This document shows, one piece after another, positions 1-64,000 of a DNA stretch of 64,000 nt. Positions within the stretch are counted from its first letter, which is position 1, and every line of letters begins with the position of its first letter. The position numbers were made by a program, and so were the translations under genes. The notes beneath the pieces were generated by a model, which ran no database searches, was not told the DNA's origin, and worked only from the letters and a program-made list of their open reading frames with translations. The DNA is from Curtobacterium sp. ZW137 (GTDB lineage: Bacteria > Actinomycetota > Actinomycetes > Actinomycetales > Microbacteriaceae), in NCBI RefSeq assembly GCF_003762905.1, contig NZ_RJKS01000001.1, forward strand, positions 930,001 through 994,000. The letters are read 5' to 3'.

Positions 1-150
1 GTCCTGGCCGGACCGCACTCCGCGTGGCCGTTCGTGCTCCTCATGGTCGCCATCGCCTGCGCGGTGAGCCTGTTCCTGGCGCAGCCGTTCGTCCGCCGCG
101 GCATGCACTGGCTCCTCGAGCCGAACGTGCGCTGGCTCTTCCGGCAGTGA
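1..150 (+). CDS. C-terminal end of a membrane protein (partial)
   Basis: The window opens inside a reading frame of 49 codons ending in TGA at 148-150. It contains one hydrophobic segment of about 20 residues (starting WPFVLLMVAIACAV) followed by a short basic/aromatic tail ending RWLFRQ. This looks like the last transmembrane helix and cytoplasmic tail of a polytopic membrane protein. The family cannot be told from this fragment; a transporter or acyltransferase is possible. It is followed by a 160-base spacer before metY. Confidence 0.6.
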   Translation, partial: VLAGPHSAWPFVLLMVAIACAVSLFLAQPFVRRGMHWLLEPNVRWLFRQ

Positions 151-310
151 CATCCCCGCGCAGGCGTCGACATGCGTTACGTCACGAGACGGGGGCAGTG
201 GTGCCGGACCGGCCACGTCCGTAGCGTGTGCGACGACGTGAAGGCGCGCCGTTCCTCCCGACCGGCGCCCACGGCGACCCGACGACCAGCTGCACGGACA
301 GGAGCACGAG

Positions 311-1642
311 ATGACCGAGAACGACGCCGCGCAGTGGCGGTTCGAGACCACGCAGGTCCACGCCGGCGCACAGCCGGACCCGACCACGGGTGCCCGGGCC
401 ACGCCGATCTACAAGACGACCTCGTACGTCTTCGCGAACTCGGACGAGGCGCGTGACCTCTTCGCCCTCGCCAAGCCGGGCAACATCTACTCGCGCATCA
501 TGAACCCGACGAACGACGTCCTCGAACAGCGCATCGCGGCGCTCGAGGGTGGTTCCGGTGCGCTCCTCGTCGCCTCCGGCCAGGCCGCCGAGACGTACGC
601 CGTGCTGAACATCGCGCAGGCCGGCGACCACATCGTGTCGTCGTCGTCGATCTACGGCGGCACCTACAACCTGTTCAAGTACACGCTGGCGCGCCTCGGC
701 ATCGAGACCACCTTCGTCGAGGACCAGGACGACCCCGAGGAGTGGCGCCGCGCGGTCCGCCCGAACACGAAGCTGTTCTTCGCGGAGACCATCGGCAACC
801 CGAAGATCAACGTCCTCGACATCACCACCGTCGCGAACATCGCGCACGAGTCCGGCGTGCCGCTCATCGTCGACAACACGATCGCGACGCCGTACCTGAT
901 CCGTCCGTTCGAGCACGGGGCCGACATCGTGGTGCACTCCGCGACGAAGTTCCTCGGTGGACACGGCACCGTCATCGGCGGCGTCATCGTCGACGGCGGC
1001 ACCTTCCCGTGGTCGCAGCACCCGGAGAAGTTCCCCGAGTTCAACACGCCGGACCCCTCGTACCACGGGGCCGTCTTCGCGGAGGCGGTCGGCAACTCGC
1101 TGGCCTACATCATCAAGGCGCGCGTGCAGCTGCTCCGCGACCTCGGTGCCTCGAGCTCCCCGGACACGGCGTTCGCGCTGCTGCAGGGCATCGAGACGCT
1201 CTCGCTCCGCATCGAACGGCACGTCGCGAACGCGCAGGAGATCGCGGAGTGGCTCGACCGCCACCCCGACGTCGCCACGGTCGCGTACGCCGGGCTGCCG
1301 ACCTCGCCCTGGTACGGCGCCGCCACGCGGTACGCGCCGAAGGGCGTCGGCGCGGTGCTGTCGTTCGAGCTCAAGGGCGGTGTCGACGCGGGCCGGGCGC
1401 TCGTGGACAACCTGTCGCTGTTCTCGCACCTCGCGAACATCGGCGACGTGCGCTCGCTCGTCATCCACCCGGCGTCCACGACGCACTCGCAGCTCACGCC
1501 CGAGCAGCAGCTGACGACCGGTGTCACGCCGGGGCTCGTCCGCCTGTCGGTCGGCATCGAGAACGTCGAGGACCTCAAGGCGGACCTCGAGGCCGGGCTC
1601 GCCGCAGCCCGTGCCGTCGCGCAGGAGGGCCTCCGCGCGTAG
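311..1642 (+). CDS. metY: O-acetylhomoserine sulfhydrylase MetY (copy 1)
   Basis: A 443-residue PLP enzyme of the Cys/Met metabolism family. It condenses O-acetylhomoserine with sulfide, or another thiol, to give homocysteine and acetate in the cytoplasm. The PLP lysine is about K213 in the motif VVHSATKFLGGHG, and the family motifs SRIMNPTND and GIETLSLRIERH are present; length is normal. ATG 311 has a GGAGCACGAG ribosome site just upstream. A TAGCGT hexamer at 222-227 could be the -10, giving a leader of about 75 bases. metX follows after a repeat-filled 295-base gap, so the two form the direct-sulfhydrylation branch of methionine synthesis. A diverged paralogue lies at 39961. No SAM riboswitch could be recognised in the leader. 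Confidence 0.95.
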   Translation: MTENDAAQWRFETTQVHAGAQPDPTTGARATPIYKTTSYVFANSDEARDLFALAKPGNIYSRIMNPTNDVLEQRIAALEGGSGALLVASGQAAETYAVLNIAQAGDHIVSSSSIYGGTYNLFKYTLARLGIETTFVEDQDDPEEWRRAVRPNTKLFFAETIGNPKINVLDITTVANIAHESGVPLIVDNTIATPYLIRPFEHGADIVVHSATKFLGGHGTVIGGVIVDGGTFPWSQHPEKFPEFNTPDPSYHGAVFAEAVGNSLAYIIKARVQLLRDLGASSSPDTAFALLQGIETLSLRIERHVANAQEIAEWLDRHPDVATVAYAGLPTSPWYGAATRYAPKGVGAVLSFELKGGVDAGRALVDNLSLFSHLANIGDVRSLVIHPASTTHSQLTPEQQLTTGVTPGLVRLSVGIENVEDLKADLEAGLAAARAVAQEGLRA

Positions 1643-1649
1643 CGCGGCC

Positions 1650-1688
1650 CGCGCTCCCGACACGCGCTCCCGACCCGCGCTCCCGACC
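1650..1688 (+). repeat. Three 13-bp tandem units beside a palindrome
   Basis: Three tandem copies of CGCGCTCCCGACM run directly into the 44-bp palindrome. The reverse complement of the same GCGCTCCCGAC word forms the 24-bp tandem array at 31161-31230, again beside the same palindrome. It is therefore part of a composite repeat element. Confidence 0.8.
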
Positions 1689-1689
1689 C

Positions 1690-1733
1690 GGAACGACGAG
1701 GTCGCTGTCGTACGACAGCGACCTCGTCGTTCC
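1690..1733. repeat. 44-bp perfect palindrome (repeat family A, locus 1)
   Basis: A perfect 22+22 inverted repeat centred on GTAC at 1710-1713, containing the 16-bp core GCTGTCGTACGACAGC that recurs at 13749 and 31133. It lies between metY and metX, both on the plus strand. It could form a cruciform or an RNA hairpin; there is no U-tract. Confidence 0.85.
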
Positions 1734-1740
1734 CTCGCGT

Positions 1741-1802
1741 GTGCAACTGTTGCACCCGCCGGACAGCGACGTCCCCGTCGTCGTACGACAGCGACGGTGT
1801 CG
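1741..1802. repeat. Second half of the composite repeat A, locus 1
   Basis: Holds the 15-base palindrome GTGCAACTGTTGCAC (1741-1755) and then a degraded second copy of the core palindrome (GTCGTACGAC at 1780-1789, followed by AGCGACGG). The same order of parts occurs in inverted orientation at 31057-31230. Confidence 0.7.
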
Positions 1803-1937
1803 CCCCCCGCGGACGCGACGACCGCGGCGGAGCCGAGCCGAGCCTCCCGTCCGGTCCGACCACACCACCGCCGGACGCGACCGGGACGACGTAACACGGC
1901 GACCGGGCACGCCCCCGTCCGGGAGAATGGACGCACC

Positions 1938-3137
1938 ATGGACTGGCAGACGACTCCCGAGGACTCCGTGCCGTCCACCCTGGTGCCGGGCACCGCACTC
2001 GGCACACTGGGGAAACCCCCGGTCACCGGTGCCTGGCGCCCTGGTGACCACCCCGGATCCCGGCACTTCACCGCACTCGGCGAGCAGTGGGTCCGCGGCG
2101 GCCGCCTGCCGAGCGTCCGGATCGCCTACGAGACCTGGGGCGAACTGAACGCGGCTCGGGACAACGCGATCGTGGTGTTCCACGCGCTCACCGGCGACTC
2201 CCACGTGGCGGGCGCAGCCGGCCCCGGGCACCGCACCGCCGGGTGGTGGGGCGACGTCGTCGGCCCCGGGCGCGCGATCGACACGGACCGGTGGTTCGTC
2301 GTCGCACCGAACATGCTCGGCGGGTGCCAGGGCTCGACGGGGCCGTCGTCGGTGTCCCCGGACGGCGTCGAGTGGGGCTCCCGGTTCCCGTTCGTCACCG
2401 TGCGGGACCAGATCGCCGCGCAGGCCCAGCTCGCCGACGCGCTCGGCATCGACACGTTCGCCGCGGTCGTCGGCGGCTCCATGGGCGGGATGCACGCGCT
2501 GGAGTTCGCCGCCTCGTACCCGTCGCGGGTGGCGCGGCTGGCCGTCCTGGCCAGCACGGCGCAGACCACCGCCGACCAGATCGCCGCGAACTCGCTGCAG
2601 CGCGCCGCGATCCAGATGGACCCCGGGTTCGCCGGCGGCGACTACTTCGAGGCCGACCCCGGCGACGGTCCCTCCCGCGGGCTGTCCCTCGCCCGGCGGA
2701 TGGCGATGATGACGTACCGCGCGTCCGACGAGCTGAACGGGCGCTTCGACCGCTCCTGGCAGTCCGACGTGTCCCCGCTCGGCGACGACGGACGGTTCTC
2801 GGTGGAGAGCTACCTCGACTTCCACGGGAACAAGTTCACCCGGCGCTTCGACGCGTCCACCTACGTGACGCTGACGCACGCGATGGACTCGCACGACCTC
2901 GGCGCGGGGCGGGGCGGTGTCGCTGCGGCGCTCGGGCGGATCACGGCGCGGACCCTGGTCGTCGGGATCTCGAGCGACCGGCTGTTCCCGGTGGAGGACC
3001 AGCACCGCATCGCCGCGGGGATCCCGGACACGCTCGACGGTGACCGGGCCGCGGTGATCGAGAGCGAGTTCGGGCACGACGGGTTCCTCATCGAGCACGA
3101 GGCGGTCGGGGCGCACCTGCGGCGGCTGCTGGGCTGA
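1938..3137 (+). CDS. metX: Homoserine O-acetyltransferase MetX
   Basis: A 399-residue alpha/beta-hydrolase-fold enzyme that transfers acetyl from acetyl-CoA to homoserine, supplying O-acetylhomoserine to MetY. The nucleophile elbow GGSMGG places the catalytic serine near residue 181. The C-terminal pieces SSDRLFP and EFGHDGFL carry the expected Asp and His of the triad, and NMLGGCQGSTGPSS is typical of the family. ATG 1938 is preferred over the in-frame ATG 1926, because GGGAG at about 1920-1924 is too close to the earlier codon and the family N-terminus fits the later one. It lies downstream of metY and is probably co-regulated with it. Confidence 0.93.
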   Translation: MDWQTTPEDSVPSTLVPGTALGTLGKPPVTGAWRPGDHPGSRHFTALGEQWVRGGRLPSVRIAYETWGELNAARDNAIVVFHALTGDSHVAGAAGPGHRTAGWWGDVVGPGRAIDTDRWFVVAPNMLGGCQGSTGPSSVSPDGVEWGSRFPFVTVRDQIAAQAQLADALGIDTFAAVVGGSMGGMHALEFAASYPSRVARLAVLASTAQTTADQIAANSLQRAAIQMDPGFAGGDYFEADPGDGPSRGLSLARRMAMMTYRASDELNGRFDRSWQSDVSPLGDDGRFSVESYLDFHGNKFTRRFDASTYVTLTHAMDSHDLGAGRGGVAAALGRITARTLVVGISSDRLFPVEDQHRIAAGIPDTLDGDRAAVIESEFGHDGFLIEHEAVGAHLRRLLG

Positions 3138-3488
3138 GCCGCGCGGCGCCGGGCGCGACGCCCGCGCGGCTGCTGGCCGCCCGGCGCGGCGGCCGGCCGG
3201 CCGCCTGGACGATGTGCGCACCTGCTGGACGTGTTCCGTCCAGCTGACGCCGGTCCCCCGGTTCTGATCGCAACTGCAATAACAACTTCGTTGCCAAACC
3301 CAACTGGCGGGCGTGCCGAACACCCCCCAATGGGTGTCGCCCGTGGAATGATGGCCGGACCAGCCGCGCCGACGCGCACCGCCGCCGCACAGCACCGCAC
3401 CGCAGCGCACCGCCGCCGCACCGCACCGCAACGCACCGCCGCCCGGCCGATCGCACCACCGACGAGAACAGAACCGATCAGGACCCCG
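3138..3488. other. Non-coding gap with GC-rich low-complexity sequence
   Basis: There is no convincing gene here. The first 50 bases are built from GCGCGGC/GCCGCGC words. A relatively AT-rich stretch near 3270-3300 may hold the promoter of the next operon, but no clear -35/-10 pair can be named. From about 3368 to 3445 the sequence is a degenerate array of CACCGC and GCCGCA words. Confidence 0.5.
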
Positions 3489-4646
3489 ATGGAACCCCTC
3501 GCACAGGAACGTGACCGACTCCTCCGGTCGACGACCCGTGTGGTCGGGATCATCTGCACGCTCGTCAGCCTGGTCAGCATCCTGTGCTCCCTCGCCGTCC
3601 CCGCCGGACCGCTCGCCGCCGGCGTCGCCTGCATCGTCGTGATGGTCGCCGCCCTCGTCGTCTTCGGCTGGAACGGCGCCGTGTGGTGGACCGCGCTGAC
3701 GCTCGTCTCCGGGCTCGGAGCGCTCTTCCTCCTGACCACCGGTGCCGACGCCGACGCCCGCCCGGTCGTGGCCAGCGCACTCGTCCCCCTCGCCGCCGGC
3801 GGCCTCTCCTCGCTGCTGATGGCGCAGCGCGGACACCTGGTCGGCCTCGGTCTGACGGTCCTCGGCGGTGTCGCGTCGCTCGCGATCATGGTCAACGCCA
3901 CCGGCGGTGTCCTCACCTCCCCGGTCGGCGGCGCGGCCCTCGGCTGGGTGCTCACCGCGGTCGTCGCGTTCTGGATCTCCCGGAGCATCCCCCGGGTCGC
4001 CCGCCGCATCTACAGCATCGGCACGGCACACCGCGCGGAGCGGCAGGCCAGCGAGACCGAGGCGCAGCGCCGCCAGGGCGCACGCCTCCTGCACGACACG
4101 GTCCTCGCCACGCTCACACTCCTCGCACACTCGGGCGTCGGCGTCTCCGAGCAGGCCATGCGCGAGCAGGCGGCGGAGGACGCCAGACTCCTCCGGCACC
4201 TCCGGCTCGGCGCGACGCCGCAGCCGCAGCAGTCCGGCGACTACTCCCTCACCCGCACCGAGGAGTCCCCGCTCGGGCAGACCCTCGAGTCGGTCAAGCA
4301 GCGCTTCGGCCGGATGGGGCTCGAGGTCAGCTGGCACGGCACCGGCCAGGTACTCCTCCCCACGAACGTCCTCGACGCGTTCCTGCTCGCCCTCGCGGAG
4401 TGCCTGGAGAACGTCCGCCGGCACGCCGGCGTCGCCGAGGCGCACGTCACGATCGTGCACGACAACGACATGGTCCGCGCGATGGTCACCGACTCCGGCG
4501 TCGGCTTCGAGATCGGCGCGATCGACGAAGAACGGCTCGGGTTCAAGGAGAGCGTCGTGAACCGCCTCCGCGAAGTCGGCGGCGACGCCCGCCTCTTCTC
4601 CGCGCCGGGTTCCGGCACCACCGTCGTCCTGGAGGCGCCCCGATGA
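3489..4646 (+). CDS. NarL-type sensor histidine kinase
   Basis: A 385-residue membrane histidine kinase. The N-terminal half (about residues 17-165) is a run of hydrophobic helices. The dimerisation/phosphoacceptor motif ARLLHDTVLATL puts the phospho-histidine near residue 202. The N-box is LAECLENVRRHAG (about 303-315), and DSGVGF (about 335-340) marks the ATP lid side. This is the HisKA_3/HATPase class that pairs with NarL/FixJ regulators. ATG 3489 is chosen because it directly precedes the first hydrophobic helix; no strong ribosome site is visible. Its stop overlaps the next start (ATGA), so the kinase and the following membrane protein are translationally coupled. The signal sensed is unknown. 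Confidence 0.85.
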   Translation: MEPLAQERDRLLRSTTRVVGIICTLVSLVSILCSLAVPAGPLAAGVACIVVMVAALVVFGWNGAVWWTALTLVSGLGALFLLTTGADADARPVVASALVPLAAGGLSSLLMAQRGHLVGLGLTVLGGVASLAIMVNATGGVLTSPVGGAALGWVLTAVVAFWISRSIPRVARRIYSIGTAHRAERQASETEAQRRQGARLLHDTVLATLTLLAHSGVGVSEQAMREQAAEDARLLRHLRLGATPQPQQSGDYSLTRTEESPLGQTLESVKQRFGRMGLEVSWHGTGQVLLPTNVLDAFLLALAECLENVRRHAGVAEAHVTIVHDNDMVRAMVTDSGVGFEIGAIDEERLGFKESVVNRLREVGGDARLFSAPGSGTTVVLEAPR

Positions 4647-5965
4647 GCCGCATCCCCGAGGACACCATCGGTCGCGGTCTCCCCGGTGAGAGCGCGCAGC
4701 CCGCTCCGCGGACCCGACGGGAGGCCCGTGAGCGCTATCGGGGCACCGAACGTCGGCAGGCGCGCGGCCTCCCCTCCACCTCGACCGGGGCACGATCGCT
4801 GCGGCAGGCGGCGAAGCCAGGAGCCTCGCTCGGTGCGGGACACCTCGGTCTCGGCGCCGCGGTGCTCACCGCGGTCGAGGCCGTCGCAGGCATCGCGGTC
4901 TTCCTCGCCCACTGGAACGGCTACACCGATCCGTGGCTGCCGGCCGCCGCGTGGATGCTGTTCATCGTGGCCGCCGTCGGGGTCGGCCTCAGCGTCATGA
5001 CCTACGGCGAACGCCTGACCGGGCTGGCCTTCGCGCTGATCTGCGTGGTGCTCGGCTGCGTCGTCACCCTCGACTTCATCGGCGTCTGGCCGGAGCACGA
5101 CCTCGCCCACACCGCGAGCGCCTCGGTGGCCGCCGGCTTCGCGCTCCTGCCCGTGGCGACGCTCCGCCCCGCGCGGGAGGTCGCTGCAGCCATCACCGTC
5201 CTCGGCCTGGCGTTCGTCGGGATGTCGATCGCGTCGACCCCGATCACCTCGGAGACGATCCCCGGGCTGCTGTCGATGCTCGCGCTCGTGATCGTCCCGC
5301 CCTCTGTGGCGATCTTCGTCACCCACCGCTTCCGGCAGCTCGTCCAGCGGGAGCTCGACCGGGTGCTCGTGCAGTCGAACGTCACCGCGCCGCAGTTCGC
5401 GGTCGGGATGCTCGCCTCGGACGAACTCGCCCGACTCGACCTCGCCGCGGAGAAGCTCCTCGACGCGGTCGCCAACGGCACGGACCCGCTCCCCCTGTCC
5501 GACGCATCGTCCTCGGTCGCCGCGTCGCTGGCCACGGAGCTCCGCCTGCACCTCATCGAGGGCCGCCGCGAGACCTGGCTCTACCACGCGATCACGGAGT
5601 CCGACCACCTCGGCCGTGCGGTCAGCGTCGCCGATCCGAGTTCCCTCGCCGGGCACCTCACGCCCGCGCAGCGCGACGGCCTGCTGCAGGCGCTCTGGCA
5701 GATGGTCGGCGACGGACGCGGTCTGCAGCCCGGCGTCCCGATGGTCTCCGTGACGCTCGGCCCCGTCGGCACCGCCGGACACCCGGTCTCCGACGACACG
5801 ATGGACGTCCCGATCGTCATCGAGTCGCGCGGGGTCACCCGGCGCCGGCTCGGTCCGACGGCGTGGAGCGGCCTGGCGCGCATCGGCCCGTACACCGACA
5901 CGATGCGGGACGGCGCGCTGCACATCGTCGCGCACTGCGTCGTCGACCGGCACCCCACGATGTGA
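4643..5965 (+). CDS. Kinase-partner membrane protein without catalytic motifs
   Basis: A 440-residue protein starting in an ATGA overlap with the kinase. Residues 1-55 are polar and arginine-rich; about residues 60-235 hold six or so hydrophobic segments. The C-terminal half (from about 245) is soluble, with the helical stretch LATELRLHLIEGRRETW, and resembles the layout of a kinase after the membrane domain. However, I see no phosphoacceptor His motif, N-box or glycine-rich ATP lid. It may be a pseudokinase or an accessory sensor that tunes the adjoining kinase. The family is not recognised; the role comes from its place between the kinase and the response regulator. Confidence 0.75.
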   Translation: MSRIPEDTIGRGLPGESAQPAPRTRREARERYRGTERRQARGLPSTSTGARSLRQAAKPGASLGAGHLGLGAAVLTAVEAVAGIAVFLAHWNGYTDPWLPAAAWMLFIVAAVGVGLSVMTYGERLTGLAFALICVVLGCVVTLDFIGVWPEHDLAHTASASVAAGFALLPVATLRPAREVAAAITVLGLAFVGMSIASTPITSETIPGLLSMLALVIVPPSVAIFVTHRFRQLVQRELDRVLVQSNVTAPQFAVGMLASDELARLDLAAEKLLDAVANGTDPLPLSDASSSVAASLATELRLHLIEGRRETWLYHAITESDHLGRAVSVADPSSLAGHLTPAQRDGLLQALWQMVGDGRGLQPGVPMVSVTLGPVGTAGHPVSDDTMDVPIVIESRGVTRRRLGPTAWSGLARIGPYTDTMRDGALHIVAHCVVDRHPTM

Positions 5966-6055
5966 CGGGTTGCCGGACACCCTGACCAGCCTGTCCTCGC
6001 CGAGTGGGCCCGCCACCTAGGCTCGGCCACGCAGACCACGAGAAAGGACGCCAGC

Positions 6056-6727
6056 ATGGCGACTCCAGAGGAACCGATCCGACTCGCCCTCGTCGACGAC
6101 CACAAGATGCTCCTCGGCGCGCTCACCGAGTGGATCCGCGGCGCCGCCGACGACATCACGCTCGTCGCCGCCGTGACGACCTGGCCGGAGCTCCTCACGA
6201 GCCCCGCGTTCCCGGTCGACGTGGTGCTCCTCGACCTCGACCTCAAGGACTCGATCCCGGTCTCGTTGAAGATCTCGACGCTCAAGACGGCCGGCGTGAA
6301 GACCGTCGTGATGAGCACCTACTCGGAGCCGAACGTCGTGCGCGAAGCCCTCGGCTCCGGCGCGCTCGGCTACCTCGTGAAGAGCGAGGACGCCGAGATG
6401 ATCGTCGAGGCGATCCGCTCCGCACAGCGCGGCGAGCAGTACGTCTCCGCAGAACTCGACCTGGCGATCAACAGCGGCGACGTCGGCGGCGTGCCGAAGC
6501 TCAGCGCGCAGGAGCGCCGGGTGATGGCGCTCTACGGCGGTGGCGAGCCGGTGAAGAGCGTGGCGTACCAGCTCGGCATCTCCGAGGAGACCGCGAAGAG
6601 CTACCTCAAGCGCATCCGCGAGAAGTACCGCGTGGCCGGCTTCGACGTCGGCACGAAGGTGGCGCTCCGGAAGCGGGCGATCACCGACGGCATCATCGTG
6701 CAGGACGGCAGCCCGCACGGGCTGTAG
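6056..6727 (+). CDS. NarL/FixJ-family response regulator
   Basis: A 223-residue two-component response regulator. The receiver domain has the acidic pair VDDH near residues 13-16 and a likely phospho-Asp at residue 60 (VVLLDLD). The C-terminal LuxR-type helix-turn-helix starts at LSAQERRVMALYGGG and continues through SVAYQLGISEETAKSYLKRI. The ribosome site GAAAGGA lies 8 bases before ATG 6056. A 90-base gap separates it from the upstream membrane protein, and TAGGCT at 6018-6023 could be an extra promoter. It is very likely the output of the kinase encoded at 3489. Targets are unknown. Confidence 0.9.
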   Translation: MATPEEPIRLALVDDHKMLLGALTEWIRGAADDITLVAAVTTWPELLTSPAFPVDVVLLDLDLKDSIPVSLKISTLKTAGVKTVVMSTYSEPNVVREALGSGALGYLVKSEDAEMIVEAIRSAQRGEQYVSAELDLAINSGDVGGVPKLSAQERRVMALYGGGEPVKSVAYQLGISEETAKSYLKRIREKYRVAGFDVGTKVALRKRAITDGIIVQDGSPHGL

Positions 6728-6793
6728 TCGCGCGCTCGGTGCGGCGCGGGGCCCGGGCGCCGGGATGCCCGCGCTCCGGGCTTCGCACCACGG

Positions 6794-6835
6794 AACGGAC
6801 ACAGCACCACGGGATCCCGTGGTGCTGTGTCCGTT
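6794..6835. terminator. 42-bp perfect inverted repeat between convergent genes
   Basis: A fully matched 21+21 palindrome centred on GGGATCCC, with arms AACGGACACAGCACCAC and its complement, followed by TTT. It lies between the response regulator (plus) and the MFS gene (minus), so it can serve as a bidirectional terminator. The remaining 6728-7024 gap shows no gene. Confidence 0.7.
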
Positions 6836-7024
6836 TCCCGGTGCGGTGCCGCGCGGTGCGACGCTGGTGCGTGCCTGGCACTGCGGCGTGACCCCACTGG
6901 TCACGACACACCGCTCACGTCTGCCGAGCACGGTGCGTCGTGACCGCCCGTCGAGCGAGCTGCGCCGACCGAGATCGAGCACGCTCACGGAGCGGGACAG
7001 CGCATCGGGCGGCGCGAAGCGGGG

Positions 7025-8290
7025 TCAGACGATCGGGATCGGGGACGTGATCGGGCCGGTCGTGGGGTGCGGGGACGACACGCGCGCACGGCGGGTCGAA
7101 CGGCGCTCGACGCCGTAGCTGATCGCGGTCATGCCGACGCCGAGCAGCGCCAGCACGATGCCGAGCCACCCCGGTGCGACGAAGCCGAACCCGGCGGCGA
7201 TGACCGCGCCACCGAGCGCTGCGCCGAGCGAGTTCCCGATGTTGAACGCCGAGTGGTTGAGCGCTGCCGCGATGGTCCGTGCGTCGCCGGCGACGTCCAT
7301 CAGCCGGGACTGCACCGCGGGCGGGATCGCGGACGAGGTCGCACCGAGCAGGAACGCCCCGACGAAGATGCCGACCGTGAACTGCGCGGTCAGCACGGTC
7401 ACGAGCAACGCCCCGATGAGCGCGAACATCCCGAAGTAGATGGTGCGCTTCACGCTGTGGTCCGCCAGGTGCCCGCCGAGGACACCGCCGACGACCATGC
7501 CGAGCCCGACGACGACGAGGACGAGCGGCACCGCGCCCTCCGACAACCCGGTGACGTTCTGCACGAGCGGCGAGATGTACGAGTAGACGGCGAAGAACCC
7601 GCCGAACCCGACGGCGCCGAGGCCCATCACGAGCCACACCTGCGGGACGCGGAAGGCCCGGAGCTCGCGGCCGATGGACGCCGACTCGTCACGGGCGCTC
7701 CGCGGCACGAACGCCGCGACGGCGAGGAAGGTGGCCGCGAACAGCACCGAGACGACGCCGTACGCCACACGCCAGCCGGCGTTCTGCCCGATCCAGGTGA
7801 TCGCGGGAACACCCACGACGTTCGCGATCGACAGGCCGAGCAGCACCATCGCGATGCCCTTGCCGCGCTTGCCAGGACCCATGATGTCGCCGGCCACGAT
7901 CGACGCGATCCCGAAGTACGCACCGTGGGGCAGCCCGGCGACGAAGCGCGCGACCAGGACGAGCCCGAACGACGGCAGGATCGCGCTGGCGATCGTTGCG
8001 ACCACGAAGCCGATGAGCAGCACGAGCAGGAGGCCCTTGCGCGGGAACTTCGCCGACATCGCGGCGATGGTCGGCGCGCCGACGACGACCCCGAGGGCGT
8101 AGGCGCTCACCAGCCAGCCAGCGTGCGCGACCCCGGCGTCCGGGTCGGCGGCGTACTGCGTCGGCAGGAGTGCTGCGGCGATGTTCGGCAACAGCCCCAT
8201 TGCCACGAACTCCGTGGAACCGATGGCGAAGCCACCGAGGGCGAGCGCGATGAGCGCGAGTGCGCGGCGCGCGGGCGTGAGTTGTGACAT
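7025..8290 (-). CDS. MFS exporter, DHA1/AraJ-like
   Basis: A 421-residue, twelve-helix major facilitator protein, probably a proton-driven efflux permease in the inner membrane. The N-terminus reads GGFAIGSTEFVAMGLLPNIA, which is characteristic of the AraJ/YdhP-like DHA1 branch. A second-half loop holds SVKRTIYFGMF. The start is ATG 8290, immediately before the first helix; a longer frame upstream is rich in Arg/Pro and unlikely to be translated. A candidate promoter lies at 8510-8538, implying a leader of about 215 bases. Substrate unknown. It converges on the response regulator gene. Confidence 0.88.
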   Translation of the reverse strand: MSQLTPARRALALIALALGGFAIGSTEFVAMGLLPNIAAALLPTQYAADPDAGVAHAGWLVSAYALGVVVGAPTIAAMSAKFPRKGLLLVLLIGFVVATIASAILPSFGLVLVARFVAGLPHGAYFGIASIVAGDIMGPGKRGKGIAMVLLGLSIANVVGVPAITWIGQNAGWRVAYGVVSVLFAATFLAVAAFVPRSARDESASIGRELRAFRVPQVWLVMGLGAVGFGGFFAVYSYISPLVQNVTGLSEGAVPLVLVVVGLGMVVGGVLGGHLADHSVKRTIYFGMFALIGALLVTVLTAQFTVGIFVGAFLLGATSSAIPPAVQSRLMDVAGDARTIAAALNHSAFNIGNSLGAALGGAVIAAGFGFVAPGWLGIVLALLGVGMTAISYGVERRSTRRARVSSPHPTTGPITSPIPIV

Positions 8291-8509
8291 GGTGCCTGGT
8301 CTTCGAACGGGAGGGCGGGTCTGGACCCAGCCGTGGCTGGAGGTGCGGCGTGCTGCGGGGCCGCGCCGGGCCTCCAGGCTGGGGACCGCGTCATCGCGAC
8401 CGGCGTGCAGCCGGTCCGCTCGACGGTGAACGGAAGCAACCGGCCGGAGCCGGTCGGGGACCAGCCGGAGCCGGTCGGGGCCAGACCGCGGCAACGGTCC
8501 GGTCGGATC

Positions 8510-8538
8510 AGTGTAGACCGCTCCAAACACCCACGGAA
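8510..8538 (-). promoter_or_regulatory. Candidate promoter of the MFS gene
   Basis: On the minus strand TTCCGT (8538-8533) is followed after 17 bases by TACACT (8515-8510). The -10 is good but the -35 is weak, so this is only a candidate. Confidence 0.3.
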
Positions 8539-8577
8539 GACACCGACACGAAACGATTCGAGCGGGCGTCCTGCAGG

Positions 8578-8766
8578 TCAGGCCGCGCGGCGCTCCAGTT
8601 CGCGCTCGACGACGGTCGGGGCCGTTGCGTCGTCACGGTGCACGCACCCCGCTCCGCACTCGACGCAGGTCGCCCAGGCGTGCTCGCCGTGCGCGTCGGT
8701 GTCGATGACGACCGTCCGCGCATCGCAGTCCTCGCACCAACCGTCGTGCATCGTCAGGTCCGCCAT
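8578..8766 (-). CDS. Small zinc-ribbon-like protein
   Basis: A 62-residue protein with cysteines at residues 11, 14, 34, 37 and 41 arranged as CEDC and CVEC pairs, a layout expected to hold one zinc ion. It has a His/Asp-rich middle and ends ELERRAA. ATG 8766 has GAGGAG about 8 bases upstream. It is transcribed on the same strand as the MFS gene but is separated from it by nearly 290 bases. The function is unknown; it could be a small metal-binding adaptor. Confidence 0.65.
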   Translation of the reverse strand: MADLTMHDGWCEDCDARTVVIDTDAHGEHAWATCVECGAGCVHRDDATAPTVVERELERRAA

Positions 8767-8892
8767 GATCGCGATCTCCTCGTCGTCATCGGGCCACCGG
8801 GTGCGGCTCGATGAACCCCATGAGACACCCGACCACCGACATCCGCGGGAGGCCTCCGGCGTGTCGGCGACCCGCCGGAGGACACCCCCGAT

Positions 8893-9888
8893 TCACACCG
8901 CGAGCGACGCGTTCTCCTGCTGGACGGTCGCCAGGAAGGCGTTCACCTCGGCGGGCAGGTGGTCGGCCGGCTGCCACGGTGTCGGGACCTGGAGGCGGAT
9001 GAGCTGCCCGGCGGTCGGGCGGGTCGTGGCGCCGCTCCGGACGAGCTGCTCGAGCCGGTCGGCGTACCCCTGGAAGGACTCGGACTCGTGCCAGCCGTAC
9101 CAGGCGCCGGTGGTCAGCAGCGGGTCGAAGCCCCACCGCTCGGTGCGCGCCGCCGACTCGTCCGCGAGTCGACGGTCGTTCCGCGCGGCGCGCATCCGGA
9201 CACGACGCAGCACCGTGAAGAGGACGCCGAGGCCGGCGAGGAGCACGAGCCACACGATCGGGCCGACGAACGGGTTCCCGGGCCTGATCGCCTCGCACTC
9301 GGCACGCGTGAGGATCTCGCTGACGTTCCCGAGGCAGTCCTGGTACGCCTGCTGCCCGTTCGAGAACGCCGACGTCAGCGCCGCCAGCCCGAGTCCGACG
9401 AGCGGGAACACGAGCAGGACGAACGCGACGATCGACAGCACCTTGAGCGGCGTCTGGCGGAGCCTCGCGGGCTGCCCCGCGACACGACGCTGTTCGTCGA
9501 CCGGGGTCGCCGCACGGGCGCGCCCGATGGCACCGGCCCACGCGGACTGCCACGACCGGTCCCGGTCACGGAGGAACGGGATGAGTGCGGCCGCGCGCTG
9601 CTGCCAGTCCACGAAGGCCGCACCTTCGGGCGTCTGCCGCCACATCGAGAACTCGTGACGGGCGGTCTGCTCCGCCATGGCCTGCTGCAGCGCGTTCTGC
9701 TCCTGCTGGAGCGCGATCTGCTCCTGGGCACTCCGTGCGGCCTTCGCCGCGTTGAGCGCGGTGAGCCCGTTGAACACCATGCTCGCCCCGCTGGCGAACT
9801 CGATGCTCTTGAGTGACTTCGCGGACGCTGCCTGGTCGGCCCGGATGGCCCCCATGTCCTTGCTGAACTCGTAGTTGCCGTACGGCAT
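8893..9888 (-). CDS. Membrane protein with coiled-coil region, unknown function
   Basis: A 331-residue protein. Residues about 50-85 are Gln/Ala-rich and likely coiled coil (AAKAARSAQEQIALQQEQNA). Two hydrophobic segments follow: around 150-175 (VLSIVAFVLLVFPLVGLGLA) and around 208-228 (VGPIVWLVLLAGLGVLFTVL). Between them is a short loop with two cysteines (QDCLGN, ECEAI) that could form a disulfide. The C-terminal part has no recognised motif. ATG 9888 follows GGGGGAG, and TAGCGT at 9935-9930 (minus strand) is a likely -10. I do not recognise the family. Confidence 0.7.
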   Translation of the reverse strand: MPYGNYEFSKDMGAIRADQAASAKSLKSIEFASGASMVFNGLTALNAAKAARSAQEQIALQQEQNALQQAMAEQTARHEFSMWRQTPEGAAFVDWQQRAAALIPFLRDRDRSWQSAWAGAIGRARAATPVDEQRRVAGQPARLRQTPLKVLSIVAFVLLVFPLVGLGLAALTSAFSNGQQAYQDCLGNVSEILTRAECEAIRPGNPFVGPIVWLVLLAGLGVLFTVLRRVRMRAARNDRRLADESAARTERWGFDPLLTTGAWYGWHESESFQGYADRLEQLVRSGATTRPTAGQLIRLQVPTPWQPADHLPAEVNAFLATVQQENASLAV

Positions 9889-10014
9889 GTGGTGCTCCCC
9901 CTGATGACGCCACGGATGTGGACGTCCTCACGCTAGGAGAGCATCTCTCACGCAGCCAACTCCCAGTCGACCCCAGATCGGGGCACAGGGTCCCGGGCGT
10001 GCACGCCGGGAGAC

Positions 10015-10323
10015 TCAGGCGTCGAGCGCCGCTTCGAGCCGCTCGATCTTGCCGTCCAGCTCACCGGTGTGTCCGGGCCGGATGTCGGCCTTGAGCACGA
10101 GCGAGACGCGGGTCCCGAAGGGCAGGACGGCGTCGGTCGCGGCCTTCACCACGGCCATGCACTCGTCCCACGAACCCTCGATCTCGGTGAACATCGAGGA
10201 GGTGCGGTTCGGCAGCCCGGACTCCCGCACGACCCGCACTGCGGCGGCGACCGCATCGTGGACGGAGCCGTCGGAGGACGCGGACGGGCCGCCGGACGGA
10301 GCGATGGAGAACGCGACGATCAT
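10015..10323 (-). CDS. Thiamine-binding protein (UPF0045/MTH1187 family)
   Basis: A 102-residue protein of the small ferredoxin-like-fold family that binds hydroxymethylpyrimidine or thiamine. Family-like pieces are MIVAFSIAPSGG at the start, VVRESGLPN, and the ending DIRPGHTGELDGKIERLE. Length is typical (about 100 residues). Its start overlaps the stop of the upstream membrane glycosyltransferase gene (ATGA at 10320-10323), so they are co-translated. The pairing with a glycosyltransferase has no obvious metabolic reason. Confidence 0.8.
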   Translation of the reverse strand: MIVAFSIAPSGGPSASSDGSVHDAVAAAVRVVRESGLPNRTSSMFTEIEGSWDECMAVVKAATDAVLPFGTRVSLVLKADIRPGHTGELDGKIERLEAALDA

Positions 10324-11582
10324 GCGTCCATCCTGCCCTCGGCGACCGTCGGCCGCCCGTCCGTGTCGCGGGATCGCTTCGCGAGGAGCCCCAGCCGCAC
10401 CACGAGCACCACCGCCCAGACCAGGATCACGACCTCGAGCACGTTCCGCACGGTGAGCACCACGAGGATCCACGGCTGCACGGTGAGCACCTGGTCGTAG
10501 TACGCGGGATAGATCAGCTGCGTCAGGAACGCCATCGGCAGCGCGAGCACGGCCACGGTCAGGAAGCGACGCGCACTCCCCCGCCCGGCGACGAGCCCCC
10601 ACACGATCGGCACCGCGAACCACCCGATGTACTGCGGCGACCCCACCTTGTTCGTGGCGACCAGCGCCGCGACGAGCAGCAGCGCGAGCGCCGGAGCGAC
10701 CTCGGCGCGCTTGGCGCCGCGCGCGACCGCCCAGACCGCCAGCCCGAACCCGGCCAGCACGACGAGCGCCATCAGCGGCGTCGACACGGCCGCGGCGAGG
10801 TGGGTCCCCGTGCCGGACACCTCGAACGTCAGGATCTCGGTGTCGTAGAACACCGCGGCGCCGGGCACGTGCGCGGCGGCCACCCACATGAACGGCGTCG
10901 CGAGGGGCGCCTCGATCTGGAGCGCACGGCCGGACTGCTGCCCGACGAACGAGAGCAGGTGTGCGGCGCCGCCGAACAGCACGTCGACGAGCACGACGAG
11001 TGCGGTGACGGTGAGCGCACCCGTGAGCACACCCCGCCGGTGTCCGCGCCGCAGGACGAGGAGCACCCCGACGAGCGCGGCCGGCCACACCTTGATCCAC
11101 GCCGCGACGGTGAACACGGCCGAGGCGACGGCGGGACGGGAGGCGACGTACGCCACACCGACGAGCGCCACGGCGGTCGCGACGGTGTCGATCCGCCCGA
11201 GGCCGATCGGGCCGAGCGCCAGCAGGAACACCAGCCACCACCAGACGACGCGGACGCCGAGCGCGCGGAACCGCCAGAGGAACCAGCAGGCGACAGCGTC
11301 GAGCAGGACCATGAGCAGGAGCCAGCCGGTGCCGATGGCCGCGACCCCGCCGAGTGCCGCCGCGGCCATCGGCACGATCGCGACGATCGGGTAGACCCAG
11401 TCCGAGTCGATCCCGACCCAGGAGTGCGCGTGCAGCCCGGTCTCGATCCAGCGCCGGTAGGTGATCGTCACGTCACCCAGCGGGAGGTTCGCCGTCACCG
11501 ACGTCAGCCACCACAGCACCGCGTGCACGATCACGAACGCCACGGCGAAGCAGACGACCTCGAACCAGCGCGACTTCAGCAC
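10320..11582 (-). CDS. GT87/DUF2029-like membrane mannosyltransferase
   Basis: About 420 residues with ten or more transmembrane helices. Features of the actinobacterial GT87 group include VTITYRRWIETG in the first periplasmic loop, GRIDTVATAVALVGVAY and AAWIKVWPAALVGVLLVLRR. Such enzymes use polyprenyl-phosphate mannose to build cell-envelope glycans. I chose GTG 11582: TACGCT lies six bases before it on the minus strand, which predicts a leaderless message. The alternative start at 11624 would add 14 residues that lie in a short direct repeat (CACCGGATGAGCG at 11580 and again near 11601). Confidence 0.75.
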   Translation of the reverse strand: MLKSRWFEVVCFAVAFVIVHAVLWWLTSVTANLPLGDVTITYRRWIETGLHAHSWVGIDSDWVYPIVAIVPMAAAALGGVAAIGTGWLLLMVLLDAVACWFLWRFRALGVRVVWWWLVFLLALGPIGLGRIDTVATAVALVGVAYVASRPAVASAVFTVAAWIKVWPAALVGVLLVLRRGHRRGVLTGALTVTALVVLVDVLFGGAAHLLSFVGQQSGRALQIEAPLATPFMWVAAAHVPGAAVFYDTEILTFEVSGTGTHLAAAVSTPLMALVVLAGFGLAVWAVARGAKRAEVAPALALLLVAALVATNKVGSPQYIGWFAVPIVWGLVAGRGSARRFLTVAVLALPMAFLTQLIYPAYYDQVLTVQPWILVVLTVRNVLEVVILVWAVVLVVRLGLLAKRSRDTDGRPTVAEGRMDA

Positions 11583-11588
11583 CGGATG

Positions 11589-11594
11589 AGCGTA
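11589..11594 (-). promoter_or_regulatory. -10 hexamer of the GT87 gene (leaderless)
   Basis: TACGCT on the minus strand, six bases from GTG 11582. Confidence 0.5.
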
Positions 11595-11661
11595 GCGAGC
11601 ACCGGATGAGCGGAGCGGCGACACCCAGCACTTCCCGAGAGTGACGTGTCACCGTCTCCCC

Positions 11662-12417
11662 GTGACCACGAACGGGACCCCCGAGCACCCGCGGAGCGGC
11701 AACGGGCGCCAGCCGAAGCCCACCCGCCGCCGCCGCACCGCCACCATCTGGATCTCCGTCGCCGCAGCCGTCGTCGTCCTCGGCGTCGCCGGCGTCCTGA
11801 TCGGCACGAACGTGTACTCGAACACCGAGAACGCGAAGGCCTCGGCCGCACCGAGCGTCGCCGCCAGCCGCGCCCCCTCGACGCTCGATGCGAGCGACCT
11901 CGCGGGCACCTGGACCGTCGGCGGGGACTCGGAGGCCGGCTACCGCCTGCACGAGGTGCTGAACGGTTCGGACGTCACGGTCACCGGCCGCACCGACAGC
12001 GTGACGGGCACCGCCACGGTGGACGGCTCCTCGATCACCGCGGCCGCGATCACGGTGCAGGTCGCCGACATCGCCACCGACTCCGCCCAGCGCGACTCGT
12101 ACTTCCGCGACTCCGCGCTCGACACCTCGGCGTTCCCCACCGCGACGTTCACGCTCACCGGTCCGATCGCCGACGCGGTCCCCACCGGTTCCGGTACGAA
12201 GCAGGTCGAGGCGAGCGGGAACCTGACGCTCCACGGCGTCACGAAGGCGGTCACCGCGACGCTCGAGGTCGGCCTGAACGGCGACAGTGTCGACATCTCC
12301 GGCTCGATCCCGATCACCTTCGCCGACTACGGCGTGCAGGCCCCGAGCCTCGGGTTCGTCAAGGTCGACGACGACGGCACGGTCGAGTTCCTCGTCCACG
12401 CGACGCCCGCGGGGTGA
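11662..12417 (+). CDS. YceI-family lipocalin-like protein, membrane-anchored
   Basis: About 251 residues. A basic N-terminus (PTRRRRTATIW) leads into one transmembrane anchor (SVAAAVVVLGVAGVLIGTNV), then a YceI beta-barrel domain. The domain shows AGTWTV at its start, SYFRDSALDTSAFPTATF in the middle, and the family hallmark GNLTLHGVTKAVTATLEV. YceI proteins bind polyisoprenoid lipids; here the domain should be outside the cell. GTG 11662 is preferred; GTG 11641 is the alternative. Its stop lies 7 bases from the convergent GH16 gene. Confidence 0.85.
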   Translation: MTTNGTPEHPRSGNGRQPKPTRRRRTATIWISVAAAVVVLGVAGVLIGTNVYSNTENAKASAAPSVAASRAPSTLDASDLAGTWTVGGDSEAGYRLHEVLNGSDVTVTGRTDSVTGTATVDGSSITAAAITVQVADIATDSAQRDSYFRDSALDTSAFPTATFTLTGPIADAVPTGSGTKQVEASGNLTLHGVTKAVTATLEVGLNGDSVDISGSIPITFADYGVQAPSLGFVKVDDDGTVEFLVHATPAG

Positions 12418-12424
12418 CGTCCGC

Positions 12425-13216
12425 CTAGGAACGGTCCCAGGTCTTCACCCAGTCGATCTCGAGGTGCCCTGGCTTCCCCCAGTTGCCGATCTGGAACATG
12501 AACCGGTGCGCCGTGGTCGGCACGTGCTGTGTCACCGTGAGGACGATCTGCCCGTCCACGTAGTAGCGGACCGCCTCCCCCGGGATCCACTCGGTCGTGT
12601 AGGTGTGCCACTGCCGCCACGTCGCGTCCGTGTGCAGCCCGACCGCGCTCCGTTCCTGGCCCTTCACCATCGAGTGACTGAACGCGCCGACGGTCCCCTG
12701 GAACGTGCCCTCGGGGAAGTCGACCTCCCCCTCGGACCAGACGTTCGAGGTCGGCCACAGCAGGAACGCGGCACCGTTGCCGTCGCCCCCGGTGGCCCGG
12801 GCCCGGACGCTGAACGTCCCGCCGACGTGTCCCCACGCGCCCGTCGGGGTGCCGAACGTGCCGGCCGCCCCGCGCTTGCCGTCCATCGCGACGTCCATGT
12901 AGCCGTCGTGCGCGCTGATGATCTCGTTCGACCAGTACCGGTTGGCCATGCCGTCCGGGTACGGCTGCCAGGACCCCGCGTAGGTGGTGGCGAACTGCCC
13001 ACCAGCAGCTGCCGGGGTGTCGAAGTCCTCGGAGAAGGTCGGGGCGGCGCCGTTCGCCGGCACGGTGGGCGTCGGGGTCGGCGCGGACACCGACGTCGCG
13101 GAGGGCGAGGCGGGGTCGCCCACCCACCCGCGGGCATCGGCCGTGGAGACGGTGCCGAGGGTGACACCGGCGGCGATGACCGCGGCGAACACGAGCAGTG
13201 ACCTGGAGACCTTCAT
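12425..13216 (-). CDS. Secreted glycoside hydrolase family 16-like protein
   Basis: A 263-residue protein with a signal peptide (MKVSRSLLVFAAVIAAGVTL), a Ser/Thr/Pro linker to about residue 60, and a concanavalin-like GH16 domain. The catalytic signature ExDxxE is present as EVDFPE at residues 164-169, supplying nucleophile and acid/base glutamates. The end, HLEIDWVKTWDR, matches the family's last beta strand. It is expected to act on beta-glucans or similar polysaccharides outside the cell; plant-polymer degradation is plausible but inferred. The start ATG 13216 sits directly before the signal peptide. Confidence 0.82.
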   Translation of the reverse strand: MKVSRSLLVFAAVIAAGVTLGTVSTADARGWVGDPASPSATSVSAPTPTPTVPANGAAPTFSEDFDTPAAAGGQFATTYAGSWQPYPDGMANRYWSNEIISAHDGYMDVAMDGKRGAAGTFGTPTGAWGHVGGTFSVRARATGGDGNGAAFLLWPTSNVWSEGEVDFPEGTFQGTVGAFSHSMVKGQERSAVGLHTDATWRQWHTYTTEWIPGEAVRYYVDGQIVLTVTQHVPTTAHRFMFQIGNWGKPGHLEIDWVKTWDRS

Positions 13217-13526
13217 CGGTCGTCCCGGCGTCGGGTGGGAGCTGCGGTGCTGCCGTCGTCGTCATCGACGTGGCGCACGGCGCGGTGTGCGTCCTGCATG
13301 GTCGTGGATCGCTTTCTGGGTCGAGCGGTTCCGGGGACCGGACCGGCCCGTGGTTGCGGTCCGGCGGTGTCCCTCACAGGTCTGTCTACGCGTCCACCGG
13401 GTCCACCACGAGGACCCCGCACCCCGCCAGCGGGATCGGTGCGGGCTCCCGCGCCGCATGCGTGATCCCGCGGTCGTTGCGGCTTCCCGCGAGCACGCGC
13501 CGCGTCCCCGCGGGTGCGCTGATGCC

Positions 13527-13568
13527 TTCCGACACCGCAGGAGTCGATCGACCGGCGCGGTGTCGGAA
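13527..13568. terminator. Hairpin with 12-bp perfect arms
   Basis: TTCCGACACCGC (13527-13538) pairs with GCGGTGTCGGAA (13557-13568); the 18-base loop holds TCGATCGA. It may end the nnrD transcript on the minus strand, or be regulatory. Confidence 0.4.
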
Positions 13569-13748
13569 CATGCGCACGCACGTGCCGTGGACGCACACCC
13601 CACCGGCCTGGAGGCTCGGCACCCGTCCGCCACCGAGCCTCCCGGCCGGCCGTGGTCGCGACCAGTGCACGCGGCGGCCACCGCGCGCCGCTCACGCCCG
13701 CCGCGCTCCCGCCGCGCGCCGCGCGCCGCGCCGCACACCGACAACCGT

Positions 13749-13764
13749 GCTGTCGTACGACAGC
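13749..13764. repeat. Core palindrome of repeat family A, locus 3
   Basis: The 16-bp sequence GCTGTCGTACGACAGC, followed by GACCCTGTCGC. It is identical to the core at 1704-1719 and 31133-31148. Confidence 0.8.
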
Positions 13765-13807
13765 GACCCTGTCGCTCCGGCTCGGCAGCGGGCGACCCCG
13801 GCGCGCC

Positions 13808-14653
13808 TCAGGCGGGCGCGTCCCCGGTCACGAGGAGGTCACGGACGACACCGGGCAGCGCCTCGATGAGCGTCGTCATCGTGAACGGCCCACCGCCGGA
13901 CGCCCGCCGCGCCGCGGTGCCGTGCACGACCGCCGCGGCCGCCGCGAGGTGCGCGAGGTCCGCCGGACCGACCTCCCCGGAGCCCGCCCGGGTGGCCACG
14001 AGCGCCCCGAGCACCCCACCGAGGACGTCCCCCGCGCCGGCGGCGGCGAGCCACGGCGTGGCGGAGGACGCGACGAGCCGCACGGACCCGTCCGGGGTGA
14101 CGACGTGCGTGTCGGAGCCCTTGAGGAGCACGACGCTCCCGGTCTGCTCGGCGGCGCGGAGCGCGGAGCCCCGCGGGTCCTCCTCGACTGCATCACGGGA
14201 GACGTGCAGCAGCGCGGCGAGCTCCCCCGCGTGCGGCGTCAGCACCGCGAGCGGTCCGAGGTCGACCAGCGGGATCGCCCCGGCGTCGACGACCACCGGG
14301 ACGCCGTCCTCGGACGCGTGCTCGAAGGCGGCAGCGGTCGCCGGGTCGAGCGAACCGAGCGAGGACGCCGAGATCCCGGACCCGACCAACCAGGCCTGCA
14401 CGCGGCCGATGCCGGACACGACCTCGGGACGGCGGGCGAGCACGAAGTCCGTCGCACGGTCGGGTCCGACGTACCGGACCATCCCCACCCCGGTGTGCAC
14501 GGCCGCGTCGACGCCCATGATCGCCGCACCCGGGTAGGCGGCCGAACCGGTCGCGACGCCGAGCACCCCTCGCCGGTACTTCGTGGACTCCCCGGTCGGC
14601 GCGGTCGTCCACGCGGCGGCGTCGGACACGGAGAAGGGCACGAAGTCGTTCAT
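13808..14653 (-). CDS. nnrD: ADP-dependent NAD(P)H-hydrate dehydratase NnrD
   Basis: A 281-residue ribokinase-fold enzyme that repairs damaged NADHX/NADPHX using ADP. Family motifs are RRGVLGVATGSAAYPGAAIM near the N-terminus, the substrate region LTPHAGELAALL, and the catalytic ADP-binding motif AAGAGDVLGGVLGAL. The epimerase partner NnrE, often fused in other bacteria, is not part of this protein. ATG 14653 has TAACGT seven bases upstream, predicting a leaderless message; this -10 overlaps that of the divergent HAD gene. Confidence 0.9.
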   Translation of the reverse strand: MNDFVPFSVSDAAAWTTAPTGESTKYRRGVLGVATGSAAYPGAAIMGVDAAVHTGVGMVRYVGPDRATDFVLARRPEVVSGIGRVQAWLVGSGISASSLGSLDPATAAAFEHASEDGVPVVVDAGAIPLVDLGPLAVLTPHAGELAALLHVSRDAVEEDPRGSALRAAEQTGSVVLLKGSDTHVVTPDGSVRLVASSATPWLAAAGAGDVLGGVLGALVATRAGSGEVGPADLAHLAAAAAVVHGTAARRASGGGPFTMTTLIEALPGVVRDLLVTGDAPA

Positions 14654-14660
14654 CGACCCC

Positions 14661-14670
14661 ACGTTACGGT
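14661..14670. promoter_or_regulatory. Overlapping divergent -10 hexamers (nnrD and HAD gene)
   Basis: Minus-strand TAACGT (14666-14661) lies 7 bases from nnrD, and plus-strand TACGGT (14665-14670) lies 7 bases from the HAD start. The two hexamers share two bases, so RNA polymerase can occupy only one at a time. Confidence 0.55.
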
Positions 14671-14677
14671 GGAGCGC

Positions 14678-15322
14678 ATGAGCCTGTTCCTGCCCGGTCG
14701 TGTCGTCGTGTTCGACTACGGCGAGGTGATCAGCCGCACGCCCACCGCCGCGCGGGACGCCCTGCTCGAGGCCACCGGGCTGCCGGAGGACGAACTCTTC
14801 CCCGTCTACCAGGAGCTCCGCCACGACCTGGACCGCGGCGACCTCAGCGTGCTGGAGTACTGGCGCGCGATCGCTGCCCGCACCGGCCGGTCCTGGTCCG
14901 TCAGCGAGATCCACCGGCTCTGGGCGATCGACTACACGGGCTGGTTCGAGGTCGACCCCGCGGTGCTCGACCTCGTCGAGGAGCTGCACGACGCCGGCAC
15001 CCGGCTGGCGCTCCTGTCGAACGCCGGGTTCGACTTCGGGGACCCGTACCGGCGGTCACCGATGGGGTCGCTGTTCGAGACCGTCGTGGTGAGCGCCGAG
15101 GAACACGTGCTGAAGCCCGACCTGTCCATCTACCGCGACACCTGCGAGCGTCTGGGAATCGAGCCGTCGCAGATGGTGTTCGTGGACAACAGGGCCGAGA
15201 ACGCCGCCGGCGCGGAAGCGATCGGGGCGGTCGGCCACCACTACACGTCACCAGCGCTGCTCCGGGGGTTCCTGGAGGAGCTGTCGGTGACGGCCACCCC
15301 GCACGAAGGAGCCACCGCGTGA
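14678..15322 (+). CDS. HAD-superfamily hydrolase (YihX-like)
   Basis: A 214-residue haloacid-dehalogenase-fold protein, probably a sugar-phosphate or small-molecule phosphatase. Motif I is VVFDYGEVI, with the nucleophile Asp followed by Gly where many HADs have a second Asp, as in the YihX/epoxide-hydrolase-N branch (FDLGNVI). Motif II is LLSNAG, motif III the Lys in HVLKPDLSIY, and motif IV FVDNRAEN. ATG 14678 fits a leaderless promoter. The stop overlaps the next gene's GTG (GTGA, 15319-15322), so the two are coupled. Substrate unknown. Confidence 0.85.
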   Translation: MSLFLPGRVVVFDYGEVISRTPTAARDALLEATGLPEDELFPVYQELRHDLDRGDLSVLEYWRAIAARTGRSWSVSEIHRLWAIDYTGWFEVDPAVLDLVEELHDAGTRLALLSNAGFDFGDPYRRSPMGSLFETVVVSAEEHVLKPDLSIYRDTCERLGIEPSQMVFVDNRAENAAGAEAIGAVGHHYTSPALLRGFLEELSVTATPHEGATA

Positions 15323-16401
15323 CGCACGCCCTGTTCGAGCCGATCACCATCCGCGACCTGACGGTCCGCAACCGCATCTGGGTCTCGCCGATGTGCCAGT
15401 ACTCGGTCGAGCAGCAGGACGGCGTCCCGACGCCGTGGCACCTCGTGCACCTCGGCGGGTTCGCCAAGGGCGGCGCCGGCGCGGTCGTCGTCGAGGCCAC
15501 CGGGGTCGTGCCGGAGGGACGGATCAGCCCGCAGGACCTCGGCCTCTGGAACGACGAGCAGCGCGACGCGTTCCGCCCGATCGTCGACTTCATCCACTCG
15601 CAGGGCGCCGCGGCCGGCGTGCAGCTCGCCCACGCGGGCCGCAAGGCCTCGACCTACCGCCCCTGGGAATCGTCCCACGGCACGGTCCCGGCGTCCGAGG
15701 GCGGCTGGACCGCCGTCGGCCCGTCCGCCGAGGCGTTCCCGGGGTACGACGTCCCGCGCGAGCTCTCCACCGAGGACATCCGCCTCGTCGCGGTCGGCTT
15801 CGCCGTCGCCGCACGTCGTGCCGTGGAGGCGGGCTTCGACCTCGTCGAGCTGCACGCCGCGCACGGGTACCTCCTGCACCAGTTCCTCTCCCCGCTGAGC
15901 AACCACCGCACCGACGAGTTCGGGGGCTCGCTCGAGAACCGGGCCCGCGCGCTGCTCGACGTGGTCGACGCCGTGCGTGCCGAGGTCGGCGAGGGCTTCC
16001 CGATCGTCGTCCGCTTCTCCGCGACCGACTGGACCGACGGCGGTCTGACGCTCGACGAGGTCACCGAGGTCGCCCGCTGGGCCGCCGAGCACGGTGCCGA
16101 CCTCGCCGACGTCTCGACCGGCGGCAACGTCGCGAGTGCGCCGATCCCCGTCGGCCCGGGCTACCAGGTACCCTTCGCCGCGGAGATCAAGCGGAACGCC
16201 GGCATCGGCACGATCGCCGTCGGGATGATCTCCGAGGCGTTCCAGGCCGAGCAGATCGTGGCGACCGGGCAGGCCGACGTGGTGATGGTCGGGCGTGAGT
16301 TCCTCCGTGACCCGGGCTTCCCGCTCCGTGCGGCGGTCGAGCTCGGGGTCGAACTCGACTACGAGCCCCAGCAGTACCACCGAGCAAGCGTCACGAAGTA
16401 G
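15319..16401 (+). CDS. Old Yellow Enzyme-family flavin oxidoreductase (YqjM-like)
   Basis: A 360-residue TIM-barrel FMN enzyme that reduces activated C=C bonds with NAD(P)H. YqjM-subclass signs are MCQYSVEQQDG near the N-terminus (the redox-tuning Cys), QLAHAGRKAS, the catalytic pair in ELHAAHGYLLHQFLSPLSNH, and SLENRARALLDVVDAVRAEV. The C-terminal FMN-phosphate site reads ADVVMVGREFLRDPGFPLRA. Length is normal. It is translationally coupled to the HAD gene. The physiological substrate is unknown; the class is linked to xenobiotic and stress reduction. Confidence 0.9.
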   Translation: MTHALFEPITIRDLTVRNRIWVSPMCQYSVEQQDGVPTPWHLVHLGGFAKGGAGAVVVEATGVVPEGRISPQDLGLWNDEQRDAFRPIVDFIHSQGAAAGVQLAHAGRKASTYRPWESSHGTVPASEGGWTAVGPSAEAFPGYDVPRELSTEDIRLVAVGFAVAARRAVEAGFDLVELHAAHGYLLHQFLSPLSNHRTDEFGGSLENRARALLDVVDAVRAEVGEGFPIVVRFSATDWTDGGLTLDEVTEVARWAAEHGADLADVSTGGNVASAPIPVGPGYQVPFAAEIKRNAGIGTIAVGMISEAFQAEQIVATGQADVVMVGREFLRDPGFPLRAAVELGVELDYEPQQYHRASVTK

Positions 16402-16496
16402 GGCGGATTCTCGGGTTCCGGCCCGACCTCGTGATTACGATGATGACCACTGTGGACGATCCTCCGAATCCTTCTTCGCCCCACCACTCATCCGGC

Positions 16497-16511
16497 GCTC
16501 ACTCAGTGAGC
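16497..16511. promoter_or_regulatory. 15-base palindrome upstream of the CNNM operon
   Basis: GCTCACTCAGTGAGC is a perfect dyad 71 bases before the start at 16583. It could be an operator; no regulator is known. Confidence 0.3.
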
Positions 16512-16582
16512 TGCCCTGACTCGTCGTGTGCCCGCAGCGCTGTCCGCTCGCGGAGCACGTCCAGCCCCCGGGGGTGGACCCG

Positions 16583-17953
16583 ATGAGCCCCATCGACATC
16601 GTCATGCTCGTCGGTGGCATCCTGCTGACGCTCGGCACCGGCGTCTTCGTCGCGTCGGAGTTCGCACTCGTGAACCTCGACCGCGCCGACGTCGAGGCGC
16701 GCCGTGACCGCGGGGAGCCCGGCCTCGCGCCGGTCATCGGTGCGCTCAAGGTCACCTCGACGCACCTGTCCAGCGCACAGCTCGGCATCACGCTGACGAC
16801 GCTGCTGACCGGCTACCTGCTCGAGCCGTCGATCGCGAAGCTGCTCGAGGCACCGTTCCTGGCGCTGGCGCTCCCCGAGGGGATCGTCGAGACGGTCGGC
16901 TCGATCGTGGCGCTCGTCATCGCGACGCTGCTCTCGATGATCCTCGGCGAGCTCGTGCCGAAGAACTTCGCGCTCGCGCTGCCGCTGCAGACCGCGAAGC
17001 TCGTGGTGCCGCTGCAGATCGCGTTCACGACGGTCTTCAAGCCAGCGGTCGCCGTGCTGAACGGCACCGCGAACGCCGTGCTCCGCGCGATCGGCATCGA
17101 GCCGCAGGAGGAGCTCTCCGGTGCGCGCAGCGCCGAGGAGCTCACCTCGCTGCTCCGTCGTTCGGCGTCCGAGGGCTCGCTCGAACAGGACACCGCGACG
17201 CTCCTCCAGCGCACGCTGTCCTTCTCCGAGCTCGACGCCAGCGACGTGATGACCCCGCGCCCGCGGTTGTCCACGATCCGGGTCTCGGAGTCCGCCGAGG
17301 ACGTCATCACGCTCGCCCGCCGGACCGGCTTCAGCCGCTTCCCCGTCATCGAGGAGGACGCGGACGACGTCGTCGGGATCGTGCACGTCAAGCAGGCCGT
17401 CGCCGTCCCGCGTGAGAAGCGTCCGGAGGTCCCCGTCGGCGCGCTGATGACCGACGCCGAGCGGGTCCCCGAGACGATGCCCGGTGACACGCTCCTCACC
17501 GAGGTGCGCGGTCGCGGCTACCAGATGGTCATCGTCGTCGACGAGTACGGCGGCACCGCCGGGGTCGTCACGCTCGAGGACCTCATCGAGGAGATCGTCG
17601 GCGAGGTGTCGGACGAGCACGACCGCGCCCGCATCGACGTCGTCCGTTCCCGCAACTGGCTGACCTTCCCCGGGCTGCTCCGTCCCGACGAGCTCGAGGA
17701 CCGCGCCGGGGTCAAGGTCCCCGAGGACGGCCCCTACGAGACCGTCGGCGGCTTCATCATGTCGACACTCGGGCGGCTGCCGGTCGTCGGCGACGAGGTC
17801 CCGCTCGAGGACGGCGTGTTCCGCGTCGAGCGCCTCGACGGACGGCGGGTCGACCGGGTCCGCTGGACGCCGACCCCCACGGACACCCCGCCCGGCGGCG
17901 TGACGATCCCGAACTCGTCCGCGAAGAGCAAGCAGAAGGAGAGCACCCGATGA
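16583..17953 (+). CDS. CNNM/CorC-family membrane protein with CBS pair (1)
   Basis: About 456 residues. An N-terminal CNNM transmembrane domain with the family motif [20 protein letters not shown] is followed by [16 protein letters not shown] pair follows ([52 protein letters not shown]) and then the CorC/HlyC C-terminal domain ([20 protein letters not shown]). These proteins are implicated in Mg2+ or other divalent-cation efflux; the older 'hemolysin' name is not functional evidence. ATG 16583 starts just before the first helix; an earlier in-frame codon (16526) would add 19 unlikely residues. Coupled to the next gene by ATGA overlap. Confidence 0.88.
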
Positions 17954-18990
17954 GCAGCGACTGGTGGGGCATCTTCTGGCTGTTCGTCCTGCTCGCGGGC
18001 AACGCCTACTTCGTCGCGGCCGAGTTCGCCGTGATCTCCGCACGCCGCTCCCAGATCGAGCCCCGTGCCGAAGAGGGCTCCCGCGCCGCGCAGATGACCC
18101 TGTGGGCGATGGAGCACGCGACCCGGATGCTCGCGACCACCCAGCTCGGCATCACCGTGTGCTCGCTGCTCATCCTCAACGTCTCCGAGCCGGCGATCCA
18201 CCACCTGCTCGAGGTCCCGCTGCACCTGACCGGGTGGAGCGTCGAGGTGATCGGCATCGTGGCGTTCGTCTTCACGCTGCTGCTCGTCTCGTTCCTGCAC
18301 GTGGTCTTCGGCGAGATGGTGCCGAAGAACATCTCGTTCTCGATGCCCGACCGTGCGGCCCTGCTCCTCGTGCCGACGCTCTGGTACATCGGCCACGGCC
18401 TGCACTGGGTCGTCGTCGGCCTCAACGAGATCGCGAACGCCGTGCTCCGGCTGTTCAAGGTGGAGCCGAAGGACGAGGCGGTCAGCGCCTACACCGTCGA
18501 GGAGGTGCAGACCATCGTCGAGCAGTCCCGCCGCGAGGGCACGCTGTCCGACGACGGCGGCACGCTCCGGATGGCGTTCGAGTTCACCGAGAAGAAGGTC
18601 CGGGACATCGCAGTGCCGATGTCCGAGCTGGTCACGCTCCCCGAGGACGCCACCCCCGCTGACGTCGAACGCGCGGTCGCGCAGCGCGGGTTCTCCCGCT
18701 ACGTGCTGACCGGCGAGACCGGTGAGCCGACCGGCTACGTGCACGTCAAGGACGTCATCGACCTGCGCCCCGACGAGTTCGACGACCCGGTGCCCCCGAA
18801 GCGCATCCGCCAGCTCATCTCGCTCTACACCGAGATGGACCTCGAGGACGCGCTTGCCACGATGCGCGCCGCAGGCCGCCACGTGGCGCGGGCGTTCGAC
18901 GCGGACGGCCGGACGACGGGCGTCCTGTTCCTCGAGGACATCCTCGAGGAGCTCGTCGGCACCGTCGAGGACGCGACCAGACGCCGGTAG
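17950..18990 (+). CDS. CNNM/CorC-family membrane protein with CBS pair (2)
   Basis: A 346-residue paralogue of the preceding protein, overlapping it by ATGA. It has the CNNM motif YFVAAEFAVISARRSQIEPR and EMVPKNISFSMP, then a CBS-type region (VPMSELVTLPEDATPADVER, GFSRYVLTGETGEPTGYVHV, TTGVLFLEDILEELVGTV). It lacks the CorC C-terminal domain present in the first protein, ending shortly after the CBS pair. Two unequal CNNM subunits in tandem are common in actinobacteria and suggest a heteromeric ion transporter. Confidence 0.87.
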   Translation: MSSDWWGIFWLFVLLAGNAYFVAAEFAVISARRSQIEPRAEEGSRAAQMTLWAMEHATRMLATTQLGITVCSLLILNVSEPAIHHLLEVPLHLTGWSVEVIGIVAFVFTLLLVSFLHVVFGEMVPKNISFSMPDRAALLLVPTLWYIGHGLHWVVVGLNEIANAVLRLFKVEPKDEAVSAYTVEEVQTIVEQSRREGTLSDDGGTLRMAFEFTEKKVRDIAVPMSELVTLPEDATPADVERAVAQRGFSRYVLTGETGEPTGYVHVKDVIDLRPDEFDDPVPPKRIRQLISLYTEMDLEDALATMRAAGRHVARAFDADGRTTGVLFLEDILEELVGTVEDATRRR

Positions 18991-19004
18991 ACGCTCCGGA
19001 CAAG

Positions 19005-19048
19005 CGGACGGGAGGCTCGGTGCCAGCTGGCACCGGGCCTCCCGTCCG
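19005..19048. terminator. Bidirectional terminator-like cruciform (repeat family B)
   Basis: 22-base arms (CGGACGGGAGGCTCGGTGCC and onward) with one mismatch, centred on GCCAGCTGGC. It sits between the convergent CNNM and guaB1 genes. A near-identical copy lies at 36028-36071. Confidence 0.75.
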
Positions 19049-19071
19049 TCACGGGGTCGGGTGTGGTGCCC

Positions 19072-20511
19072 CTACCAGCTGACGGGGAGCGGCTTGCCCT
19101 CTTCGTACCCGGCGGCGGACTGGATGCCGACGAGCGCACGGTCGTGGAACTCCGCGAGGCTCGTCGCGCCCGCGTACGTGGCGGAGCTGCGGACGCCCGT
19201 CGTGATCATGTCGAGGAGGTCCTCCACGCTCGGCCGCTCCGGGTCGAGGTAGATCGTCGAGGAGGAGATGCCCTCGGCGAAGAGCGCCTTGCGTGCCCGC
19301 TCGTACGGGTCGAGGCGCTCGAAGCGTTCGCGCACGGCCTTGGCGGACGCCATGCCCCAGCTCTCCTTGTAGGCGGCGCCCTTCGCGTCGCGCCGGAGGA
19401 CACCGGGCGCTTCGAGCGTGCCGGCGAACCACGAGCCGATCATCACCGCGCTCGCGCCCGCGGCCAGGGCGAGTGCGACGTCACGGGGGTACCGCACGCC
19501 GCCGTCGGCCCAGACGTGCGCGCCGAGGGCCTTCGCCGCCGCGGCGGTCTCGAGCACGGCGGAGAACTGCGGACGCCCGACCGCGGTCATCATCCGGGTC
19601 GTGCACATGGCACCGGGGCCCACACCGACCTTGATGATCGACGCGCCCGCCTCGACGAGGTGGTGGACGGCGTCCGCGGTGACGACGTTGCCGGCGACCA
19701 GCGGGATCCCGAGGTCGAGGGCGGCGACGGTGCGGAGCGCGCGGAGCATCCCTTCCTGGTGGCCGTGGGCGGTGTCGAGCACGAGGACGTCGACGCCGGC
19801 AGCGGCGAGGGCCTGCGCCTTGGCCGCGACGTCGCCGTTGATGCCGATCGCGGCGCCGACACGGAGCCGACCGGAGGCGTCCACCGCCGGACGGTAGATG
19901 CTCGACCGGATCGCGCTGGTCGGGCTGGTGGTGCCGACGACGTGGCCGTGCCGGGTCACCGGCGCGAAGTCCGCGCCCGCCGCGGTGAGGACGTCGTAGA
20001 CGTGCCGCGGGGTGCCGGCGTCCTCGGCGTCGATGCCCGTGGAGGCGCCGTGCAGCAGGTCGCGGAGCGTGGCGTCGGGGCCGGCGGTGCCGAGCCGGGT
20101 GGCGGGGACGCACCCGAGGTAGTCGCCGTCACCGCCCCGGACCACGACCCCGCGGCCGGCGACGGGCAGGAGCTGCTCGAGGGTCTCCGCGACGGTGGTG
20201 TCCGGCCCCATCTCGACGGCGGTGTCGAAGTCGACGGGCTGGTCCTTGACCCAGCGGATCGCGGCGTCGAGGTCCTGCAGGTGCATGTCCTGCGGGAGCA
20301 CCCCGAGCCCGCCCCGTCGGGCGAGGGTGGCCGCGAGCCGGGGGCCCGTGACCGAGTTCATGTTCGCGCTGACGATCGGGATCGTGGCGCCCGAGCCGTC
20401 GTTCGCGGCGAGGTCCACGTCGAAGCGGCTCGTCACGGCGGATCGGCTCGGGACGAGGAACACGTCGGAGTACGTCAGGTCGTGCGTCGGCCGGGTCTCG
20501 TAGAACCTCAT
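19072..20511 (-). CDS. guaB1: GuaB1-family IMP dehydrogenase-related protein
   Basis: A 479-residue TIM-barrel protein of the IMPDH/GMP reductase superfamily. The catalytic loop GVGPGAMCTTRMMT places the active Cys near residue 303. A CBS-like insertion lies at about residues 95-205. Actinobacterial GuaB1 proteins have been shown to act as GMP reductases rather than true IMP dehydrogenases; this assignment follows the family, not anything unique here. The start MRFYETRPTHDLTYSDVFLV is canonical; TACGGT lies seven bases before ATG 20511, so the message is probably leaderless. Confidence 0.88.
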   Translation of the reverse strand: MRFYETRPTHDLTYSDVFLVPSRSAVTSRFDVDLAANDGSGATIPIVSANMNSVTGPRLAATLARRGGLGVLPQDMHLQDLDAAIRWVKDQPVDFDTAVEMGPDTTVAETLEQLLPVAGRGVVVRGGDGDYLGCVPATRLGTAGPDATLRDLLHGASTGIDAEDAGTPRHVYDVLTAAGADFAPVTRHGHVVGTTSPTSAIRSSIYRPAVDASGRLRVGAAIGINGDVAAKAQALAAAGVDVLVLDTAHGHQEGMLRALRTVAALDLGIPLVAGNVVTADAVHHLVEAGASIIKVGVGPGAMCTTRMMTAVGRPQFSAVLETAAAAKALGAHVWADGGVRYPRDVALALAAGASAVMIGSWFAGTLEAPGVLRRDAKGAAYKESWGMASAKAVRERFERLDPYERARKALFAEGISSSTIYLDPERPSVEDLLDMITTGVRSSATYAGATSLAEFHDRALVGIQSAAGYEEGKPLPVSW

Positions 20512-20518
20512 GCGGCCC

Positions 20519-20524
20519 ACCGTA
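20519..20524 (-). promoter_or_regulatory. -10 hexamer of guaB1 (leaderless)
   Basis: TACGGT on the minus strand, seven bases before ATG 20511. Confidence 0.55.
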
Positions 20525-20575
20525 CTGCTCGACGACATGCCTCGGGCTGACACCGAACGGACATGTGGAAACGGC

Positions 20576-20581
20576 TACGCT
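20576..20581 (+). promoter_or_regulatory. -10 hexamer of kgd
   Basis: TACGCT, placing the transcript start near 20589. An in-frame GTG sits exactly at 20589 and could be a leaderless start; the family N-terminus instead favours GTG 20655. Confidence 0.5.
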
Positions 20582-20654
20582 TGACGTCGTGCGGGGCAGG
20601 GTTGCGCCGCACGACACACACGAGCATCAATCGACGGAGAGTGGGCGATCGGCT

Positions 20655-23600
20655 GTGTCGAGCCATCTGACCGGAACTGACGAGACCGCGGGCGAATTCG
20701 GCGCGAACGAGTGGCTCGTGGACGAGCTCTACGAGCAGTTCATCGCCGACAAGGACTCGGTCGACAAGTCCTGGTGGCCGGTCCTCGAGAGCTACCACCA
20801 GAGTGCCGCCGGCAAGAGCGCTCCCGCGGACGCGGGCTCGGCGCCTGCCGCCTCGGCTCCCGCGCAGTCGGACGCCGCCCCCGCCGAGGGCAAGGGCGGC
20901 CAGATCCAGGCCCGGACGACGTCGAAGCAGCCGTCGCCGCAGCCGATCCCGGCCGAGGCCAACGACGAGGCCGACGACCACGAGGAGACCCACGAAGACG
21001 TGGCGACCCCGCTCCGCGGCATGGCGAAGACGCTGGCCTCGAACATGGACGCCTCGCTCACGGTCCCGACGGCGACCAGCGTCCGGACGATCCCGGCGAA
21101 GCTGATGATCGACAACCGGATCGTCGTCAACAACCACCTGCGCCGTGCCCGCGGCGGCAAGATCTCCTTCACGCACCTCATCGGCTGGGCGATGGTCCAG
21201 GCGCTCAAGGACTTCCCGAGCCAGAACGTCTTCTACGAGGAGCGCGACGGCAAGCCCTTCGTCGTGCAGCCCGCGCACGTCAACCTGGGCATCGCGATCG
21301 ACGTCCCGAAGAAGGACGGCACCCGCTCGCTCCTCGTCCCGAGCATCAAGCGCGCGGAGACCCTGACGTTCGGCCAGTTCCTCACCGCCTACGAAGACCT
21401 GGTCAAGCGAGCCCGCGACAACAAGCTCACCCCGACGGACTTCCAGGGCACCACGATCTCCCTGACGAACCCGGGCGGCATCGGCACCGTGCACTCGGTC
21501 CCCCGCCTCACCAAGGGCCAGGGCGCGATCATCGGCGCCGGCGCGCTCGAGTACCCCGCGCAGTTCCAGGGGTCCGCGCCGAAGACCCTCGTCGAGCTCG
21601 GCGTCGGCAAGACCATCACGCTGACGAGCACCTACGACCACCGCGTCATCCAGGGCGCCGGGTCGGGCGAGTACCTGAAGAAGGTGCACGAGCGGCTCAT
21701 CGGCGAACACGGCTTCTACGAGGGCATCTTCTCCGCCCTCCGGATCCCGTACAAGCCGATCCAGTGGGCGAACGACATCAACGTCGACCTGGCGCACCGC
21801 GTCGGCAAGACGGCCCGCGTGCAGGAGCTCATCAACAGCTTCCGGGTCCGCGGACACCTGATGGCCGACGTCGACCCGCTCGAGTACCGCCAGCGCACCC
21901 ACCCCGACCTCGAGATCGAGAGCCACGGGCTGACGTTCTGGGACCTCGACCGCGAGTTCGTCACCGGCGGCCTCGCCGGCACCACGACCGCGCCGCTCCG
22001 CGACATCCTCGGGGTCCTCCGGGACGCCTACTGCCGCACCGTCGGCATCGAGTACATGCACATCCAGGACCCGGAACAGCGCCGCTGGGTGCAGTCCCGC
22101 ATCGAGGTCCCGTACTCGAAGCCGTCGAAGGAAGAACAGCTCCGCGTCCTCGGCAAGCTCAACGAGGCCGAGGCGTTCGAGACCTTCCTGCAGACGAAGT
22201 ACGTCGGCCAGAAGCGCTTCTCGCTCGAGGGCGGCGAGTCCACGATCGCGTTCCTCGACACCCTCATCCAGCAGGCAGCGCTCGCCGGGCTCGAAGAGGT
22301 CGCGATCGGGATGGCGCACCGCGGTCGTCTCAACGTGCTGACGAACATCGCCGGCAAGACCTACGGCCAGATCTTCCGCGAGTTCGAGGGCACCACGCTC
22401 CCCGGCGCCGTGCAGGGCCAGGGCTCCGGCGACGTCAAGTACCACGTCGGTACCGAAGGCGTGTTCCGCGCCTCCGACGGCACGTCGATCCCGATCACGA
22501 TCGCCGCGAACCCGTCCCACCTCGAAGCGGTGGACGGCGTGCTCGAGGGCATCGTCCGCGCCAAGCAGGACCGGAAGCCCGCCGGCACCTTCGGTGTGCT
22601 CCCCGTGCTCGTGCACGGCGACGCGGCGATGGCCGGCCAGGGCGTCGTCGTCGAGACGCTGCAGATGTCCCAGCTCCGCGGGTACCGCACCGGCGGCACC
22701 GTGCACCTCGTCATCAACAACCAGGTCGGCTTCACCACCCCGCCGGACTCCGGGCGCACCTCGGTGTACTCGACCGACGTGGCGAAGACGATCCAGGCGC
22801 CGATCTTCCACGTGAACGGCGACGACCCCGAAGCCGTGGCACGTGTCGCGGACCTCGCGTTCGCGTACCGCGACGAGTTCCACCGCGACGTCGTCATCGA
22901 CCTGGTCTGCTACCGCCGACGCGGCCACAACGAGGGCGACGACCCCTCGATGACGCAGCCGCTGATGTACAACCTGATCGAGGCGAAGCGTTCCGTCCGC
23001 ACCCTGTTCACCGAGGCGCTCGTCGGCCGCGGCGACATCACGCAAGAGGAGTACGACGAAGCGCACCGCGACTTCCAGGACCGCCTCGAGCGCGCGTTCG
23101 CGGAGACGCACGAAGCGCAGACGGGCACCATCCCGGTCATCACCGTCGACGACGACGGCGCCGTGCAGGGGCTCGAACGCCCGACCTCGCAGCGCGACGA
23201 CTCGGAGAACGACGTCCACGAGACCGCGATCTCGCAGGAACTCGTCGAGCTCATCGGCGACGCGCACGGCAACCCGCCCGCCGGGTTCCAGGTGCACCCG
23301 AAGCTGCAGGCCCTGCTGACCAAGCGCACCGACATGACCCGCAAGGGCGGCGTCGACTGGGCGATGGCCGAGCTCATGGCGATCGGCTCGATCCTCACCG
23401 AGGGCAAGCCGGTCCGGCTCGCCGGGCAGGACGCCCGCCGCGGCACGTTCGTCCAGCGCCAGGCGGTCTTCCACGACCGCGTGAACGGCCAGGAGTGGCT
23501 GCCGCTGTCGAACCTGACCGAGGACCAGGCCCGCTTCTACATCTACGACACGCTGCTCAGCGAGTACGCGGCGATGGCGTTCGAGTACGGCTACTCGGTC

Positions 23601-24371
23601 GAACGGCCCGAGGCGCTCGTGCTCTGGGAAGCGCAGTTCGGCGACTTCGCCAACGGCGCGCAGACGGTCATCGACGAGTTCATCTCCTCCGCAGAGCAGA
23701 AGTGGGGACAGCGCTCCGGCCTCGTCCTGCTCCTGCCGCACGGCTACGAGGGCCAGGGGCCGGACCACTCGTCCGCACGCATCGAGCGCTACCTGCAGCT
23801 CTGTGCCGAGGACAACATGGTCGTGGCACGCCCGTCGACGCCGGCGTCGTACTTCCACCTGCTCCGCCGCCAGGCCTGGGAGCGCCCGCAGAAGCCGCTC
23901 ATCGTGTTCAGCCCGAAGGCGATGCTGCGACTCCGTCAGGCGACGAGCGCGGTGGAGGACTTCACGAGCGGGACCTTCGAAGAGGTCCTCGACGACGCGC
24001 ACATCACCGACAAGGGTGCCGTGCGCCGCGTGGTCCTGCACTCCGGCAAGGTGCACCACGACCTCCGCGCCGAGCTCGACAAGCGCGGGACGACCGACGT
24101 CGCCCTCGTGCGGCTCGAGCAGCTCGCCCCGCTCCCCCTCGAGCGCATCCTCGAGGTCCTCGGCAGCTACCCGAACGCCGACGTCGTGTGGGCGCAGGAA
24201 GAGCCGGAGAACCAGGGCGCCTGGCCGTTCGTGTGCATGAACCTCTCGCCGCACCTCGACGGACGCCCGCTCTCGGTCGCGTCGCGCGCGGCCAGTGCGG
24301 CACCCGCGACGGGTTCCTCGAAGCGCAGCGCCCACGAGGCGACCGAGGTGATCACGAAGGCCCTCGGGTAG
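20655..24371 (+). CDS. kgd: Multifunctional 2-oxoglutarate decarboxylase/dehydrogenase Kgd
   Basis: About 1238 residues, the actinobacterial fusion of an E2-type succinyltransferase domain with the E1o thiamine-diphosphate enzyme, central to the TCA cycle. After the N-terminal helix GANEWLVDELYEQF and an Ala/Pro linker comes the acyltransferase domain, with catalytic TYDHRVIQGAGSGEYL (His near 329). The E1 domain follows, with GMAHRGRLNVLTNIAGK, GDAAMAGQGVVVETLQ and NNQVGFTT. There is no lipoyl domain, as usual for this fusion. The start is uncertain: GTG 20655 gives the family N-terminus, while GTG 20589 fits a leaderless promoter and would add 22 residues. Confidence 0.95.
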   Translation: MSSHLTGTDETAGEFGANEWLVDELYEQFIADKDSVDKSWWPVLESYHQSAAGKSAPADAGSAPAASAPAQSDAAPAEGKGGQIQARTTSKQPSPQPIPAEANDEADDHEETHEDVATPLRGMAKTLASNMDASLTVPTATSVRTIPAKLMIDNRIVVNNHLRRARGGKISFTHLIGWAMVQALKDFPSQNVFYEERDGKPFVVQPAHVNLGIAIDVPKKDGTRSLLVPSIKRAETLTFGQFLTAYEDLVKRARDNKLTPTDFQGTTISLTNPGGIGTVHSVPRLTKGQGAIIGAGALEYPAQFQGSAPKTLVELGVGKTITLTSTYDHRVIQGAGSGEYLKKVHERLIGEHGFYEGIFSALRIPYKPIQWANDINVDLAHRVGKTARVQELINSFRVRGHLMADVDPLEYRQRTHPDLEIESHGLTFWDLDREFVTGGLAGTTTAPLRDILGVLRDAYCRTVGIEYMHIQDPEQRRWVQSRIEVPYSKPSKEEQLRVLGKLNEAEAFETFLQTKYVGQKRFSLEGGESTIAFLDTLIQQAALAGLEEVAIGMAHRGRLNVLTNIAGKTYGQIFREFEGTTLPGAVQGQGSGDVKYHVGTEGVFRASDGTSIPITIAANPSHLEAVDGVLEGIVRAKQDRKPAGTFGVLPVLVHGDAAMAGQGVVVETLQMSQLRGYRTGGTVHLVINNQVGFTTPPDSGRTSVYSTDVAKTIQAPIFHVNGDDPEAVARVADLAFAYRDEFHRDVVIDLVCYRRRGHNEGDDPSMTQPLMYNLIEAKRSVRTLFTEALVGRGDITQEEYDEAHRDFQDRLERAFAETHEAQTGTIPVITVDDDGAVQGLERPTSQRDDSENDVHETAISQELVELIGDAHGNPPAGFQVHPKLQALLTKRTDMTRKGGVDWAMAELMAIGSILTEGKPVRLAGQDARRGTFVQRQAVFHDRVNGQEWLPLSNLTEDQARFYIYDTLLSEYAAMAFEYGYSVERPEALVLWEAQFGDFANGAQTVIDEFISSAEQKWGQRSGLVLLLPHGYEGQGPDHSSARIERYLQLCAEDNMVVARPSTPASYFHLLRRQAWERPQKPLIVFSPKAMLRLRQATSAVEDFTSGTFEEVLDDAHITDKGAVRRVVLHSGKVHHDLRAELDKRGTTDVALVRLEQLAPLPLERILEVLGSYPNADVVWAQEEPENQGAWPFVCMNLSPHLDGRPLSVASRAASAAPATGSSKRSAHEATEVITKALG

Positions 24372-24412
24372 CCCCTCGGCTCGCCGGACACCGGCTTCGC
24401 GCCCTCGCGCAG

Positions 24413-24444
24413 ACAACGCGCCCCGTCACAGCGGGGCGCGTTGT
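24413..24444 (+). terminator. Terminator-like hairpin after kgd
   Basis: 12-bp perfect arms (ACAACGCGCCCC and its complement) around an 8-base loop, 42 bases after the kgd stop. No U-tract, as is common at this GC content. Confidence 0.7.
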
Positions 24445-24545
24445 GCGTCCGGGGGCGCGTCGTCCGCTCGGATCCGCCGGGAGGCTCGTCACGCCTCCGC
24501 CACGCACGTCGCGCGTTCCTTCCCATCTCGGGTGCACTGGGAAGG

Positions 24546-24594
24546 CGATTCGCGCGTAGCGGGTCGGAAGTTCTCACCTCCTACGCGCGATTCG
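24546..24594. repeat. Inverted repeat between kgd and the GNAT gene
   Basis: CGATTCGCGCGTAG (24546-24559) pairs with CTACGCGCGATTCG (24581-24594) with one mismatch. It may act as the terminator of the minus-strand GNAT gene. Confidence 0.5.
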
Positions 24595-24645
24595 ACTCAC
24601 CACGCACGGAACGACCCGCGCGGGTGCGGCGCGCGCAGCGCGCCG

Positions 24646-25086
24646 CTACACGATGCGCGTGTAGCGCACCCCCGCGTCGTGGTAGCCGCGCTTCTGGTAG
24701 AAGCGGTGCGCGCTGTCGGTCGCGGCCGCACTGACGGCGGACAGCTGCCGGGCGCCCTGCGAAACGGCCCACGTCTCGAACGTGCTGATGAGCGCGGAAC
24801 CGGTGCCGAGCCTCCTGGCCGTGGGGTCGACCACCAGCAGGAGCAGCTGCGCCGTCGGCTCGTCGGACGCGTACGCCCACGTGACCTGCGCTCCCGCGAC
24901 GGCCACCGCGCGGCCGTCGTCGTCGCGCACCAACCACGTGCGGTGGCCCGCCTCGGCGGTCAGGCGTTCGAGCCGGGCGCGCATCGCGGACTCGTCCGCG
25001 GTGTGCCCGAGGGTCCGGACGAGGGCGGCGACGTCGGCGACGTCCGGGTCGGACCAGCTGGTGATCGACTCGACGGAGAAGGTCAT
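24646..25086 (-). CDS. GNAT-family N-acetyltransferase
   Basis: A 146-residue GNAT-fold protein. The acetyl-CoA-binding motif A is LLLLVVDPTARRLGTGSALI, with the R/Q-x-x-G-x-G/A pattern as RRLGTG. The C-terminal motif B region is DSAHRFYQKRGYHDAG. GNATs acetylate small amines, antibiotics or protein N-termini; the substrate cannot be told. ATG 25086 is chosen because TAGGGT lies seven bases upstream (leaderless). Confidence 0.85.
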   Translation of the reverse strand: MTFSVESITSWSDPDVADVAALVRTLGHTADESAMRARLERLTAEAGHRTWLVRDDDGRAVAVAGAQVTWAYASDEPTAQLLLLVVDPTARRLGTGSALISTFETWAVSQGARQLSAVSAAATDSAHRFYQKRGYHDAGVRYTRIV

Positions 25087-25093
25087 GCTGGCG

Positions 25094-25099
25094 ACCCTA
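25094..25099 (-). promoter_or_regulatory. -10 hexamer of the GNAT gene (leaderless)
   Basis: TAGGGT on the minus strand, seven bases before ATG 25086. Confidence 0.5.
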
Positions 25100-25156
25100 C
25101 CGACGCCACACACCGTGTGACGCCGGGAGCACACCGCACGACGCGTCGCACGGGTG

Positions 25157-25399
25157 TCAGTGCGTCGCCTGCTCCACGCGGATGCGCGCCAGGATCTCGG
25201 TCCGGAGCTGGTCCGGAGCGGTCTCCTTGCACGCGCGCTTCACGGTCTCCATGAGGACGACGTTCACGCGGTGCTCGGTGGTGCAGTCCTCGCAGTCGTC
25301 CATGTGCTCGCGGATGTCCGCCGCGTCTTCGCGGCGGAGTTCGTCGTGCAGGAACTCCTCGAGCTCCGCCTTGGCCTTGGAGCAGTCGCAGCCGCTCAT
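25157..25399 (-). CDS. rsrA: Mycothiol-system anti-sigma factor RsrA
   Basis: An 80-residue zinc-binding anti-sigma (ZAS) protein. The signature H-x3-C-x2-C is present as HMDDCEDC (His32, Cys36, Cys39), with N-terminal cysteines at 4 and 6. In the family, zinc-bound reduced RsrA holds SigR; thiol oxidation forms a disulfide, ejects zinc and frees SigR. It is co-translated with sigR through an ATGA overlap (25396-25399). Confidence 0.92.
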
Positions 25400-26208
25400 C
25401 GTTCACCCTTTCGATCCGTGCGGCCCTGAGCCGCGGTGCGGCCCGGGTTCGCGGTGCGACCAGTGGTCGCGGTGTTCCGGCCTCGTCCGCGCATCGTCGC
25501 CGTCGACGCTGCGTCCGGGACGATGCCGGTCTCTCGGGCGTGGTCCGCCAGGAGCCCCCGGAGGAGCCGGCGACCACGGTGGAGACGGCTCATGACCGTC
25601 CCGACGGGGGTCTTCATGATGTCGGCGATCTCCTGGTAGGAGAAGCCCTCGACATCGGCGAAGTAGACCGCCATCCGGAAGTCCTCCGGGATGGCCTGCA
25701 GCGCGTCCTTCACGGCGGAGGACGGCAGGTGGTCGATCGCGTCCGCTTCGGCCGATCGTGCGGAGATCGACTGCGTGACGCTCTCCGCGCCGCCGAGCTG
25801 CCAGTCCTCGAGCTCGTCGATGGTGCCCTGGTACGGGTTCCGCTGGTTCTTGCGGTACGTGTTGATGAACGTGTTCGTGAGGATCCGGTACAGCCACGCC
25901 TTGAGGTTCGTGCCCTGGCGGAACTGGCGGAACGCGGCGAAGGCCTTGACGAAGGTCTCCTGCACGAGGTCCGAGGCATCGGCGGGGTTCCGCGTCATGC
26001 GCATCGCGGCGCCGTAGAGCTGGTCCATGAACGGCAGCGCCTGGTCTTCGAACAGGCTCCGCAGTTCCGTCGCGGACACGGTCTTCGCGTCGACCACGTC
26101 AGCGTCCGACGCTTCGAGCGCCGCCGCTTCCTCGGAGACGGCGTCGAGCTGCTCCTCGGTCTCCTCGACCAGGTCGTGCGGTGTGGCCTGCGGCTCGTCG
26201 GTGGTCAT
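25396..26208 (-). CDS. sigR: ECF sigma factor SigR (disulfide-stress)
   Basis: A 270-residue group 4 sigma factor. Region 2 reads [20 protein letters not shown] and [17 protein letters not shown]; region 4 reads [19 protein letters not shown] and [16 protein letters not shown]. It has an acidic N-terminal extension of about 55 residues and an unusual Arg/Thr/Gly-rich tail of about 40 residues. SigR directs mycothiol and thioredoxin stress genes in actinobacteria, which is family knowledge. TAGACT lies eight bases before ATG 26208 (leaderless). I could not identify a convincing SigR-type (GGAAT/GTT) autoregulatory promoter. Confidence 0.92.
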
Positions 26209-26216
26209 CGCGGGCC

Positions 26217-26222
26217 AGTCTA
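26217..26222 (-). promoter_or_regulatory. -10 hexamer of sigR
   Basis: TAGACT on the minus strand, eight bases before ATG 26208. Confidence 0.5.
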
Positions 26223-26346
26223 GGCGGACGCCGCCGAGAGCGACGGCGTGTCCGACGCCCGGTCCAGCGAGCGTGGTCACCGCGGCGGGCAGGTCTGTCC
26301 GCGTGGGTGCGAGTGCTGTCGCCAAGGGTCCTCCCGATCGTTTCAG

Positions 26347-26352
26347 TAGTCT
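26347..26352 (+). promoter_or_regulatory. -10 hexamer of aroA
   Basis: TAGTCT, nine bases before ATG 26362, so the leader is zero to a few bases. Divergent from the sigR promoter. Confidence 0.5.
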
Positions 26353-26361
26353 TGTGAACCG

Positions 26362-27762
26362 ATGGCCGAGACACAGCATTCCCAGCGCGCGAACCACGAG
26401 CCCGCCCCCTGGATCGCCCCCGTCGCCGCGGGCCCCCTCAGCGGCGACGTCTCGCTGCCCGGCTCGAAGTCGCTGACGAACCGGGAGCTGGTCCTCGCCG
26501 CCCTCGCCGACGGCCCCTCGACCATCCGGCTCCCCCTGCACTCCCGCGACTCCGCCCTGATGATCGAGGGACTCCGCGCCCTGGGCGTCGGCATCGAGGA
26601 ACTGCCCGGCGAGAACCCCTACGGCCCCGATCTCCGCATCACCCCCGCCCCGATGCACGGCGACGTGCGCGTCGACTGCGGCCTCGCCGGCACGGTGATG
26701 CGCTTCCTGCCGCCGCTCGCCGCCCTGGCCACCGGCCCGGTCGTGTTCGACGGCGACGAGGCCGCGCGCCGCCGTCCGATGCGCCCGGTCATCGACGCCC
26801 TCGTCGCCCTCGGCGTCGACGTCACCGACGACGGCGACGGGTCCCTGCCGTTCGCGTTCACCGGCACCGGCTCGGTCCGTGGCGGCGCGCTGACGATCGA
26901 CGCCTCCGCCTCGTCCCAGTTCGTCTCCGGCCTGCTCCTCTCCGCGCCCCGCTTCGACGAGGGCCTGCACCTGACGCACGTGGGTGAGCGCCTGCCGAGC
27001 CTCCCCCACATCGAGATGACCGTCGCCGCCCTCCGCGCCCGCGGGGTCCGCGTCGACGAGCCCGCCGTCGGTGAGTGGGTCGTGCACCCGGGTCCGATCG
27101 CCGCCGTCGACGTCACCATCGAACCGGACCTCTCCAACGCGGCTCCCTTCGCGATCGCGGCCCTCGTGGCCGGCGGCACCGTGCGCATCCGCACCTGGCC
27201 CACCGCGACGACGCAGGTCGGCGCCGACCTCGAGACGCTCCTGCCCCTGTGGGGGGCGAGCGTGGCCCGTGACGGTGACGACCTGGTGTTCGACGGCGGC
27301 GTCGGGATCCGGGGTGGCGCCTCCGTCCCGGGTCTCGAACTCGACCTGACCCGCGGCGGCGAGCTCGCACCCGCCCTCGTCGCGCTCGCGGCGCTGGCCG
27401 ACGGACCGACCACCGTCACCGGCATCGGGCACCTGCGTGGGCACGAGACGGACCGCCTGGCAGCGCTGGCGGCGGACGTCAACCAGACGGGAGGCACGGT
27501 GCGGGAACTCGACGACGGCCTCCTGGTCCAGCCGGCGCGGCTCCACGGCGGCGGCTGGGCCGCGTACGAGGACCACCGGATGGCGACGGCGGGCGCGATC
27601 GTCGGGCTGGTCGTGGACGGCATCGCGGTGGACGACATCGGGTCGACGGCGAAGACGCTGCCGCAGTTCCCGGAGCTGTGGGCCGAGCTCGTGGCGACCG
27701 GTGCCGGGTCCGGTTCTGACACTGCTCCTGCTCCTGCTCCTGCTCCCGGGTCGGGGGTCTGA
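26362..27762 (+). CDS. aroA: 3-phosphoshikimate 1-carboxyvinyltransferase AroA (EPSP synthase)
   Basis: A 466-residue enzyme of the shikimate pathway that joins shikimate-3-phosphate and phosphoenolpyruvate. Motifs are [20 protein letters not shown] at the N-terminus, [29 protein letters not shown], and near the end [16 protein letters not shown]. It has a C-terminal tail after [13 protein letters not shown] made of Ala-Pro repeats (PAPAPAP) from four GCTCCT units at about 27723-27746. GTG 27764 of rsgA begins one base after the stop, so the two genes form an operon. Confidence 0.95.
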
Positions 27763-27763
27763 C

Positions 27764-28819
27764 GTGAGCTGGTGGGACGACGTCGACGGCGACGCGGACG
27801 AGGACGAGCCGTACGGCCAGTACGACGAGTCGAGCGTCCGGGTCCGGCCGAACCCGAAGGGCAACCGGCCGCGCACCAAGGTCCGTCCGACGTACGACGA
27901 CGCCCCGACCGGCTGGGTGACGAACGTCGACCGCGGCCGCTTCGGCGTCCTCGTGAGTTCACCCGACGGGGACCGGCTGATCACCGCGACGAAGGCCCGC
28001 GAGCTCGGCAAGAAGTCCGTCGTCACCGGGGACAACGTCTTCCTGGCCGGGGACGTCTCCGGCTCCGAGGGGTCCCTGGCCCGCATCGTCCGCGTCGCGG
28101 AACGGTCGACCCTGCTCCGCCGGAGCGCCGACGACTCGGACGACGTCGAGCGCGTCATCGTGGCGAACGCGACGCAGATGCTCGTCGTCGTTGCGGCCGC
28201 CGACCCGGAGCCCAGGACCCGCCTCATCGACCGGTACCTCGTCGCCGCGTTCGACGCCGGCCTCGACCCGATCCTCTGCATCACCAAGACCGACCTCGCC
28301 GACCCGGCACCGTTCCTGGCGCACTTCGCGTGCCTCGACCTGCGGATCGTGACGAGCCGCGCGGACGACGTCCCGTTCGAGGCCATGCACGAGGTCCTCG
28401 ACGGTCAGGTCACCGTGACCGTGGGGCACTCCGGCGTCGGCAAGTCGACGCTCGTGAACGCGCTCACCGGGTCCACGCGGGCCACTGGCGTCGTGAACTC
28501 GGTGACCGGGCGCGGGCGGCACACGTCGTCGTCCTCCATCGCGCTGCAGGTCCGGGACGGCGGCTGGATCATCGACACGCCCGGCGTCCGGTCGTTCGGC
28601 CTCGGGCACGTCGACCCCGCGAACGTGTTCCGGGCGTTCGCCTCGCACGCGATCCCCGTCGCCGCGCCCGTCGACGGCATCCCGCTGGACCAGGCGCACG
28701 ACTGGGAGATCGTCGACCGGGTGCAGGCCGGGGAGCTCGGCCCGACGGGCATCGAGCGGCTCGACTCCTTCCGTGCGCTCCTGACGGGCATGGGCGCGCA
28801 CGACCCCGGCACGGAGTAG
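27764..28819 (+). CDS. rsgA: Ribosome small-subunit-dependent GTPase RsgA
   Basis: A 351-residue circularly permuted GTPase for 30S subunit maturation. The OB-fold region is followed by G4 (ITKTD) ahead of G1 (GHSGVGKST) and G3 (DTPG), the permuted order that defines the family. GTG 27764 follows directly after aroA. Odd point: the C-terminal zinc domain of typical RsgA has a Cys/His cluster, but here no cysteine occurs after the GTPase domain; the region reads [20 protein letters not shown], keeping only histidines. The C-terminus [10 protein letters not shown] is conserved-looking, so the domain is present but probably without metal. Confidence 0.9.
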
Positions 28820-28839
28820 CCGCGCGGCGCGCGCGGCGC

Positions 28840-28900
28840 CGGCCGCCGGCCGCCGGCCGCCGGCCGCCGCCCGCCTGGCCGCCCGGCCGCCGCCCGCCCG
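28840..28900. repeat. GC-only low-complexity tract
   Basis: Tandem CCGGCCG units followed by degenerate GCCCGCC/GCCGCCC words; only one T and no A for about 50 bases. No gene. Confidence 0.6.
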
Positions 28901-28901
28901 G

Positions 28902-28958
28902 TGAGATCGCACTTCGTGTCGCCTCCGCAGCGTGAAGCCGACACGAAGTGCGATCTCA
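28902..28958 (+). terminator. 19-bp-arm hairpin after the aroA-rsgA operon
   Basis: TGAGATCGCACTTCGTGTC (28902-28920) is perfectly complementary to 28940-28958, with a 19-base loop. Probably the terminator of aroA-rsgA. Confidence 0.65.
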
Positions 28959-29050
28959 GCGCCCGCCTCGAGGGGCGCCGGCGGGCCCGGCGGGGCCCGG
29001 CGGGCGCTGGCGGGCCCCGGCGTCGACAAAGTCGTACCGGAGGCGTACCA

Positions 29051-30223
29051 TTGCCCCTCGTGTCTGAAGTTGCAAAGTACAACTTTGCGCCGACCCGCGT
29101 CGACGCTCCCGCCTCCATCGACCGCGCCGACGACGCCGCGAACCAGCACCGGGGCCACGCCGCTCCCCGACCGCCGCACCGCGCCCCGAACGTCCTCCGC
29201 CCCGTCGGACTCGGCCGCACCCTCCTGACCTTCGCCACGCACATCCTCGTCCCGCTGTTCCTCGCGGCCGGGATGGGCCTGGCCTACCTCGGCGCGTTCC
29301 ACGCCCCCGCGCCGAAGGACCTCCCCGTCGGCATCGTCGGGCAGAGCGCCGCCACGCAGGTCTTCGCGCAGACGGTCACGGACCAGTCCGACGGTGCCCT
29401 CGTCGCCCACGTCGTCGCCAGCGACAGCAAGGCACAGCAGCAGGTGAAGGACCGCGACCTCGCCGCCGTGTTCTCCACCTCGGCGTCCGGTGCCACGCTC
29501 TACGTCTCCTCGGCGGCCAGCGAGACCACCGCCACCGCGGCGCAGAAGATCTTCATGCCGATCGCCTACGACCAGCACCTGCCCTTCCACGTGGTGGACG
29601 TCGTGCCCTCGGGTGACCAGGACAGCACCGGCCAGGGACTGTTCTTCCTGCTCGTCGCCCTGAGCGTCGGCGGGTACGCCTCGGCCATCGCGGTCGCCGC
29701 GTTCGCCACGAAGCTCCGGACGGTGTGGACTGCGGTCATCGGCCTCGCGACCGCCGGTGTCGTCGCCGGGATGGGGATCGTCATCGCCGGACCGATCTAC
29801 GGCGTCATCACGACGCACCAGTGGCAGATCTTCCTGTTCGCGTGGATGTACGACGCGATCATCATCGGTCTCGGGATCGGTCTGCACCCGATCCTCGGGC
29901 GGTGGACCACGCCGGTGCTCACGATGCTGTTCGTGATGCTCAACTTCACGTCCTCAGGCGGGATCTTCCAGCCGGCGTTCCAGCCCGGGTTCTTCGCGGC
30001 GCTCAACACCTTCTGGAGCGGAGCCGCCTGGCTGCAGGCCGCGCAGGACCTGCAGTACTTCCCCGGTGCGTCGCTCGGCCGGAGTTCCCTCGTGCTCACG
30101 CTGTGGCTCGTCGGCGCGGTGCTGCTCTGCGTCGTCGTGCACGGCCTCGTCGCCCGCCGCACCCGCATCGCCCGGGAGCGCGAGGTCAGCCGCCTCGAAG
30201 AGGAAGAGGTCGTGGCGGCGTAG
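29051..30223 (+). CDS. YhgE/ABC-2-like membrane protein (DUF3533-type)
   Basis: About 390 residues. A first transmembrane helix (ILVPLFLAAGMGLAYLGAFH) precedes a large extracytoplasmic domain (about 95-200), then five or six helices (LFFLLVALSVGGYASAIAVA onward) typical of ABC-2-like or YhgE/Pip membrane proteins. An acidic tail EEEEVVAA closes it. TTG 29051 is chosen because GGAGG (29038-29042) lies 8 bases upstream; GTG 29060 is the alternative. No later start exists before the first helix. A palindromic operator-like site sits inside the first codons (29067-29088), suggesting repression by a MarR/TetR-type factor. Role: possibly export of small toxic compounds (inference). Confidence 0.75.
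   Translation: MPLVSEVAKYNFAPTRVDAPASIDRADDAANQHRGHAAPRPPHRAPNVLRPVGLGRTLLTFATHILVPLFLAAGMGLAYLGAFHAPAPKDLPVGIVGQSAATQVFAQTVTDQSDGALVAHVVASDSKAQQQVKDRDLAAVFSTSASGATLYVSSAASETTATAAQKIFMPIAYDQHLPFHVVDVVPSGDQDSTGQGLFFLLVALSVGGYASAIAVAAFATKLRTVWTAVIGLATAGVVAGMGIVIAGPIYGVITTHQWQIFLFAWMYDAIIIGLGIGLHPILGRWTTPVLTMLFVMLNFTSSGGIFQPAFQPGFFAALNTFWSGAAWLQAAQDLQYFPGASLGRSSLVLTLWLVGAVLLCVVVHGLVARRTRIAREREVSRLEEEEVVAA
29067..29088. promoter_or_regulatory. Operator-like double palindrome in the start of the coding region
   Basis: GCAAAGT-ACA-ACTTTGC (29072-29088) overlaps AAGTTG-CAAAGTA-CAACTT (29067-29085). It is AT-rich against a GC-rich background, as expected for a regulator binding site. Confidence 0.55.
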
Positions 30224-30229
30224 CGCCGC

Positions 30230-30235
30230 TACGCT
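30230..30235 (+). promoter_or_regulatory. -10 hexamer of hisN (leaderless)
   Basis: TACGCT, six bases before GTG 30242. Confidence 0.5.
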
Positions 30236-30241
30236 CGACCC

Positions 30242-31024
30242 GTGGACCTCAGCGCCGACCTGGACTTCGCCCGCTCCCTCGCCGACACCGCCGATGCGAT
30301 CAGCCTGGAGCGCTTCCGCGCCGCTGACCTGCACGTGTCGAAGAAGGCCGACAGCACCCACGTCACGGACGCGGACCAGGCCGTCGAGCGGGTCCTCCGG
30401 GAGAGCATCGCGGCCGAACGCCCGGACGACGCGTTCCTCGGCGAGGAGACCACCGCGGACTCCGGCGCCGAGGCCACCAGCGAAGGCCATCGCCAGTGGG
30501 TCGTGGACCCGATCGACGGCACCGCGAACTACCTCCGCGGTGTGCCGGTCTGGGCGACGCTGATCTCCCTCGCGGTCGACGGCCGCCCGGTGCTCGGCGT
30601 CGTGAGCGCCCCCGCCCTCGGCAAGCGCTGGTGGGCGGCCGAGGGGCTCGGCGCGCACTCCTTCGACGGGGAGCTGCACGTCTCCGGGGTCGCCGAGCTC
30701 CAGGACGCGAGCCTCAGCTACAACAGCATCCAGCAGTGGGACGAGGACGACCGCCTGCAGCCGCTGATCGACCTGTCCCGCAAGGTGTGGCGCACCCGGG
30801 CGTACGGGGACATGTGGTCGTACATGATGGTGGCCGAGGGCATCCTCGACATCGCCGGCGAACCGGACCTCAAGCCGTGGGACATGGCCGCGCTCGTCCC
30901 CATCGTGGAGGAGGCCGGCGGCCGCTTCACCTCGCTCGACGGCGACCCGGGCCCCTGGCACGGCAGCGCGCTGGCGACGAACGGCCTCGTCCACGACGCC
31001 GTCGTCGAGGTCATCCGCCGCTGA
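30242..31024 (+). CDS. hisN: Histidinol-phosphatase / inositol monophosphatase-family HisN
   Basis: A 260-residue Mg2+-dependent phosphatase of the inositol monophosphatase superfamily. Metal ligands are in FLGEETT (Glu), WVVDPIDGTANYLRG (Asp-x-Ile-Asp-Gly-Thr) and LKPWDMAALVPIVEEAGGR. Actinobacterial members with this sequence pattern dephosphorylate histidinol phosphate in histidine synthesis, which is why HisN is preferred over a generic inositol phosphatase. GTG 30242 fits the leaderless promoter; the gene begins 18 bases after the membrane protein stop. Confidence 0.85.
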   Translation: MDLSADLDFARSLADTADAISLERFRAADLHVSKKADSTHVTDADQAVERVLRESIAAERPDDAFLGEETTADSGAEATSEGHRQWVVDPIDGTANYLRGVPVWATLISLAVDGRPVLGVVSAPALGKRWWAAEGLGAHSFDGELHVSGVAELQDASLSYNSIQQWDEDDRLQPLIDLSRKVWRTRAYGDMWSYMMVAEGILDIAGEPDLKPWDMAALVPIVEEAGGRFTSLDGDPGPWHGSALATNGLVHDAVVEVIRR

Positions 31025-31056
31025 CCCCGCTCGTCGCGCTCGCGGCGGGCGACACG

Positions 31057-31148
31057 GTCGTCGCCGTACGACAGCGACGTCGTCGCAACCGCGCGCCCGC
31101 AACAGTTGCAGGCGCGTGGCGACGACAGGGCGGCTGTCGTACGACAGC
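31057..31148. repeat. Composite repeat A, locus 2 (inverted relative to locus 1)
   Basis: From left to right: a degraded core (CCGTACGACAGCGACG near 31064-31079), GCAACAGTTGC (31099-31109), then the intact 16-bp core palindrome GCTGTCGTACGACAGC (31133-31148). On the reverse strand the order of parts equals that at 1650-1802. Confidence 0.75.
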
Positions 31149-31160
31149 GACGTCGTCGTT

Positions 31161-31230
31161 CTGCGTCGGGAGCGCCCGACCATGCTGCGTCGGGAGCGCC
31201 CGGCCGTGCTGCGTCGGGAGCGCCCGCCGG
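31161..31230. repeat. 24-bp tandem repeat, about 2.8 copies
   Basis: Units start CTGCGTCGGGAGCGCCCG at 31161, 31185 and 31209. Each contains GTCGGGAGCGC, the reverse complement of the 13-bp unit at 1650-1688. Confidence 0.8.
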
Positions 31231-31280
31231 GCCGCGTCCGCAGCGCCCCGCCCTCGACCCGCCGGGAGGCCCGGTCCGCG

Positions 31281-32891
31281 TCAGGCGCGCGCCTCGCCTC
31301 CGGCGGACCCCGCGTCCACGGCCTCGCGCCGTGATGCGCGCACCCGCACCACCAGGTCCCCCACCGCGAGCACCAGCGCGAGCGCGATCAGCGACACCGT
31401 GAACGTCGTGCCGCTCCGGAACGCCTCGTGGTACGCGTCCAACCGCGCAGCAGACCCGACGGACCCGGACCCCGACCCGGACGCCGCCGTCGACCCGCGC
31501 ACGATCCCGTAGAAGATGCTCGTCACCACCGCCGTCCCGATCGCGGTGCCGACCCGCTGCCCGAGCTGCTGCATCGACCCGGCGACCCCGGACTGCTCCA
31601 CCGGGATCTCCGCGAGTGTCAGCGTCTGGTTCGGCGACACCACGAACCCGCCGCCGAGCCCGCCGACCAGGAACGCGCCCGCCATCGCCCACGGGGTGAC
31701 GTCCGGCGTGGTCAGGGTCGCGGCGAGCATGAGCAGCACGAAGCCGACGACCACCATGAACAGCCCGAACACGACGAGGGCCCGCCCGACGCGGTTCACG
31801 ATCCGCCCGCCGACGTAGGCGCCGACGGCACTCGTCGCCGCGAACGGGATGCTCACCATGCCTGCGAAGAGCGGCGCGAGCCCGAGGCCCTCCTGCAGGT
31901 ACAGGGTGACCATGAGGAACGAGGCCGGCAGCGCCGCGAAGTAGACCGCGACGATCGCGAGCCCGTTCCGGTAGGACGACAGCCGGAACAGCTCGAAGTG
32001 CACCACCGGGGACTTCCCGTGCCGCTTGTACCGCATCTCCCACAGCACGAAGAGCACCAGGAACACCGCGAAGGCGACGAGCCACAGCCACCGGGCGCCG
32101 GAGTCCCCCGCACCGGTGGTGAGCACGAACGGCAGCATCAGGGTGACGATCGCGGCGCCGAGCAGCAGGATGCCGACGATGTCGAGTTCGCGGTCGGCCG
32201 CCGGGCGCTGCGATCCCTTCGGCAGGAGCTTCAGTGCGAACAGCAGCGCCGCGATGCCGAGGGGCACGTTCATCCAGAACAGCAGCCGCCACCCGTCCTG
32301 CTCGCCGCCGATCGCGATGAGCCCGCCGCCGATCGTCGGACCCAGCGCGGTGGAGATGCCGATCATCGCGCCGAACAGCCCGAAGGCACGACCGCGCTCG
32401 GCACCGCGGAACAGCTGCTGGACGAGCCCGATCACCTGCGGCATCTGCGTGCCGGCGGCGAACCCCTGCAGGATCCGCGTGACCATGAGCACCTCGATGG
32501 TCGGGGCGATCGCACAGAGGAGGCTCGCGGTGGTGAAGGCGACGAGCCCGGTGATGAACAGGGCACGCCGGCTCTTCAGGTCCCCCAGCCGCCCGGCGGG
32601 CACGAGTGCGAGCCCGAACGCCAGGGCGTACCCCGCGACGATGAGCTGCAGGGACGAGCTCGTCGCGTCGAGGGAGCGTTCGATCGACGGCAGGCCCACG
32701 TTGACCTTCGAGAGGTCGAGGATCGTCAGTGCGGCGACCGCCACGCAGACCCCGAAGGCCCGCCAGCGCGTCCGGTCGTCGGGGAGGTCGTCGGTTACCC
32801 CACCGGTTCTACCCGGACCACGCCGGGCGCGGCCGAGCAGCAGGGGACACGGGTGTACCCCGTTTCCGTACCACGAAGTACTCGCCAACAC
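31281..32891 (-). CDS. DHA2-family (EmrB/QacA-like) multidrug MFS transporter
   Basis: About 536 residues with fourteen predicted helices. Motif C-like ALGPTIGGGLIA and the DHA2 pattern LDLSKVNVGLPSIERSLDAT near helix 1 are visible; FWMNVPLGIAALLFALKLLP is a hallmark loop of the QacA/EmrB branch. It probably exports drugs or metabolites in exchange for protons. The start is uncertain: TTG 32894, GTG 32891 and TTG 32888 lie together, with a G-run just upstream; GTG 32891 is given. A strong palindrome lies directly before it. The first about 40 residues are unusually Arg/Gly/Pro-rich. Confidence 0.85.
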   Translation of the reverse strand: MLASTSWYGNGVHPCPLLLGRARRGPGRTGGVTDDLPDDRTRWRAFGVCVAVAALTILDLSKVNVGLPSIERSLDATSSSLQLIVAGYALAFGLALVPAGRLGDLKSRRALFITGLVAFTTASLLCAIAPTIEVLMVTRILQGFAAGTQMPQVIGLVQQLFRGAERGRAFGLFGAMIGISTALGPTIGGGLIAIGGEQDGWRLLFWMNVPLGIAALLFALKLLPKGSQRPAADRELDIVGILLLGAAIVTLMLPFVLTTGAGDSGARWLWLVAFAVFLVLFVLWEMRYKRHGKSPVVHFELFRLSSYRNGLAIVAVYFAALPASFLMVTLYLQEGLGLAPLFAGMVSIPFAATSAVGAYVGGRIVNRVGRALVVFGLFMVVVGFVLLMLAATLTTPDVTPWAMAGAFLVGGLGGGFVVSPNQTLTLAEIPVEQSGVAGSMQQLGQRVGTAIGTAVVTSIFYGIVRGSTAASGSGSGSVGSAARLDAYHEAFRSGTTFTVSLIALALVLAVGDLVVRVRASRREAVDAGSAGGEARA

Positions 32892-32896
32892 CAATC

Positions 32897-32920
32897 GTGA
32901 CCCCCCGCGCGGGGGGTCAC
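32897..32920. promoter_or_regulatory. 24-bp perfect palindrome at the 5' end of the DHA2 transporter
   Basis: GTGACCCCCCGC and its exact complement, spaced zero. It is only six bases upstream of GTG 32891, so it can act as an operator or occlude translation as an RNA hairpin. Confidence 0.5.
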
Positions 32921-33296
32921 ACCCCCCGTACTGGGGTGATGAAGCGTCACATCCGATTGCGCGGACTGGCTCATCCGACCCGCGCCTGGGTTATCGTCGC
33001 TGTCAGACGGCAGGTCAGGTGGCGTCTCGGGATCCCTAGTCCCGATGCAGATCCGGCCGGTCGTGTTCGTCGAAACCCTAACCCGAGGGGTGATACAGAC
33101 GATGACATCATCGTTCCCGAGCGAGATCGAGTGCACCCTCACTCGACCGCATTCCAACCACGAATCCTCCGGCGCTCCCCTGATGAGCGCTTCACGATCG
33201 ATCAGTCGTGCGGCCAACCCCCGCACCCTCGTCCGATCCGCCTCCGTGCGCCCCGCCGTCCAGTCCGTCTCAGGACCCGGAGGCCGGTGAGTCCGC
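32921..33296. other. Divergent intergenic region before the LuxR regulator
   Basis: No gene is seen. It holds ACCCCCCGTACTGGGGT next to the 24-bp palindrome, and a 7-2-7 dyad ACGATGACATCATCGT at 33099-33114 that could be an operator for the large regulator. A ribosome site GGAGG lies at 33279-33283. Confidence 0.45.
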
Positions 33297-36008
33297 ATGG
33301 AACTCACCGGTCGACGTTCTGAGGTCGACCGGATCGCGACCCTCGCAGTGCTCCCTCGGGAGTCCGCGATGGTCGTCGTCGGCGACCCTGGCTCCGGACG
33401 CTCCAGCGTCCTCGACGCGGTCTCGCACCGCGTCTCCATCCCCGTCGTCCGGCTCGGCGTCAACGGCTCTGAAGCCCGTTGGCCGATGTCGGGAGTGACC
33501 TCCCTGTTCACCGCCCTCGACGACCCCCGGGCCTCGGCGCACATCGCGCGCCTGGTCCGGAACGTCGACGAGGGCCTCGCCGCAGCGCACGACTTCCTCG
33601 ACGCCGTGCACGCGCTGACGCTCCCGCCGACGCTCGTGCTCATCGACGACCTGGACCGCATGGACGCCGAGAGCCAAGAGCTCATCGCGTTCCTCGCGGG
33701 ACGGCTCGCCGGCACGGCACTCCGCCTCGTGGCCACGGTCCGCCGTGTCCCCGCCGGCGGTCCGCTGGCGTCGCTGCCCATCCTGCGGCTCGAACCGCTG
33801 CAGCCGGACGAAGCACTCGTGCTCGCCCGGGACATGGCACCCGAAGAGGCGAACGACGGCGTCCTCGCCGTCCTCGCCGAGGAGACCGGCGGCAACCCCG
33901 GTGCCCTCCGCGAGCAGATCGGCGCACTCCGCCGTGAACAGCTCGTCGGCACCGAGCCGATCGTCGTGCCCCTGCGACCGACCCCGACGACCTCCGCAGC
34001 CGCGGAGCTCGTCCTCGAAGCCGCTGCGGGACGCGATCTGGACGTCCTCGCCCGGCTGGCCCTCGTCCCGACGGCGCGCGTCGCCGGCTGGGACCGTGAC
34101 GCGATCGACGACCTCGTGGGCGCCGGCCTCGCCACGGTCCGCGGGCAGTCGATCTCCGTCCGTGACCCGCTCGTCCGCTCCGCGCTGTACTGGAGCATGC
34201 CCGCACGGGACCGCCGCGAGGCGCACACCGAGCTGGCGGCGAGCGCCGCTGCCCACGACGACCGTTCGGCCGCGTGGCACGCGAGCTTCGTCGACGACGT
34301 CCCCGACGCCGCCGCGCTGCTCCGCGCCGCTCGTTCCTACGCCGTCGACGGCGACTCGCACGCCGCCGTCGCCCTGACCGAACGTGCCCTGCACATCGGG
34401 ACGGGATCGGAAGCGGAGCACGTCGCCCTGCTGGGTGTCGCCGAGGTCCTCCTCGGACACCGGCTCCTCGGTTTCGCGGCGCGCTACCTCGCGGCGATCA
34501 AGCCGTTCAAGGAGCTCGCGGACGAGGTGCGGCGGCTCCGGCTGCAGTACTCCGTCCAGTACCTCAGCGGCGACGCGGTCCACGCGGACGAGCTGATGGT
34601 GCCGATCGACACCGACGACGACAGCGAGGCGGACTCGCTCGCCGGGCTCCTGGCCATGGTCGCGTCCTTCCGGGCGGAGGCGTGGGAGCTCGACCAGGCC
34701 CGCGACCTGCTTCACCGGGCCGAGCTCTTCGAAGCCCGTGGCTCCGCACACACCGTGGAGATCCTCGGCACGGCGCGTGACCTCGTGTCCGCGGTCGACG
34801 GCACCCTGCCGCCGGACGCGGAGCTGCACGACGGACTCGCGGCGCAGAAGCTCCTCGCGATGTCCGACCCCGCACTGCTGCTCCTCGCCCACGCGCTGAG
34901 CCTCGCCGAGCGCTACCGCAGCGCCCGCCGGGTCTTCGCGCTCGTCCTGGCCCGCGCCACGGACACCGCGCCGGTGTGGCTCGAGGCCGCCCGCTACCTG
35001 TCCGCCGAGAACGAGGTGCGCTCCGGGAACTTCCGGCAGGCGCTCCGCGCGATCGACGTGTGGGAGGCCGGCTCGGCCGTCGTCGAACGGCTCCGCGAAC
35101 CGTCGCGGGCGATCGCCGTCGCGTGGCGGCACTTCGCCGAGGGCCGGTCCGCCGACGCCCTCGACGTCGTCGACCACTGCCTGCGGCAGCGTTCCACGAA
35201 CCGGCTGTGGGGAGCGACGGCGAAGCTGTACGCCCTCCGTGGTCGCGTGCTGCTCCTCGACGGTCGTCTCGAGGAGGCGGCTGCGTCCCTCGAGGCCGCC
35301 GACGCCATCGGTCGCAGCCTCCGGAACCCGGCGGTGCTCCGGCACCTCGGGGACCTGGTGGAGGCGTACTCCCGGCTCGGCCGGACCGACGACGCGCGGA
35401 ACATCACCGCGCGGCTCGCGGCCGACCACCACGCCCGGCCGTCCCGCTGGGGTGCGCTGGTCCTCGCGAGGAGCCTCGCGCTCATCGCGGACGACACCAC
35501 GAGGGACACCTCGCGGCGTCGTGCACTGGAGATCTTCCAGCCCGCGGACTCGCAGTTCGAGCGTGCTCGCACCTTCGCGGCACTCGCCGCGATCGGTGTC
35601 CCGGCGGACCGTGCCCGGCTCGGTGCCGCGGCCGCGGCGGCGTACGAGGCCGCCGGTCTCCGACGTCCGCTCGCGACGCCGGCCCCGACCGTCGCGATGC
35701 CGTCGTTCGGTGGCACCGGCATCGGTTCCGGTCCGTTCACGGGCGGTGTGCGCTCCGGCGCGCTGCTGTCCGCGACGACCCCGATGACGCCGGGGACCCC
35801 GCGGAGCGCTCCGGACGCAGCGGCGGTGCTCACCTCGCTGACGGCGGAGGAGCGTGCGGTGGTGCAGAAGGTGACCGAGGGGTACCGCAACCGCGAGATC
35901 GCCTCGTCGCTCTACATGTCCCAGCGGACGGTGGAGCTGCGGCTCACGCAGATCTACCGGAAGGTCGGGGCGCGCTCGCGGTCCCACCTGGTCGCGCTGC
36001 TCACCTGA
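33297..36008 (+). CDS. Large LAL-type LuxR-family transcriptional regulator
   Basis: A 903-residue cytoplasmic regulator: N-terminal STAND/AAA-like ATPase, a long helical TPR-like middle, and a C-terminal LuxR helix-turn-helix (LTAEERAVVQKVTEGYRNRE, then YMSQRTVELRLTQIYRKVG). The P-loop at residues 29-37 reads GDPGSGRSS, with Arg where the Walker A Lys should be. Walker B is LVLIDDLDRMD (about 113-123). A flexible Pro/Gly/Ser linker (about 790-835) precedes the DNA-binding domain. Such LAL proteins often activate specialised metabolism or uptake genes. It is divergent from the DHA2 exporter, a possible target (inference). Confidence 0.85.
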   Translation: MELTGRRSEVDRIATLAVLPRESAMVVVGDPGSGRSSVLDAVSHRVSIPVVRLGVNGSEARWPMSGVTSLFTALDDPRASAHIARLVRNVDEGLAAAHDFLDAVHALTLPPTLVLIDDLDRMDAESQELIAFLAGRLAGTALRLVATVRRVPAGGPLASLPILRLEPLQPDEALVLARDMAPEEANDGVLAVLAEETGGNPGALREQIGALRREQLVGTEPIVVPLRPTPTTSAAAELVLEAAAGRDLDVLARLALVPTARVAGWDRDAIDDLVGAGLATVRGQSISVRDPLVRSALYWSMPARDRREAHTELAASAAAHDDRSAAWHASFVDDVPDAAALLRAARSYAVDGDSHAAVALTERALHIGTGSEAEHVALLGVAEVLLGHRLLGFAARYLAAIKPFKELADEVRRLRLQYSVQYLSGDAVHADELMVPIDTDDDSEADSLAGLLAMVASFRAEAWELDQARDLLHRAELFEARGSAHTVEILGTARDLVSAVDGTLPPDAELHDGLAAQKLLAMSDPALLLLAHALSLAERYRSARRVFALVLARATDTAPVWLEAARYLSAENEVRSGNFRQALRAIDVWEAGSAVVERLREPSRAIAVAWRHFAEGRSADALDVVDHCLRQRSTNRLWGATAKLYALRGRVLLLDGRLEEAAASLEAADAIGRSLRNPAVLRHLGDLVEAYSRLGRTDDARNITARLAADHHARPSRWGALVLARSLALIADDTTRDTSRRRALEIFQPADSQFERARTFAALAAIGVPADRARLGAAAAAAYEAAGLRRPLATPAPTVAMPSFGGTGIGSGPFTGGVRSGALLSATTPMTPGTPRSAPDAAAVLTSLTAEERAVVQKVTEGYRNREIASSLYMSQRTVELRLTQIYRKVGARSRSHLVALLT

Positions 36009-36027
36009 TCGAGGACACGCGTCACCC

Positions 36028-36071
36028 CGGACGGGAGGCACGGTGCCAGCTGGCACCGTGCCTCCCGTTCG
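36028..36071 (+). terminator. Terminator-like cruciform (repeat family B, copy 2)
   Basis: 19-bp perfect arms (36031-36068), extended to 22 bp with one wobble pair, centred on GCCAGCTGGC. It shares GGGAGGC-N-CGGTGCCAGC with the copy at 19005-19048. It lies 19 bases after the regulator stop. Confidence 0.75.
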
Positions 36072-36413
36072 TCGTCTGCCCACGGTGCGGGCCGTTGCGC
36101 GACTCCGCACGCCACCGCGCGGTCTCGCACGGTGCGCGCGAAGAACCGCAACAAGCGTCGCGGAGCGTTGTCGGAGGGCGGCCCGGCCGGTGATGCTCGT
36201 TCTTGCACCGACCGCCGCGTCTCCCCGGAGGCCAGCCCACGGTACCCCGATCGGTACCCGAACCGTCGGCCCACGTACGCCGACGTCCGTCCTCGCCTGA
36301 TCCGAGGACGGGCGCCGGTACGGGCCACGGCCCCGATCGCGTGGCAGACCCGAGCGGCGGTCGGTGCCGACCCCGCTCCCCCACCGCCTGCTTCCCACCC
36401 GAAGGGACTCCCG
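36072..36413. other. Gene-free spacer before glmS
   Basis: Mostly Arg/Pro-coding-like GC-rich sequence with no credible gene. There is a GAAGGGA ribosome site at 36401-36407 for glmS. I see no glmS ribozyme fold, which is not expected in this phylum. Confidence 0.45.
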
Positions 36414-38195
36414 ATGTGCGGCATCATCGCGGCCCGCGTCTCCGACGACGCGACCCCGTACCTGCTCGACGGCCTCGAACGGCTCGAGTACCGCGGCTAC
36501 GACTCCGCGGGCATCGCCGTGCGGACGGCCTCCGGCTCCTTCGAGACCATCCGGTCCGTGTCACGGGTGGGTGACCTCCGGACGCTCGTCGCAGCGCGTT
36601 CCGGCGATGCCCTCACCGGCACCGGCATCGGCCACACCCGCTGGGCCACGCACGGTGGCGTCTCGGAGCGGAACGCCCACCCGCACCTGGACTGCACCGG
36701 CCGGATCAGCGTCGTGCACAACGGGATCATCGAGAACGCCGAGCGACTGCGCACGATGCTCGAGGCGCAGGGACACGTGTTCCGCTCGGACGTCGACTCC
36801 GAGGTCATCACGCACCTCGTCGAGCGCGCCCTCGCCGTGGACCAGGACCTGATGCTCGCGGTGCAGATCGCGGCGGCACAGCTCGAGGGGTCGTGGGCGA
36901 TCGTCGTCCTCGACTCCCGCAGCGGCCGGATGGTCGTCGCCGCCGAGCGTTCGCCGCTCGTCGTCGCCCGGGCTCCCCGCGGGGACTTCGTGGCGAGCGA
37001 CATCGGCGCGATCGCCGAGTGGTGCGAGACGTTCGTGGCGCTCCGCGACGGTGACGTCGTCGAGCTCGGCGAGTCCTGGAACTGGTCCTCCGCCGGGGTG
37101 TCCGTCCCGGTGCCGTTCCCGACGCCCTCGCCGTTCGCGGCCGCGGCGCTCGAGCTCGGCGACCACCCGGACCACATGGCGAAGGAGATCGAGGAGCAGC
37201 CCGCCGTCGTCGCCGAGATCGTCGAGCGCATCGCCGCCCGCACCGCCGACGGCAGCATGTGGGTCGGCCTCGGGCTCCCCGGGTTCCACCGGCTCGCGAT
37301 CGTGGCGTGCGGCACCTCGCTGAACGCCGGGCAGGTCATCGCGACCGCGCTCCGGGGCATCGGCGGCGTCCCCACCGACATCGTCGTCGCCAGCGAGGCG
37401 GACCAGGCGGTCCTCGGCCCCGGCACCCTGGTCATCGCGATCAGCCAGTCCGGCGAGACCGCCGACGTGCTCCGCGCCCTCGACCGCTTCGGGGACGCGC
37501 ACCCCGTCCTCGCGCTGACGAACAACGTGCACTCCTCGCTCGCCCGCCGCGCCGATGCGGTGCTCGACTGCCAGGCCGGCCCCGAGATCGGCGTCGCCGC
37601 GACGAAGACCTTCACCGCGCAGGTCGTCGTCGGCGTCGCGGCGATGATCGCGGCGCTCGTCGTCTCCGGGCGGATCTCCCCCGCCGAGGCCGCGGTCCAC
37701 GTCACCGCGCTCCGCGAACTGCCCGCGCGCATCGAGCACGCCGGACGCGTCGCCGCCGACCGCATCCCGCTGCTGGTGTCGAGCGTCCGCGAGGCGACCG
37801 GGTTCCTGTTCCTCGGGCGGGGCGTCGGACTGCCGTACGCCGCCGAGGGGGCACTCAAGCTCAAGGAGCTCAGCTACCGGTGGGCCGAGGCCTACCCGTC
37901 CGGCGAGCTCAAGCACGGCCCGCTGGCGCTCGTCGACGAGGGCACCCCCGTCGTCGTCATCGACCACGGCGAGCACCGGCTGCAGGCCGCGATCGCCGAG
38001 GTCCGTGCCCGCGGCGGCTTCGTCATCACGATCGGTGGGCACGGCTCGGACATCCCCGCGCTCGGGGAGACCGGACCGTGGGGTCCGCTCGAGGCCGTCG
38101 TGCCGCTCCAGATGCTCGCCCGCGAACTCGCGCTGCAGCTCGGCTGCGACGTCGACAAGCCGAGGAACCTCGCGAAGTCGGTGACGGTCGAATAG
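36414..38195 (+). CDS. glmS: Glutamine--fructose-6-phosphate aminotransferase GlmS
   Basis: A 593-residue enzyme making glucosamine-6-phosphate for peptidoglycan. The mature N-terminus MCGIIAA supplies the Cys nucleophile of the glutaminase domain, with LEYRGYDSAGIAV and HTRWATHGG. The two SIS isomerase domains show ACGTSLNAG, ISQSGETADVL, AATKTFTAQ and KELSYRWAEAYPSGELKHG; it ends DKPRNLAKSVTVE. It is somewhat shorter than the usual 605-620 residues, with the shortening in the glutaminase C-terminal/linker region (about 195-245). A second GlmS elsewhere in the genome cannot be excluded. Confidence 0.93.
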   Translation: MCGIIAARVSDDATPYLLDGLERLEYRGYDSAGIAVRTASGSFETIRSVSRVGDLRTLVAARSGDALTGTGIGHTRWATHGGVSERNAHPHLDCTGRISVVHNGIIENAERLRTMLEAQGHVFRSDVDSEVITHLVERALAVDQDLMLAVQIAAAQLEGSWAIVVLDSRSGRMVVAAERSPLVVARAPRGDFVASDIGAIAEWCETFVALRDGDVVELGESWNWSSAGVSVPVPFPTPSPFAAAALELGDHPDHMAKEIEEQPAVVAEIVERIAARTADGSMWVGLGLPGFHRLAIVACGTSLNAGQVIATALRGIGGVPTDIVVASEADQAVLGPGTLVIAISQSGETADVLRALDRFGDAHPVLALTNNVHSSLARRADAVLDCQAGPEIGVAATKTFTAQVVVGVAAMIAALVVSGRISPAEAAVHVTALRELPARIEHAGRVAADRIPLLVSSVREATGFLFLGRGVGLPYAAEGALKLKELSYRWAEAYPSGELKHGPLALVDEGTPVVVIDHGEHRLQAAIAEVRARGGFVITIGGHGSDIPALGETGPWGPLEAVVPLQMLARELALQLGCDVDKPRNLAKSVTVE

Positions 38196-38209
38196 CGAGG
38201 CAGCCGCGC

Positions 38210-38305
38210 ATGAACCGTCTGACGGTGTTCCTCACCGTCCTCACCGTGGTGGCCGTCCTGGTGACGCTGGTGGTCATCCTGGTGCTCCCCTCGGTGCTCT
38301 CCTAG
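38210..38305 (+). CDS. 31-residue single-helix membrane peptide
   Basis: ATG 38210 opens a short frame that is almost entirely one hydrophobic helix (FLTVLTVVAVLVTLVVILVL), with a basic MNR start and a PSVLS end. It starts 14 bases after the glmS stop, with GCGAGG upstream. The composition is that of a real single-pass peptide rather than a random frame. Function unknown. Confidence 0.5.
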   Translation: MNRLTVFLTVLTVVAVLVTLVVILVLPSVLS

Positions 38306-38329
38306 CCGCATCTGCCACAGTTGCGGACG

Positions 38330-39091
38330 ATGTCCTCCGCCTCGCTGATCTCGTCGGTCCCACTGGTCTCGTCGGTCCCGCTGGTGTCGTCCGCTTCGCT
38401 GGTGTTCGTCGCGATCCTGGTCGGTGCCGTGCTCCCGTTCGTCCCCGTGGTCGGACGGGTCGCCCGGATCGCCGCGACGATCGCGCACGAGGTGGGGCAC
38501 TGCATCGTCGTCGTGCCCTTCGGCGGGCGGATCCGCCGCATCGACCTCCGCCCGGACGGCTCCGGTGAGGCCTGGGTGCAGCTCGGCGGTGTCCCCGGCG
38601 CGATCCGGTGGCTCGTCCGGGTGCTCAACCTCTACGCCGGGTACAGCGCGCCGCTCTGGGCCGGCGCGCTGCTGCTCACCGGGGTGCTGCACGGGTCGCG
38701 ATGGCTCCCGGTCGTGGTGCTCGGCGTGATCGGGCTGGTCGCGCTCGTGTTCGTGCGGAACTGGTTCGGGCTGCTGGTCGTCGTCGGCTTCGACGCGCTG
38801 GCGCTCTGGGTGGCGCTGCGGCCGTCCGAGGCGACGGTGCTCGTCGTCGCCGCGGTCGGTGCGCTGTTCGTCGTGGACGGGCTGCGGTCGGTGGTGCAGG
38901 TCGCGCGCTGGCTCCTCACCGGCGCTCGGGTGCAGACGGACTTCCACATCGCGGCCGCCGAGATGCGGCTGCCCGCCGGGCTCTGGTTCGTGCTGTTCGT
39001 CCTGGTGAACGGCGTCGCTGTCTGGCTCGCGCGGGATCCCCTGCTCGAGGTCTGGGACACGATCGCCGCCGGCGTCCGCGCGCTCGTCTGA
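38330..39091 (+). CDS. M50-like membrane metallopeptidase
   Basis: A 253-residue integral membrane protein with the zinc-protease motif HEVGH inside a helix (TIAHEVGHCIVVVPFGG), followed by about six more hydrophobic segments. This fits the compact 'M50B-like' group in actinobacteria. An expected second zinc ligand (NPDG-type) is not clear, so activity is uncertain. The N-terminus consists of four hexapeptide repeats encoded by an 18-bp DNA repeat. TTG 38321 is an alternative start. The stop overlaps the NUDIX start by one base. Confidence 0.75.
   Translation: MSSASLISSVPLVSSVPLVSSASLVFVAILVGAVLPFVPVVGRVARIAATIAHEVGHCIVVVPFGGRIRRIDLRPDGSGEAWVQLGGVPGAIRWLVRVLNLYAGYSAPLWAGALLLTGVLHGSRWLPVVVLGVIGLVALVFVRNWFGLLVVVGFDALALWVALRPSEATVLVVAAVGALFVVDGLRSVVQVARWLLTGARVQTDFHIAAAEMRLPAGLWFVLFVLVNGVAVWLARDPLLEVWDTIAAGVRALV
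38333..38404 (+). repeat. Four 18-bp tandem repeats in the protease N-terminus
   Basis: Units at 38333, 38351, 38369 and 38387 encode SSASLI, SSVPLV, SSVPLV and SSASLV. Copy number could vary by slippage, changing the N-terminal segment length. Confidence 0.8.
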
Positions 39092-39630
39092 TGCGCGTCG
39101 ACTCCGTCGCGTCCGAGCTCCGGGCTGCACCCGCCGGCGGGCTCCGAGACCGGTACCTGGCGTTCGTCGGGGAGCACGGGGACGCCGCGCTGTGGCGAGC
39201 TGGCGGCTCCGAGCACCTCACGGCGTCGTGCTTCGTGTTCTCGCCAGACCTGGCGCACGTGCTGCTCTGCCACCACCGCAAGGGCGGGTTCTGGGTGCAG
39301 TTCGGCGGACACCTCGAGCAGGACGACCCCTCGCTCGCCGCGAGCGCCCGCCGCGAAGCACGCGAGGAGTCCGGCATCCCCGACCTCGAACTCTCGTCAT
39401 ACCGCATCGTCGACCTCGACCGCCACGACCTGCACGGTGGATTCTCCTGTGCTGCACATTGGGACGTCGGTTTCGTCGCGGTCGTCCCACGCGACACCGC
39501 GACCACGGTCAGCGACGAGAGCGACGACGTCCGGTGGTTCCCCGTCGACGCCCTCCCCGACGCGCTGCCCGACGGCTTCGCTCGGCGGCTCGAGGGCGTC
39601 CTGTCGGCGGTCCGGGACGGGGTGCACTGA
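39091..39630 (+). CDS. NUDIX hydrolase
   Basis: A 179-residue pyrophosphohydrolase. The Nudix box is GGHLEQDDPSLAAS followed by ARREAREESGI, which carries the conserved REAREESG core for Mg2+ binding. The preceding strand CFVFSPDLAHVLLCHH is typical of the fold. The substrate (a nucleoside diphosphate linked to X) cannot be predicted. ATG 39091 lies in a TGATG overlap with the M50 gene, so they are coupled. Confidence 0.88.
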   Translation: MRVDSVASELRAAPAGGLRDRYLAFVGEHGDAALWRAGGSEHLTASCFVFSPDLAHVLLCHHRKGGFWVQFGGHLEQDDPSLAASARREAREESGIPDLELSSYRIVDLDRHDLHGGFSCAAHWDVGFVAVVPRDTATTVSDESDDVRWFPVDALPDALPDGFARRLEGVLSAVRDGVH

Positions 39631-39702
39631 CCCGAACGGGCACCGCACGCCGCTGGTCGTCCGCCGACCGCCGCCCGCCGGTTTACGTTCCGGTTCCTGG
39701 CC

Positions 39703-39752
39703 GTGACCGATCCGGTTCACGATTCCCGGGGATCGTGAACCGGATCGGTCAC
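39703..39752. terminator. 21-bp perfect-arm cruciform after the NUDIX gene
   Basis: 39703-39723 (GTGACCGATCCGGTTCACGAT) mirrors 39732-39752 exactly, with an 8-base loop. Outer arms GGTTCCT/AGGAACC extend it further out. Terminator of the M50-NUDIX operon or regulatory. Confidence 0.6.
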
Positions 39753-39772
39753 CGCGCAGAAGGAACCTGGGG

Positions 39773-39826
39773 TGCCGTGCCGTGCCGTGCCGTGCCGTGC
39801 CGCGCCGCGCCGTGCCGCGCCGTGCC
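39773..39826. repeat. Pentanucleotide tandem repeat (TGCCG/CGCCG)n
   Basis: About eleven 5-bp units; the first six are identical (TGCCG). Prone to slippage; it sits 134 bases before metY copy 2. Confidence 0.75.
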
Positions 39827-39960
39827 AGGTCGGCGCCGTCGAACACCGTCCCACCGGGATGCCACGGCCGCCCCCATCCCGTCGTAACCGGGGGCCGCAA
39901 TGGAGTATCCGCGGAGCGAGGCCTGCGAGAGTACGGACAACAGATCATCGGAGGAATGCC

Positions 39961-41349
39961 ATGTCGAACGACGACCACGGTTTCGCGACCGAGCAGGTGC
40001 ACGGCGGGTTCGTTCCCGACGCCGGTCACGGTGCGAGGGTGCCCGCGATCCACATGTCGTCCGGCTTCCTCTTCGACGACTTCGACCAGGCGCGCGACCG
40101 CTTCGCCGGAACCGACGACGGCTACACGTACACCCGTCTCGGCAACCCCACGAACGGCGACGTCGAACGCCGCATCGCCCTGCTCGAACGCGGCTCCGAG
40201 TCGATCCTGGTGTCGAGCGGGCAGGCCGCGGCGACGGTGGCGTTCCTCGGGCTGCTGCAGGCCGGCGACCACGTCGTCAGCGCCCAGAGCATCTACGAGG
40301 GCACCCGCGGGCTGCTCCTCCAGAACCTCGGCCGGCTCGGCATCGAGGTGGACTTCGTCGCCGACGCGCGGGACCTCGACGCATGGGCGGCGGCGGTCCG
40401 TCCGAACACGAAGGCCTTCTTCGCGGAGACGATCCCGAACCCGAAGAACGACGTGCTCGACATCACCGGCGTCGCGGAGACCGCGCACCGGGCGGGTGTC
40501 CCGCTCATCGTGGACAACACCCTCGCGACGCCGTACCTGGTCCGCCCGATCGAGCACGGCGCCGACGTCGTCGTGCACTCCGCGTCGAAGTTCCTCAGCG
40601 GCCACGGCTCCGGCCTCGGCGGCGTGGTCGTCGACGGCGGCACGTTCGACTGGTCCGCCTCGCCGGAGCGCTGGACGCACCTGACGAACCCCGAGCGGTC
40701 CCTCGGCGGACAGAGCTACGTGGAGAAGTACGGCAACCGCGCGTACATCGTCTTCGCGCGTGACGTCATCAGCTCCCGCATCGGCCCGACGCCGTCCCCG
40801 TTCAACGCGTTCCTGCTCCGCCAGGGCATCGAGACCCTGAGCCTGCGGGTGGAGCGGCACAGCGCGAACGCGCTGGCCATCGCCGAGTGGCTGGACCAGC
40901 AGCCCGAGGTGACGAGCGTCGACCACGCGGGTCTGGCCTCCAGTCCGTACCACGACCTGGCGGAGCGGTACCTGCCCCGGGGAGCCGGGTCCGTGTTCGC
41001 GTTCACGCTCGCCGGCGGTGAGCCGGCCGCACGCGACTTCATCAACGCGGTGCAGCTGTTCAGCCGGATGACGCACCTGGGTGACGTCCGGTCGCTCATC
41101 CTGCACCCGGCGACGACGACGCACGCCGGCCGCACGCCGGAGGAACGGGCCGCGCAGGGCATCGACGACGGCCTGATCCGTCTGTCGGTCGGCATCGAGG
41201 ACGTCGCGGACCTGCTCCGCGACCTGGAACGCGGGTTCGCCGCGGTGCGTGGGGAAACCGGTCCGGAGGCTCGGCTCGGCTCCGGGACGGAGCTCGAGTC
41301 CATGGGACACACGGTCCCGGAGCGTCACGTGATCGCGGAGGAGATCTGA
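39961..41349 (+). CDS. metY: O-acetylhomoserine sulfhydrylase-like enzyme (copy 2)
   Basis: A 462-residue PLP enzyme, a diverged paralogue of the protein at 311. The PLP lysine is near K210 (VVVHSASKFLSGHG), with NTLATPYLVRPIEHG and GIETLSLRVERH. It has an extended tail ending RHVIAEEI. ATG 39961 follows GGAGGA with good spacing. The next gene, a flavin monooxygenase, begins two bases after its stop, a tight operon. The enzyme may accept methanethiol, sulfide or sulfite-derived sulfur released by its partner (inference). Confidence 0.9.
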   Translation: MSNDDHGFATEQVHGGFVPDAGHGARVPAIHMSSGFLFDDFDQARDRFAGTDDGYTYTRLGNPTNGDVERRIALLERGSESILVSSGQAAATVAFLGLLQAGDHVVSAQSIYEGTRGLLLQNLGRLGIEVDFVADARDLDAWAAAVRPNTKAFFAETIPNPKNDVLDITGVAETAHRAGVPLIVDNTLATPYLVRPIEHGADVVVHSASKFLSGHGSGLGGVVVDGGTFDWSASPERWTHLTNPERSLGGQSYVEKYGNRAYIVFARDVISSRIGPTPSPFNAFLLRQGIETLSLRVERHSANALAIAEWLDQQPEVTSVDHAGLASSPYHDLAERYLPRGAGSVFAFTLAGGEPAARDFINAVQLFSRMTHLGDVRSLILHPATTTHAGRTPEERAAQGIDDGLIRLSVGIEDVADLLRDLERGFAAVRGETGPEARLGSGTELESMGHTVPERHVIAEEI

Positions 41350-41351
41350 CG

Positions 41352-42659
41352 ATGGCGGACCTGCAGCACTTCGGGTACTTCTTCTCGCGCGGGTTCGGCC
41401 CGCAGGCGTGGGGGCGGTCCGACTGGGACTGGGGCCACGACTGGACGAAGCCGGACCTGTACCAGCAGTCCGTGCGGGCGCTGGAGCAGGCCGGGATGGA
41501 CCTGGTCATCGCGGAGGACGCGATCTCGCTCGGGAACCCGTCGACGCTCGACCTGCGCATCCGGCAGGCGTACGGCGGCCCGAAGCACGACCCGCTGCTG
41601 CTCGCCCCGTACCTGTTCGCCGCGACCTCGCACATCGGGATCGCGCCGACCGTGAACGCGGGGATCACCCCGCCGTACCTCGCCGCACGGCAGTTCGCCA
41701 CGCTCGCGCACCTGTCGTCGGAGCGCCTCGGCATCAACGTCGTGACCGACGTCGGGAGCGCCCGGCACGCCGGCCTGCCGCCGCTCCCCCACGACCAGGC
41801 GTACGACCGCGCCGAGGAGTGGATCACCCTGCTCCGCCGGTTCTGGCACTCCTGGGGGTCCGACGGGTACGTCGGGTCACGCCCCGACTGGCACTTCGCG
41901 GACGGGCACGAGCTCGACGCGTTCCACCACGAGGGCGCGTACTTCACCGCCGACGGGCCGCTCAACGCGCTGCCGCTCGACTCCGATCCGATCGTCGTCT
42001 CCCCCGGCGGCTCCGGCCGCGGACTCGGGTTCGCCGGGACCCATTCGGACGTCCAGCTCGCGCTGGCGCCGCTGTCGGCGTCCGCGGTGTCGGACTACCG
42101 GGCGCGCGTGCTGTCGGCCGCTGCGGACGCCGGGCGCTCCCCGGACGAGCTCCGCATCCTGTTCGTCCTGAAGCCGGAGATCGCGGTGTCCCCGGAGGAG
42201 GCCGATCGCATCGTGGAAGCCTCCCTGCACCCGTCCGACGACGACCTCCGCACCGCCGCCATCGCGTGGTCGAGCGACTCCGAGACCGACCTGCTGGCGC
42301 TCGACCTCGACGCCCCGATCCCCGCGGGGACCTTCGGCGACCACGTCTCAGCGGGGACGATCCGGGGCCTCGTCGGTGACACACCGGACGCACCGCTCCG
42401 CGAGCTCCTGACGCGGAAGGCCCGCAAGGGGCGGGTGTCCTCCCGCTCGGGCTTCGTCGGGACCGCCGGGGAGTTCGCGGACTTCATCGAGGAGCTCGGC
42501 GCGGACGCGGACAACGACGGGATCATCTTCTCCGGCGACCTGCACCCGGCCCAGGTCCACCGGATGTTCGGCGACCTGGTACCGGTGCTGCGGCAGCGCG
42601 GACTCCTCCGGCGCGAGTACGGCGCCGGAGGGATCCGCGCGAACCTGTTCGACTTCTGA
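41352..42659 (+). CDS. LLM-class FMN-dependent monooxygenase (NtaA/SnaA/DmoA family)
   Basis: A 435-residue bacterial-luciferase-like monooxygenase. Family signs are FGYFFSRGFGPQAWG at the N-terminus, DLVIAEDAISLG, SSERLGINVVTDVGSARHAG and VVSPGGSGRGLGFAG. The group includes enzymes cleaving aminopolycarboxylates, dibenzothiophene sulfone or dimethyl sulfide with FMNH2 from a separate reductase; no reductase gene is visible nearby. The tight operon with a sulfhydrylase points to a sulfur compound as substrate, for instance one yielding methanethiol or sulfite (inference). Confidence 0.88.
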   Translation: MADLQHFGYFFSRGFGPQAWGRSDWDWGHDWTKPDLYQQSVRALEQAGMDLVIAEDAISLGNPSTLDLRIRQAYGGPKHDPLLLAPYLFAATSHIGIAPTVNAGITPPYLAARQFATLAHLSSERLGINVVTDVGSARHAGLPPLPHDQAYDRAEEWITLLRRFWHSWGSDGYVGSRPDWHFADGHELDAFHHEGAYFTADGPLNALPLDSDPIVVSPGGSGRGLGFAGTHSDVQLALAPLSASAVSDYRARVLSAAADAGRSPDELRILFVLKPEIAVSPEEADRIVEASLHPSDDDLRTAAIAWSSDSETDLLALDLDAPIPAGTFGDHVSAGTIRGLVGDTPDAPLRELLTRKARKGRVSSRSGFVGTAGEFADFIEELGADADNDGIIFSGDLHPAQVHRMFGDLVPVLRQRGLLRREYGAGGIRANLFDF

Positions 42660-42664
42660 CGGCG

Positions 42665-44332
42665 TCAGTGGCGGATCGGGTCCACCACCGAGGACTCCTC
42701 GGTGTCGCGGACGTCCTCGGCGGTGCGGAGGATCTCCTCACGCGGGGACGCCGAGTTGATCGCCCAGTAGTAGATGATCAGCGAGAAGACGGCGACCACG
42801 ACGATGTCGATCCAGAGCGGGAACACCGGGTTCGTCAGCGGACCGAAGTCACTGAGGAACACGATCAGCCCCATGCCGACCAGGTAGGGCAGCAGCCACT
42901 GGGCCGCCTTCCAGTCCCACCGCGGCCGGACGCTCGAAGCACCGCGGAACACGTTGTTGAGGATGATCACCGCGGCGCCGATCAGGATCGCGACGCCGAG
43001 CTTCCAGTCGGTGTCCCACCCGGTCCAGAGGATGATGAGGTTCGCGACGATGAACGCGATCGGTGAGAGCACCGTCGCCGCGGGCATCCGGTACGGACGC
43101 TCGATCTCGGGGATCCGCTTCCGGAACGCCCCGAGTGCGAGCGGCGCCCCGGCGTACATGAGCACCGACGCGCTCGTGATGAGGCTGACGAGCCCCTGCC
43201 ACGACGGGAACGGCGCGAAGCAGGCGCACCCGACGACGAACGCCGTGATGAGACCGACCCACGGCACGCCCTGCTTGGTCGTCCACTCGAACGCCTTCGG
43301 GAAGTAGCCGTTGCGGCTGAGGCCGTAGGAGATGCGCGACGTCGCCGTGACGTAGATCAGGCCGGTGCCTGCCGGCGAGATGATCGCGTCGATGAAGATG
43401 ATCACGGCCAGCCAGGTGATGCCCGCCGCCATCGCGATGTCCGCGAAGGGACCCGTGTACTTCGTGAAGTCCGCGGTCGCCCACGAGCCCTGGATCACCT
43501 CGGGTCGCAGCACGCCGAGGAACACGACCTGCAGCAGCAGGTAGATCACGAGGCCGATGAGCACCGACCCGATGACCGCGCGCGGGATGTCGCGCTTCGG
43601 GTTCTTGGCCTCGCCGGCGAGCTGGTCCGCCTGCTCGAAGCCGAGGAACGCGAAGATGATGCCCGACGTCGACACCGCCGCGAGGATGCCCTTCGCGCCC
43701 TCGGGCATGAAGCCGTCCGCCGCCGTGAAGTTCGAGCCGTGGAAGCCGCTGAACGCCAGGACGATGATGACGAGCAGCGGGATCGCGACCTTCCACCACG
43801 TGGCGGCAGAGTTCGTGTTCGCGAGGATCTTCACGCTGAGCAGGTTGATCACGGTGACGACCGCCATCAGCAACACCGCCACCGCTATGCCCGCGCCCGT
43901 CAGCAGCTGCTGCGTCTCGCCGTCCACCGTCGTGGTGTGCAGCCAGGGGTGCGCGAACTGCCAGTGCTGTGCGTACTTGATCATGGCCTCCACCTCGATC
44001 GGGGCGACCGTGACCGACTGCAGCCACGAGAACCAGCCGAACGAGGCTCCGGCGACGCCGCCGAAGGCGATGTGGGGGAACCGCGCTGTTCCGCCCGCGA
44101 TCGGGAACATGCCGCCGAGTTCGGCGTGCACGAGTGCGAGGACGAGGATCGCGACCCCGCCGATGAGCCACGAGATGATCGCCGCGGGGCCGGCGGTCTT
44201 GAGGGCTTCCTGCGAGCCGAAGAGCCAGCCGGAACCGATGATGGATCCGGTCGAGGCCCAGATGAGGCCGATGAAGCCGACGTTGCGCTTCAGCCCGGAA
44301 TCGGGCAGCGCCTGCGAGGTGGATGTAGCCAC
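42665..44332 (-). CDS. APC-superfamily amino-acid permease
   Basis: A 555-residue transporter with about twelve helices. The first helix motif reads GFIGLIWASTGSIIGSGWLF, and FAFLGFEQADQLAGEAKNPK is the APC consensus after helix 6. It most resembles proton-coupled amino-acid symporters. GTG 44332 is chosen because GGAGC lies five bases upstream; an ATG further upstream would add residues without helix content. It converges on the monooxygenase with a 5-base gap. A 7-11-7 dyad upstream may be its operator. Substrate unknown; sulfur amino acids would fit the neighbours but are unproven. Confidence 0.87.
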   Translation of the reverse strand: MATSTSQALPDSGLKRNVGFIGLIWASTGSIIGSGWLFGSQEALKTAGPAAIISWLIGGVAILVLALVHAELGGMFPIAGGTARFPHIAFGGVAGASFGWFSWLQSVTVAPIEVEAMIKYAQHWQFAHPWLHTTTVDGETQQLLTGAGIAVAVLLMAVVTVINLLSVKILANTNSAATWWKVAIPLLVIIVLAFSGFHGSNFTAADGFMPEGAKGILAAVSTSGIIFAFLGFEQADQLAGEAKNPKRDIPRAVIGSVLIGLVIYLLLQVVFLGVLRPEVIQGSWATADFTKYTGPFADIAMAAGITWLAVIIFIDAIISPAGTGLIYVTATSRISYGLSRNGYFPKAFEWTTKQGVPWVGLITAFVVGCACFAPFPSWQGLVSLITSASVLMYAGAPLALGAFRKRIPEIERPYRMPAATVLSPIAFIVANLIILWTGWDTDWKLGVAILIGAAVIILNNVFRGASSVRPRWDWKAAQWLLPYLVGMGLIVFLSDFGPLTNPVFPLWIDIVVVAVFSLIIYYWAINSASPREEILRTAEDVRDTEESSVVDPIRH

Positions 44333-44414
44333 AGTTGCTCCTGTCGAGATGAACCACGGCCCCTTTGCAGGGGTCGTGGTCATCGACTCTGGCACTGTGC
44401 GGCGTTCTCGGACG

Positions 44415-44439
44415 ATTTGTTAACGAGGTGGAAACAAAT
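44415..44439 (-). promoter_or_regulatory. Operator-like dyad upstream of the APC permease
   Basis: ATTTGTT (44415-44421) mirrors AACAAAT (44433-44439) with an 11-base spacer, AT-rich in a GC-rich genome, about 85 bases before GTG 44332. Confidence 0.45.
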
Positions 44440-44459
44440 GCCCTGTATAAGCACTCAGG

Positions 44460-45296
44460 CTAGGACTTCTTGGACTTCTTCTTGTCGCTCTTCTTGTCGG
44501 CCTTCTTCTTGTCGGACTTCTTGTCGCTCTTCTTGTCGGCCTTCTTCTTGTCGGACTTCTTCTTGTCGGCCTTCTTGCCGTCGTCCTTCTTCTTGCCGCT
44601 GTCCTGCTGCTTCGACTTCGGGCTCGGTGCGGGCGCGGGCGCTGGCGCTGGCACCGGCTCGGCCCCTGGCTCGTCCGGCGCATCCACGCCGTCCACCGGC
44701 TCGACGACGATCGCCGCACCGGTGTCCGCGAGGACGTCGACCGGCTGCTCGGTGAGCTCCGACGCCAACGCGTCCTCCACCCGCTCGACGGTGAGCTCGG
44801 CGGCGTCCTCGGCGAGGCGGACGAGGGCGGACGCGGCGCGGAGCCGGGTCGTGCTCTTCCGCGCCAGCACATCGGCCCGAGCGCCTTCGAGGAACGCGCG
44901 GAGCGAGCGCTCGACGGCCGATCGGCCCCGGGGCGCGGAACGGTCGAGGCGGTCGAGTTCGCCGGCGACCCCGGACACGTCGTCCTCGACGTGCTCGTGC
45001 CGGACGGACTCGATGAGTGCGGCGACGGCAGCGGCAGCGCGCTCGACGGCGGCGCTCCGCTGGTCGAGGACGACGAGCATCTCGAAGGTCGAGCCGTACG
45101 AGACGGTCTCGAGCCGGACCGGTTCGGCGCCCCTCCCCCGGATCACGAGGCGGGCATCGGGCGTCGGCAGCCAGGCGGTGAGCGCAGCGACCGTGGCGAC
45201 GGACCCCACGATGCGCTCGTACTCGGCCAGGCCGACTCGTTCCTGCTCTCGCAGCCGGACACGGATCGCGATCTCCTGCACGACGGGACCTTCCAC
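44460..45296 (-). CDS. Unknown protein with lysine-rich repeat tail
   Basis: A 278-residue protein. Residues 1-200 are helical and charged (IVGSVATVAALTAWLPTPDA, VIRGRGAEPVRLETVSYGST), without a recognised family. After an acidic Pro/Ala linker ([15 protein letters not shown]) the last about 50 residues are almost only Lys, Asp and Ser in KKADKK/KKSDKK units. Such tails are seen in histone-like or nucleic-acid-binding proteins. GTG 45296 is given as start; TACGCT at 45337-45332 on the minus strand is a likely -10. Function unknown. Confidence 0.6.
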   Translation of the reverse strand: MEGPVVQEIAIRVRLREQERVGLAEYERIVGSVATVAALTAWLPTPDARLVIRGRGAEPVRLETVSYGSTFEMLVVLDQRSAAVERAAAAVAALIESVRHEHVEDDVSGVAGELDRLDRSAPRGRSAVERSLRAFLEGARADVLARKSTTRLRAASALVRLAEDAAELTVERVEDALASELTEQPVDVLADTGAAIVVEPVDGVDAPDEPGAEPVPAPAPAPAPSPKSKQQDSGKKKDDGKKADKKKSDKKKADKKSDKKSDKKKADKKSDKKKSKKS

Positions 45297-45398
45297 TCAC
45301 GGGCGCCGGCGTGTTCCTGCGCCTGGTGCGGAGCGTAGTCCTGCCGGGTGAACCGGAGGGGCGACCACGGTGTGACAGCGGCTGCGTCGCTACGGCGT

Positions 45399-45776
45399 TG
45401 GTGGAGATGGGGGGAATCGAACCCCCGTCCATCGCTGCAATTCGACGTCTTCTACGGGCGTATCCGGATGATTCGTTCTGCTCGGCCCCGTCCTTTGCTA
45501 CCGGCTTCTAGGACGACGGGCCCAGTCTCAGTGCAAGTCCCGCACGGCCCTGAGGCGCAACCGTGCAGCAAGCCCCCTGGATGACGCCGGAACTCAGGTT
45601 AGGAGACGATCACCTGGCCGACGGACTTCATGTGCTGGGCTGCTTACGCAGCGAGAGCGAAGTCAGTGCGCTTGGAATTGGCACTTGTTGTTTTCCACGG
45701 ATCGTTCACGAGATAACCGTGGGTCCTCGGCCCGCTTCCCGTCGGCACACAGGCGATGTCGAAACCGATCATCCCC
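45399..45776 (-). ncRNA. ssrA: tmRNA (SsrA)
   Basis: A 378-nt transfer-messenger RNA. The 5' end GGGGATGATCGGTTTCGACA matches the tmRNA consensus. The 3' end has a T-arm (GGGTTCGATTCCC) and ends CATCTCCACCA, so CCA is encoded. The acceptor stem pairs GGGGATG with CATCTCC (one G-U). The tag frame at 45682-45644 reads ANSKRTDFALAA then TAA, with the usual ALAA degradation signal. It rescues stalled ribosomes with SmpB, encoded 96 bases upstream on the same strand. Confidence 0.96.
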
Positions 45777-45822
45777 GTACGGGCCGAACAGCGAGCCGCT
45801 GTCACACTGTGGAGTTTTCAAG

Positions 45823-45838
45823 GCCTGCTTCCGCAGGC
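45823..45838 (-). terminator. smpB terminator hairpin
   Basis: On the minus strand GCCTGC-GGAA-GCAGGC, a 6-bp stem with a GNRA tetraloop, then CTTGAAAA. Lies between smpB and ssrA. Confidence 0.45.
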
Positions 45839-45872
45839 AGCTGTTCAGTCTACCGAACGAACTGGGCGTCCG

Positions 45873-46349
45873 CTAGTCGCCGAGGCGGTTCTTGGTGCGC
45901 ATGGCCCGCTCGGCCTCGCGCTTGTCGGTCTTCTCACGGAGGGCCTGGCGCTTGTCGAACTCGCGCTTGCCCTTCGCGACCGCGATCTCCACCTTGGCCC
46001 GGCCGTCGTGGAAGTAGATCTGCAGCGGGACGAGCGTGTACCCGCCCTGCTGGGTCTTGTGCGAGATCTTCACGATCTCCTGCTTGTGGAGGAGCAGCTT
46101 CCGCTTGCGCCGAGGTGCGTGGTTGTTCCACGTGCCCTCGGTGTACTCGGGGATGTGCACGGCGTCGAGCCAGGCTTCCCCGGCGTCGACGAAGGCGTAC
46201 CCGTCGACGAGCGATGCCCGGCCTTCGCGGAGGGACTTCACCTCGGTGCCGGAGAGCACCATGCCCGCCTCGTACGTGTCCTCGATGAGGTAGTCGTGGC
46301 GCGCACGACGGTTCGTCGCCACGATCTTCTCGCCGCGTTCCTTCGCCAT
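45873..46349 (-). CDS. smpB: SsrA-binding protein SmpB
   Basis: A 158-residue tmRNA partner that binds the tRNA-like domain and delivers it to stalled ribosomes. Family motifs: [36 protein letters not shown], and the C-terminal tail [19 protein letters not shown] that enters the empty mRNA channel. GAGGAGA precedes ATG 46349. It sits downstream of ftsEX and upstream of ssrA, the usual actinobacterial order. Confidence 0.96.
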
Positions 46350-46484
46350 GCGCGTCTCCTCTCGCTGGTCCGCTGCCGGTGTGCAGCCCTACAGCCTACT
46401 GAACAACCGCGGCCCGCCGCACCTTCCCGGCGCGGCGCGGCCCCGGGACGGCGCGGCGGGGCCCCGGGACGGCGCGGCGCGGCG

Positions 46485-47399
46485 TCAGACCTTGAGGTAC
46501 CGGCGGATCGCGATCGACGCGGACACCGCAGCGAGGATCACACCGATGACGATCACGGCCGGCACCACGATCGCGGCGTCGCTCATCCCGATGAACGCCG
46601 TGCCGGTGAACCGCTTCGTCAGGTAGTTCCGGACGAAGAACCAGACCACCGCGGTGATCGCGCCGCCGGCAAGGACTGCTCCGATTGCCGCGGCGATCAC
46701 CCCCTCGAGCACGAAGGGTGTCTGGATGAACCGGTTCGACGCGCCCACCAGTCGCATGATCCCGAGTTCGCGCCGTCGACTGAACGCGGACAACCGGATC
46801 GTCGTGGCGATGAGCAGCACGGCCGCGATGAGCATCAGCGCCGCGATGCCGATCGCCGTGTAGGAGGACGCGTTCAGCAGGTTGAAGATCGGCTGCAGGT
46901 ACCCGCGTTGGTCCACGACGCTCTGCACGCCGGCGACCTTCGACAGGCTCTCCTGCAGCACGTCCGCCTGCGACGGGTTCTTCAGGTTCACCCAGTACGT
47001 CTCGTTGAGGTACTCGGGCTTGACGAACTCCGTGGCCGGCGAGTCCTTGAACTGCTGCTTGAAGCGGGTGTACGCCTGCTGCTGGTCCTCGTAGTACGTC
47101 TTCTCGATGTACGGCGCGAGCGTGGAGCCCTTGAGCTGCTCCTCGACCTGCTCGCGCTGGTCGTCGGTGGCCTTCGCCCCCGTGCAGTTGCCGGTGGTGT
47201 CGGTGTCGGTGCACAGGTACACGGCGACCTGCGCCCGGTCGTACCAGTACCCCTTCATCTGGTTGATCTGCATCTGGAGCAGGATCGCGGTGCCCACGAA
47301 GGTGAGCGAGATGAAGGTGACCAGGACGACCGAGACGACCATCGAGGCGTTCCGCCGGAGGCCGGAACCGACCTCGGACATGACGAGCCCGAGCCTCAT
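46485..47399 (-). CDS. ftsX: Cell-division protein FtsX
   Basis: A 304-residue membrane subunit of the FtsEX complex, which activates peptidoglycan hydrolases at the septum. Four transmembrane helices are visible: [20 protein letters not shown] near the N-terminus and three near the C-terminus. The extracellular loop lies at about 45-170 and holds two cysteines ([14 protein letters not shown]) that could form a disulfide. The post-helix motif [20 protein letters not shown] is the FtsX signature. Start overlaps the ftsE stop (ATGA). Confidence 0.94.
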
Positions 47400-48154
47400 C
47401 GGATGAGCCCCGGGATGGTCTGGATGCCGGTCGTGTTCGAGACGCCGGCCTGCTGGATGGTCGGCAGCGCCTGGGTCTGGTACCCGCCGGACTGCTCGTC
47501 GCGGAGGACGACGCCCCCGGAGAGCTCGATCACCCGGCGCTGCATCTGGTTGACGATGCTGGCGTCGTGCGTCGCCATGAGCACGGTGGTGCCTCCCTGG
47601 TTGATGCGTTCGAGGAGCGCCATGATGCCCGCCGACGTGGTCGGGTCGAGGTTGCCGGTGGGCTCGTCGGCGAGGAGCACCGACGGCTTGTTGACGACGG
47701 CGCGGGCGATCGCCACGCGCTGCTGCTCACCACCGGAGAGTTCGTGCGGCATGCGGGTGGCCTTGCCGTTCAGGCCGACGAGCTTCAGCACGTCGGTGAC
47801 GGCTTCGCTGATGAAGCCCTTGCTCTTGCCGATCACCTGCAGCGAGAACGCGACGTTGTCGAAGACGTTCTTGTTCGGCAGCAGCCGGAAGTCCTGGAAG
47901 ACCACGCCGAGGTTCCGTCGGAAGTACGGCACCTTCCGCGAGGACAGGGCACCGAGGCGCTGACCGAGCACGTGGATCTGGCCGCGCGTCGGCTTCTCCT
48001 CCTTGAGCACGAGGCGCAGGAAGCTCGACTTCCCGGAGCCGGACGCGCCGACGAGGAAGACGAACTCGCCCTTGAGGATCTCGAGGGTGATGTTGTCGAG
48101 CGCGGGACTCGGGTTGCCCGAGTACAGCTTGGTGACCTGGTCGAATTTGATCAT
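47396..48154 (-). CDS. ftsE: Cell-division ATP-binding protein FtsE
   Basis: A 252-residue ABC ATPase partner of FtsX. Walker A is [16 protein letters not shown], signature [14 protein letters not shown], Walker [12 protein letters not shown], and H-loop MATHD. It is about 20 residues longer than typical FtsE: after [17 protein letters not shown] it carries a Gln/Thr/Ser-rich tail ([12 protein letters not shown]), found in some Microbacteriaceae. TACCCT lies nine bases before ATG 48154, so the leader is minimal. Confidence 0.95.
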
Positions 48155-48163
48155 GACCGGATC

Positions 48164-48169
48164 AGGGTA
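48164..48169 (-). promoter_or_regulatory. -10 hexamer of ftsE
   Basis: TACCCT on the minus strand, nine bases before ATG 48154. Confidence 0.45.
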
Positions 48170-48227
48170 GGTCGCCCCGCTTGGAAAGCAAGCGAGGCGC
48201 GCGGCTCACGTCCGTCAGCGGCCGCGC

Positions 48228-49337
48228 TCAGGACTCCACCGACTGCTTCCGCCAGCGGATGCCGGCGTTGATGAACCCGTCGAGGTCGCCGTCGAACACC
48301 GCTGAGGGGTTGTTCACCTCGTGCTCGCTCCGGAGGTCCTTGACCATCTGGTACGGCGCGAGGACGTACGAGCGGATCTGGTCGCCCCAGCTCGCCGTGA
48401 TGTTGCCGGCGAGCTCCTTCTTCTTCGCGTTCTCCTCTTCCTTCTTCAGGAGCAGGAGGCGCGACTGCAGCACGCGCATGGCGGCCGCACGGTTCTGGAT
48501 CTGCGACTTCTCGTTCTGCATCGAGACGACGGTGCCCGTCGGCAGGTGGGTCAGGCGGACCGCGGAGTCCGTCGTGTTGACGGACTGTCCGCCGGGGCCC
48601 GACGAGCGGAACACGTCGACGCGGATGTCGTTCTCCGGGATGTCGATGACGGCGGTCTCCGGCATGAGCGGGATGACCTCGACCGCGGCGAAGGACGTCT
48701 GGCGCTTGCCGGCGGCACCGAACGGCGACATCCGGACGAGGCGGTGCGTGCCGGCCTCCACCGAGAGCGTGCCGAAGGCGTGCGGCGCGTCGACCTCGAA
48801 CGTGGCGGACTTGATGCCCGCTTCTTCCGCGTAGGAGGTGTCCATCACGGTGGTCTTGTAGCCGTGCTGTTCCGCGTACCGCAGGTACATGCGCATCAGC
48901 ATCTCGGCGAAGTCCGCGGCGTCGACACCACCGGCACCGGCGCGGATCGTGATGACGGCGGGGCGGTCGTCGTACTCGCCGTCGAGGAGCGTCTGCACCT
49001 CGAGGTCACCCATGGTCTTGGTGATGGCCTTGAGCTCGGCGGCCGCTTCGTCGGCGGAGTCCTGGTCGTCGCCCTCGTTCGCCATCTCGATCAGCACTTC
49101 GAGGTCGTCGATGCGCTGCTCGGTGTCGGTGATCTTCTTCAGCTCCGACTGCCGGTGCGAGAGCGCGCTCGTCACCTGCTGCGCGTGCTCGACGTCGTCC
49201 CAGAGGTCCTGGGCCCCGGCCTGCTCGCTGAGGTCGGCGATCTCGCGCTGCAGGCGGTCGACGTCGACCACCGAGCGGATGTTGCCGAAGGTCTCTCGGA
49301 GGGCGGAGATCTGCTCGGTGAAGTCCAGTTCGACCAT
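48228..49337 (-). CDS. prfB: Peptide chain release factor 2
   Basis: A 369-residue release factor recognising UGA and UAA. The stop-codon-reading tripeptide SPF is at residues 204-206 ([10 protein letters not shown]), and the catalytic GGQ motif at about 249-251 ([16 protein letters not shown]). The gene is a single open frame from ATG 49337, so the autoregulatory frameshift of many bacterial prfB genes is absent, as usual in actinobacteria. TAGACT lies eight bases upstream (leaderless). Confidence 0.95.
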
Positions 49338-49345
49338 GGTCAGCG

Positions 49346-49351
49346 AGTCTA
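49346..49351 (-). promoter_or_regulatory. -10 hexamer of prfB (leaderless)
   Basis: TAGACT on the minus strand, eight bases before ATG 49337. Confidence 0.5.
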
Positions 49352-49444
49352 CCGGCGCGCGCGGGACACGGACGACGGCCTGGAGGCCCGGTGCGGGCCC
49401 GCCCCGCCGGTCGCGGTGGTCCTCCCCCACACTCCGGCACGACC

Positions 49445-49450
49445 TACGCT
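49445..49450 (+). promoter_or_regulatory. -10 hexamer of the DUF5997-like gene (leaderless)
   Basis: TACGCT, six bases before ATG 49457. Confidence 0.55.
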
Positions 49451-49456
49451 TGACGG

Positions 49457-49819
49457 ATGCTCTCCCGACGCGACGCCGCCGTTCGACTCGACATCCCCAT
49501 CGAGATGGCGACGCACCACGGGATCCCCTCGCGACTCAGCGAAGCCGAACTCGACGCCATCGAGCAGGACCCGCCGGCCTGGCTCGTGCAGTCCCGGGCC
49601 AACCGCACGGGCGCCAAGAAGGTCTGGGTGCACCTCGTGTGCGCGGTCTGCGGGTACGACGAGACGGCGCGGCCGAAGAAGTGGTGGCCGGACTGGGACC
49701 ACCTGGTCTGCGACTACCACGCGCCGTACCAGGCGCCCGAACCCACCGCCGGGTACGTCCGGCGTGAGGTCGAGGGCATCGGCAGCCGGTTCGTCGCCCT
49801 CGTCGACGAGAAGCCCTAG
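49457..49819 (+). CDS. DUF5997-like conserved actinobacterial protein
   Basis: A 120-residue protein with [19 protein letters not shown] and a cysteine pair CAVCGY, then [15 protein letters not shown], suggesting a small metal site. This pattern resembles DUF5997, conserved in actinobacteria and of unknown function; assignment is from memory of the pattern. Its last 17 bases are tandemly duplicated, and the stop of the convergent sigma-factor gene lies in the second copy. Confidence 0.7.
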
Positions 49820-49836
49820 TCGACGAGAAGCCCTAG
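49803..49836. repeat. 17-bp perfect tandem duplication across a stop codon
   Basis: TCGACGAGAAGCCCTAG occurs at 49803-49819 and 49820-49836. The first TAG ends the DUF5997-like gene; CTA in the second copy (49833-49835) is the stop codon of the convergent ECF41-type gene. Confidence 0.9.
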
Positions 49837-50729
49837 TCCTCGCGCGGTGGTGCTTGCAGGTGTCGGAGCTTGACCGGGTTCCGGACGACGTAGATCGCTT
49901 GGAGCAGCCCGTCGGCGACGTCGAACTGGAACGTCGTCGTGATCGCGGCGTGCTCGGCGAAGAGGACGGCGTCGAGGCCGTTGAGCTCCGTGGGGACCGC
50001 CACGGAGGTCGATCCGTGCTTCTCGGCGAGCCCGAGGACGAACCGCGCCGTCTTCTCCGCGCCGACGACGGGGCGGAGCGCGGACGTGGCGTTGCCGCCA
50101 CCGTCGGACACCAGCACGACGTCCGGGGCGAGCGTGCCGAGCAGCGTCTCGACGTCGCCGGTGCTCGCGGCTCGGAGGAACTGGTCGACCACCCGTCGGT
50201 GCTCGGCGGCGCTGACCTCGTTCCGTGGAGGGCGGTTCTGCACCCGACCCCGTGCACGGTGCACGAGCTGCCGGGTGGCTGGTTCGCTCCGACGCAACAC
50301 CGCGGCGATCATCGGGTACGGGAAGTCGAACACCTCCTTCAGCAGGAAGCCGATCCGTTCGTCGTCGCTGAGGCGCTGCAGCATGACGAGGAGCGCGGTC
50401 GACACCGCGTCGGCCTGCAGCGCCATCCGTTCCGGGTCGTCGGGAGCGTCGTCCCGGGACGCACCGGTGATGAGGGGCTCCGGGAGCCACGGGCCGATGT
50501 AGTCCTCCCGGCGACGCGCACTCGTGCGCAGGGAGTTCCGGGCCTGGTTCGCGGCGATCGTGGCGAGGTACGCACGGCCGTCCGCCACGTCGGCGTCGGC
50601 CGACTGCCATCGCAGGTACGTCTCCTGCGTCACGTCCTCGGCGTCGGCCACCGACCCGGTGATGTCGTACGCGATGGTGAAGACGAGTCCGCGATGCTGC
50701 TGGAACACATCCGCCCGAGTCAGTTCCAC
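49833..50729 (-). CDS. ECF41/SigJ-type sigma factor with SnoaL-like C-terminal domain
   Basis: A 298-residue group 4 sigma factor. Region 2: DITGSVADAEDVTQETYLRW; region 4: LLKEVFDFPYPMIAAVLRRS. It carries the two ECF41 hallmarks: WLPEP (81-85) in the linker, and DGGG (209-212) in a C-terminal SnoaL/NTF2-like domain that in this group tunes activity in place of an anti-sigma factor. GTG 50729 has GGAGGA eight bases upstream. It overlaps the upstream oxidoreductase gene by ten bases, the usual ECF41 neighbour type. The signal is unknown. Confidence 0.88.
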   Translation of the reverse strand: MELTRADVFQQHRGLVFTIAYDITGSVADAEDVTQETYLRWQSADADVADGRAYLATIAANQARNSLRTSARRREDYIGPWLPEPLITGASRDDAPDDPERMALQADAVSTALLVMLQRLSDDERIGFLLKEVFDFPYPMIAAVLRRSEPATRQLVHRARGRVQNRPPRNEVSAAEHRRVVDQFLRAASTGDVETLLGTLAPDVVLVSDGGGNATSALRPVVGAEKTARFVLGLAEKHGSTSVAVPTELNGLDAVLFAEHAAITTTFQFDVADGLLQAIYVVRNPVKLRHLQAPPRED

Positions 50730-51883
50730 GCGGCTTCCTCCATCGCCATCGGCGCCGTCGAGACCGGGCCGCTGGGCCAAGAATAGGAGCCGCCCCGCCG
50801 GGCCTCCCCGCGCAGCCACCGGAGTGTCTGACGGCAGATCATCTCCTTCACGACGCCGGCGGCACGACCCGAAAGCGCCACCCGGCGAGGTCGGTCGTCG
50901 GAAGTGACGCCTTGGACGAGCGCGTCGCGCCGCCCGAGGCTGAGACACTGCGCGACGAAGCCCGACGAGAGCGGGCGCAGCGCCTCGCCGGCGATCCGTC
51001 GCAGGACGTTGTCGGCCGCGTGGGCGCCCATCGGGAGGGCCGAAGCACAGCTCATCCGTTGGTAGCCGTACCGCGGGTCGTCGATGACCGCCGCGTCACC
51101 CGCTCCGAAGACGCGCCCGTCACCGCCGACGACCGCAAGCGTCGGGCCGACCCGGAGGCGTCCGTCCGGAGCGGTGGGGAGGCCGCTGTCCCCGGCGAGC
51201 GCCGGCGCGGCGAACCCCGCGCACCACACCACGAGCTCGGCGTCGAGCTCCGCACGCAGGTCGCTCCCGGCAGGGACGGTCAGTCCCTCGCGCAGCTCGA
51301 TCCCGAGGCGGACGAGGCGACGTCGGAGCCGGGCCCGGCTCGCGGCCGAGACACTCGGCGCGATCGCGCCCGCGGTGTGGAGCCGCACCGTCAGGGACGG
51401 ATGCCGTTCCGCGATCTCGCTGACAGCCTCCAGACCGGTCAGGCCACCGCCGACCACCGCGACGGCCGCGCCCGACGGGAGATCCGCCAGAGCGGCGCGG
51501 AGCCGCGCTGCGGACTGCAGGTCCGCGAGCGAGTGGACACCGTCACCAGCAGGGATGCGCCCGCTGCTCCCCGCCGCGAGGACGAGGTGGTCGTACGGGA
51601 GCAGGCTGCCGTCCGAGAGGGTGAGGACCCGCTCCCCCGCATCGATCAGGTCGACGCGGGAGACACGCAGCCGCACGGCTGGGTGGAGCACCGACGCGAA
51701 CGTGACCGTGGCCGTCGCCGACGACCCGGCCGCGAACTCGTGCAGACGGATCCGCTCGACGAACGCCTCCTCCGCCGTCACGAGGGTCGTCACGACCGCG
51801 CCGCTGCCACCGCTCCCCGCCACCCGGTTCGCGGCCATGACACCCGCGTACCCTCCACCGATCACCACGACGTGTTCCGACAT
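50720..51883 (-). CDS. NDH-2-like FAD/NAD(P)-dependent oxidoreductase
   Basis: A 387-residue two-dinucleotide-binding flavoprotein. The FAD motif at the N-terminus is VVVIGGGYAGVMAANRVAG, and the NAD(P) motif is VAVVGGGLTGLEAVSEIAE. VFGAGDAAV closes the FAD site. It resembles type II NADH dehydrogenases and ferredoxin reductase-like proteins. ATG 51883 follows GGAAGGGGAA. It is co-transcribed with the ECF41-type sigma factor and lies behind a matching promoter candidate. Electron acceptor unknown. Confidence 0.85.
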   Translation of the reverse strand: MSEHVVVIGGGYAGVMAANRVAGSGGSGAVVTTLVTAEEAFVERIRLHEFAAGSSATATVTFASVLHPAVRLRVSRVDLIDAGERVLTLSDGSLLPYDHLVLAAGSSGRIPAGDGVHSLADLQSAARLRAALADLPSGAAVAVVGGGLTGLEAVSEIAERHPSLTVRLHTAGAIAPSVSAASRARLRRRLVRLGIELREGLTVPAGSDLRAELDAELVVWCAGFAAPALAGDSGLPTAPDGRLRVGPTLAVVGGDGRVFGAGDAAVIDDPRYGYQRMSCASALPMGAHAADNVLRRIAGEALRPLSSGFVAQCLSLGRRDALVQGVTSDDRPRRVALSGRAAGVVKEMICRQTLRWLRGEARRGGSYSWPSGPVSTAPMAMEEAAWN

Positions 51884-51918
51884 GTTCGTTCCCCTTCCGA
51901 AAACGGTTCCGGGCATGG

Positions 51919-51945
51919 GACACCGGTCGACGTCGGTCTGTGACC
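51919..51945 (-). promoter_or_regulatory. Candidate ECF41-type promoter of the oxidoreductase-sigma operon
   Basis: On the minus strand GGTCACA (51945-51939), then exactly 16 bases, then TGTC (51922-51919). The published ECF41 pattern, as I recall it, is TGTCACA-N16/17-CGTC; this differs at one base in each element. It lies 36 bases before ATG 51883. Confidence 0.5.
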
Positions 51946-51971
51946 GCGGCGGGAGAATGCGAGCGGAGGGG

Positions 51972-51977
51972 TAGTGT
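51972..51977 (+). promoter_or_regulatory. -10 hexamer of the gene at 51985 (leaderless)
   Basis: TAGTGT, seven bases before GTG 51985. Confidence 0.5.
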
Positions 51978-51984
51978 CCGCCGC

Positions 51985-52521
51985 GTGAACATCCCGGACT
52001 TCGACATCGAGCCCGTCGTCGGGCCACGGTTCTGGATGGTGGTCCTCGGAGTGGTGAGTGCGGTCGCCGGTGTCCTCGCCGTCATCGGGTGGCCGCTGCC
52101 CGTGATCTCGTCGAGGCACGGCGGTTCGGGACAGCACGCCTGGGCGCGAACCGTCCGCGGAGTCCAGGACTGGTTCGCACACGACGGCTGGCGGATGTCC
52201 GGCGCGTCGTGGATCTACGGTGCCCTGGCGGTCGCGGCGTTGGCCGGCATCGTCGTGCTCCTGCACCCCGACTGGAGCGGCGCGCGGACCTTGAGCGTCG
52301 TCGCCGGTCCTGCCGGCGCACTGCTCGTGATCGGCCCCGCGGCACAGTGGGCGCTCGGACTGCCGTGGTCGAACTACGGAGCCGGGTCGACCGGCGGGAT
52401 GGCGCTCGGCGTCGTCGTCGGGCTCGGCGGCGCCACCGTGCTCGCCCGGTTCCGCCGAGCAGTGCGACGGAGCGTGCGCCCCGATGACGACGTGAACCCA
52501 CCGCCCCGGGGTGTGCGCTGA
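51985..52521 (+). CDS. Four-helix membrane protein, unknown function
   Basis: A 178-residue protein with about four hydrophobic segments (FWMVVLGVVSAVAGVLAVIG, ALAVAALAGIVVLL, TLSVVAGPAGALLVIGPAA, MALGVVVGLGGATVLA) and a basic/proline-rich C-terminus. No family is recognised. GTG 51985 is chosen from the leaderless promoter. It is divergent from the ECF41-type module. Confidence 0.65.
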   Translation: MNIPDFDIEPVVGPRFWMVVLGVVSAVAGVLAVIGWPLPVISSRHGGSGQHAWARTVRGVQDWFAHDGWRMSGASWIYGALAVAALAGIVVLLHPDWSGARTLSVVAGPAGALLVIGPAAQWALGLPWSNYGAGSTGGMALGVVVGLGGATVLARFRRAVRRSVRPDDDVNPPPRGVR

Positions 52522-52557
52522 GACCGACTCCCGCCTGGGCGCACGGTCGTCGTCGAA

Positions 52558-53000
52558 TCAACTCGTCGGGGATGCCAGGTTGATCGCGTTCACGAGGGAG
52601 GACAAGCGCAACGCGACCGCTGTCCGGACTGTCGCGGGCAGGTCGTCGAAAGTCGTTGCGAGGTCGTCCAGCACGGCGGCTTCGACGCCGATGACGGACG
52701 CCAGCGCATCGACGGGAACCCGAAGGTCTGCGTCAGAACTGCCAACATGCCCTCGACGCGTTCTGCGTCGGGGATCTCCTTGACGGCCGAGAGGTGCGCG
52801 ACGAGAACGGACACGCGCGCCCCTTCATCGGGGCTGAGGCCGCCGTCGGCAGGGTCAGCGAATCCGTTGGGGGATGTCTCGACGTACGACCGCAACTTCT
52901 CTGGCGTCGTGCCGGTGATCGCTCCGATCGTGTCGTAAGGCACCCCATCGACCTCGACGATGTGCCGGAGCTCGTGCGCAACATCCTGCTTCTCGGTCAT
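52558..53000 (-). pseudogene. Frameshifted HTH-like regulator
   Basis: From ATG 53000 the frame gives 93 sensible residues (VDGVPYDTIGAITGTTPEKL, ERVEGMLAVLTQTFG) and then turns into nonsense. In the next frame the expected continuation appears (VPVDALASVIGVEAAVLDDL, ending NAINLASPTS and TGA at 52560-52558). One missing base in the C-run at 52719-52721 (GGG on the coding strand, where GGGG restores the frame) explains this. The intact protein would be about 146 residues, with an HTH-like N-terminus typical of small XRE-like regulators. It is either a recent pseudogene or a sequencing/assembly error. Confidence 0.7.
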
Positions 53001-53065
53001 GCACTCTGCCTTTCATGAGCGCGCGCAGCGCGCGATGATCGCGTTCAGACCCTGTCTTCGCCAGC

Positions 53066-53071
53066 TAGCAT
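53066..53071 (+). promoter_or_regulatory. -10 hexamer of the gene at 53079 (leaderless)
   Basis: TAGCAT, seven bases before ATG 53079. Confidence 0.5.
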
Positions 53072-53078
53072 CGCGCAC

Positions 53079-53330
53079 ATGAGCGAGACGACGCGGCGCA
53101 GCCTCCTCGAACGACTCGTCGGCAAGCCACTCCCGTGGCTCGCGTGGGTGTGGGTCGCCCTTGCCGTGGTCTGGATCGTCCTTGCCGTCGTCGATCCGTC
53201 CGGATTCCACAGGTCCATGGCGATCGTCTGGTCGATCCTCGCCGCCGTCCAGATCGGCTCGATCTCCTACGCCCGTCGACAGGAACTGCAGCGCACCCAG
53301 AACGACGACGGGGAGTCCGCGACCCGCTGA
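53079..53330 (+). CDS. Small two-helix membrane protein
   Basis: An 83-residue protein: LPWLAWVWVALAVVWIVLAV and MAIVWSILAAVQIGSI are the two hydrophobic segments, with a polar end (RRQELQRTQNDDGES). ATG 53079 fits a leaderless promoter. Unknown function; several similar small membrane proteins occur in the next 9 kb. Confidence 0.6.
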   Translation: MSETTRRSLLERLVGKPLPWLAWVWVALAVVWIVLAVVDPSGFHRSMAIVWSILAAVQIGSISYARRQELQRTQNDDGESATR

Positions 53331-53521
53331 GCGACAAGTCGGCAGTCGCGGAAGCGCCTACTTCCCAAGCACCTTCGGGATGAACGTGGACGCGCTCGGC
53401 AACCGGCTCCTCACGATCCTGTCCTGAGCCGTATCCTGACTGCCTGCTCGCCCCCACTGGGGAGGATCCCGAGCTCGGGCGCACGACGTCGCAGTCGGCG
53501 TTGCCCATGGAAGGAACTGCA

Positions 53522-55420
53522 ATGAGCATGGAAGGCGCAGCCTGGAGCTCGCTCTACAAGATCTCGACCGCCAAGGACGGCAAGCACGGCTTCTCCCGTG
53601 AGTCGGTGCGGCGGATCATGACGTTCGCCGTGCCCTACCGGGCCAAGCTCGTGCTCTTCATCGCGCTCTCGGTCGTCGGGGCGTTCCTCGCGGTCGCGAC
53701 GCCGGTGCTCGCCGGTCAGGTGGTCGACGTCATCGCGGCGCGCGGCGCGGTCGGCACGATCGTCTGGCTCGCCGTCGTCATCGCCCTCGTCGCCGTGGCG
53801 GATGCTGCCTCGTCGCTGCTGACCCGCTGGTACTCCGCACGGATCGGCGAGGGCGTCATCCTGGACCTCCGCACCGCCGTGTTCAACCACGTGCAGAAGA
53901 TGCCGATCGCGTTCTTCACCCGCACTCGCACGGGCGCCCTGGTGAGCCGCCTCAACAACGACGTGATCGGCGCGCAGCAGGCCTTCAGCGGCACCCTGTC
54001 GGGAGTGGTCACGAACGTCGTGGCGCTGATCCTCACCCTGGTCGTCATGCTCAGCACGTCCTGGCTCGTGACGGTCCTCGCGGTGGTGATGCTCCCGATC
54101 TTCCTGATCCCGGCACGCCGCATGGGCACCCGTCTCGCAGCGCTGCGCCGCGAGGCCGCCGATCACAACGCCGCGATGAGCACGCAGATGACCGAGCGCT
54201 TCTCGGCGCCCGGCGCGACGCTCGTCAAGCTGTTCGGCCGTCCCGACGAAGAGGCCGAGGAGTTCCGGGTCCGCGCCGCCCGCGTTCGCGACATCGGGGT
54301 GCGGAGCGCCCTGCTGCAGTTCGTCTTCGTCACTGCCCTCACCCTGGTGTCCGCCCTCGCCCTCGCGCTCGTGTACGGGGTCGGCGGGGCGCTCGCACTC
54401 GGCGGGCAGCTGAACACGGGTGACGTGGTCACCCTCGCGCTCCTCCTCACCCGCCTCTACGCGCCGCTGACCAGCCTCGCCAACGCTCGCGTGGAGATCA
54501 TGAGCGCCGTGGTCAGCTTCGAGCGCGTCTTCGAGGTGCTGGACCTCGAGCCGCTCATCCAGGAGAAGCCCGACGCCGACGCCGTCCCCGACGGACCGGT
54601 GTCCGTCGAGTTCGACGACGTCCGCTTCGCCTACCCCGCCGCGGACAAGGTGTCCCTCGCCTCCTTGGAGGAGGTCTCCACCCTCGACACCCGCGGCGGT
54701 GACGAGGTGCTGCACGGCGTGTCCTTCCGCATCGAGCCGGGGCAGACCGTCGCCCTGGTCGGCACGTCCGGTGCCGGCAAGTCCACCATCGCGCAGCTCC
54801 TCTCGCGCCTGTACGACGTCGACAGCGGTGCCGTCCGCCTGGCCGGGGCTGATGTCCGCGACGTGACCTTCGCCTCCATGCGGCACACCATGGGCATGGT
54901 GACGCAGGACGGCCACCTGTTCCACGAGACCATCCGGTCGAACCTGCGCCTCGCAAGGCCCGAGGCGACCGACGACGAGGTGTGGGACGCCGTCCGCCGC
55001 GCGAGGCTCGAATCCCTCATCCGGTCCTTGCCGGACCAGTTGGACACGATGGTCGGTGAGCGTGGCTACCGGTTGTCCGGCGGTGAGCGTCAGCGGATGA
55101 CCATCGCGCGGCTCCTCCTCGCCCAGCCGCGGGTCGTCATCCTCGACGAAGCGACGGCGGCGCTCGACTCGACGTCGGAGGCCGCGGTGCAGGCGGCGCT
55201 CAGCGAGGCGCTCGAGGGACGGACGGCGATGGTGATCGCGCACCGTCTCTCCACCATCCGCAGTGCGGACCAGATCCTCGTCGTCGAGGACGGCTCGATC
55301 GTGGAGCGCGGGACGCACGAGGAACTGCTGGCCATGGGTGGGCGGTACGAAGAACTGCACCGCACCCAGTTCGCGGTCCAGAAGAACGTCGCGGCGGACG
55401 AGGACGCGCTCGCGCCATGA
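53522..55420 (+). CDS. ABC transporter, fused permease and ATPase (exporter type)
   Basis: A 632-residue half-transporter of the MsbA/MDR type. The six-helix membrane domain (about 40-340) is followed by the nucleotide-binding domain: Walker A VGTSGAGKSTIAQLLSRLYD, signature LSGGERQRMTIAR, Walker B VVILDEATAALD, H-loop IAHRLSTI. It probably works as a homodimer exporting lipids or drugs. ATG 53522 has GGAAGGA six bases upstream; a second ATG lies two codons later. A truncated VOC-like frame overlaps its stop. Confidence 0.92.
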   Translation: MSMEGAAWSSLYKISTAKDGKHGFSRESVRRIMTFAVPYRAKLVLFIALSVVGAFLAVATPVLAGQVVDVIAARGAVGTIVWLAVVIALVAVADAASSLLTRWYSARIGEGVILDLRTAVFNHVQKMPIAFFTRTRTGALVSRLNNDVIGAQQAFSGTLSGVVTNVVALILTLVVMLSTSWLVTVLAVVMLPIFLIPARRMGTRLAALRREAADHNAAMSTQMTERFSAPGATLVKLFGRPDEEAEEFRVRAARVRDIGVRSALLQFVFVTALTLVSALALALVYGVGGALALGGQLNTGDVVTLALLLTRLYAPLTSLANARVEIMSAVVSFERVFEVLDLEPLIQEKPDADAVPDGPVSVEFDDVRFAYPAADKVSLASLEEVSTLDTRGGDEVLHGVSFRIEPGQTVALVGTSGAGKSTIAQLLSRLYDVDSGAVRLAGADVRDVTFASMRHTMGMVTQDGHLFHETIRSNLRLARPEATDDEVWDAVRRARLESLIRSLPDQLDTMVGERGYRLSGGERQRMTIARLLLAQPRVVILDEATAALDSTSEAAVQAALSEALEGRTAMVIAHRLSTIRSADQILVVEDGSIVERGTHEELLAMGGRYEELHRTQFAVQKNVAADEDALAP

Positions 55421-55518
55421 GCCGAGTCAGTGGCGTCGTGGTGGACTGCGAGGACCCCGTAGCGGTAGCACCGTTCTGCGCAGCCGTACTCGACGGGTAC
55501 AACTTCGAGCTCTGTTGA
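55417..55518 (+). pseudogene. Truncated VOC/glyoxalase-like fragment
   Basis: ATG 55417 overlaps the ABC transporter stop (ATGA). The 33-residue frame begins MSRVSGVVVDCEDPVAVAPF, the pattern of the first strand and helix of glyoxalase-like (VOC) proteins, and ends at TGA 55516-55518. No continuation of the fold (normally 110-140 residues) is seen in any frame downstream. It looks like the remnant of a gene once coupled to the transporter. Confidence 0.5.
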
Positions 55519-55569
55519 TGATGTCCGCGCTCAACGCGGCGGCAGTCCAGTTGTGCGGGGTCAAGGGAG

Positions 55570-55575
55570 TAGCGT
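55570..55575 (+). promoter_or_regulatory. -10 hexamer of the gene at 55583 (leaderless)
   Basis: TAGCGT, seven bases before ATG 55583. Confidence 0.5.
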
Positions 55576-55582
55576 CCGCCGT

Positions 55583-55861
55583 ATGGCGGACCGATGGATG
55601 GATGGAGTGCCCGACGCTCCGGGCGGCCTCGTCGGCGCGTGGATCAACGTCATCGTGTGTGCCGCACTCGTCATCGGCTTGCCCATCATCGTTTTCACGC
55701 AGGCTCAGGCCCCGGCGAACGTGCTCTTCGCCATCGCAGCGCTCGCCTTGGTCGGGTTCCTCGAAGCAACCTTCATCCACAAGCTCCGCCAACAGCTCGC
55801 TCGCAGGCGGCGTCGCCAGGCCGGAAGAGATGTCGACGGCGCCCAGGGCAATGCGCACTAG
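55583..55861 (+). CDS. Small membrane protein, two helices and basic tail
   Basis: A 92-residue protein with two hydrophobic segments (WINVIVCAALVIGLPIIVFT and VLFAIAALALVGFLEATFI) and a strongly basic tail (LRQQLARRRRRQAGRD). ATG 55583 fits the leaderless promoter. Function not recognised. Confidence 0.6.
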   Translation: MADRWMDGVPDAPGGLVGAWINVIVCAALVIGLPIIVFTQAQAPANVLFAIAALALVGFLEATFIHKLRQQLARRRRRQAGRDVDGAQGNAH

Positions 55862-55900
55862 CCGTCTCGTGAGGCCTGATTCACGCGACAAGGAGTGACC

Positions 55901-56119
55901 ATGTGGATACCAGGTCTCATCCTCGGCCCAGCAGCGATCGCAGCCGGGATCCTGTTGTTCATCCGGCCGGGTGTCTTTTCTGACTTGCTGCACACGGTCA
56001 GTCGTGGCGGTGACGAGGAGGGTCGTCACCAACCGGACCTCCTCAAGGGCCCTGCGATCGGACTGGTGTGGATCGGTATCGCTGTGCTGCTTGTCTCGGT
56101 GTTCCTGCGACCGAGCTGA
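55901..56119 (+). CDS. Small membrane protein, two helices
   Basis: A 72-residue protein: IPGLILGPAAIAAGILLFI, a polar loop rich in charged residues (SRGGDEEGRHQPD), then PAIGLVWIGIAVLLVSVFL. AAGGAG lies five bases before ATG 55901. It follows the 55583 gene by 39 bases and may be in the same transcript. Function unknown. Confidence 0.6.
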   Translation: MWIPGLILGPAAIAAGILLFIRPGVFSDLLHTVSRGGDEEGRHQPDLLKGPAIGLVWIGIAVLLVSVFLRPS

Positions 56120-56829
56120 GACCTTCGCAGCAAGCCCCGGACGGGCATGGCGACGGTGCGGTGGCGGAAGATCGTCAGGCGATGTAGCGCTTGAGCACGC
56201 ACTTCACCGCTCTCCTGGTCTTGCCTTCTGCGAGGCGCCGTTGCTTGCAGGCGAGTGCGACGGTTTCGCGCGCGAAAGGGTCTTGACGGTCTATTTGGTT
56301 ACTTTGATTCGGTGAACGACGTGACCGCACCGCGTTCTGCCCATCCCCGTACCGGCCGGGGCGCCACAAGGTGGACGCGACCGTACTGACGAAGACGATC
56401 AGAGCGAACGCTGCCGCGAGATGTAAGAGGTCCAGCGGCGGCATTCCCTCGGTGACCTCGCGCGACGCACGACCTTGGTAGTCGACGAACGCGATGGAAT
56501 CGCACACCGCTCGTGCGAGGTGGAACAAATCACGGTGATCACCGATCTCCGCGTCATGGAAGACGACGATCAGGTCCCCCCGAGTCCCGCCTCCGTTCCG
56601 GAGGTCCATCTGCCTCCCACAAGCGGAGCGCGCCGGCGTTCTGGATTCGGTTTGTCGCGGCAGTTGTGTTCCTCCGACGCGGTGGACCATCTCGCGTCAG
56701 GGATCAGCGCGAGGAGACGGGCGAGGGTTCCAATACAACCCCCACCCTTTCCCTCACCGCGGCACTTGCCCGCTGCCTCCGCTGCGATCTGCTGATCGTC
56801 GTCGTGAAGAGAAGCCGTCTGCCTGGATG
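56120..56829. other. 710-bp region without a convincing gene, probably decayed
   Basis: Open frames exist on both strands (for example 56175-56690 minus) but show no family-like composition. It contains the 68-bp repeat copy at 56356-56423. The base composition is lower in GC than its neighbours. Remnant coding DNA is likely, but I cannot name the source. Confidence 0.4.
56356..56423. repeat. Imperfect 68-bp direct repeat, left copy
   Basis: 58 of 68 positions match 59568-59635, including the block GGACGCGACCGTACTGACGA. Weaker similarity continues about 50 bases further left. Together the copies flank the gene at 56830 and a two-component system. Confidence 0.75.
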
Positions 56830-57399
56830 TCACGCAACCCGGCGGAGGCGCTGGCTCGCCTGTTCGCAGGCACCATCAACGACCGCGAACTGACGGTCGA
56901 TCTGAGGCTGCACCCGCGCGGAGCGCCAGGCACGGGCGCCGAGGTACACCAGTGGCGCGACAACCCACAGCACGATGCCGATCGCGCCCGAGATGACTGC
57001 GGGCATCCCGGCAGCGTTCTCGACGATGGCGGGCACGTTCACGTCGCTCTGCGTCGCGAAGACGGACAGCCCGAGGAATGCCGCTCCCACGATGCCGATC
57101 AAGTACGCGAGTACTGATGCGACCATCGTTCGGGACCGTTCCAGACCGGTGATGGTCTCGAGCGCTCCCTGCGCCTTGCGCTGCAGATCGATGACCTCGT
57201 CACGGTTGCGGATGTCGCGGTTGCGCTTGAACTCGATCTCGGTAGTGGCACTACCCGGGCGGGGGCGCTCAGCGGTGCCGCCTTCCCATCCGAAGTTGCG
57301 GTACGTGTCGCGGTAGAGGGTCACCTTGTTCTTCGGAACGCTGACACGGGTGTACTCGTACGGGACGTAGGTGCCGGCGAGGGGAGTTTCGGTGCTCAT
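56830..57399 (-). CDS. Unknown membrane protein with two helices
   Basis: A 189-residue protein. The N-terminal 60 residues are polar with many Tyr/Arg (YVPYEYTRVSVPKNKVTLYR), then a charged helical stretch (RDEVIDLQRKAQGALETI). Two transmembrane segments follow (VLAYLIGIVGAAFLGLSVF and GAIGIVLWVVAPLVYLGA). GAAGGA lies upstream of ATG 57399. Divergent from the kinase gene. Family not recognised; perhaps a partner or target of the two-component system (inference). Confidence 0.65.
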   Translation of the reverse strand: MSTETPLAGTYVPYEYTRVSVPKNKVTLYRDTYRNFGWEGGTAERPRPGSATTEIEFKRNRDIRNRDEVIDLQRKAQGALETITGLERSRTMVASVLAYLIGIVGAAFLGLSVFATQSDVNVPAIVENAAGMPAVISGAIGIVLWVVAPLVYLGARAWRSARVQPQIDRQFAVVDGACEQASQRLRRVA

Positions 57400-57544
57400 G
57401 GGATGTCCTTCTGCTCGTTGGTCGGCCGACTTGGCCTACATCGATGTTCGCCGTCGTCCTGCGCCCGCTCATCGTCTCTCCGCGGTAACCGCACCTACTG
57501 CGATCGCAGTACGTGCGGGCACGGCTCAGGAGAAGAATGGGAGG

Positions 57545-58714
57545 GTGACTCCACTCGAACGCTCCAACGTGCCCCCGCGTTCGTGGATGCGCGGCGGGCG
57601 CACGCTCTACCTCGTCACCGGTGGAGCGATTTCGGCGGCGATCATCGCCGAAGCGATCCGCGTCGGCTCGGAACGTCCCGTACCGCTCGGCGGCGCACTC
57701 GCCGTGGTGCTCCTCGCAGTCGGCTCCGTGATGAGCCTGCGCTTTCCGCACATCGGTCTGCTCATCGCATCGTGCGCGGCTCTCACCGCGGGCGTGTTCG
57801 GTTGGGAACCGCTGGTGGAGTGGAGTTGCGCCGTGTTCCTTCTCTTCGCGGTGACTCTGCGAAGAGGGCGACCGATTCTGATGGCGGTGTCGACAGCGAT
57901 CCCGGTGGTCATCGGAACTCTCTCGAGCCGAGAACTGGGAGACCCGATTGCGACCACCATCGGCGTGGTCATCTCGATCGGTGCTGGTGCCGGCATCGCG
58001 TTCGGCCTCCGATCGCAAACGCAGTACCGATTTGCGTTGGAGCAGCGCGCCGAGGACGCTGTCGCGACTCGCGAAGTCGAAGCGCAGCGACGTGTCGCGG
58101 AAGAGCGGCTCAGAATCGCGCGGGACCTCCACGATGTCGTCGGACATGAAGTCGCCGTGGTCAGCATGAACATCGGCGTCGCCGAAGTCGTGCTTCCTGA
58201 GGACGCAACCCAAGCACGAGAGGCGCTGCGCAACGCTCGGACAGGCATCCGCAACGTCCTGAACGAGACACAGCGCATCTTGGAGCTGCTGAGGACCGCG
58301 GAAGACCACCCGGGTTCAGCCCCGACTCCCGGATTGACGCTCATCCCGGATCTCATCGAGTCGTACCGACAAATCGGTCTCCGAGTCGACGCTGACCTCC
58401 GTGTCGACGTCGACGCCGAGGTGAGCGGTTCCGTCGGAGTGACCCTCTACCGAGTCCTGCAAGAGACCCTCACGAACGCGCACAGGTACGGCCGAGGATC
58501 GGCGACGGTGTCGTGCTGGTCCAGCCCGGGACGCGTGCACCTCGAGGTCCGGAACGCGCCACACGACGATCGACGGCAAAGCGGCAGCGGACTGGGACTG
58601 ATCGGTTTGCGCGAACGAATCTCCCAGGCTGGCGGCACCGTGACGATCGACGGGAACAGCGTCGTGTTCGTGGTCTCAGTCGAACTTCCCACAACGGATG
58701 GACTCCCCACATGA
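57545..58714 (+). CDS. NarL-type sensor histidine kinase (second system)
   Basis: A 389-residue kinase with five or six N-terminal helices (about 20-155) and little extracytoplasmic sequence, suggesting it senses within the membrane. H-box: RIARDLHDVVGHEVAVVSMN with His near 196. N-box: QETLTNAHRYGRG. G-box: SGLGLIGLRERI. GTG 57545 is the first plausible start. The stop overlaps the response regulator start (ATGA). It is flanked, together with its regulator, by the 68-bp direct repeats. Confidence 0.88.
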   Translation: MTPLERSNVPPRSWMRGGRTLYLVTGGAISAAIIAEAIRVGSERPVPLGGALAVVLLAVGSVMSLRFPHIGLLIASCAALTAGVFGWEPLVEWSCAVFLLFAVTLRRGRPILMAVSTAIPVVIGTLSSRELGDPIATTIGVVISIGAGAGIAFGLRSQTQYRFALEQRAEDAVATREVEAQRRVAEERLRIARDLHDVVGHEVAVVSMNIGVAEVVLPEDATQAREALRNARTGIRNVLNETQRILELLRTAEDHPGSAPTPGLTLIPDLIESYRQIGLRVDADLRVDVDAEVSGSVGVTLYRVLQETLTNAHRYGRGSATVSCWSSPGRVHLEVRNAPHDDRRQSGSGLGLIGLRERISQAGGTVTIDGNSVVFVVSVELPTTDGLPT

Positions 58715-59376
58715 TCAAGATCGCACTCGTTGACGACCAGGACATGATCCGGTTCGGGCTCCGCGCGATCCTCTCCACCTATGAGAGCTTCGACGTGGCA
58801 GTGGAAGCAGGGGACGGCCTCGCGGCCATCCAAGCCATGGAAGCCAGCCCCGTCGACGTCGTGCTGATGGACATCCGCATGCCGGGGATCGACGGTGTCG
58901 AGACGACCCGGCGGCTTCGTCAACGGTGGAATGGCGATGAGCTGAAGATCGTCGTGCTCACCACCTTCGAGCACGACGAGACGGTACTGGCCGCGCTTCG
59001 CGCCGGAGCGAACGGATACCTCAGCAAGTCCGCCGGACCTCGCGAACTCGTGGCGGCGATCGAGGAAGTCCTCGGTGGTGGTGGCGCGCTGTCCGCCGCG
59101 GCCGCAGCAGCACTGATCGGGCGCGTCGCAAATGAACCCGATCACCCCATCGACGAGCAACTCGTCGAGCGGTTCGCCACTCTCACGCCACGAGAACTCG
59201 ACGTGACGCGCGCGATCGCAGCTGGATCCGATGTCAACACCATCGCGCACACGCTCTTCTTGTCGCCGTACACCGTCAAGACACACGCCAACCGAGCGAT
59301 GGCCAAAGTCGGCGCGCGCGACCGCGCACAGCTCGTGGCGTTCGCGTTCAGCGCGGGGGTTCGTCCTGTTCGCTGA
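58711..59376 (+). CDS. NarL/FixJ-family response regulator (second system)
   Basis: A 221-residue regulator. Receiver: IALVDDQDMIRFGLRAIL with the phospho-Asp near residue 54 (VVLMDIRMPGIDG) and Lys in YLSKSAG. LuxR helix-turn-helix: LTPRELDVTRAIAAGSDVNT, then LSPYTVKTHANRAMAKVGA. Coupled to the kinase gene by ATGA overlap. In many actinobacteria this pair type controls a nearby ABC transporter; none is adjacent here except the exporter at 53522. Confidence 0.92.
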   Translation: MIKIALVDDQDMIRFGLRAILSTYESFDVAVEAGDGLAAIQAMEASPVDVVLMDIRMPGIDGVETTRRLRQRWNGDELKIVVLTTFEHDETVLAALRAGANGYLSKSAGPRELVAAIEEVLGGGGALSAAAAAALIGRVANEPDHPIDEQLVERFATLTPRELDVTRAIAAGSDVNTIAHTLFLSPYTVKTHANRAMAKVGARDRAQLVAFAFSAGVRPVR

Positions 59377-59567
59377 AGCGCGCTCAGGGCGCCAGTGTCG
59401 GTGACGGAATTGAGTCGCCCGATGGCGGCCAGAGACATCGAAAGAGACTCACCGCCCGGTGAAGGATCGACTACCGGACGCGCTCACGTGGTTTGACAGG
59501 CACCCCGACTTGGGCTGTCGTCTGATCACTTGATCGTGTCAACGAGGTGACGCGCGGCGTTCTGGGG

Positions 59568-59635
59568 CCGGGGCGCTACGAGCCGGACGCGACCGTACTG
59601 ACGACAACCATCAGCGCGGACGTTGCCGCGAGATG
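59568..59635. repeat. Imperfect 68-bp direct repeat, right copy
   Basis: Same orientation as 56356-56423, ungapped, ten mismatches. The rest of the 59377-59674 gap holds no gene; a GACAG/CTGTC dyad lies near 59495-59516. Confidence 0.75.
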
Positions 59636-59662
59636 AAAGTCGTCCTGCCGGCGCCCACGCAA

Positions 59663-59668
59663 TACGCT
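59663..59668 (+). promoter_or_regulatory. -10 hexamer of the gene at 59675 (leaderless)
   Basis: TACGCT, six bases before GTG 59675. Confidence 0.5.
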
Positions 59669-59674
59669 CCCCGT

Positions 59675-60100
59675 GTGGAATCGATCCCGGACGACGGCGC
59701 GAAGCACGTGGTCGGCGCACGGTGGTGGGTTCCCTGGCTTATGGGCTTCCTGGTGAGCGGGATGGCACTGGTTGCCCTCGGCACGGCGTTCCCGGTCGCG
59801 ACCCTGGTCATCGCCGGATACGGGTCCACCTTCGGCGCTGCGTGGAAGAGTCGCGGACGGGCAGGCGCCCGGGCGACACGTGGCCACTGGGTCGCCGCGG
59901 GGCTCTCCGTCCTCCTGTTCGCCGGACTCGGATTGCTTCTCGGTGCCGCCGGATTCTCGATCGATGACGCCCAACGGGGCAATGCGGTCCCCGGTGCCGT
60001 CGTCGGTGGAGTCCTGCTCGCGGTCGGTGGTGGAGTGCTTCTCGCCATGGCCATCGCTGCCCGCCGACGCCGAACTCGAGCAGCCCGTTCTCCCGACTGA
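59675..60100 (+). CDS. Membrane protein, four helices, unknown function
   Basis: A 141-residue protein with hydrophobic segments WVPWLMGFLVSGMALVALGT, FPVATLVIAGYGSTFG, WVAAGLSVLLFAGLGLLLGA and VVGGVLLAVGGGVLLAMAIA, and a basic tail RRRRTRAARSPD. GTG 59675 is chosen from its leaderless promoter; the ATG 59633 upstream lies within the 68-bp repeat. Function unknown. Confidence 0.6.
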   Translation: MESIPDDGAKHVVGARWWVPWLMGFLVSGMALVALGTAFPVATLVIAGYGSTFGAAWKSRGRAGARATRGHWVAAGLSVLLFAGLGLLLGAAGFSIDDAQRGNAVPGAVVGGVLLAVGGGVLLAMAIAARRRRTRAARSPD

Positions 60101-60224
60101 CCGCGTGTGAAGGAGGACGGTCAGCAGCCACGCGGGTCGCGGCGGGTGTTCATCAACCCCCGGCTCACGAGCACTACCGATGCGGACCGCCACCACGAGC
60201 CTGGCGTTGCTGTGCGGGAGGTGC

Positions 60225-60557
60225 TCACAGCAGTGGTCGTCGTCGGATCCAGACGTTCACCCAGACGTGAACGAGTCCAGTCGCAGCAACGCAGACCATC
60301 ACCCACCCGACGACGCCGTGCTCGGTCGCGACCCAGAAGATCCCGAGGGCGAGGACGACCGCGACCACGAGTACGCCGAACACGAGCATCAGCAGGCTGA
60401 TCACGGGGCTGGCGTTCTGGGTGAGCTGCGCGTCGCGTACCCAGGCCGGGTTCCGCACACGCCATCCGAAGAGCGCGACTGTACCCACCAAGATCGCGAC
60501 GCTCGCCACGAGGAGACCTGTTGCAGCCACGACGGGATGGTAGCTCGAACCGGTCAT
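60225..60557 (-). CDS. Small membrane protein, three helices
   Basis: A 110-residue protein with helices VVAATGLLVASVAILVGTVA, ISLLMLVFGVLVVAVVLALG and VMVCVAATGLVHVWVNVWI, ending in a basic WIRRRPLL. ATG 60557 starts just before the first helix; longer upstream frames look non-coding. Function unknown. Confidence 0.55.
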   Translation of the reverse strand: MTGSSYHPVVAATGLLVASVAILVGTVALFGWRVRNPAWVRDAQLTQNASPVISLLMLVFGVLVVAVVLALGIFWVATEHGVVGWVMVCVAATGLVHVWVNVWIRRRPLL

Positions 60558-60627
60558 TTCCCGGACGTGGCTGCCAGGGCACCAGCCGACCTCACTCGAC
60601 CTGCAGCGGAGCGGCTTGAATGGATCC

Positions 60628-60969
60628 ATGCTCGAGATCCACACTCGGTGGTCGCGCTCCAGCGCCCGGTTCTCCCTGCCGCTTGCTCCCGACACCGTGA
60701 AGGACCGGCTGGTTGCCGCTGCCGAGGACATCCGGGGCATGCGCGTTCGGTACGTGACAGCGCGACGCGTGGTGCTGATGTCGTCACCGAGCTGGAGGAC
60801 CTGGGGGGACTTGATCACCGTTGAGCTCGACGCTCAGGAGGACGGCGGCACGAGCATCGAGGTGCGGACCGCCCCGTCGCTGCGACTCTCGTTCTCCGAC
60901 TGGGGACAGGGCGCGAAGGACATCCGCCTCATCCACGAAGCCCTCACCAGCCACCAGCTACCTCGTTGA
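60628..60969 (+). CDS. Unknown soluble protein
   Basis: A 113-residue protein with alternating beta-like segments (SSARFSLPLAPDTVKDRLV, GTSIEVRTAPSLRLSFSDWG) and no membrane span or cysteine. It may belong to a small helix-grip-type fold, but no family is recognised. ATG 60628 follows TTGAAT by six bases, a possible weak leaderless promoter. Its last 12 bases overlap the end of the convergent kinase gene. Confidence 0.55.
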   Translation: MLEIHTRWSRSSARFSLPLAPDTVKDRLVAAAEDIRGMRVRYVTARRVVLMSSPSWRTWGDLITVELDAQEDGGTSIEVRTAPSLRLSFSDWGQGAKDIRLIHEALTSHQLPR

Positions 60970-61926
60970 GTGCCCGAGCTGCTCGACCGCTGCTCGGCCC
61001 CACCCGTTGGGGTCATCGTCCGAAGGGACGAACGCCAGGGAGTACCAGAGCACGAGGACCGGCCACCAGCGAAGCTCCTCGTCCGTGAGGGGCTGGACTG
61101 CCTGGTAGCCGTCCAGGAACTGCTGTCGCACGGACGCCGACACGGGCCCCCAGTCCCGGAAGAGCGTGCCGAGCAAGACCGCCGAGCGCGCGATCTCGCC
61201 GACTCGATGGTCGAGTCGAAGCTCCTCGAAGTCGAGCACGCCGACGACCTCGCTGCCTGCACGCAAGATGTTCGAAGCACGGTAGTCGCCGTGCACGATC
61301 TGCATGGGCGGAAGACCCTCCGGTGCTCGTTCGAGCATGCGCTCCACGACGTCGCGAGCGTGCGGGGACGACGTCGACGGTTCGGAGGCGAGCCAGTCGG
61401 AGACCTGCTGACGGAGCGGTGACGGCGGAGCCAGGACCTCGTGGTCCGAGTCGTGCAGCGGGCAAGAACGGAGCGCGTCGTGCAGCCGAGCAAGCGTCGC
61501 CCCTGCGGCCGCGACCTGATCGGCGTCGCCGACATCGAGGTGGTCCCCCTCGATGACGCGTTGCAGGCCCATCGACGTGCCGCCGTTCCTCACCTGGACC
61601 GCACCCGCGAGGGTCGGCAGCGGTGCGGACACCGGCAACCCCTGCGCTCCGAGCCATGCGGTCAGGTGGGCGGCGAATGCGAGCCGTTCGAACCGCTCGG
61701 GCGCGACCGACCACTTGACCAGGAGAAGTTCGTCGCCGCTGCGCACCCACGCGAGGGCGTTGCCACCGCTCATCACGACGCGGTCAGGGGACTCGACATG
61801 GACGCCCCATCGACGCGCCACCGCCGCCGTGACCCAATCGCGCGCTGATTCGGCGCCCGCGAAGCCGAACCGGGTCCGCAGCACCTCGTTCGGGTCGCCC
61901 TGTTCCCACAACAGCTCGATCTTCAT
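60958..61926 (-). CDS. Aminoglycoside phosphotransferase-family kinase
   Basis: A 322-residue APH-fold kinase. The catalytic loop is IVHGDYRASNILR (Brenner-like His-Gly-Asp with Asn) and the metal-binding Asp lies in VGVLDFEELRLDHRVGE. N-lobe: ALAWVRSGDELLLVKWSV carries the ATP lysine. Members phosphorylate antibiotics, choline, homoserine or other small molecules; resistance cannot be claimed from sequence. It starts 11 bases after the DUF1772-like gene stop, so they likely form an operon. Confidence 0.85.
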   Translation of the reverse strand: MKIELLWEQGDPNEVLRTRFGFAGAESARDWVTAAVARRWGVHVESPDRVVMSGGNALAWVRSGDELLLVKWSVAPERFERLAFAAHLTAWLGAQGLPVSAPLPTLAGAVQVRNGGTSMGLQRVIEGDHLDVGDADQVAAAGATLARLHDALRSCPLHDSDHEVLAPPSPLRQQVSDWLASEPSTSSPHARDVVERMLERAPEGLPPMQIVHGDYRASNILRAGSEVVGVLDFEELRLDHRVGEIARSAVLLGTLFRDWGPVSASVRQQFLDGYQAVQPLTDEELRWWPVLVLWYSLAFVPSDDDPNGWGRAAVEQLGHSTR

Positions 61927-61936
61927 CGATCCCCCG

Positions 61937-62221
61937 TCACCTGAGCACGTCGATCCGCTCCCATCGCACCACGACCCGCTTCCAGTCCGCCGGCGGGTGT
62001 GTCGGGTCCCAGTCGTTGACACGGATGTTGATCGGGACGGTTCCGAGGAACGAGGCAAGGAGGAACACCACCAGCATCCCCATGGCGGCGATGCGCCACC
62101 CGAACCCGCCGTCCGCTCCGGTCACCGCGAGAACGGCGACGGATGCCAGGACGGTCGGGACGATCAGGATCGGTACGACGACCTTCAGGGACTGCACCAA
62201 CAGTCTCGGAGCGCGCCCCAC
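61937..62221 (-). CDS. DUF1772-like short membrane protein
   Basis: A 94-residue protein with two helices (VVVPILIVPTVLASVAVLAV and AAMGMLVVFLLASFLGTVP) and the ending WDPTHPPADWKRVVVRWERI, which resembles the C-terminal half of DUF1772 (anthrone-oxygenase-like) proteins of about 150 residues. The first half of that family is missing and an in-frame stop lies three codons upstream of GTG 62221. It may be a truncated or short form. Probably an operon with the APH-like kinase. Confidence 0.5.
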   Translation of the reverse strand: MGRAPRLLVQSLKVVVPILIVPTVLASVAVLAVTGADGGFGWRIAAMGMLVVFLLASFLGTVPINIRVNDWDPTHPPADWKRVVVRWERIDVLR

Positions 62222-62317
62222 CCGTCGTCATCGCTCCGCTGAACGCACACGCCCTCGACGGCCCGCACGAGCGCACGCTACCGCCCACGATGAATTCTGG
62301 TCGTCACTCGATCGGTG

Positions 62318-62393
62318 CGGACGGGAGGGGCGGGGGTACCCGACCCCGTCCCTCCCGTCCGTCGTTCCGCCCCGCTCCGTCCGGCGCGGGGCG
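62318..62393 (-). terminator. Two consecutive hairpins after the GAF gene
   Basis: An 18-bp stem with one G-U pair (62318-62335 with 62344-62361; starts CGGACGGGAGGGGCG) and an 8-bp stem (CGCCCCGC 62368-62375 with GCGGGGCG 62386-62393). The first shares CGGACGGGAGG with repeat family B. Confidence 0.65.
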
Positions 62394-62422
62394 TTCCACC
62401 AGTCCCGAAACTGGTGGAGTTC

Positions 62423-63481
62423 TCAGCGGCGGTACAGGGCGTTGCGTGCCAGCACGGCGAAGTCGCGCAGGAGGTCGAGCTCCACGGCGTCCTCGCCGCG
62501 TGGAGAAGGGTCGAACACGCAGACCGCTCCGACGCGGGTCCCGTCCAGGTCCTCCAACGGATGTCCCGCGTAGAAGCGGATCCGTCCCCGCCGCGCGACC
62601 TGCGGACGGTTCCTGTCCCATGCGTCCCCGATGACCGTCGGTCCTGAGCGCAGCACGGTCGAACGGCAGAAGGAGTCTTGCAGCGCTCCGGTCCCACGCG
62701 GGAACCACAGACTCGCAGCGGACCACTGCCGTCCTGCTGGAAGGAACGTGATCGCTGCCCCTCTGGTGTGGAAGAGCTCTGTCATGTCCTGCACCATCCG
62801 GTCGAGGGCGGCGTCGGCCGGGGCATCGACGATGCCCATGCGACGGATGGCGTCGTACCGGTGCTGGACCGGCTGCGGCGTCGAGCGGAGCCATTGGGGG
62901 CTCCCGGCGCGGGCACGTTGCTGCTCGAGCAGCAGGTGCGTGACCTCGAGGAACAGCGAAGGGACGGACGTGGTCACGTCGGTGTCCACGCCGAGCACGA
63001 TCAGGTCTTGTCGTGCCTGCTGCAATGCGGTCACGAGCGCGGTCTGGCCCTCCTTGTGCGCGAGTGTGAGCACGATCTCCGTGGTGGGCAGCAGCTGCGG
63101 TCGGAGCTGATCGACCAGGACGAGCGCTTCCTCGACGGCGCTGACGACCGCGCTGTTCGTCGTGCGGCTGTGGACCACGCTGCCGGACAGGCAGACCACC
63201 ACCACGTCGTAGTTGGCGACGTGGATCCCGCTCCCGGCCGAGACCAGCGACTGGCCGGACCAGCTCGACCACGGCACCGCGGTGACGTCGGCACCACGTC
63301 CGGACCGCGCAGCCAAGGTCTCCGCCATCGTCCGCGCGGCGCTGTGGAGCGGCTCATCGGGCGCGAAGACCGCATCACCGAACACGAGGATCCGGTCCGA
63401 GTCCGGGCCGCTCGCCGACGCGGTCACGACGCGTGGCGTGAGCGACCGGTCGGGCAGTTGCGGGGCTCCCAGCATGGTCAT
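62423..63481 (-). CDS. GAF-domain protein with N-terminal SGNH-like region
   Basis: A 352-residue protein. Residues about 20-190 form an alpha/beta region with RILVFGDAVFAPDE, YDVVVVCLSGSVVHSR and LLPTTEIVLTLAHKEGQTAL, arranged like a flavodoxin or SGNH fold. The C-terminal half (from about 205) is a GAF domain (MGIVDAPADAALDRMVQDMT, DSFCRSTV, IRFYAGHPLEDLDGTRVGAV). GGGAGG lies six bases before ATG 63481. It may be a one-component sensor or enzyme with small-molecule control; the ligand is unknown. Confidence 0.7.
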   Translation of the reverse strand: MTMLGAPQLPDRSLTPRVVTASASGPDSDRILVFGDAVFAPDEPLHSAARTMAETLAARSGRGADVTAVPWSSWSGQSLVSAGSGIHVANYDVVVVCLSGSVVHSRTTNSAVVSAVEEALVLVDQLRPQLLPTTEIVLTLAHKEGQTALVTALQQARQDLIVLGVDTDVTTSVPSLFLEVTHLLLEQQRARAGSPQWLRSTPQPVQHRYDAIRRMGIVDAPADAALDRMVQDMTELFHTRGAAITFLPAGRQWSAASLWFPRGTGALQDSFCRSTVLRSGPTVIGDAWDRNRPQVARRGRIRFYAGHPLEDLDGTRVGAVCVFDPSPRGEDAVELDLLRDFAVLARNALYRR

Positions 63482-63670
63482 CTCCAACCTCCCTGTCTGA
63501 GGCAGCTGATCCTGCACGTCTCTGGTTCTTCCGAGAGCACATCGGGTGGTTGACCGCGGCGAACTCGTTGGACCGACCGTAGACAAACCCGTGACCACGC
63601 GCCATCCGTTGCGCGCGGCGTCACCGTCGATCTGCGCGGGTTCGTGCTCGTTGGACGTGAACGCGGCCGG

Positions 63671-63676
63671 TAGAGT
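63671..63676 (+). promoter_or_regulatory. -10 hexamer of the AraC-type gene (leaderless)
   Basis: TAGAGT, six bases before ATG 63683. Confidence 0.5.
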
Positions 63677-63682
63677 CGCGCC

Positions 63683-64000
63683 ATGACCGGGGCTGCAATG
63701 GAGATGTTCGCCTCGCACCGGGTCGCCGCCAGCACGACCGTGGACGAGGCCGCCGCCGTGCTCAGTGAGGTGTTCCTCCCGGTACAGATCTCCCCGTCTG
63801 CCCCAGGTCCGGGCCTGCGCATGCACCTGAACGCGCTCACCGCTGGTCGCATCACGTTCGGCTACATGCGCTTCCGTGAGGCTGTCCGGATGCACACCGC
63901 GGAACCCGTCGACTACCACCTCGACATCCCCGTTCGGTCGCAGATGACCATGCGTGCTGCCCGGGGGACGCGGTTCCGGGGGACCGCGCAGACCGCTGGG
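63683..64000 (+). CDS. AraC-family regulator, N-terminal part
   Basis: 106 codons are visible before the window ends. The sequence VDEAAAVLSEVFLPVQISPS, then LNALTAGRITFGYMRFREAV and VDYHLDIPVRSQMTM, is the pattern of the AraC-binding-like N-terminal domain found in regulators with a C-terminal AraC helix-turn-helix, which would lie outside the window. ATG 63683 fits a leaderless promoter. It is divergent from the GAF gene and may regulate it (inference). Confidence 0.7.
   Translation, partial: MTGAAMEMFASHRVAASTTVDEAAAVLSEVFLPVQISPSAPGPGLRMHLNALTAGRITFGYMRFREAVRMHTAEPVDYHLDIPVRSQMTMRAARGTRFRGTAQTAG

Follow-up and report, generated by a model that had tools for sequence, protein, structure and literature searches.

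A conserved gene pair of a MetY paralogue and a luciferase-like monooxygenase in Curtobacterium, with a possible role in sulfur scavenging

What does a bacterium gain from a further O-acetylhomoserine sulfhydrylase whose gene lies two bases in front of that of a flavin monooxygenase? The question is raised by metY2 and LLM-A of Curtobacterium sp. ZW137, which lie in a stretch of 64,000 nucleotides, referred to here as the window. A sequence-only reading had suggested that the monooxygenase releases methanethiol in a DmoA-like reaction and that the sulfhydrylase turns it directly into methionine. Listings from literature searches contained no description of the MetY2/LLM-A pair. The evidence summarized here suggests a 'release then trap' sulfur-scavenging operon, with an FMNH2-dependent oxygenase and a dedicated sulfhydrylase, a reading that we hold with belief and doubt in about equal measure.

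Organization and conservation of the pair

The features concerned are listed below.

39961-41349, + strand: metY2, encoding MetY2 (462 aa), a divergent O-acetylhomoserine sulfhydrylase paralogue (TIGR01326, PF01053)
41352-42659, + strand: LLM-A (435 aa), a luciferase-like FMN-type monooxygenase and putative C-S bond-cleaving oxygenase (PF00296; TIGR03860 below cut-off)
39883-39928, + strand: promoter/operator-like element CGTAAC-N7-CGCA-N24-TGCGA upstream of metY2, from the locus alignment
311-1642, + strand: MetY1, housekeeping-type O-acetylhomoserine/O-acetylserine sulfhydrylase (NF005872, 801.3 bits)
1938-3137, + strand: MetX, homoserine O-acetyltransferase and source of the co-substrate (NF047917, 510.8 bits)

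Both reading frames of the pair were confirmed, as was their distance of two bases: a 2 nt spacer (CG) separates the metY2 stop from the ATG of LLM-A, a ribosome-binding-like GGAGGAG lies inside the 3' end of metY2, and GC at codon position 3 reaches 0.94 in metY2 and 0.97 in LLM-A. An APC permease gene (42665-44395) was considered as a further partner and dropped because it is missing beside many Curtobacterium pairs.

Conservation, which the sequence-only reading had left to be checked, was found at two levels. Of 80 near relatives, 79 have MetY next to LLM-A and the last locus is cut by a contig start; in a family sample of 299 genomes, where profile searches scored the five best candidates per genome, the same holds for 64 of the 71 LLM-A genomes. 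Gene calls in the relatives' loci come from a simple GC3 script that at times picked the wrong strand. Among the near relatives, 71 pairs are co-directional and 8 divergent, so the linkage survives rearrangement; co-directional gaps range from -4 to +11 bp in all but three (the gap of locus L043 left out). Conversely, LLM-A adjoins 60 of 67 top-scoring MetY2 genes, and five of the other seven have a different LLM gene at a distance of about 1 kb or less; at each of the four loci tested (L204, L205, L207, L208), that gene scores above the NtaA/DmoA cut-off. In the family sample, LLM-A without an adjacent MetY is confined to seven genomes, six from a single genus (g5) plus G056; in six of these seven, about 1-3 kb separates LLM-A from an SfnG-like gene. 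In a class sample of 296 genomes, likewise with the five best candidates scored in each, LLM-A was found in five, all within this family. Chance adjacency of metY2 and LLM-A is excluded by this conserved linkage.

The upstream element is conserved in the alignment of this locus with 38 Curtobacterium-type loci, and visual inspection picked out a resembling sequence in some genera beyond Curtobacterium. The genome has a single exact copy of the composite. The element was rejected as a regulon marker, with six genome places at two mismatches against five for a reversed control pattern, and the short operator alone occurs at chance frequency within the window. A palindrome at 39700-39836 with GTGCC repeats lies outside the conserved element.

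The sulfhydrylase, the oxygenase and their relatives

MetY2 passes the O-acetylhomoserine/O-acetylserine sulfhydrylase model TIGR01326 (516.2 vs cut-off 495.1 bits) and fails the MetY equivalog NF005872 (561.5 vs 703 bits), while MetY1 passes both (801.3 bits for the latter). It is the same Cys/Met-metabolism PLP enzyme type as MetY (best PDB match 4KAM, titled 'O-acetylhomoserine sulfhydrylase MetC'), with the same subfamily model passed; it differs from MetY1 of its own genome, to which it is 55% identical, in falling below the equivalog cut-off and in being tied to a monooxygenase gene. Residues Y57, R59, Y112, D185, K210 and R407 are invariant across the aligned relatives; we take K210 to be the PLP lysine and the invariant Tyr and Arg to be catalytic. 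At another genomic site, the gene of a third MetY overlaps that of an SfnG-like monooxygenase. MetX begins with an ATG at 1938, as had been noted earlier, and passes two MetX models, with 510.8 bits on NF047917 (cut-off 475). For MetY, methanethiol is described as a methionine precursor and methanol as a side substrate in passages of PMC7279501.

LLM-A belongs to the luciferase-like superfamily (PF00296, 92 vs gathering cut-off 27.9 bits), and its predicted fold agrees (AlphaFold mean pLDDT 85). The earlier assignment to the NtaA/SnaA/DmoA type holds insofar as TIGR03860 is the best model, but the score of 221.6 bits stays under the cut-off of 279.7. Its nearest solved relatives by sequence are CmoJ/YtnJ and BdsA/DszA. 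CmoJ (YtnJ/MoxC) of B. subtilis S-alkyl-cysteine salvage shares with LLM-A the NtaA/DszA-type fold and a sulfur salvage context, and scores highest among single-sequence matches in the PDB (142.7 bits), although at ~27% identity. It dealkylates N-acetyl-S-alkylcysteine sulfoxide, and the passages on this pathway in PMC10863075 describe the recovery of cysteine via the N-acetylated sulfoxide and no sulfhydrylase step, whereas LLM-A adjoins a sulfhydrylase gene. BdsA/DszA, the dibenzothiophene sulfone monooxygenase, is the best profile match (214.5 bits) and top Foldseek match (26% identity); its 4S pathway ends in sulfite according to a passage in PMC8557817, whereas the host of LLM-A has no recognised sulfite reductase. 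The dimethyl-sulfide monooxygenase DmoA, of the same superfamily, matches with 176.5 bits and ranks after BdsA, CmoJ, NTA monooxygenase and RcaE in the profile comparison. By fold it reaches Z 34.0, below several enzymes with sulfur-free substrates, of which LadA, HcbA1, RcaE and EmoA are tied at Z 35.8-36.7; BdsA/DszA, SfnG and MsuD are also among the fold relatives. With its best matches tied, the fold search was discarded as a guide to substrate class. Neither sequence nor fold places LLM-A nearer to DmoA than to CmoJ or BdsA.

Sulfur metabolism around the pair

The genome of the host contains no match to PF01077 (sulfite reductase) or PF01507 (PAPS reductase), for which controls were positive in 11/14 and 14/14 genomes, respectively. 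Sulfite would therefore have no recognised onward route, and the bacterium appears unable to reduce sulfate. MetH was not found in the genome; the strongest methionine synthase match is the folate-independent MesX/MesD, encoded on another contig and likely a downstream user outside the pair. In the family sample, 222 of 299 genomes have no PF01077 match and 268 no sulfite-reductase-type match, when PF01077 matches are split by score and frame length into sulfite reductases (>137 bits and frame lengths of 573-681 aa; 31 genomes) and presumed nitrite reductases (46 genomes). Among the 71 LLM-A genomes, the window's included, 66 have no sulfite-reductase-type match and 48 no PF01077 match at all; the other 23 have some PF01077 match, presumed nitrite reductases counted. 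Loss of sulfite reductase does not predict LLM-A, the reductase being present in 5/71 carriers vs 26/228 other genomes (Fisher p=0.38).

Both proteins are poor in sulfur amino acids, with two Cys+Met in 434 residues of LLM-A and three in 461 of MetY2, and means over 75 of 79 loci of 0.44% and 0.47% (L036, L043, L044 and L075 excluded for frame or length problems). The 45 predicted window genes, pair included, have 2.07%, and seven other LLM proteins of the same genome 1.66% (0.67-2.35). Within the window the pair falls at the 9th percentile of genes, and among 1467 predicted locus genes, a set that contains copies of the pair, at the 14th and 20th. MetY1 is even lower (0.23%); neither the SfnG-like protein (1.99%) nor MetX (9 in 398) is poor in these residues.

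In the flanks covered, MetF-MetE, MesX-MesD or a core-MetE-like gene accompanies the pair in 7 regions out of 65 from the family sample and in 11 loci out of 80 from near relatives, two overlapping sets, and none of 27 LLM-B regions has such a gene. Methionine-gene neighbours of this kind are a minority confined to few lineages; in L040, L077 and L080, MesX-MesD adjoin the pair or are close by, and no methionine-synthase-type gene was found beside Curtobacterium pairs. A SAM-I riboswitch precedes the Kineococcus pair (60.2 vs cut-off 44.4 bits), the only SAM riboswitch in 20 loci scanned; the Rfam scan of the window gave a tmRNA only, with no SAM riboswitch at its pair. A homologue of an MsuE-type FMN reductase (45-68% identical; family assignment tested for L116 and L177) lies within ~170 bp of the pair in four of the 65 regions (L147, L155, L177, L193) and in L085. 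No flavin reductase was seen adjacent to the window pair, and four FMN_red matches lie elsewhere in the genome.

A sister oxygenase, LLM-B, passes TIGR03860 with 361.4 bits (cut-off 279.7). A cysteine-synthase-family gene stands directly upstream of it in 27/27 regions, from 27 of 28 genomes (G292, with the gene cut by the contig start, was left out); its product stays below every curated cut-off, with its highest score on the cystathionine beta-synthase model. In a class-level match (L089), no cysteine-synthase gene was found in 1.5 kb upstream. LLM-A and LLM-B occur together in none of the 299 sampled genomes (hypergeometric 3.3e-4 if genomes are independent; five best candidates scored per genome), and they alternate within three genera (g37, g42, g55). 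Near LLM-B lie a GNAT acetyltransferase gene (21/27 regions) and a polar-amino-acid-type ABC importer (14/27), gene types also present in the B. subtilis S-(2-succino)cysteine salvage operon as described in part of PMC9706529.

Proposed function and its alternatives

A role in sulfur metabolism is the best reading of the pair, given the sulfur-poor proteins, the minority of methionine-gene neighbours, the single SAM riboswitch and a host without recognised sulfate or sulfite reduction. We infer its cofactor, substrate, product and order of steps as follows. LLM-A would be the oxygenase half of a two-component monooxygenase, receiving FMNH2 from a separate flavin reductase, and would cleave a C-S bond in an organosulfur substrate such that the sulfur stays reduced, as sulfide or a small thiol. 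MetY2, as a dedicated O-acetylhomoserine sulfhydrylase, would then fix the released sulfur onto O-acetylhomoserine made by MetX. Sulfide is the likeliest nucleophile and would give homocysteine, to be methylated to methionine by MesX/MesD; methanethiol, converted directly to methionine through MetY2, is the second choice. The former is more likely because the methionine-synthase-type neighbours act on homocysteine and LLM-B has a cysteine-synthase-family partner.

The two steps might also run in reverse. MetY2 would first join a thiol (R-SH) to O-acetylhomoserine, and LLM-A would remove R oxidatively from the S-R-homocysteine in the manner of CmoJ, leaving homocysteine and an aldehyde; cysteine synthase would likewise make S-R-cysteine for LLM-B. 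The best single-sequence PDB match of LLM-A, CmoJ/YtnJ, does dealkylate a sulfur compound (N-acetyl-S-alkylcysteine sulfoxide, in the part of PMC10863075 on this enzyme), in co-directional pairs of either system the oxygenase gene follows the sulfhydrylase-type gene, and the GNAT and importer genes near LLM-B recall the operon in PMC9706529. We nevertheless consider this order unlikely: no sulfoxidase gene was seen beside the pair in the window, with methanethiol as the thiol MetY2 would already make methionine and LLM-A would be superfluous, and gene order is weak evidence of reaction order, with eight pairs divergent. Its general form, quite unlikely in our judgment, would be a thiol-scavenging route undescribed in the literature searched, in which a sulfhydrylase tags a thiol onto O-acetylhomoserine (in the sister system, onto activated serine) and a luciferase-like monooxygenase strips the alkyl group to leave homocysteine or cysteine; if so, a bacterium without sulfate assimilation could draw sulfur from many thiols, by a route oxygen-dependent down to methionine via MesX/MesD.

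Group C flavin monooxygenases include luciferase-like enzymes, and LLM-A acting as one of the dimethyl-sulfide type, with MetY2 making methionine from the methanethiol in one step, is possible and in our view improbable. This route, proposed by the sequence-only reading, draws on the same conserved pair, on the sulfur role and on methanethiol as a described precursor for MetY (PMC7279501, in part), but DmoA is not the nearest relative: CmoJ/YtnJ and BdsA/DszA score above it in sequence comparisons, and several sulfur-free enzymes do so in the fold comparison; neighbouring methionine-synthase-type genes would be bypassed, and a passage in PMC13352529 reports no detectable dimethyl sulfide oxidation by any group C enzyme of A. 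baylyi. Release of sulfite from a sulfonate or sulfone in the manner of SsuD/MsuD, with MetY2 merely co-regulated, would suit the fold relatives BdsA/DszA, SfnG and MsuD and the SfnG-like gene near LLM-A in 6/7 genomes without adjacent MetY; it seems remote where 66 of 71 LLM-A genomes have no sulfite-reductase-type match and 48 no PF01077 match. More remote still is a sulfur-free substrate with linkage by shared regulation only, for although the LLM-A family includes riboflavin lyase and alkane and chelator monooxygenases, the sulfhydrylase linkage in two arrangements, the parallel sulfhydrylase-type partner of LLM-B and the low Cys+Met content stand against it.

If the release-then-trap reading is true, the pair would bypass sulfite, unlike 4S desulfurisation and the dimethyl sulfide routes described in the literature consulted, and MesX/MesD, an oxygen-dependent methionine synthase, would gain a candidate supplier of homocysteine. 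The pair, together with a sister version whose partner is of the cysteine-synthase type instead of MetY, would then be a concrete and testable answer to how a family mostly without a recognised sulfite reductase gets its sulfur.

Gene arrangement and features of MetY2 and LLM-A

A divergent O-acetylhomoserine sulfhydrylase paralogue, here referred to as MetY2, adjoins a luciferase-like monooxygenase (LLM), here LLM-A. The sequence-only reading had placed the two genes two bases apart, and both frames were found on the + strand with 2 nt from the metY2 stop to the LLM-A start; a GGAGGAG site ahead of LLM-A lies inside the 3' end of metY2. The start of MetX was likewise confirmed. That reading had called the monooxygenase NtaA/SnaA/DmoA-type; NtaA/DmoA is its best specific model, but the cut-off is not reached.

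Sulfhydrylase, MetX and monooxygenase genes of the window (coordinates, strand, description)
39961-41349, +, MetY2: over the OAH/OAS sulfhydrylase cut-off, under the MetY equivalog cut-off
41352-42659, +, LLM-A: PF00296 monooxygenase
311-1642, +, MetY1: housekeeping-type MetY, over the MetY equivalog cut-off
start at 1938, +, MetX

MetY2 shares 55% identity with MetY1 and 54% with MetY3, a third paralogue elsewhere in the genome (3.9 Mb, 9 contigs), whose nearest relatives, judged by the locus, are Curtobacterium. A conserved promoter element, CGTAAC-N7-CGCA-N24-TGCGA, is present ahead of metY2. Apart from it, the upstream region 39700-39836 carries a 28-nt near-perfect loopless palindrome followed by GTGCC/GCGCC repeats.

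The AlphaFold model of LLM-A (mean pLDDT 85) matched LadA, BdsA, HcbA1, RcaE, EmoA and CmoJ at Z 35.7-36.7 and DmoA at Z 34.0, so the fold does not name the substrate. Among profile matches BdsA came first (214.5 bits), followed by CmoJ (199) and DmoA (176.5).

Beyond the start residue, LLM-A contains 2 and MetY2 3 Cys+Met residues. Averaged across 75 loci, Cys+Met makes up 0.44% of LLM-A and 0.47% of MetY2. The corresponding figure is 2.07% for the 45 genes predicted in the window and 1.66% (0.67-2.35) for seven further LLM proteins encoded in the genome; MetY1 has 0.23% and the SfnG-like partner of MetY3 1.99%. The pair ranks at the 9th percentile among window genes, and at the 14th and 20th against 1467 predicted locus genes, among which copies of the pair are counted. 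In Rhodococcus, sulfur-starvation proteins, MetY included, are described as low in sulfur (PMC8557817).

Conservation of the pair

The pair is real and conserved. MetY2 adjoins LLM-A in 79 of 80 near relatives, the best 80 of 141 confirmed relatives, and in the remaining one (L070) the contig starts within LLM-A. The genes are co-directional in 71, with an overlap of at most 4 or a gap of at most 11 bp in all but three (L043, which is mis-extended, L058 and L062), and divergent in 8 (Cryobacterium, Subtercola, Galbitalea, Compostimonas), with 121-146 bp between them. Since these relatives were selected by closeness to the query, linkage was counted in a family sample of 299 genomes, with the five best candidates scored per genome. 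At 1e-60, 102 genomes gave a match: 71 above 690 bits (LLM-A), 28 at 389-452 bits (a sister oxygenase, LLM-B) and 3 lower.

Of the 71 LLM-A genomes, 64 have a MetY next to LLM-A, 60 by coordinates with a top-scoring MetY2 (at least 659 bits) and four added by tblastn (G123, G225, G258, G264). The seven exceptions comprise G056 plus six members of a single genus, g5; in six of the seven an SfnG-like gene that shares 68-78% identity with the partner of MetY3 is found about 1-3 kb from LLM-A. Conversely, 60 of 67 top-scoring MetY2 adjoin LLM-A, and five of the other seven have different LLM genes at a distance of up to about 1 kb. In the four of these loci tested (L204, L205, L207 and L208), the neighbouring LLM genes pass the NtaA/DmoA cut-off; next in L205 comes an SfnB-like oxidoreductase, which at 275 bits stays under its cut-off. 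Class-wide, LLM-A (>690 bits) was detected in 5 of 296 sampled genomes, all of the window's family; the pair is also present in named relatives outside that family, among them Kineococcus and Quadrisphaera. No description of the pair was found among open-licence PMC texts.

Methionine-synthase-type genes occur in 7 of 65 examined sample flanks and 11 of 80 near-relative flanks (overlapping sets). Three types are represented: MetF-MetE in Frigoribacterium (MetE over cut-off), MesX-MesD in L040 (where the family was tested), L077 and L080, and, in Clavibacter and a few further loci, a core-MetE-like gene with a weak family match immediately ahead of MetY2. A SAM riboswitch precedes the pair in Kineococcus.

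Sister and additional monooxygenase loci

LLM-B is 42% identical to LLM-A. In all 27 regions extracted from the 28 LLM-B genomes, it is immediately preceded by a co-directional gene of the cysteine-synthase/CBS family. An ammonia-lyase-family gene comes next in 26 (the contig ends there in the 27th), and a GNAT acetyltransferase (21/27), a three-part polar-amino-acid-type ABC importer (14/27) and an FMN reductase (3/27) were also found; methionine-synthase-type genes were found in 0 of the 27 flanks. LLM-A and LLM-B occurred together in none of the 299 sampled genomes (3.3e-4 assuming independent genomes, which they are not), and substitute for one another inside genera g37, g42 and g55.

The Ala-Ser-Gly triad of ammonia lyases forms the MIO cofactor. 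In the PF00221 protein of the LLM-B loci (L112-L138 and L089) only two residues stand in its place (GSVG-xx-DL) in all but one of 27 extracted sequences, and this protein is possibly a MIO-less lyase linked to the monooxygenase and the cysteine-synthase-family gene.

Additional loci of the window's genome (locus coordinates, description)
L081:7932-10288 (contig C4), SfnG-like LLM and MetY3: TIGR04021 267.5 bits, under the cut-off of 383
L083, ~4000-18000 (contig C1, 374-388 kb), LLM gene cluster: three LLM with NtaA/DmoA as best match, two over cut-off
L237:506-2577 (contig C4), MesX-MesD: only strongly matched methionine synthase
L211:12924-14150, core-MetE-like gene: second, weaker PF01717 match (35 bits, over cut-off), function uncertain

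The SfnG-like LLM and MetY3 overlap by 4 nt, forming the genome's second monooxygenase-sulfhydrylase pair, and are flanked by ispE and an ATP-grasp-like gene that matches RimK weakly. The L083 cluster also includes ABC transport genes and an SfnB-like oxidoreductase that stays under its cut-off, with 0-0.7% Cys+Met in the five proteins checked.

Sulfur metabolism and proposed function

Searches of the window's genome returned no PF01077 (sulfite/nitrite reductase), PF01507 (PAPS reductase/CysD) or MetH, for which 11, 14 and 11 of 14 control genomes, respectively, were positive. The one strong PF01717 match (132 bits) is a MesD-type methionine synthase, which scores 634 bits against a cut-off of 392 and shares 82% identity with MesD of Plantibacter; MesX (PF08908, 482 bits) precedes it. 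A cystathionine beta-synthase adjoins a gene of the cystathionine gamma-synthase type, and each exceeds its cut-off. PF01077 matched in 77 of the 299 family genomes; splitting by score and frame length left 31 taken as having sulfite reductase, and LLM-A is present in 5 of the 31. Among LLM-A carriers, 48 of 71 have no PF01077 match and 66 of 71 no sulfite-reductase-type match; across the 299 genomes, no association between LLM-A and sulfite reductase was found.

The pair is most likely a sulfur-scavenging unit in which the oxygenase frees reduced sulfur and the sulfhydrylase then fixes it. The opposite order, in which a thiol would be tagged first and the tagged product then dealkylated, is considered less likely. 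For the scavenging unit, the sequence-only reading had proposed direct conversion of methanethiol to methionine; conversion of sulfide to homocysteine is favoured here. Sulfide would be the simplest nucleophile to yield a useful product with both cysteine synthase and MetY, an argument weakened because the LLM-B partner scores best on the cystathionine beta-synthase model, though under its cut-off.

MesX/MesD methionine synthesis is described as oxygen-dependent (PMC7857596). The lack of PF01077, PF01507 and MetH matches in the window's genome, together with the strong MesX/MesD matches and the cystathionine synthase genes, points to a route in which released sulfur would enter homocysteine and then methionine through oxygen-dependent MesX/MesD, while cysteine may be obtained by transsulfuration.
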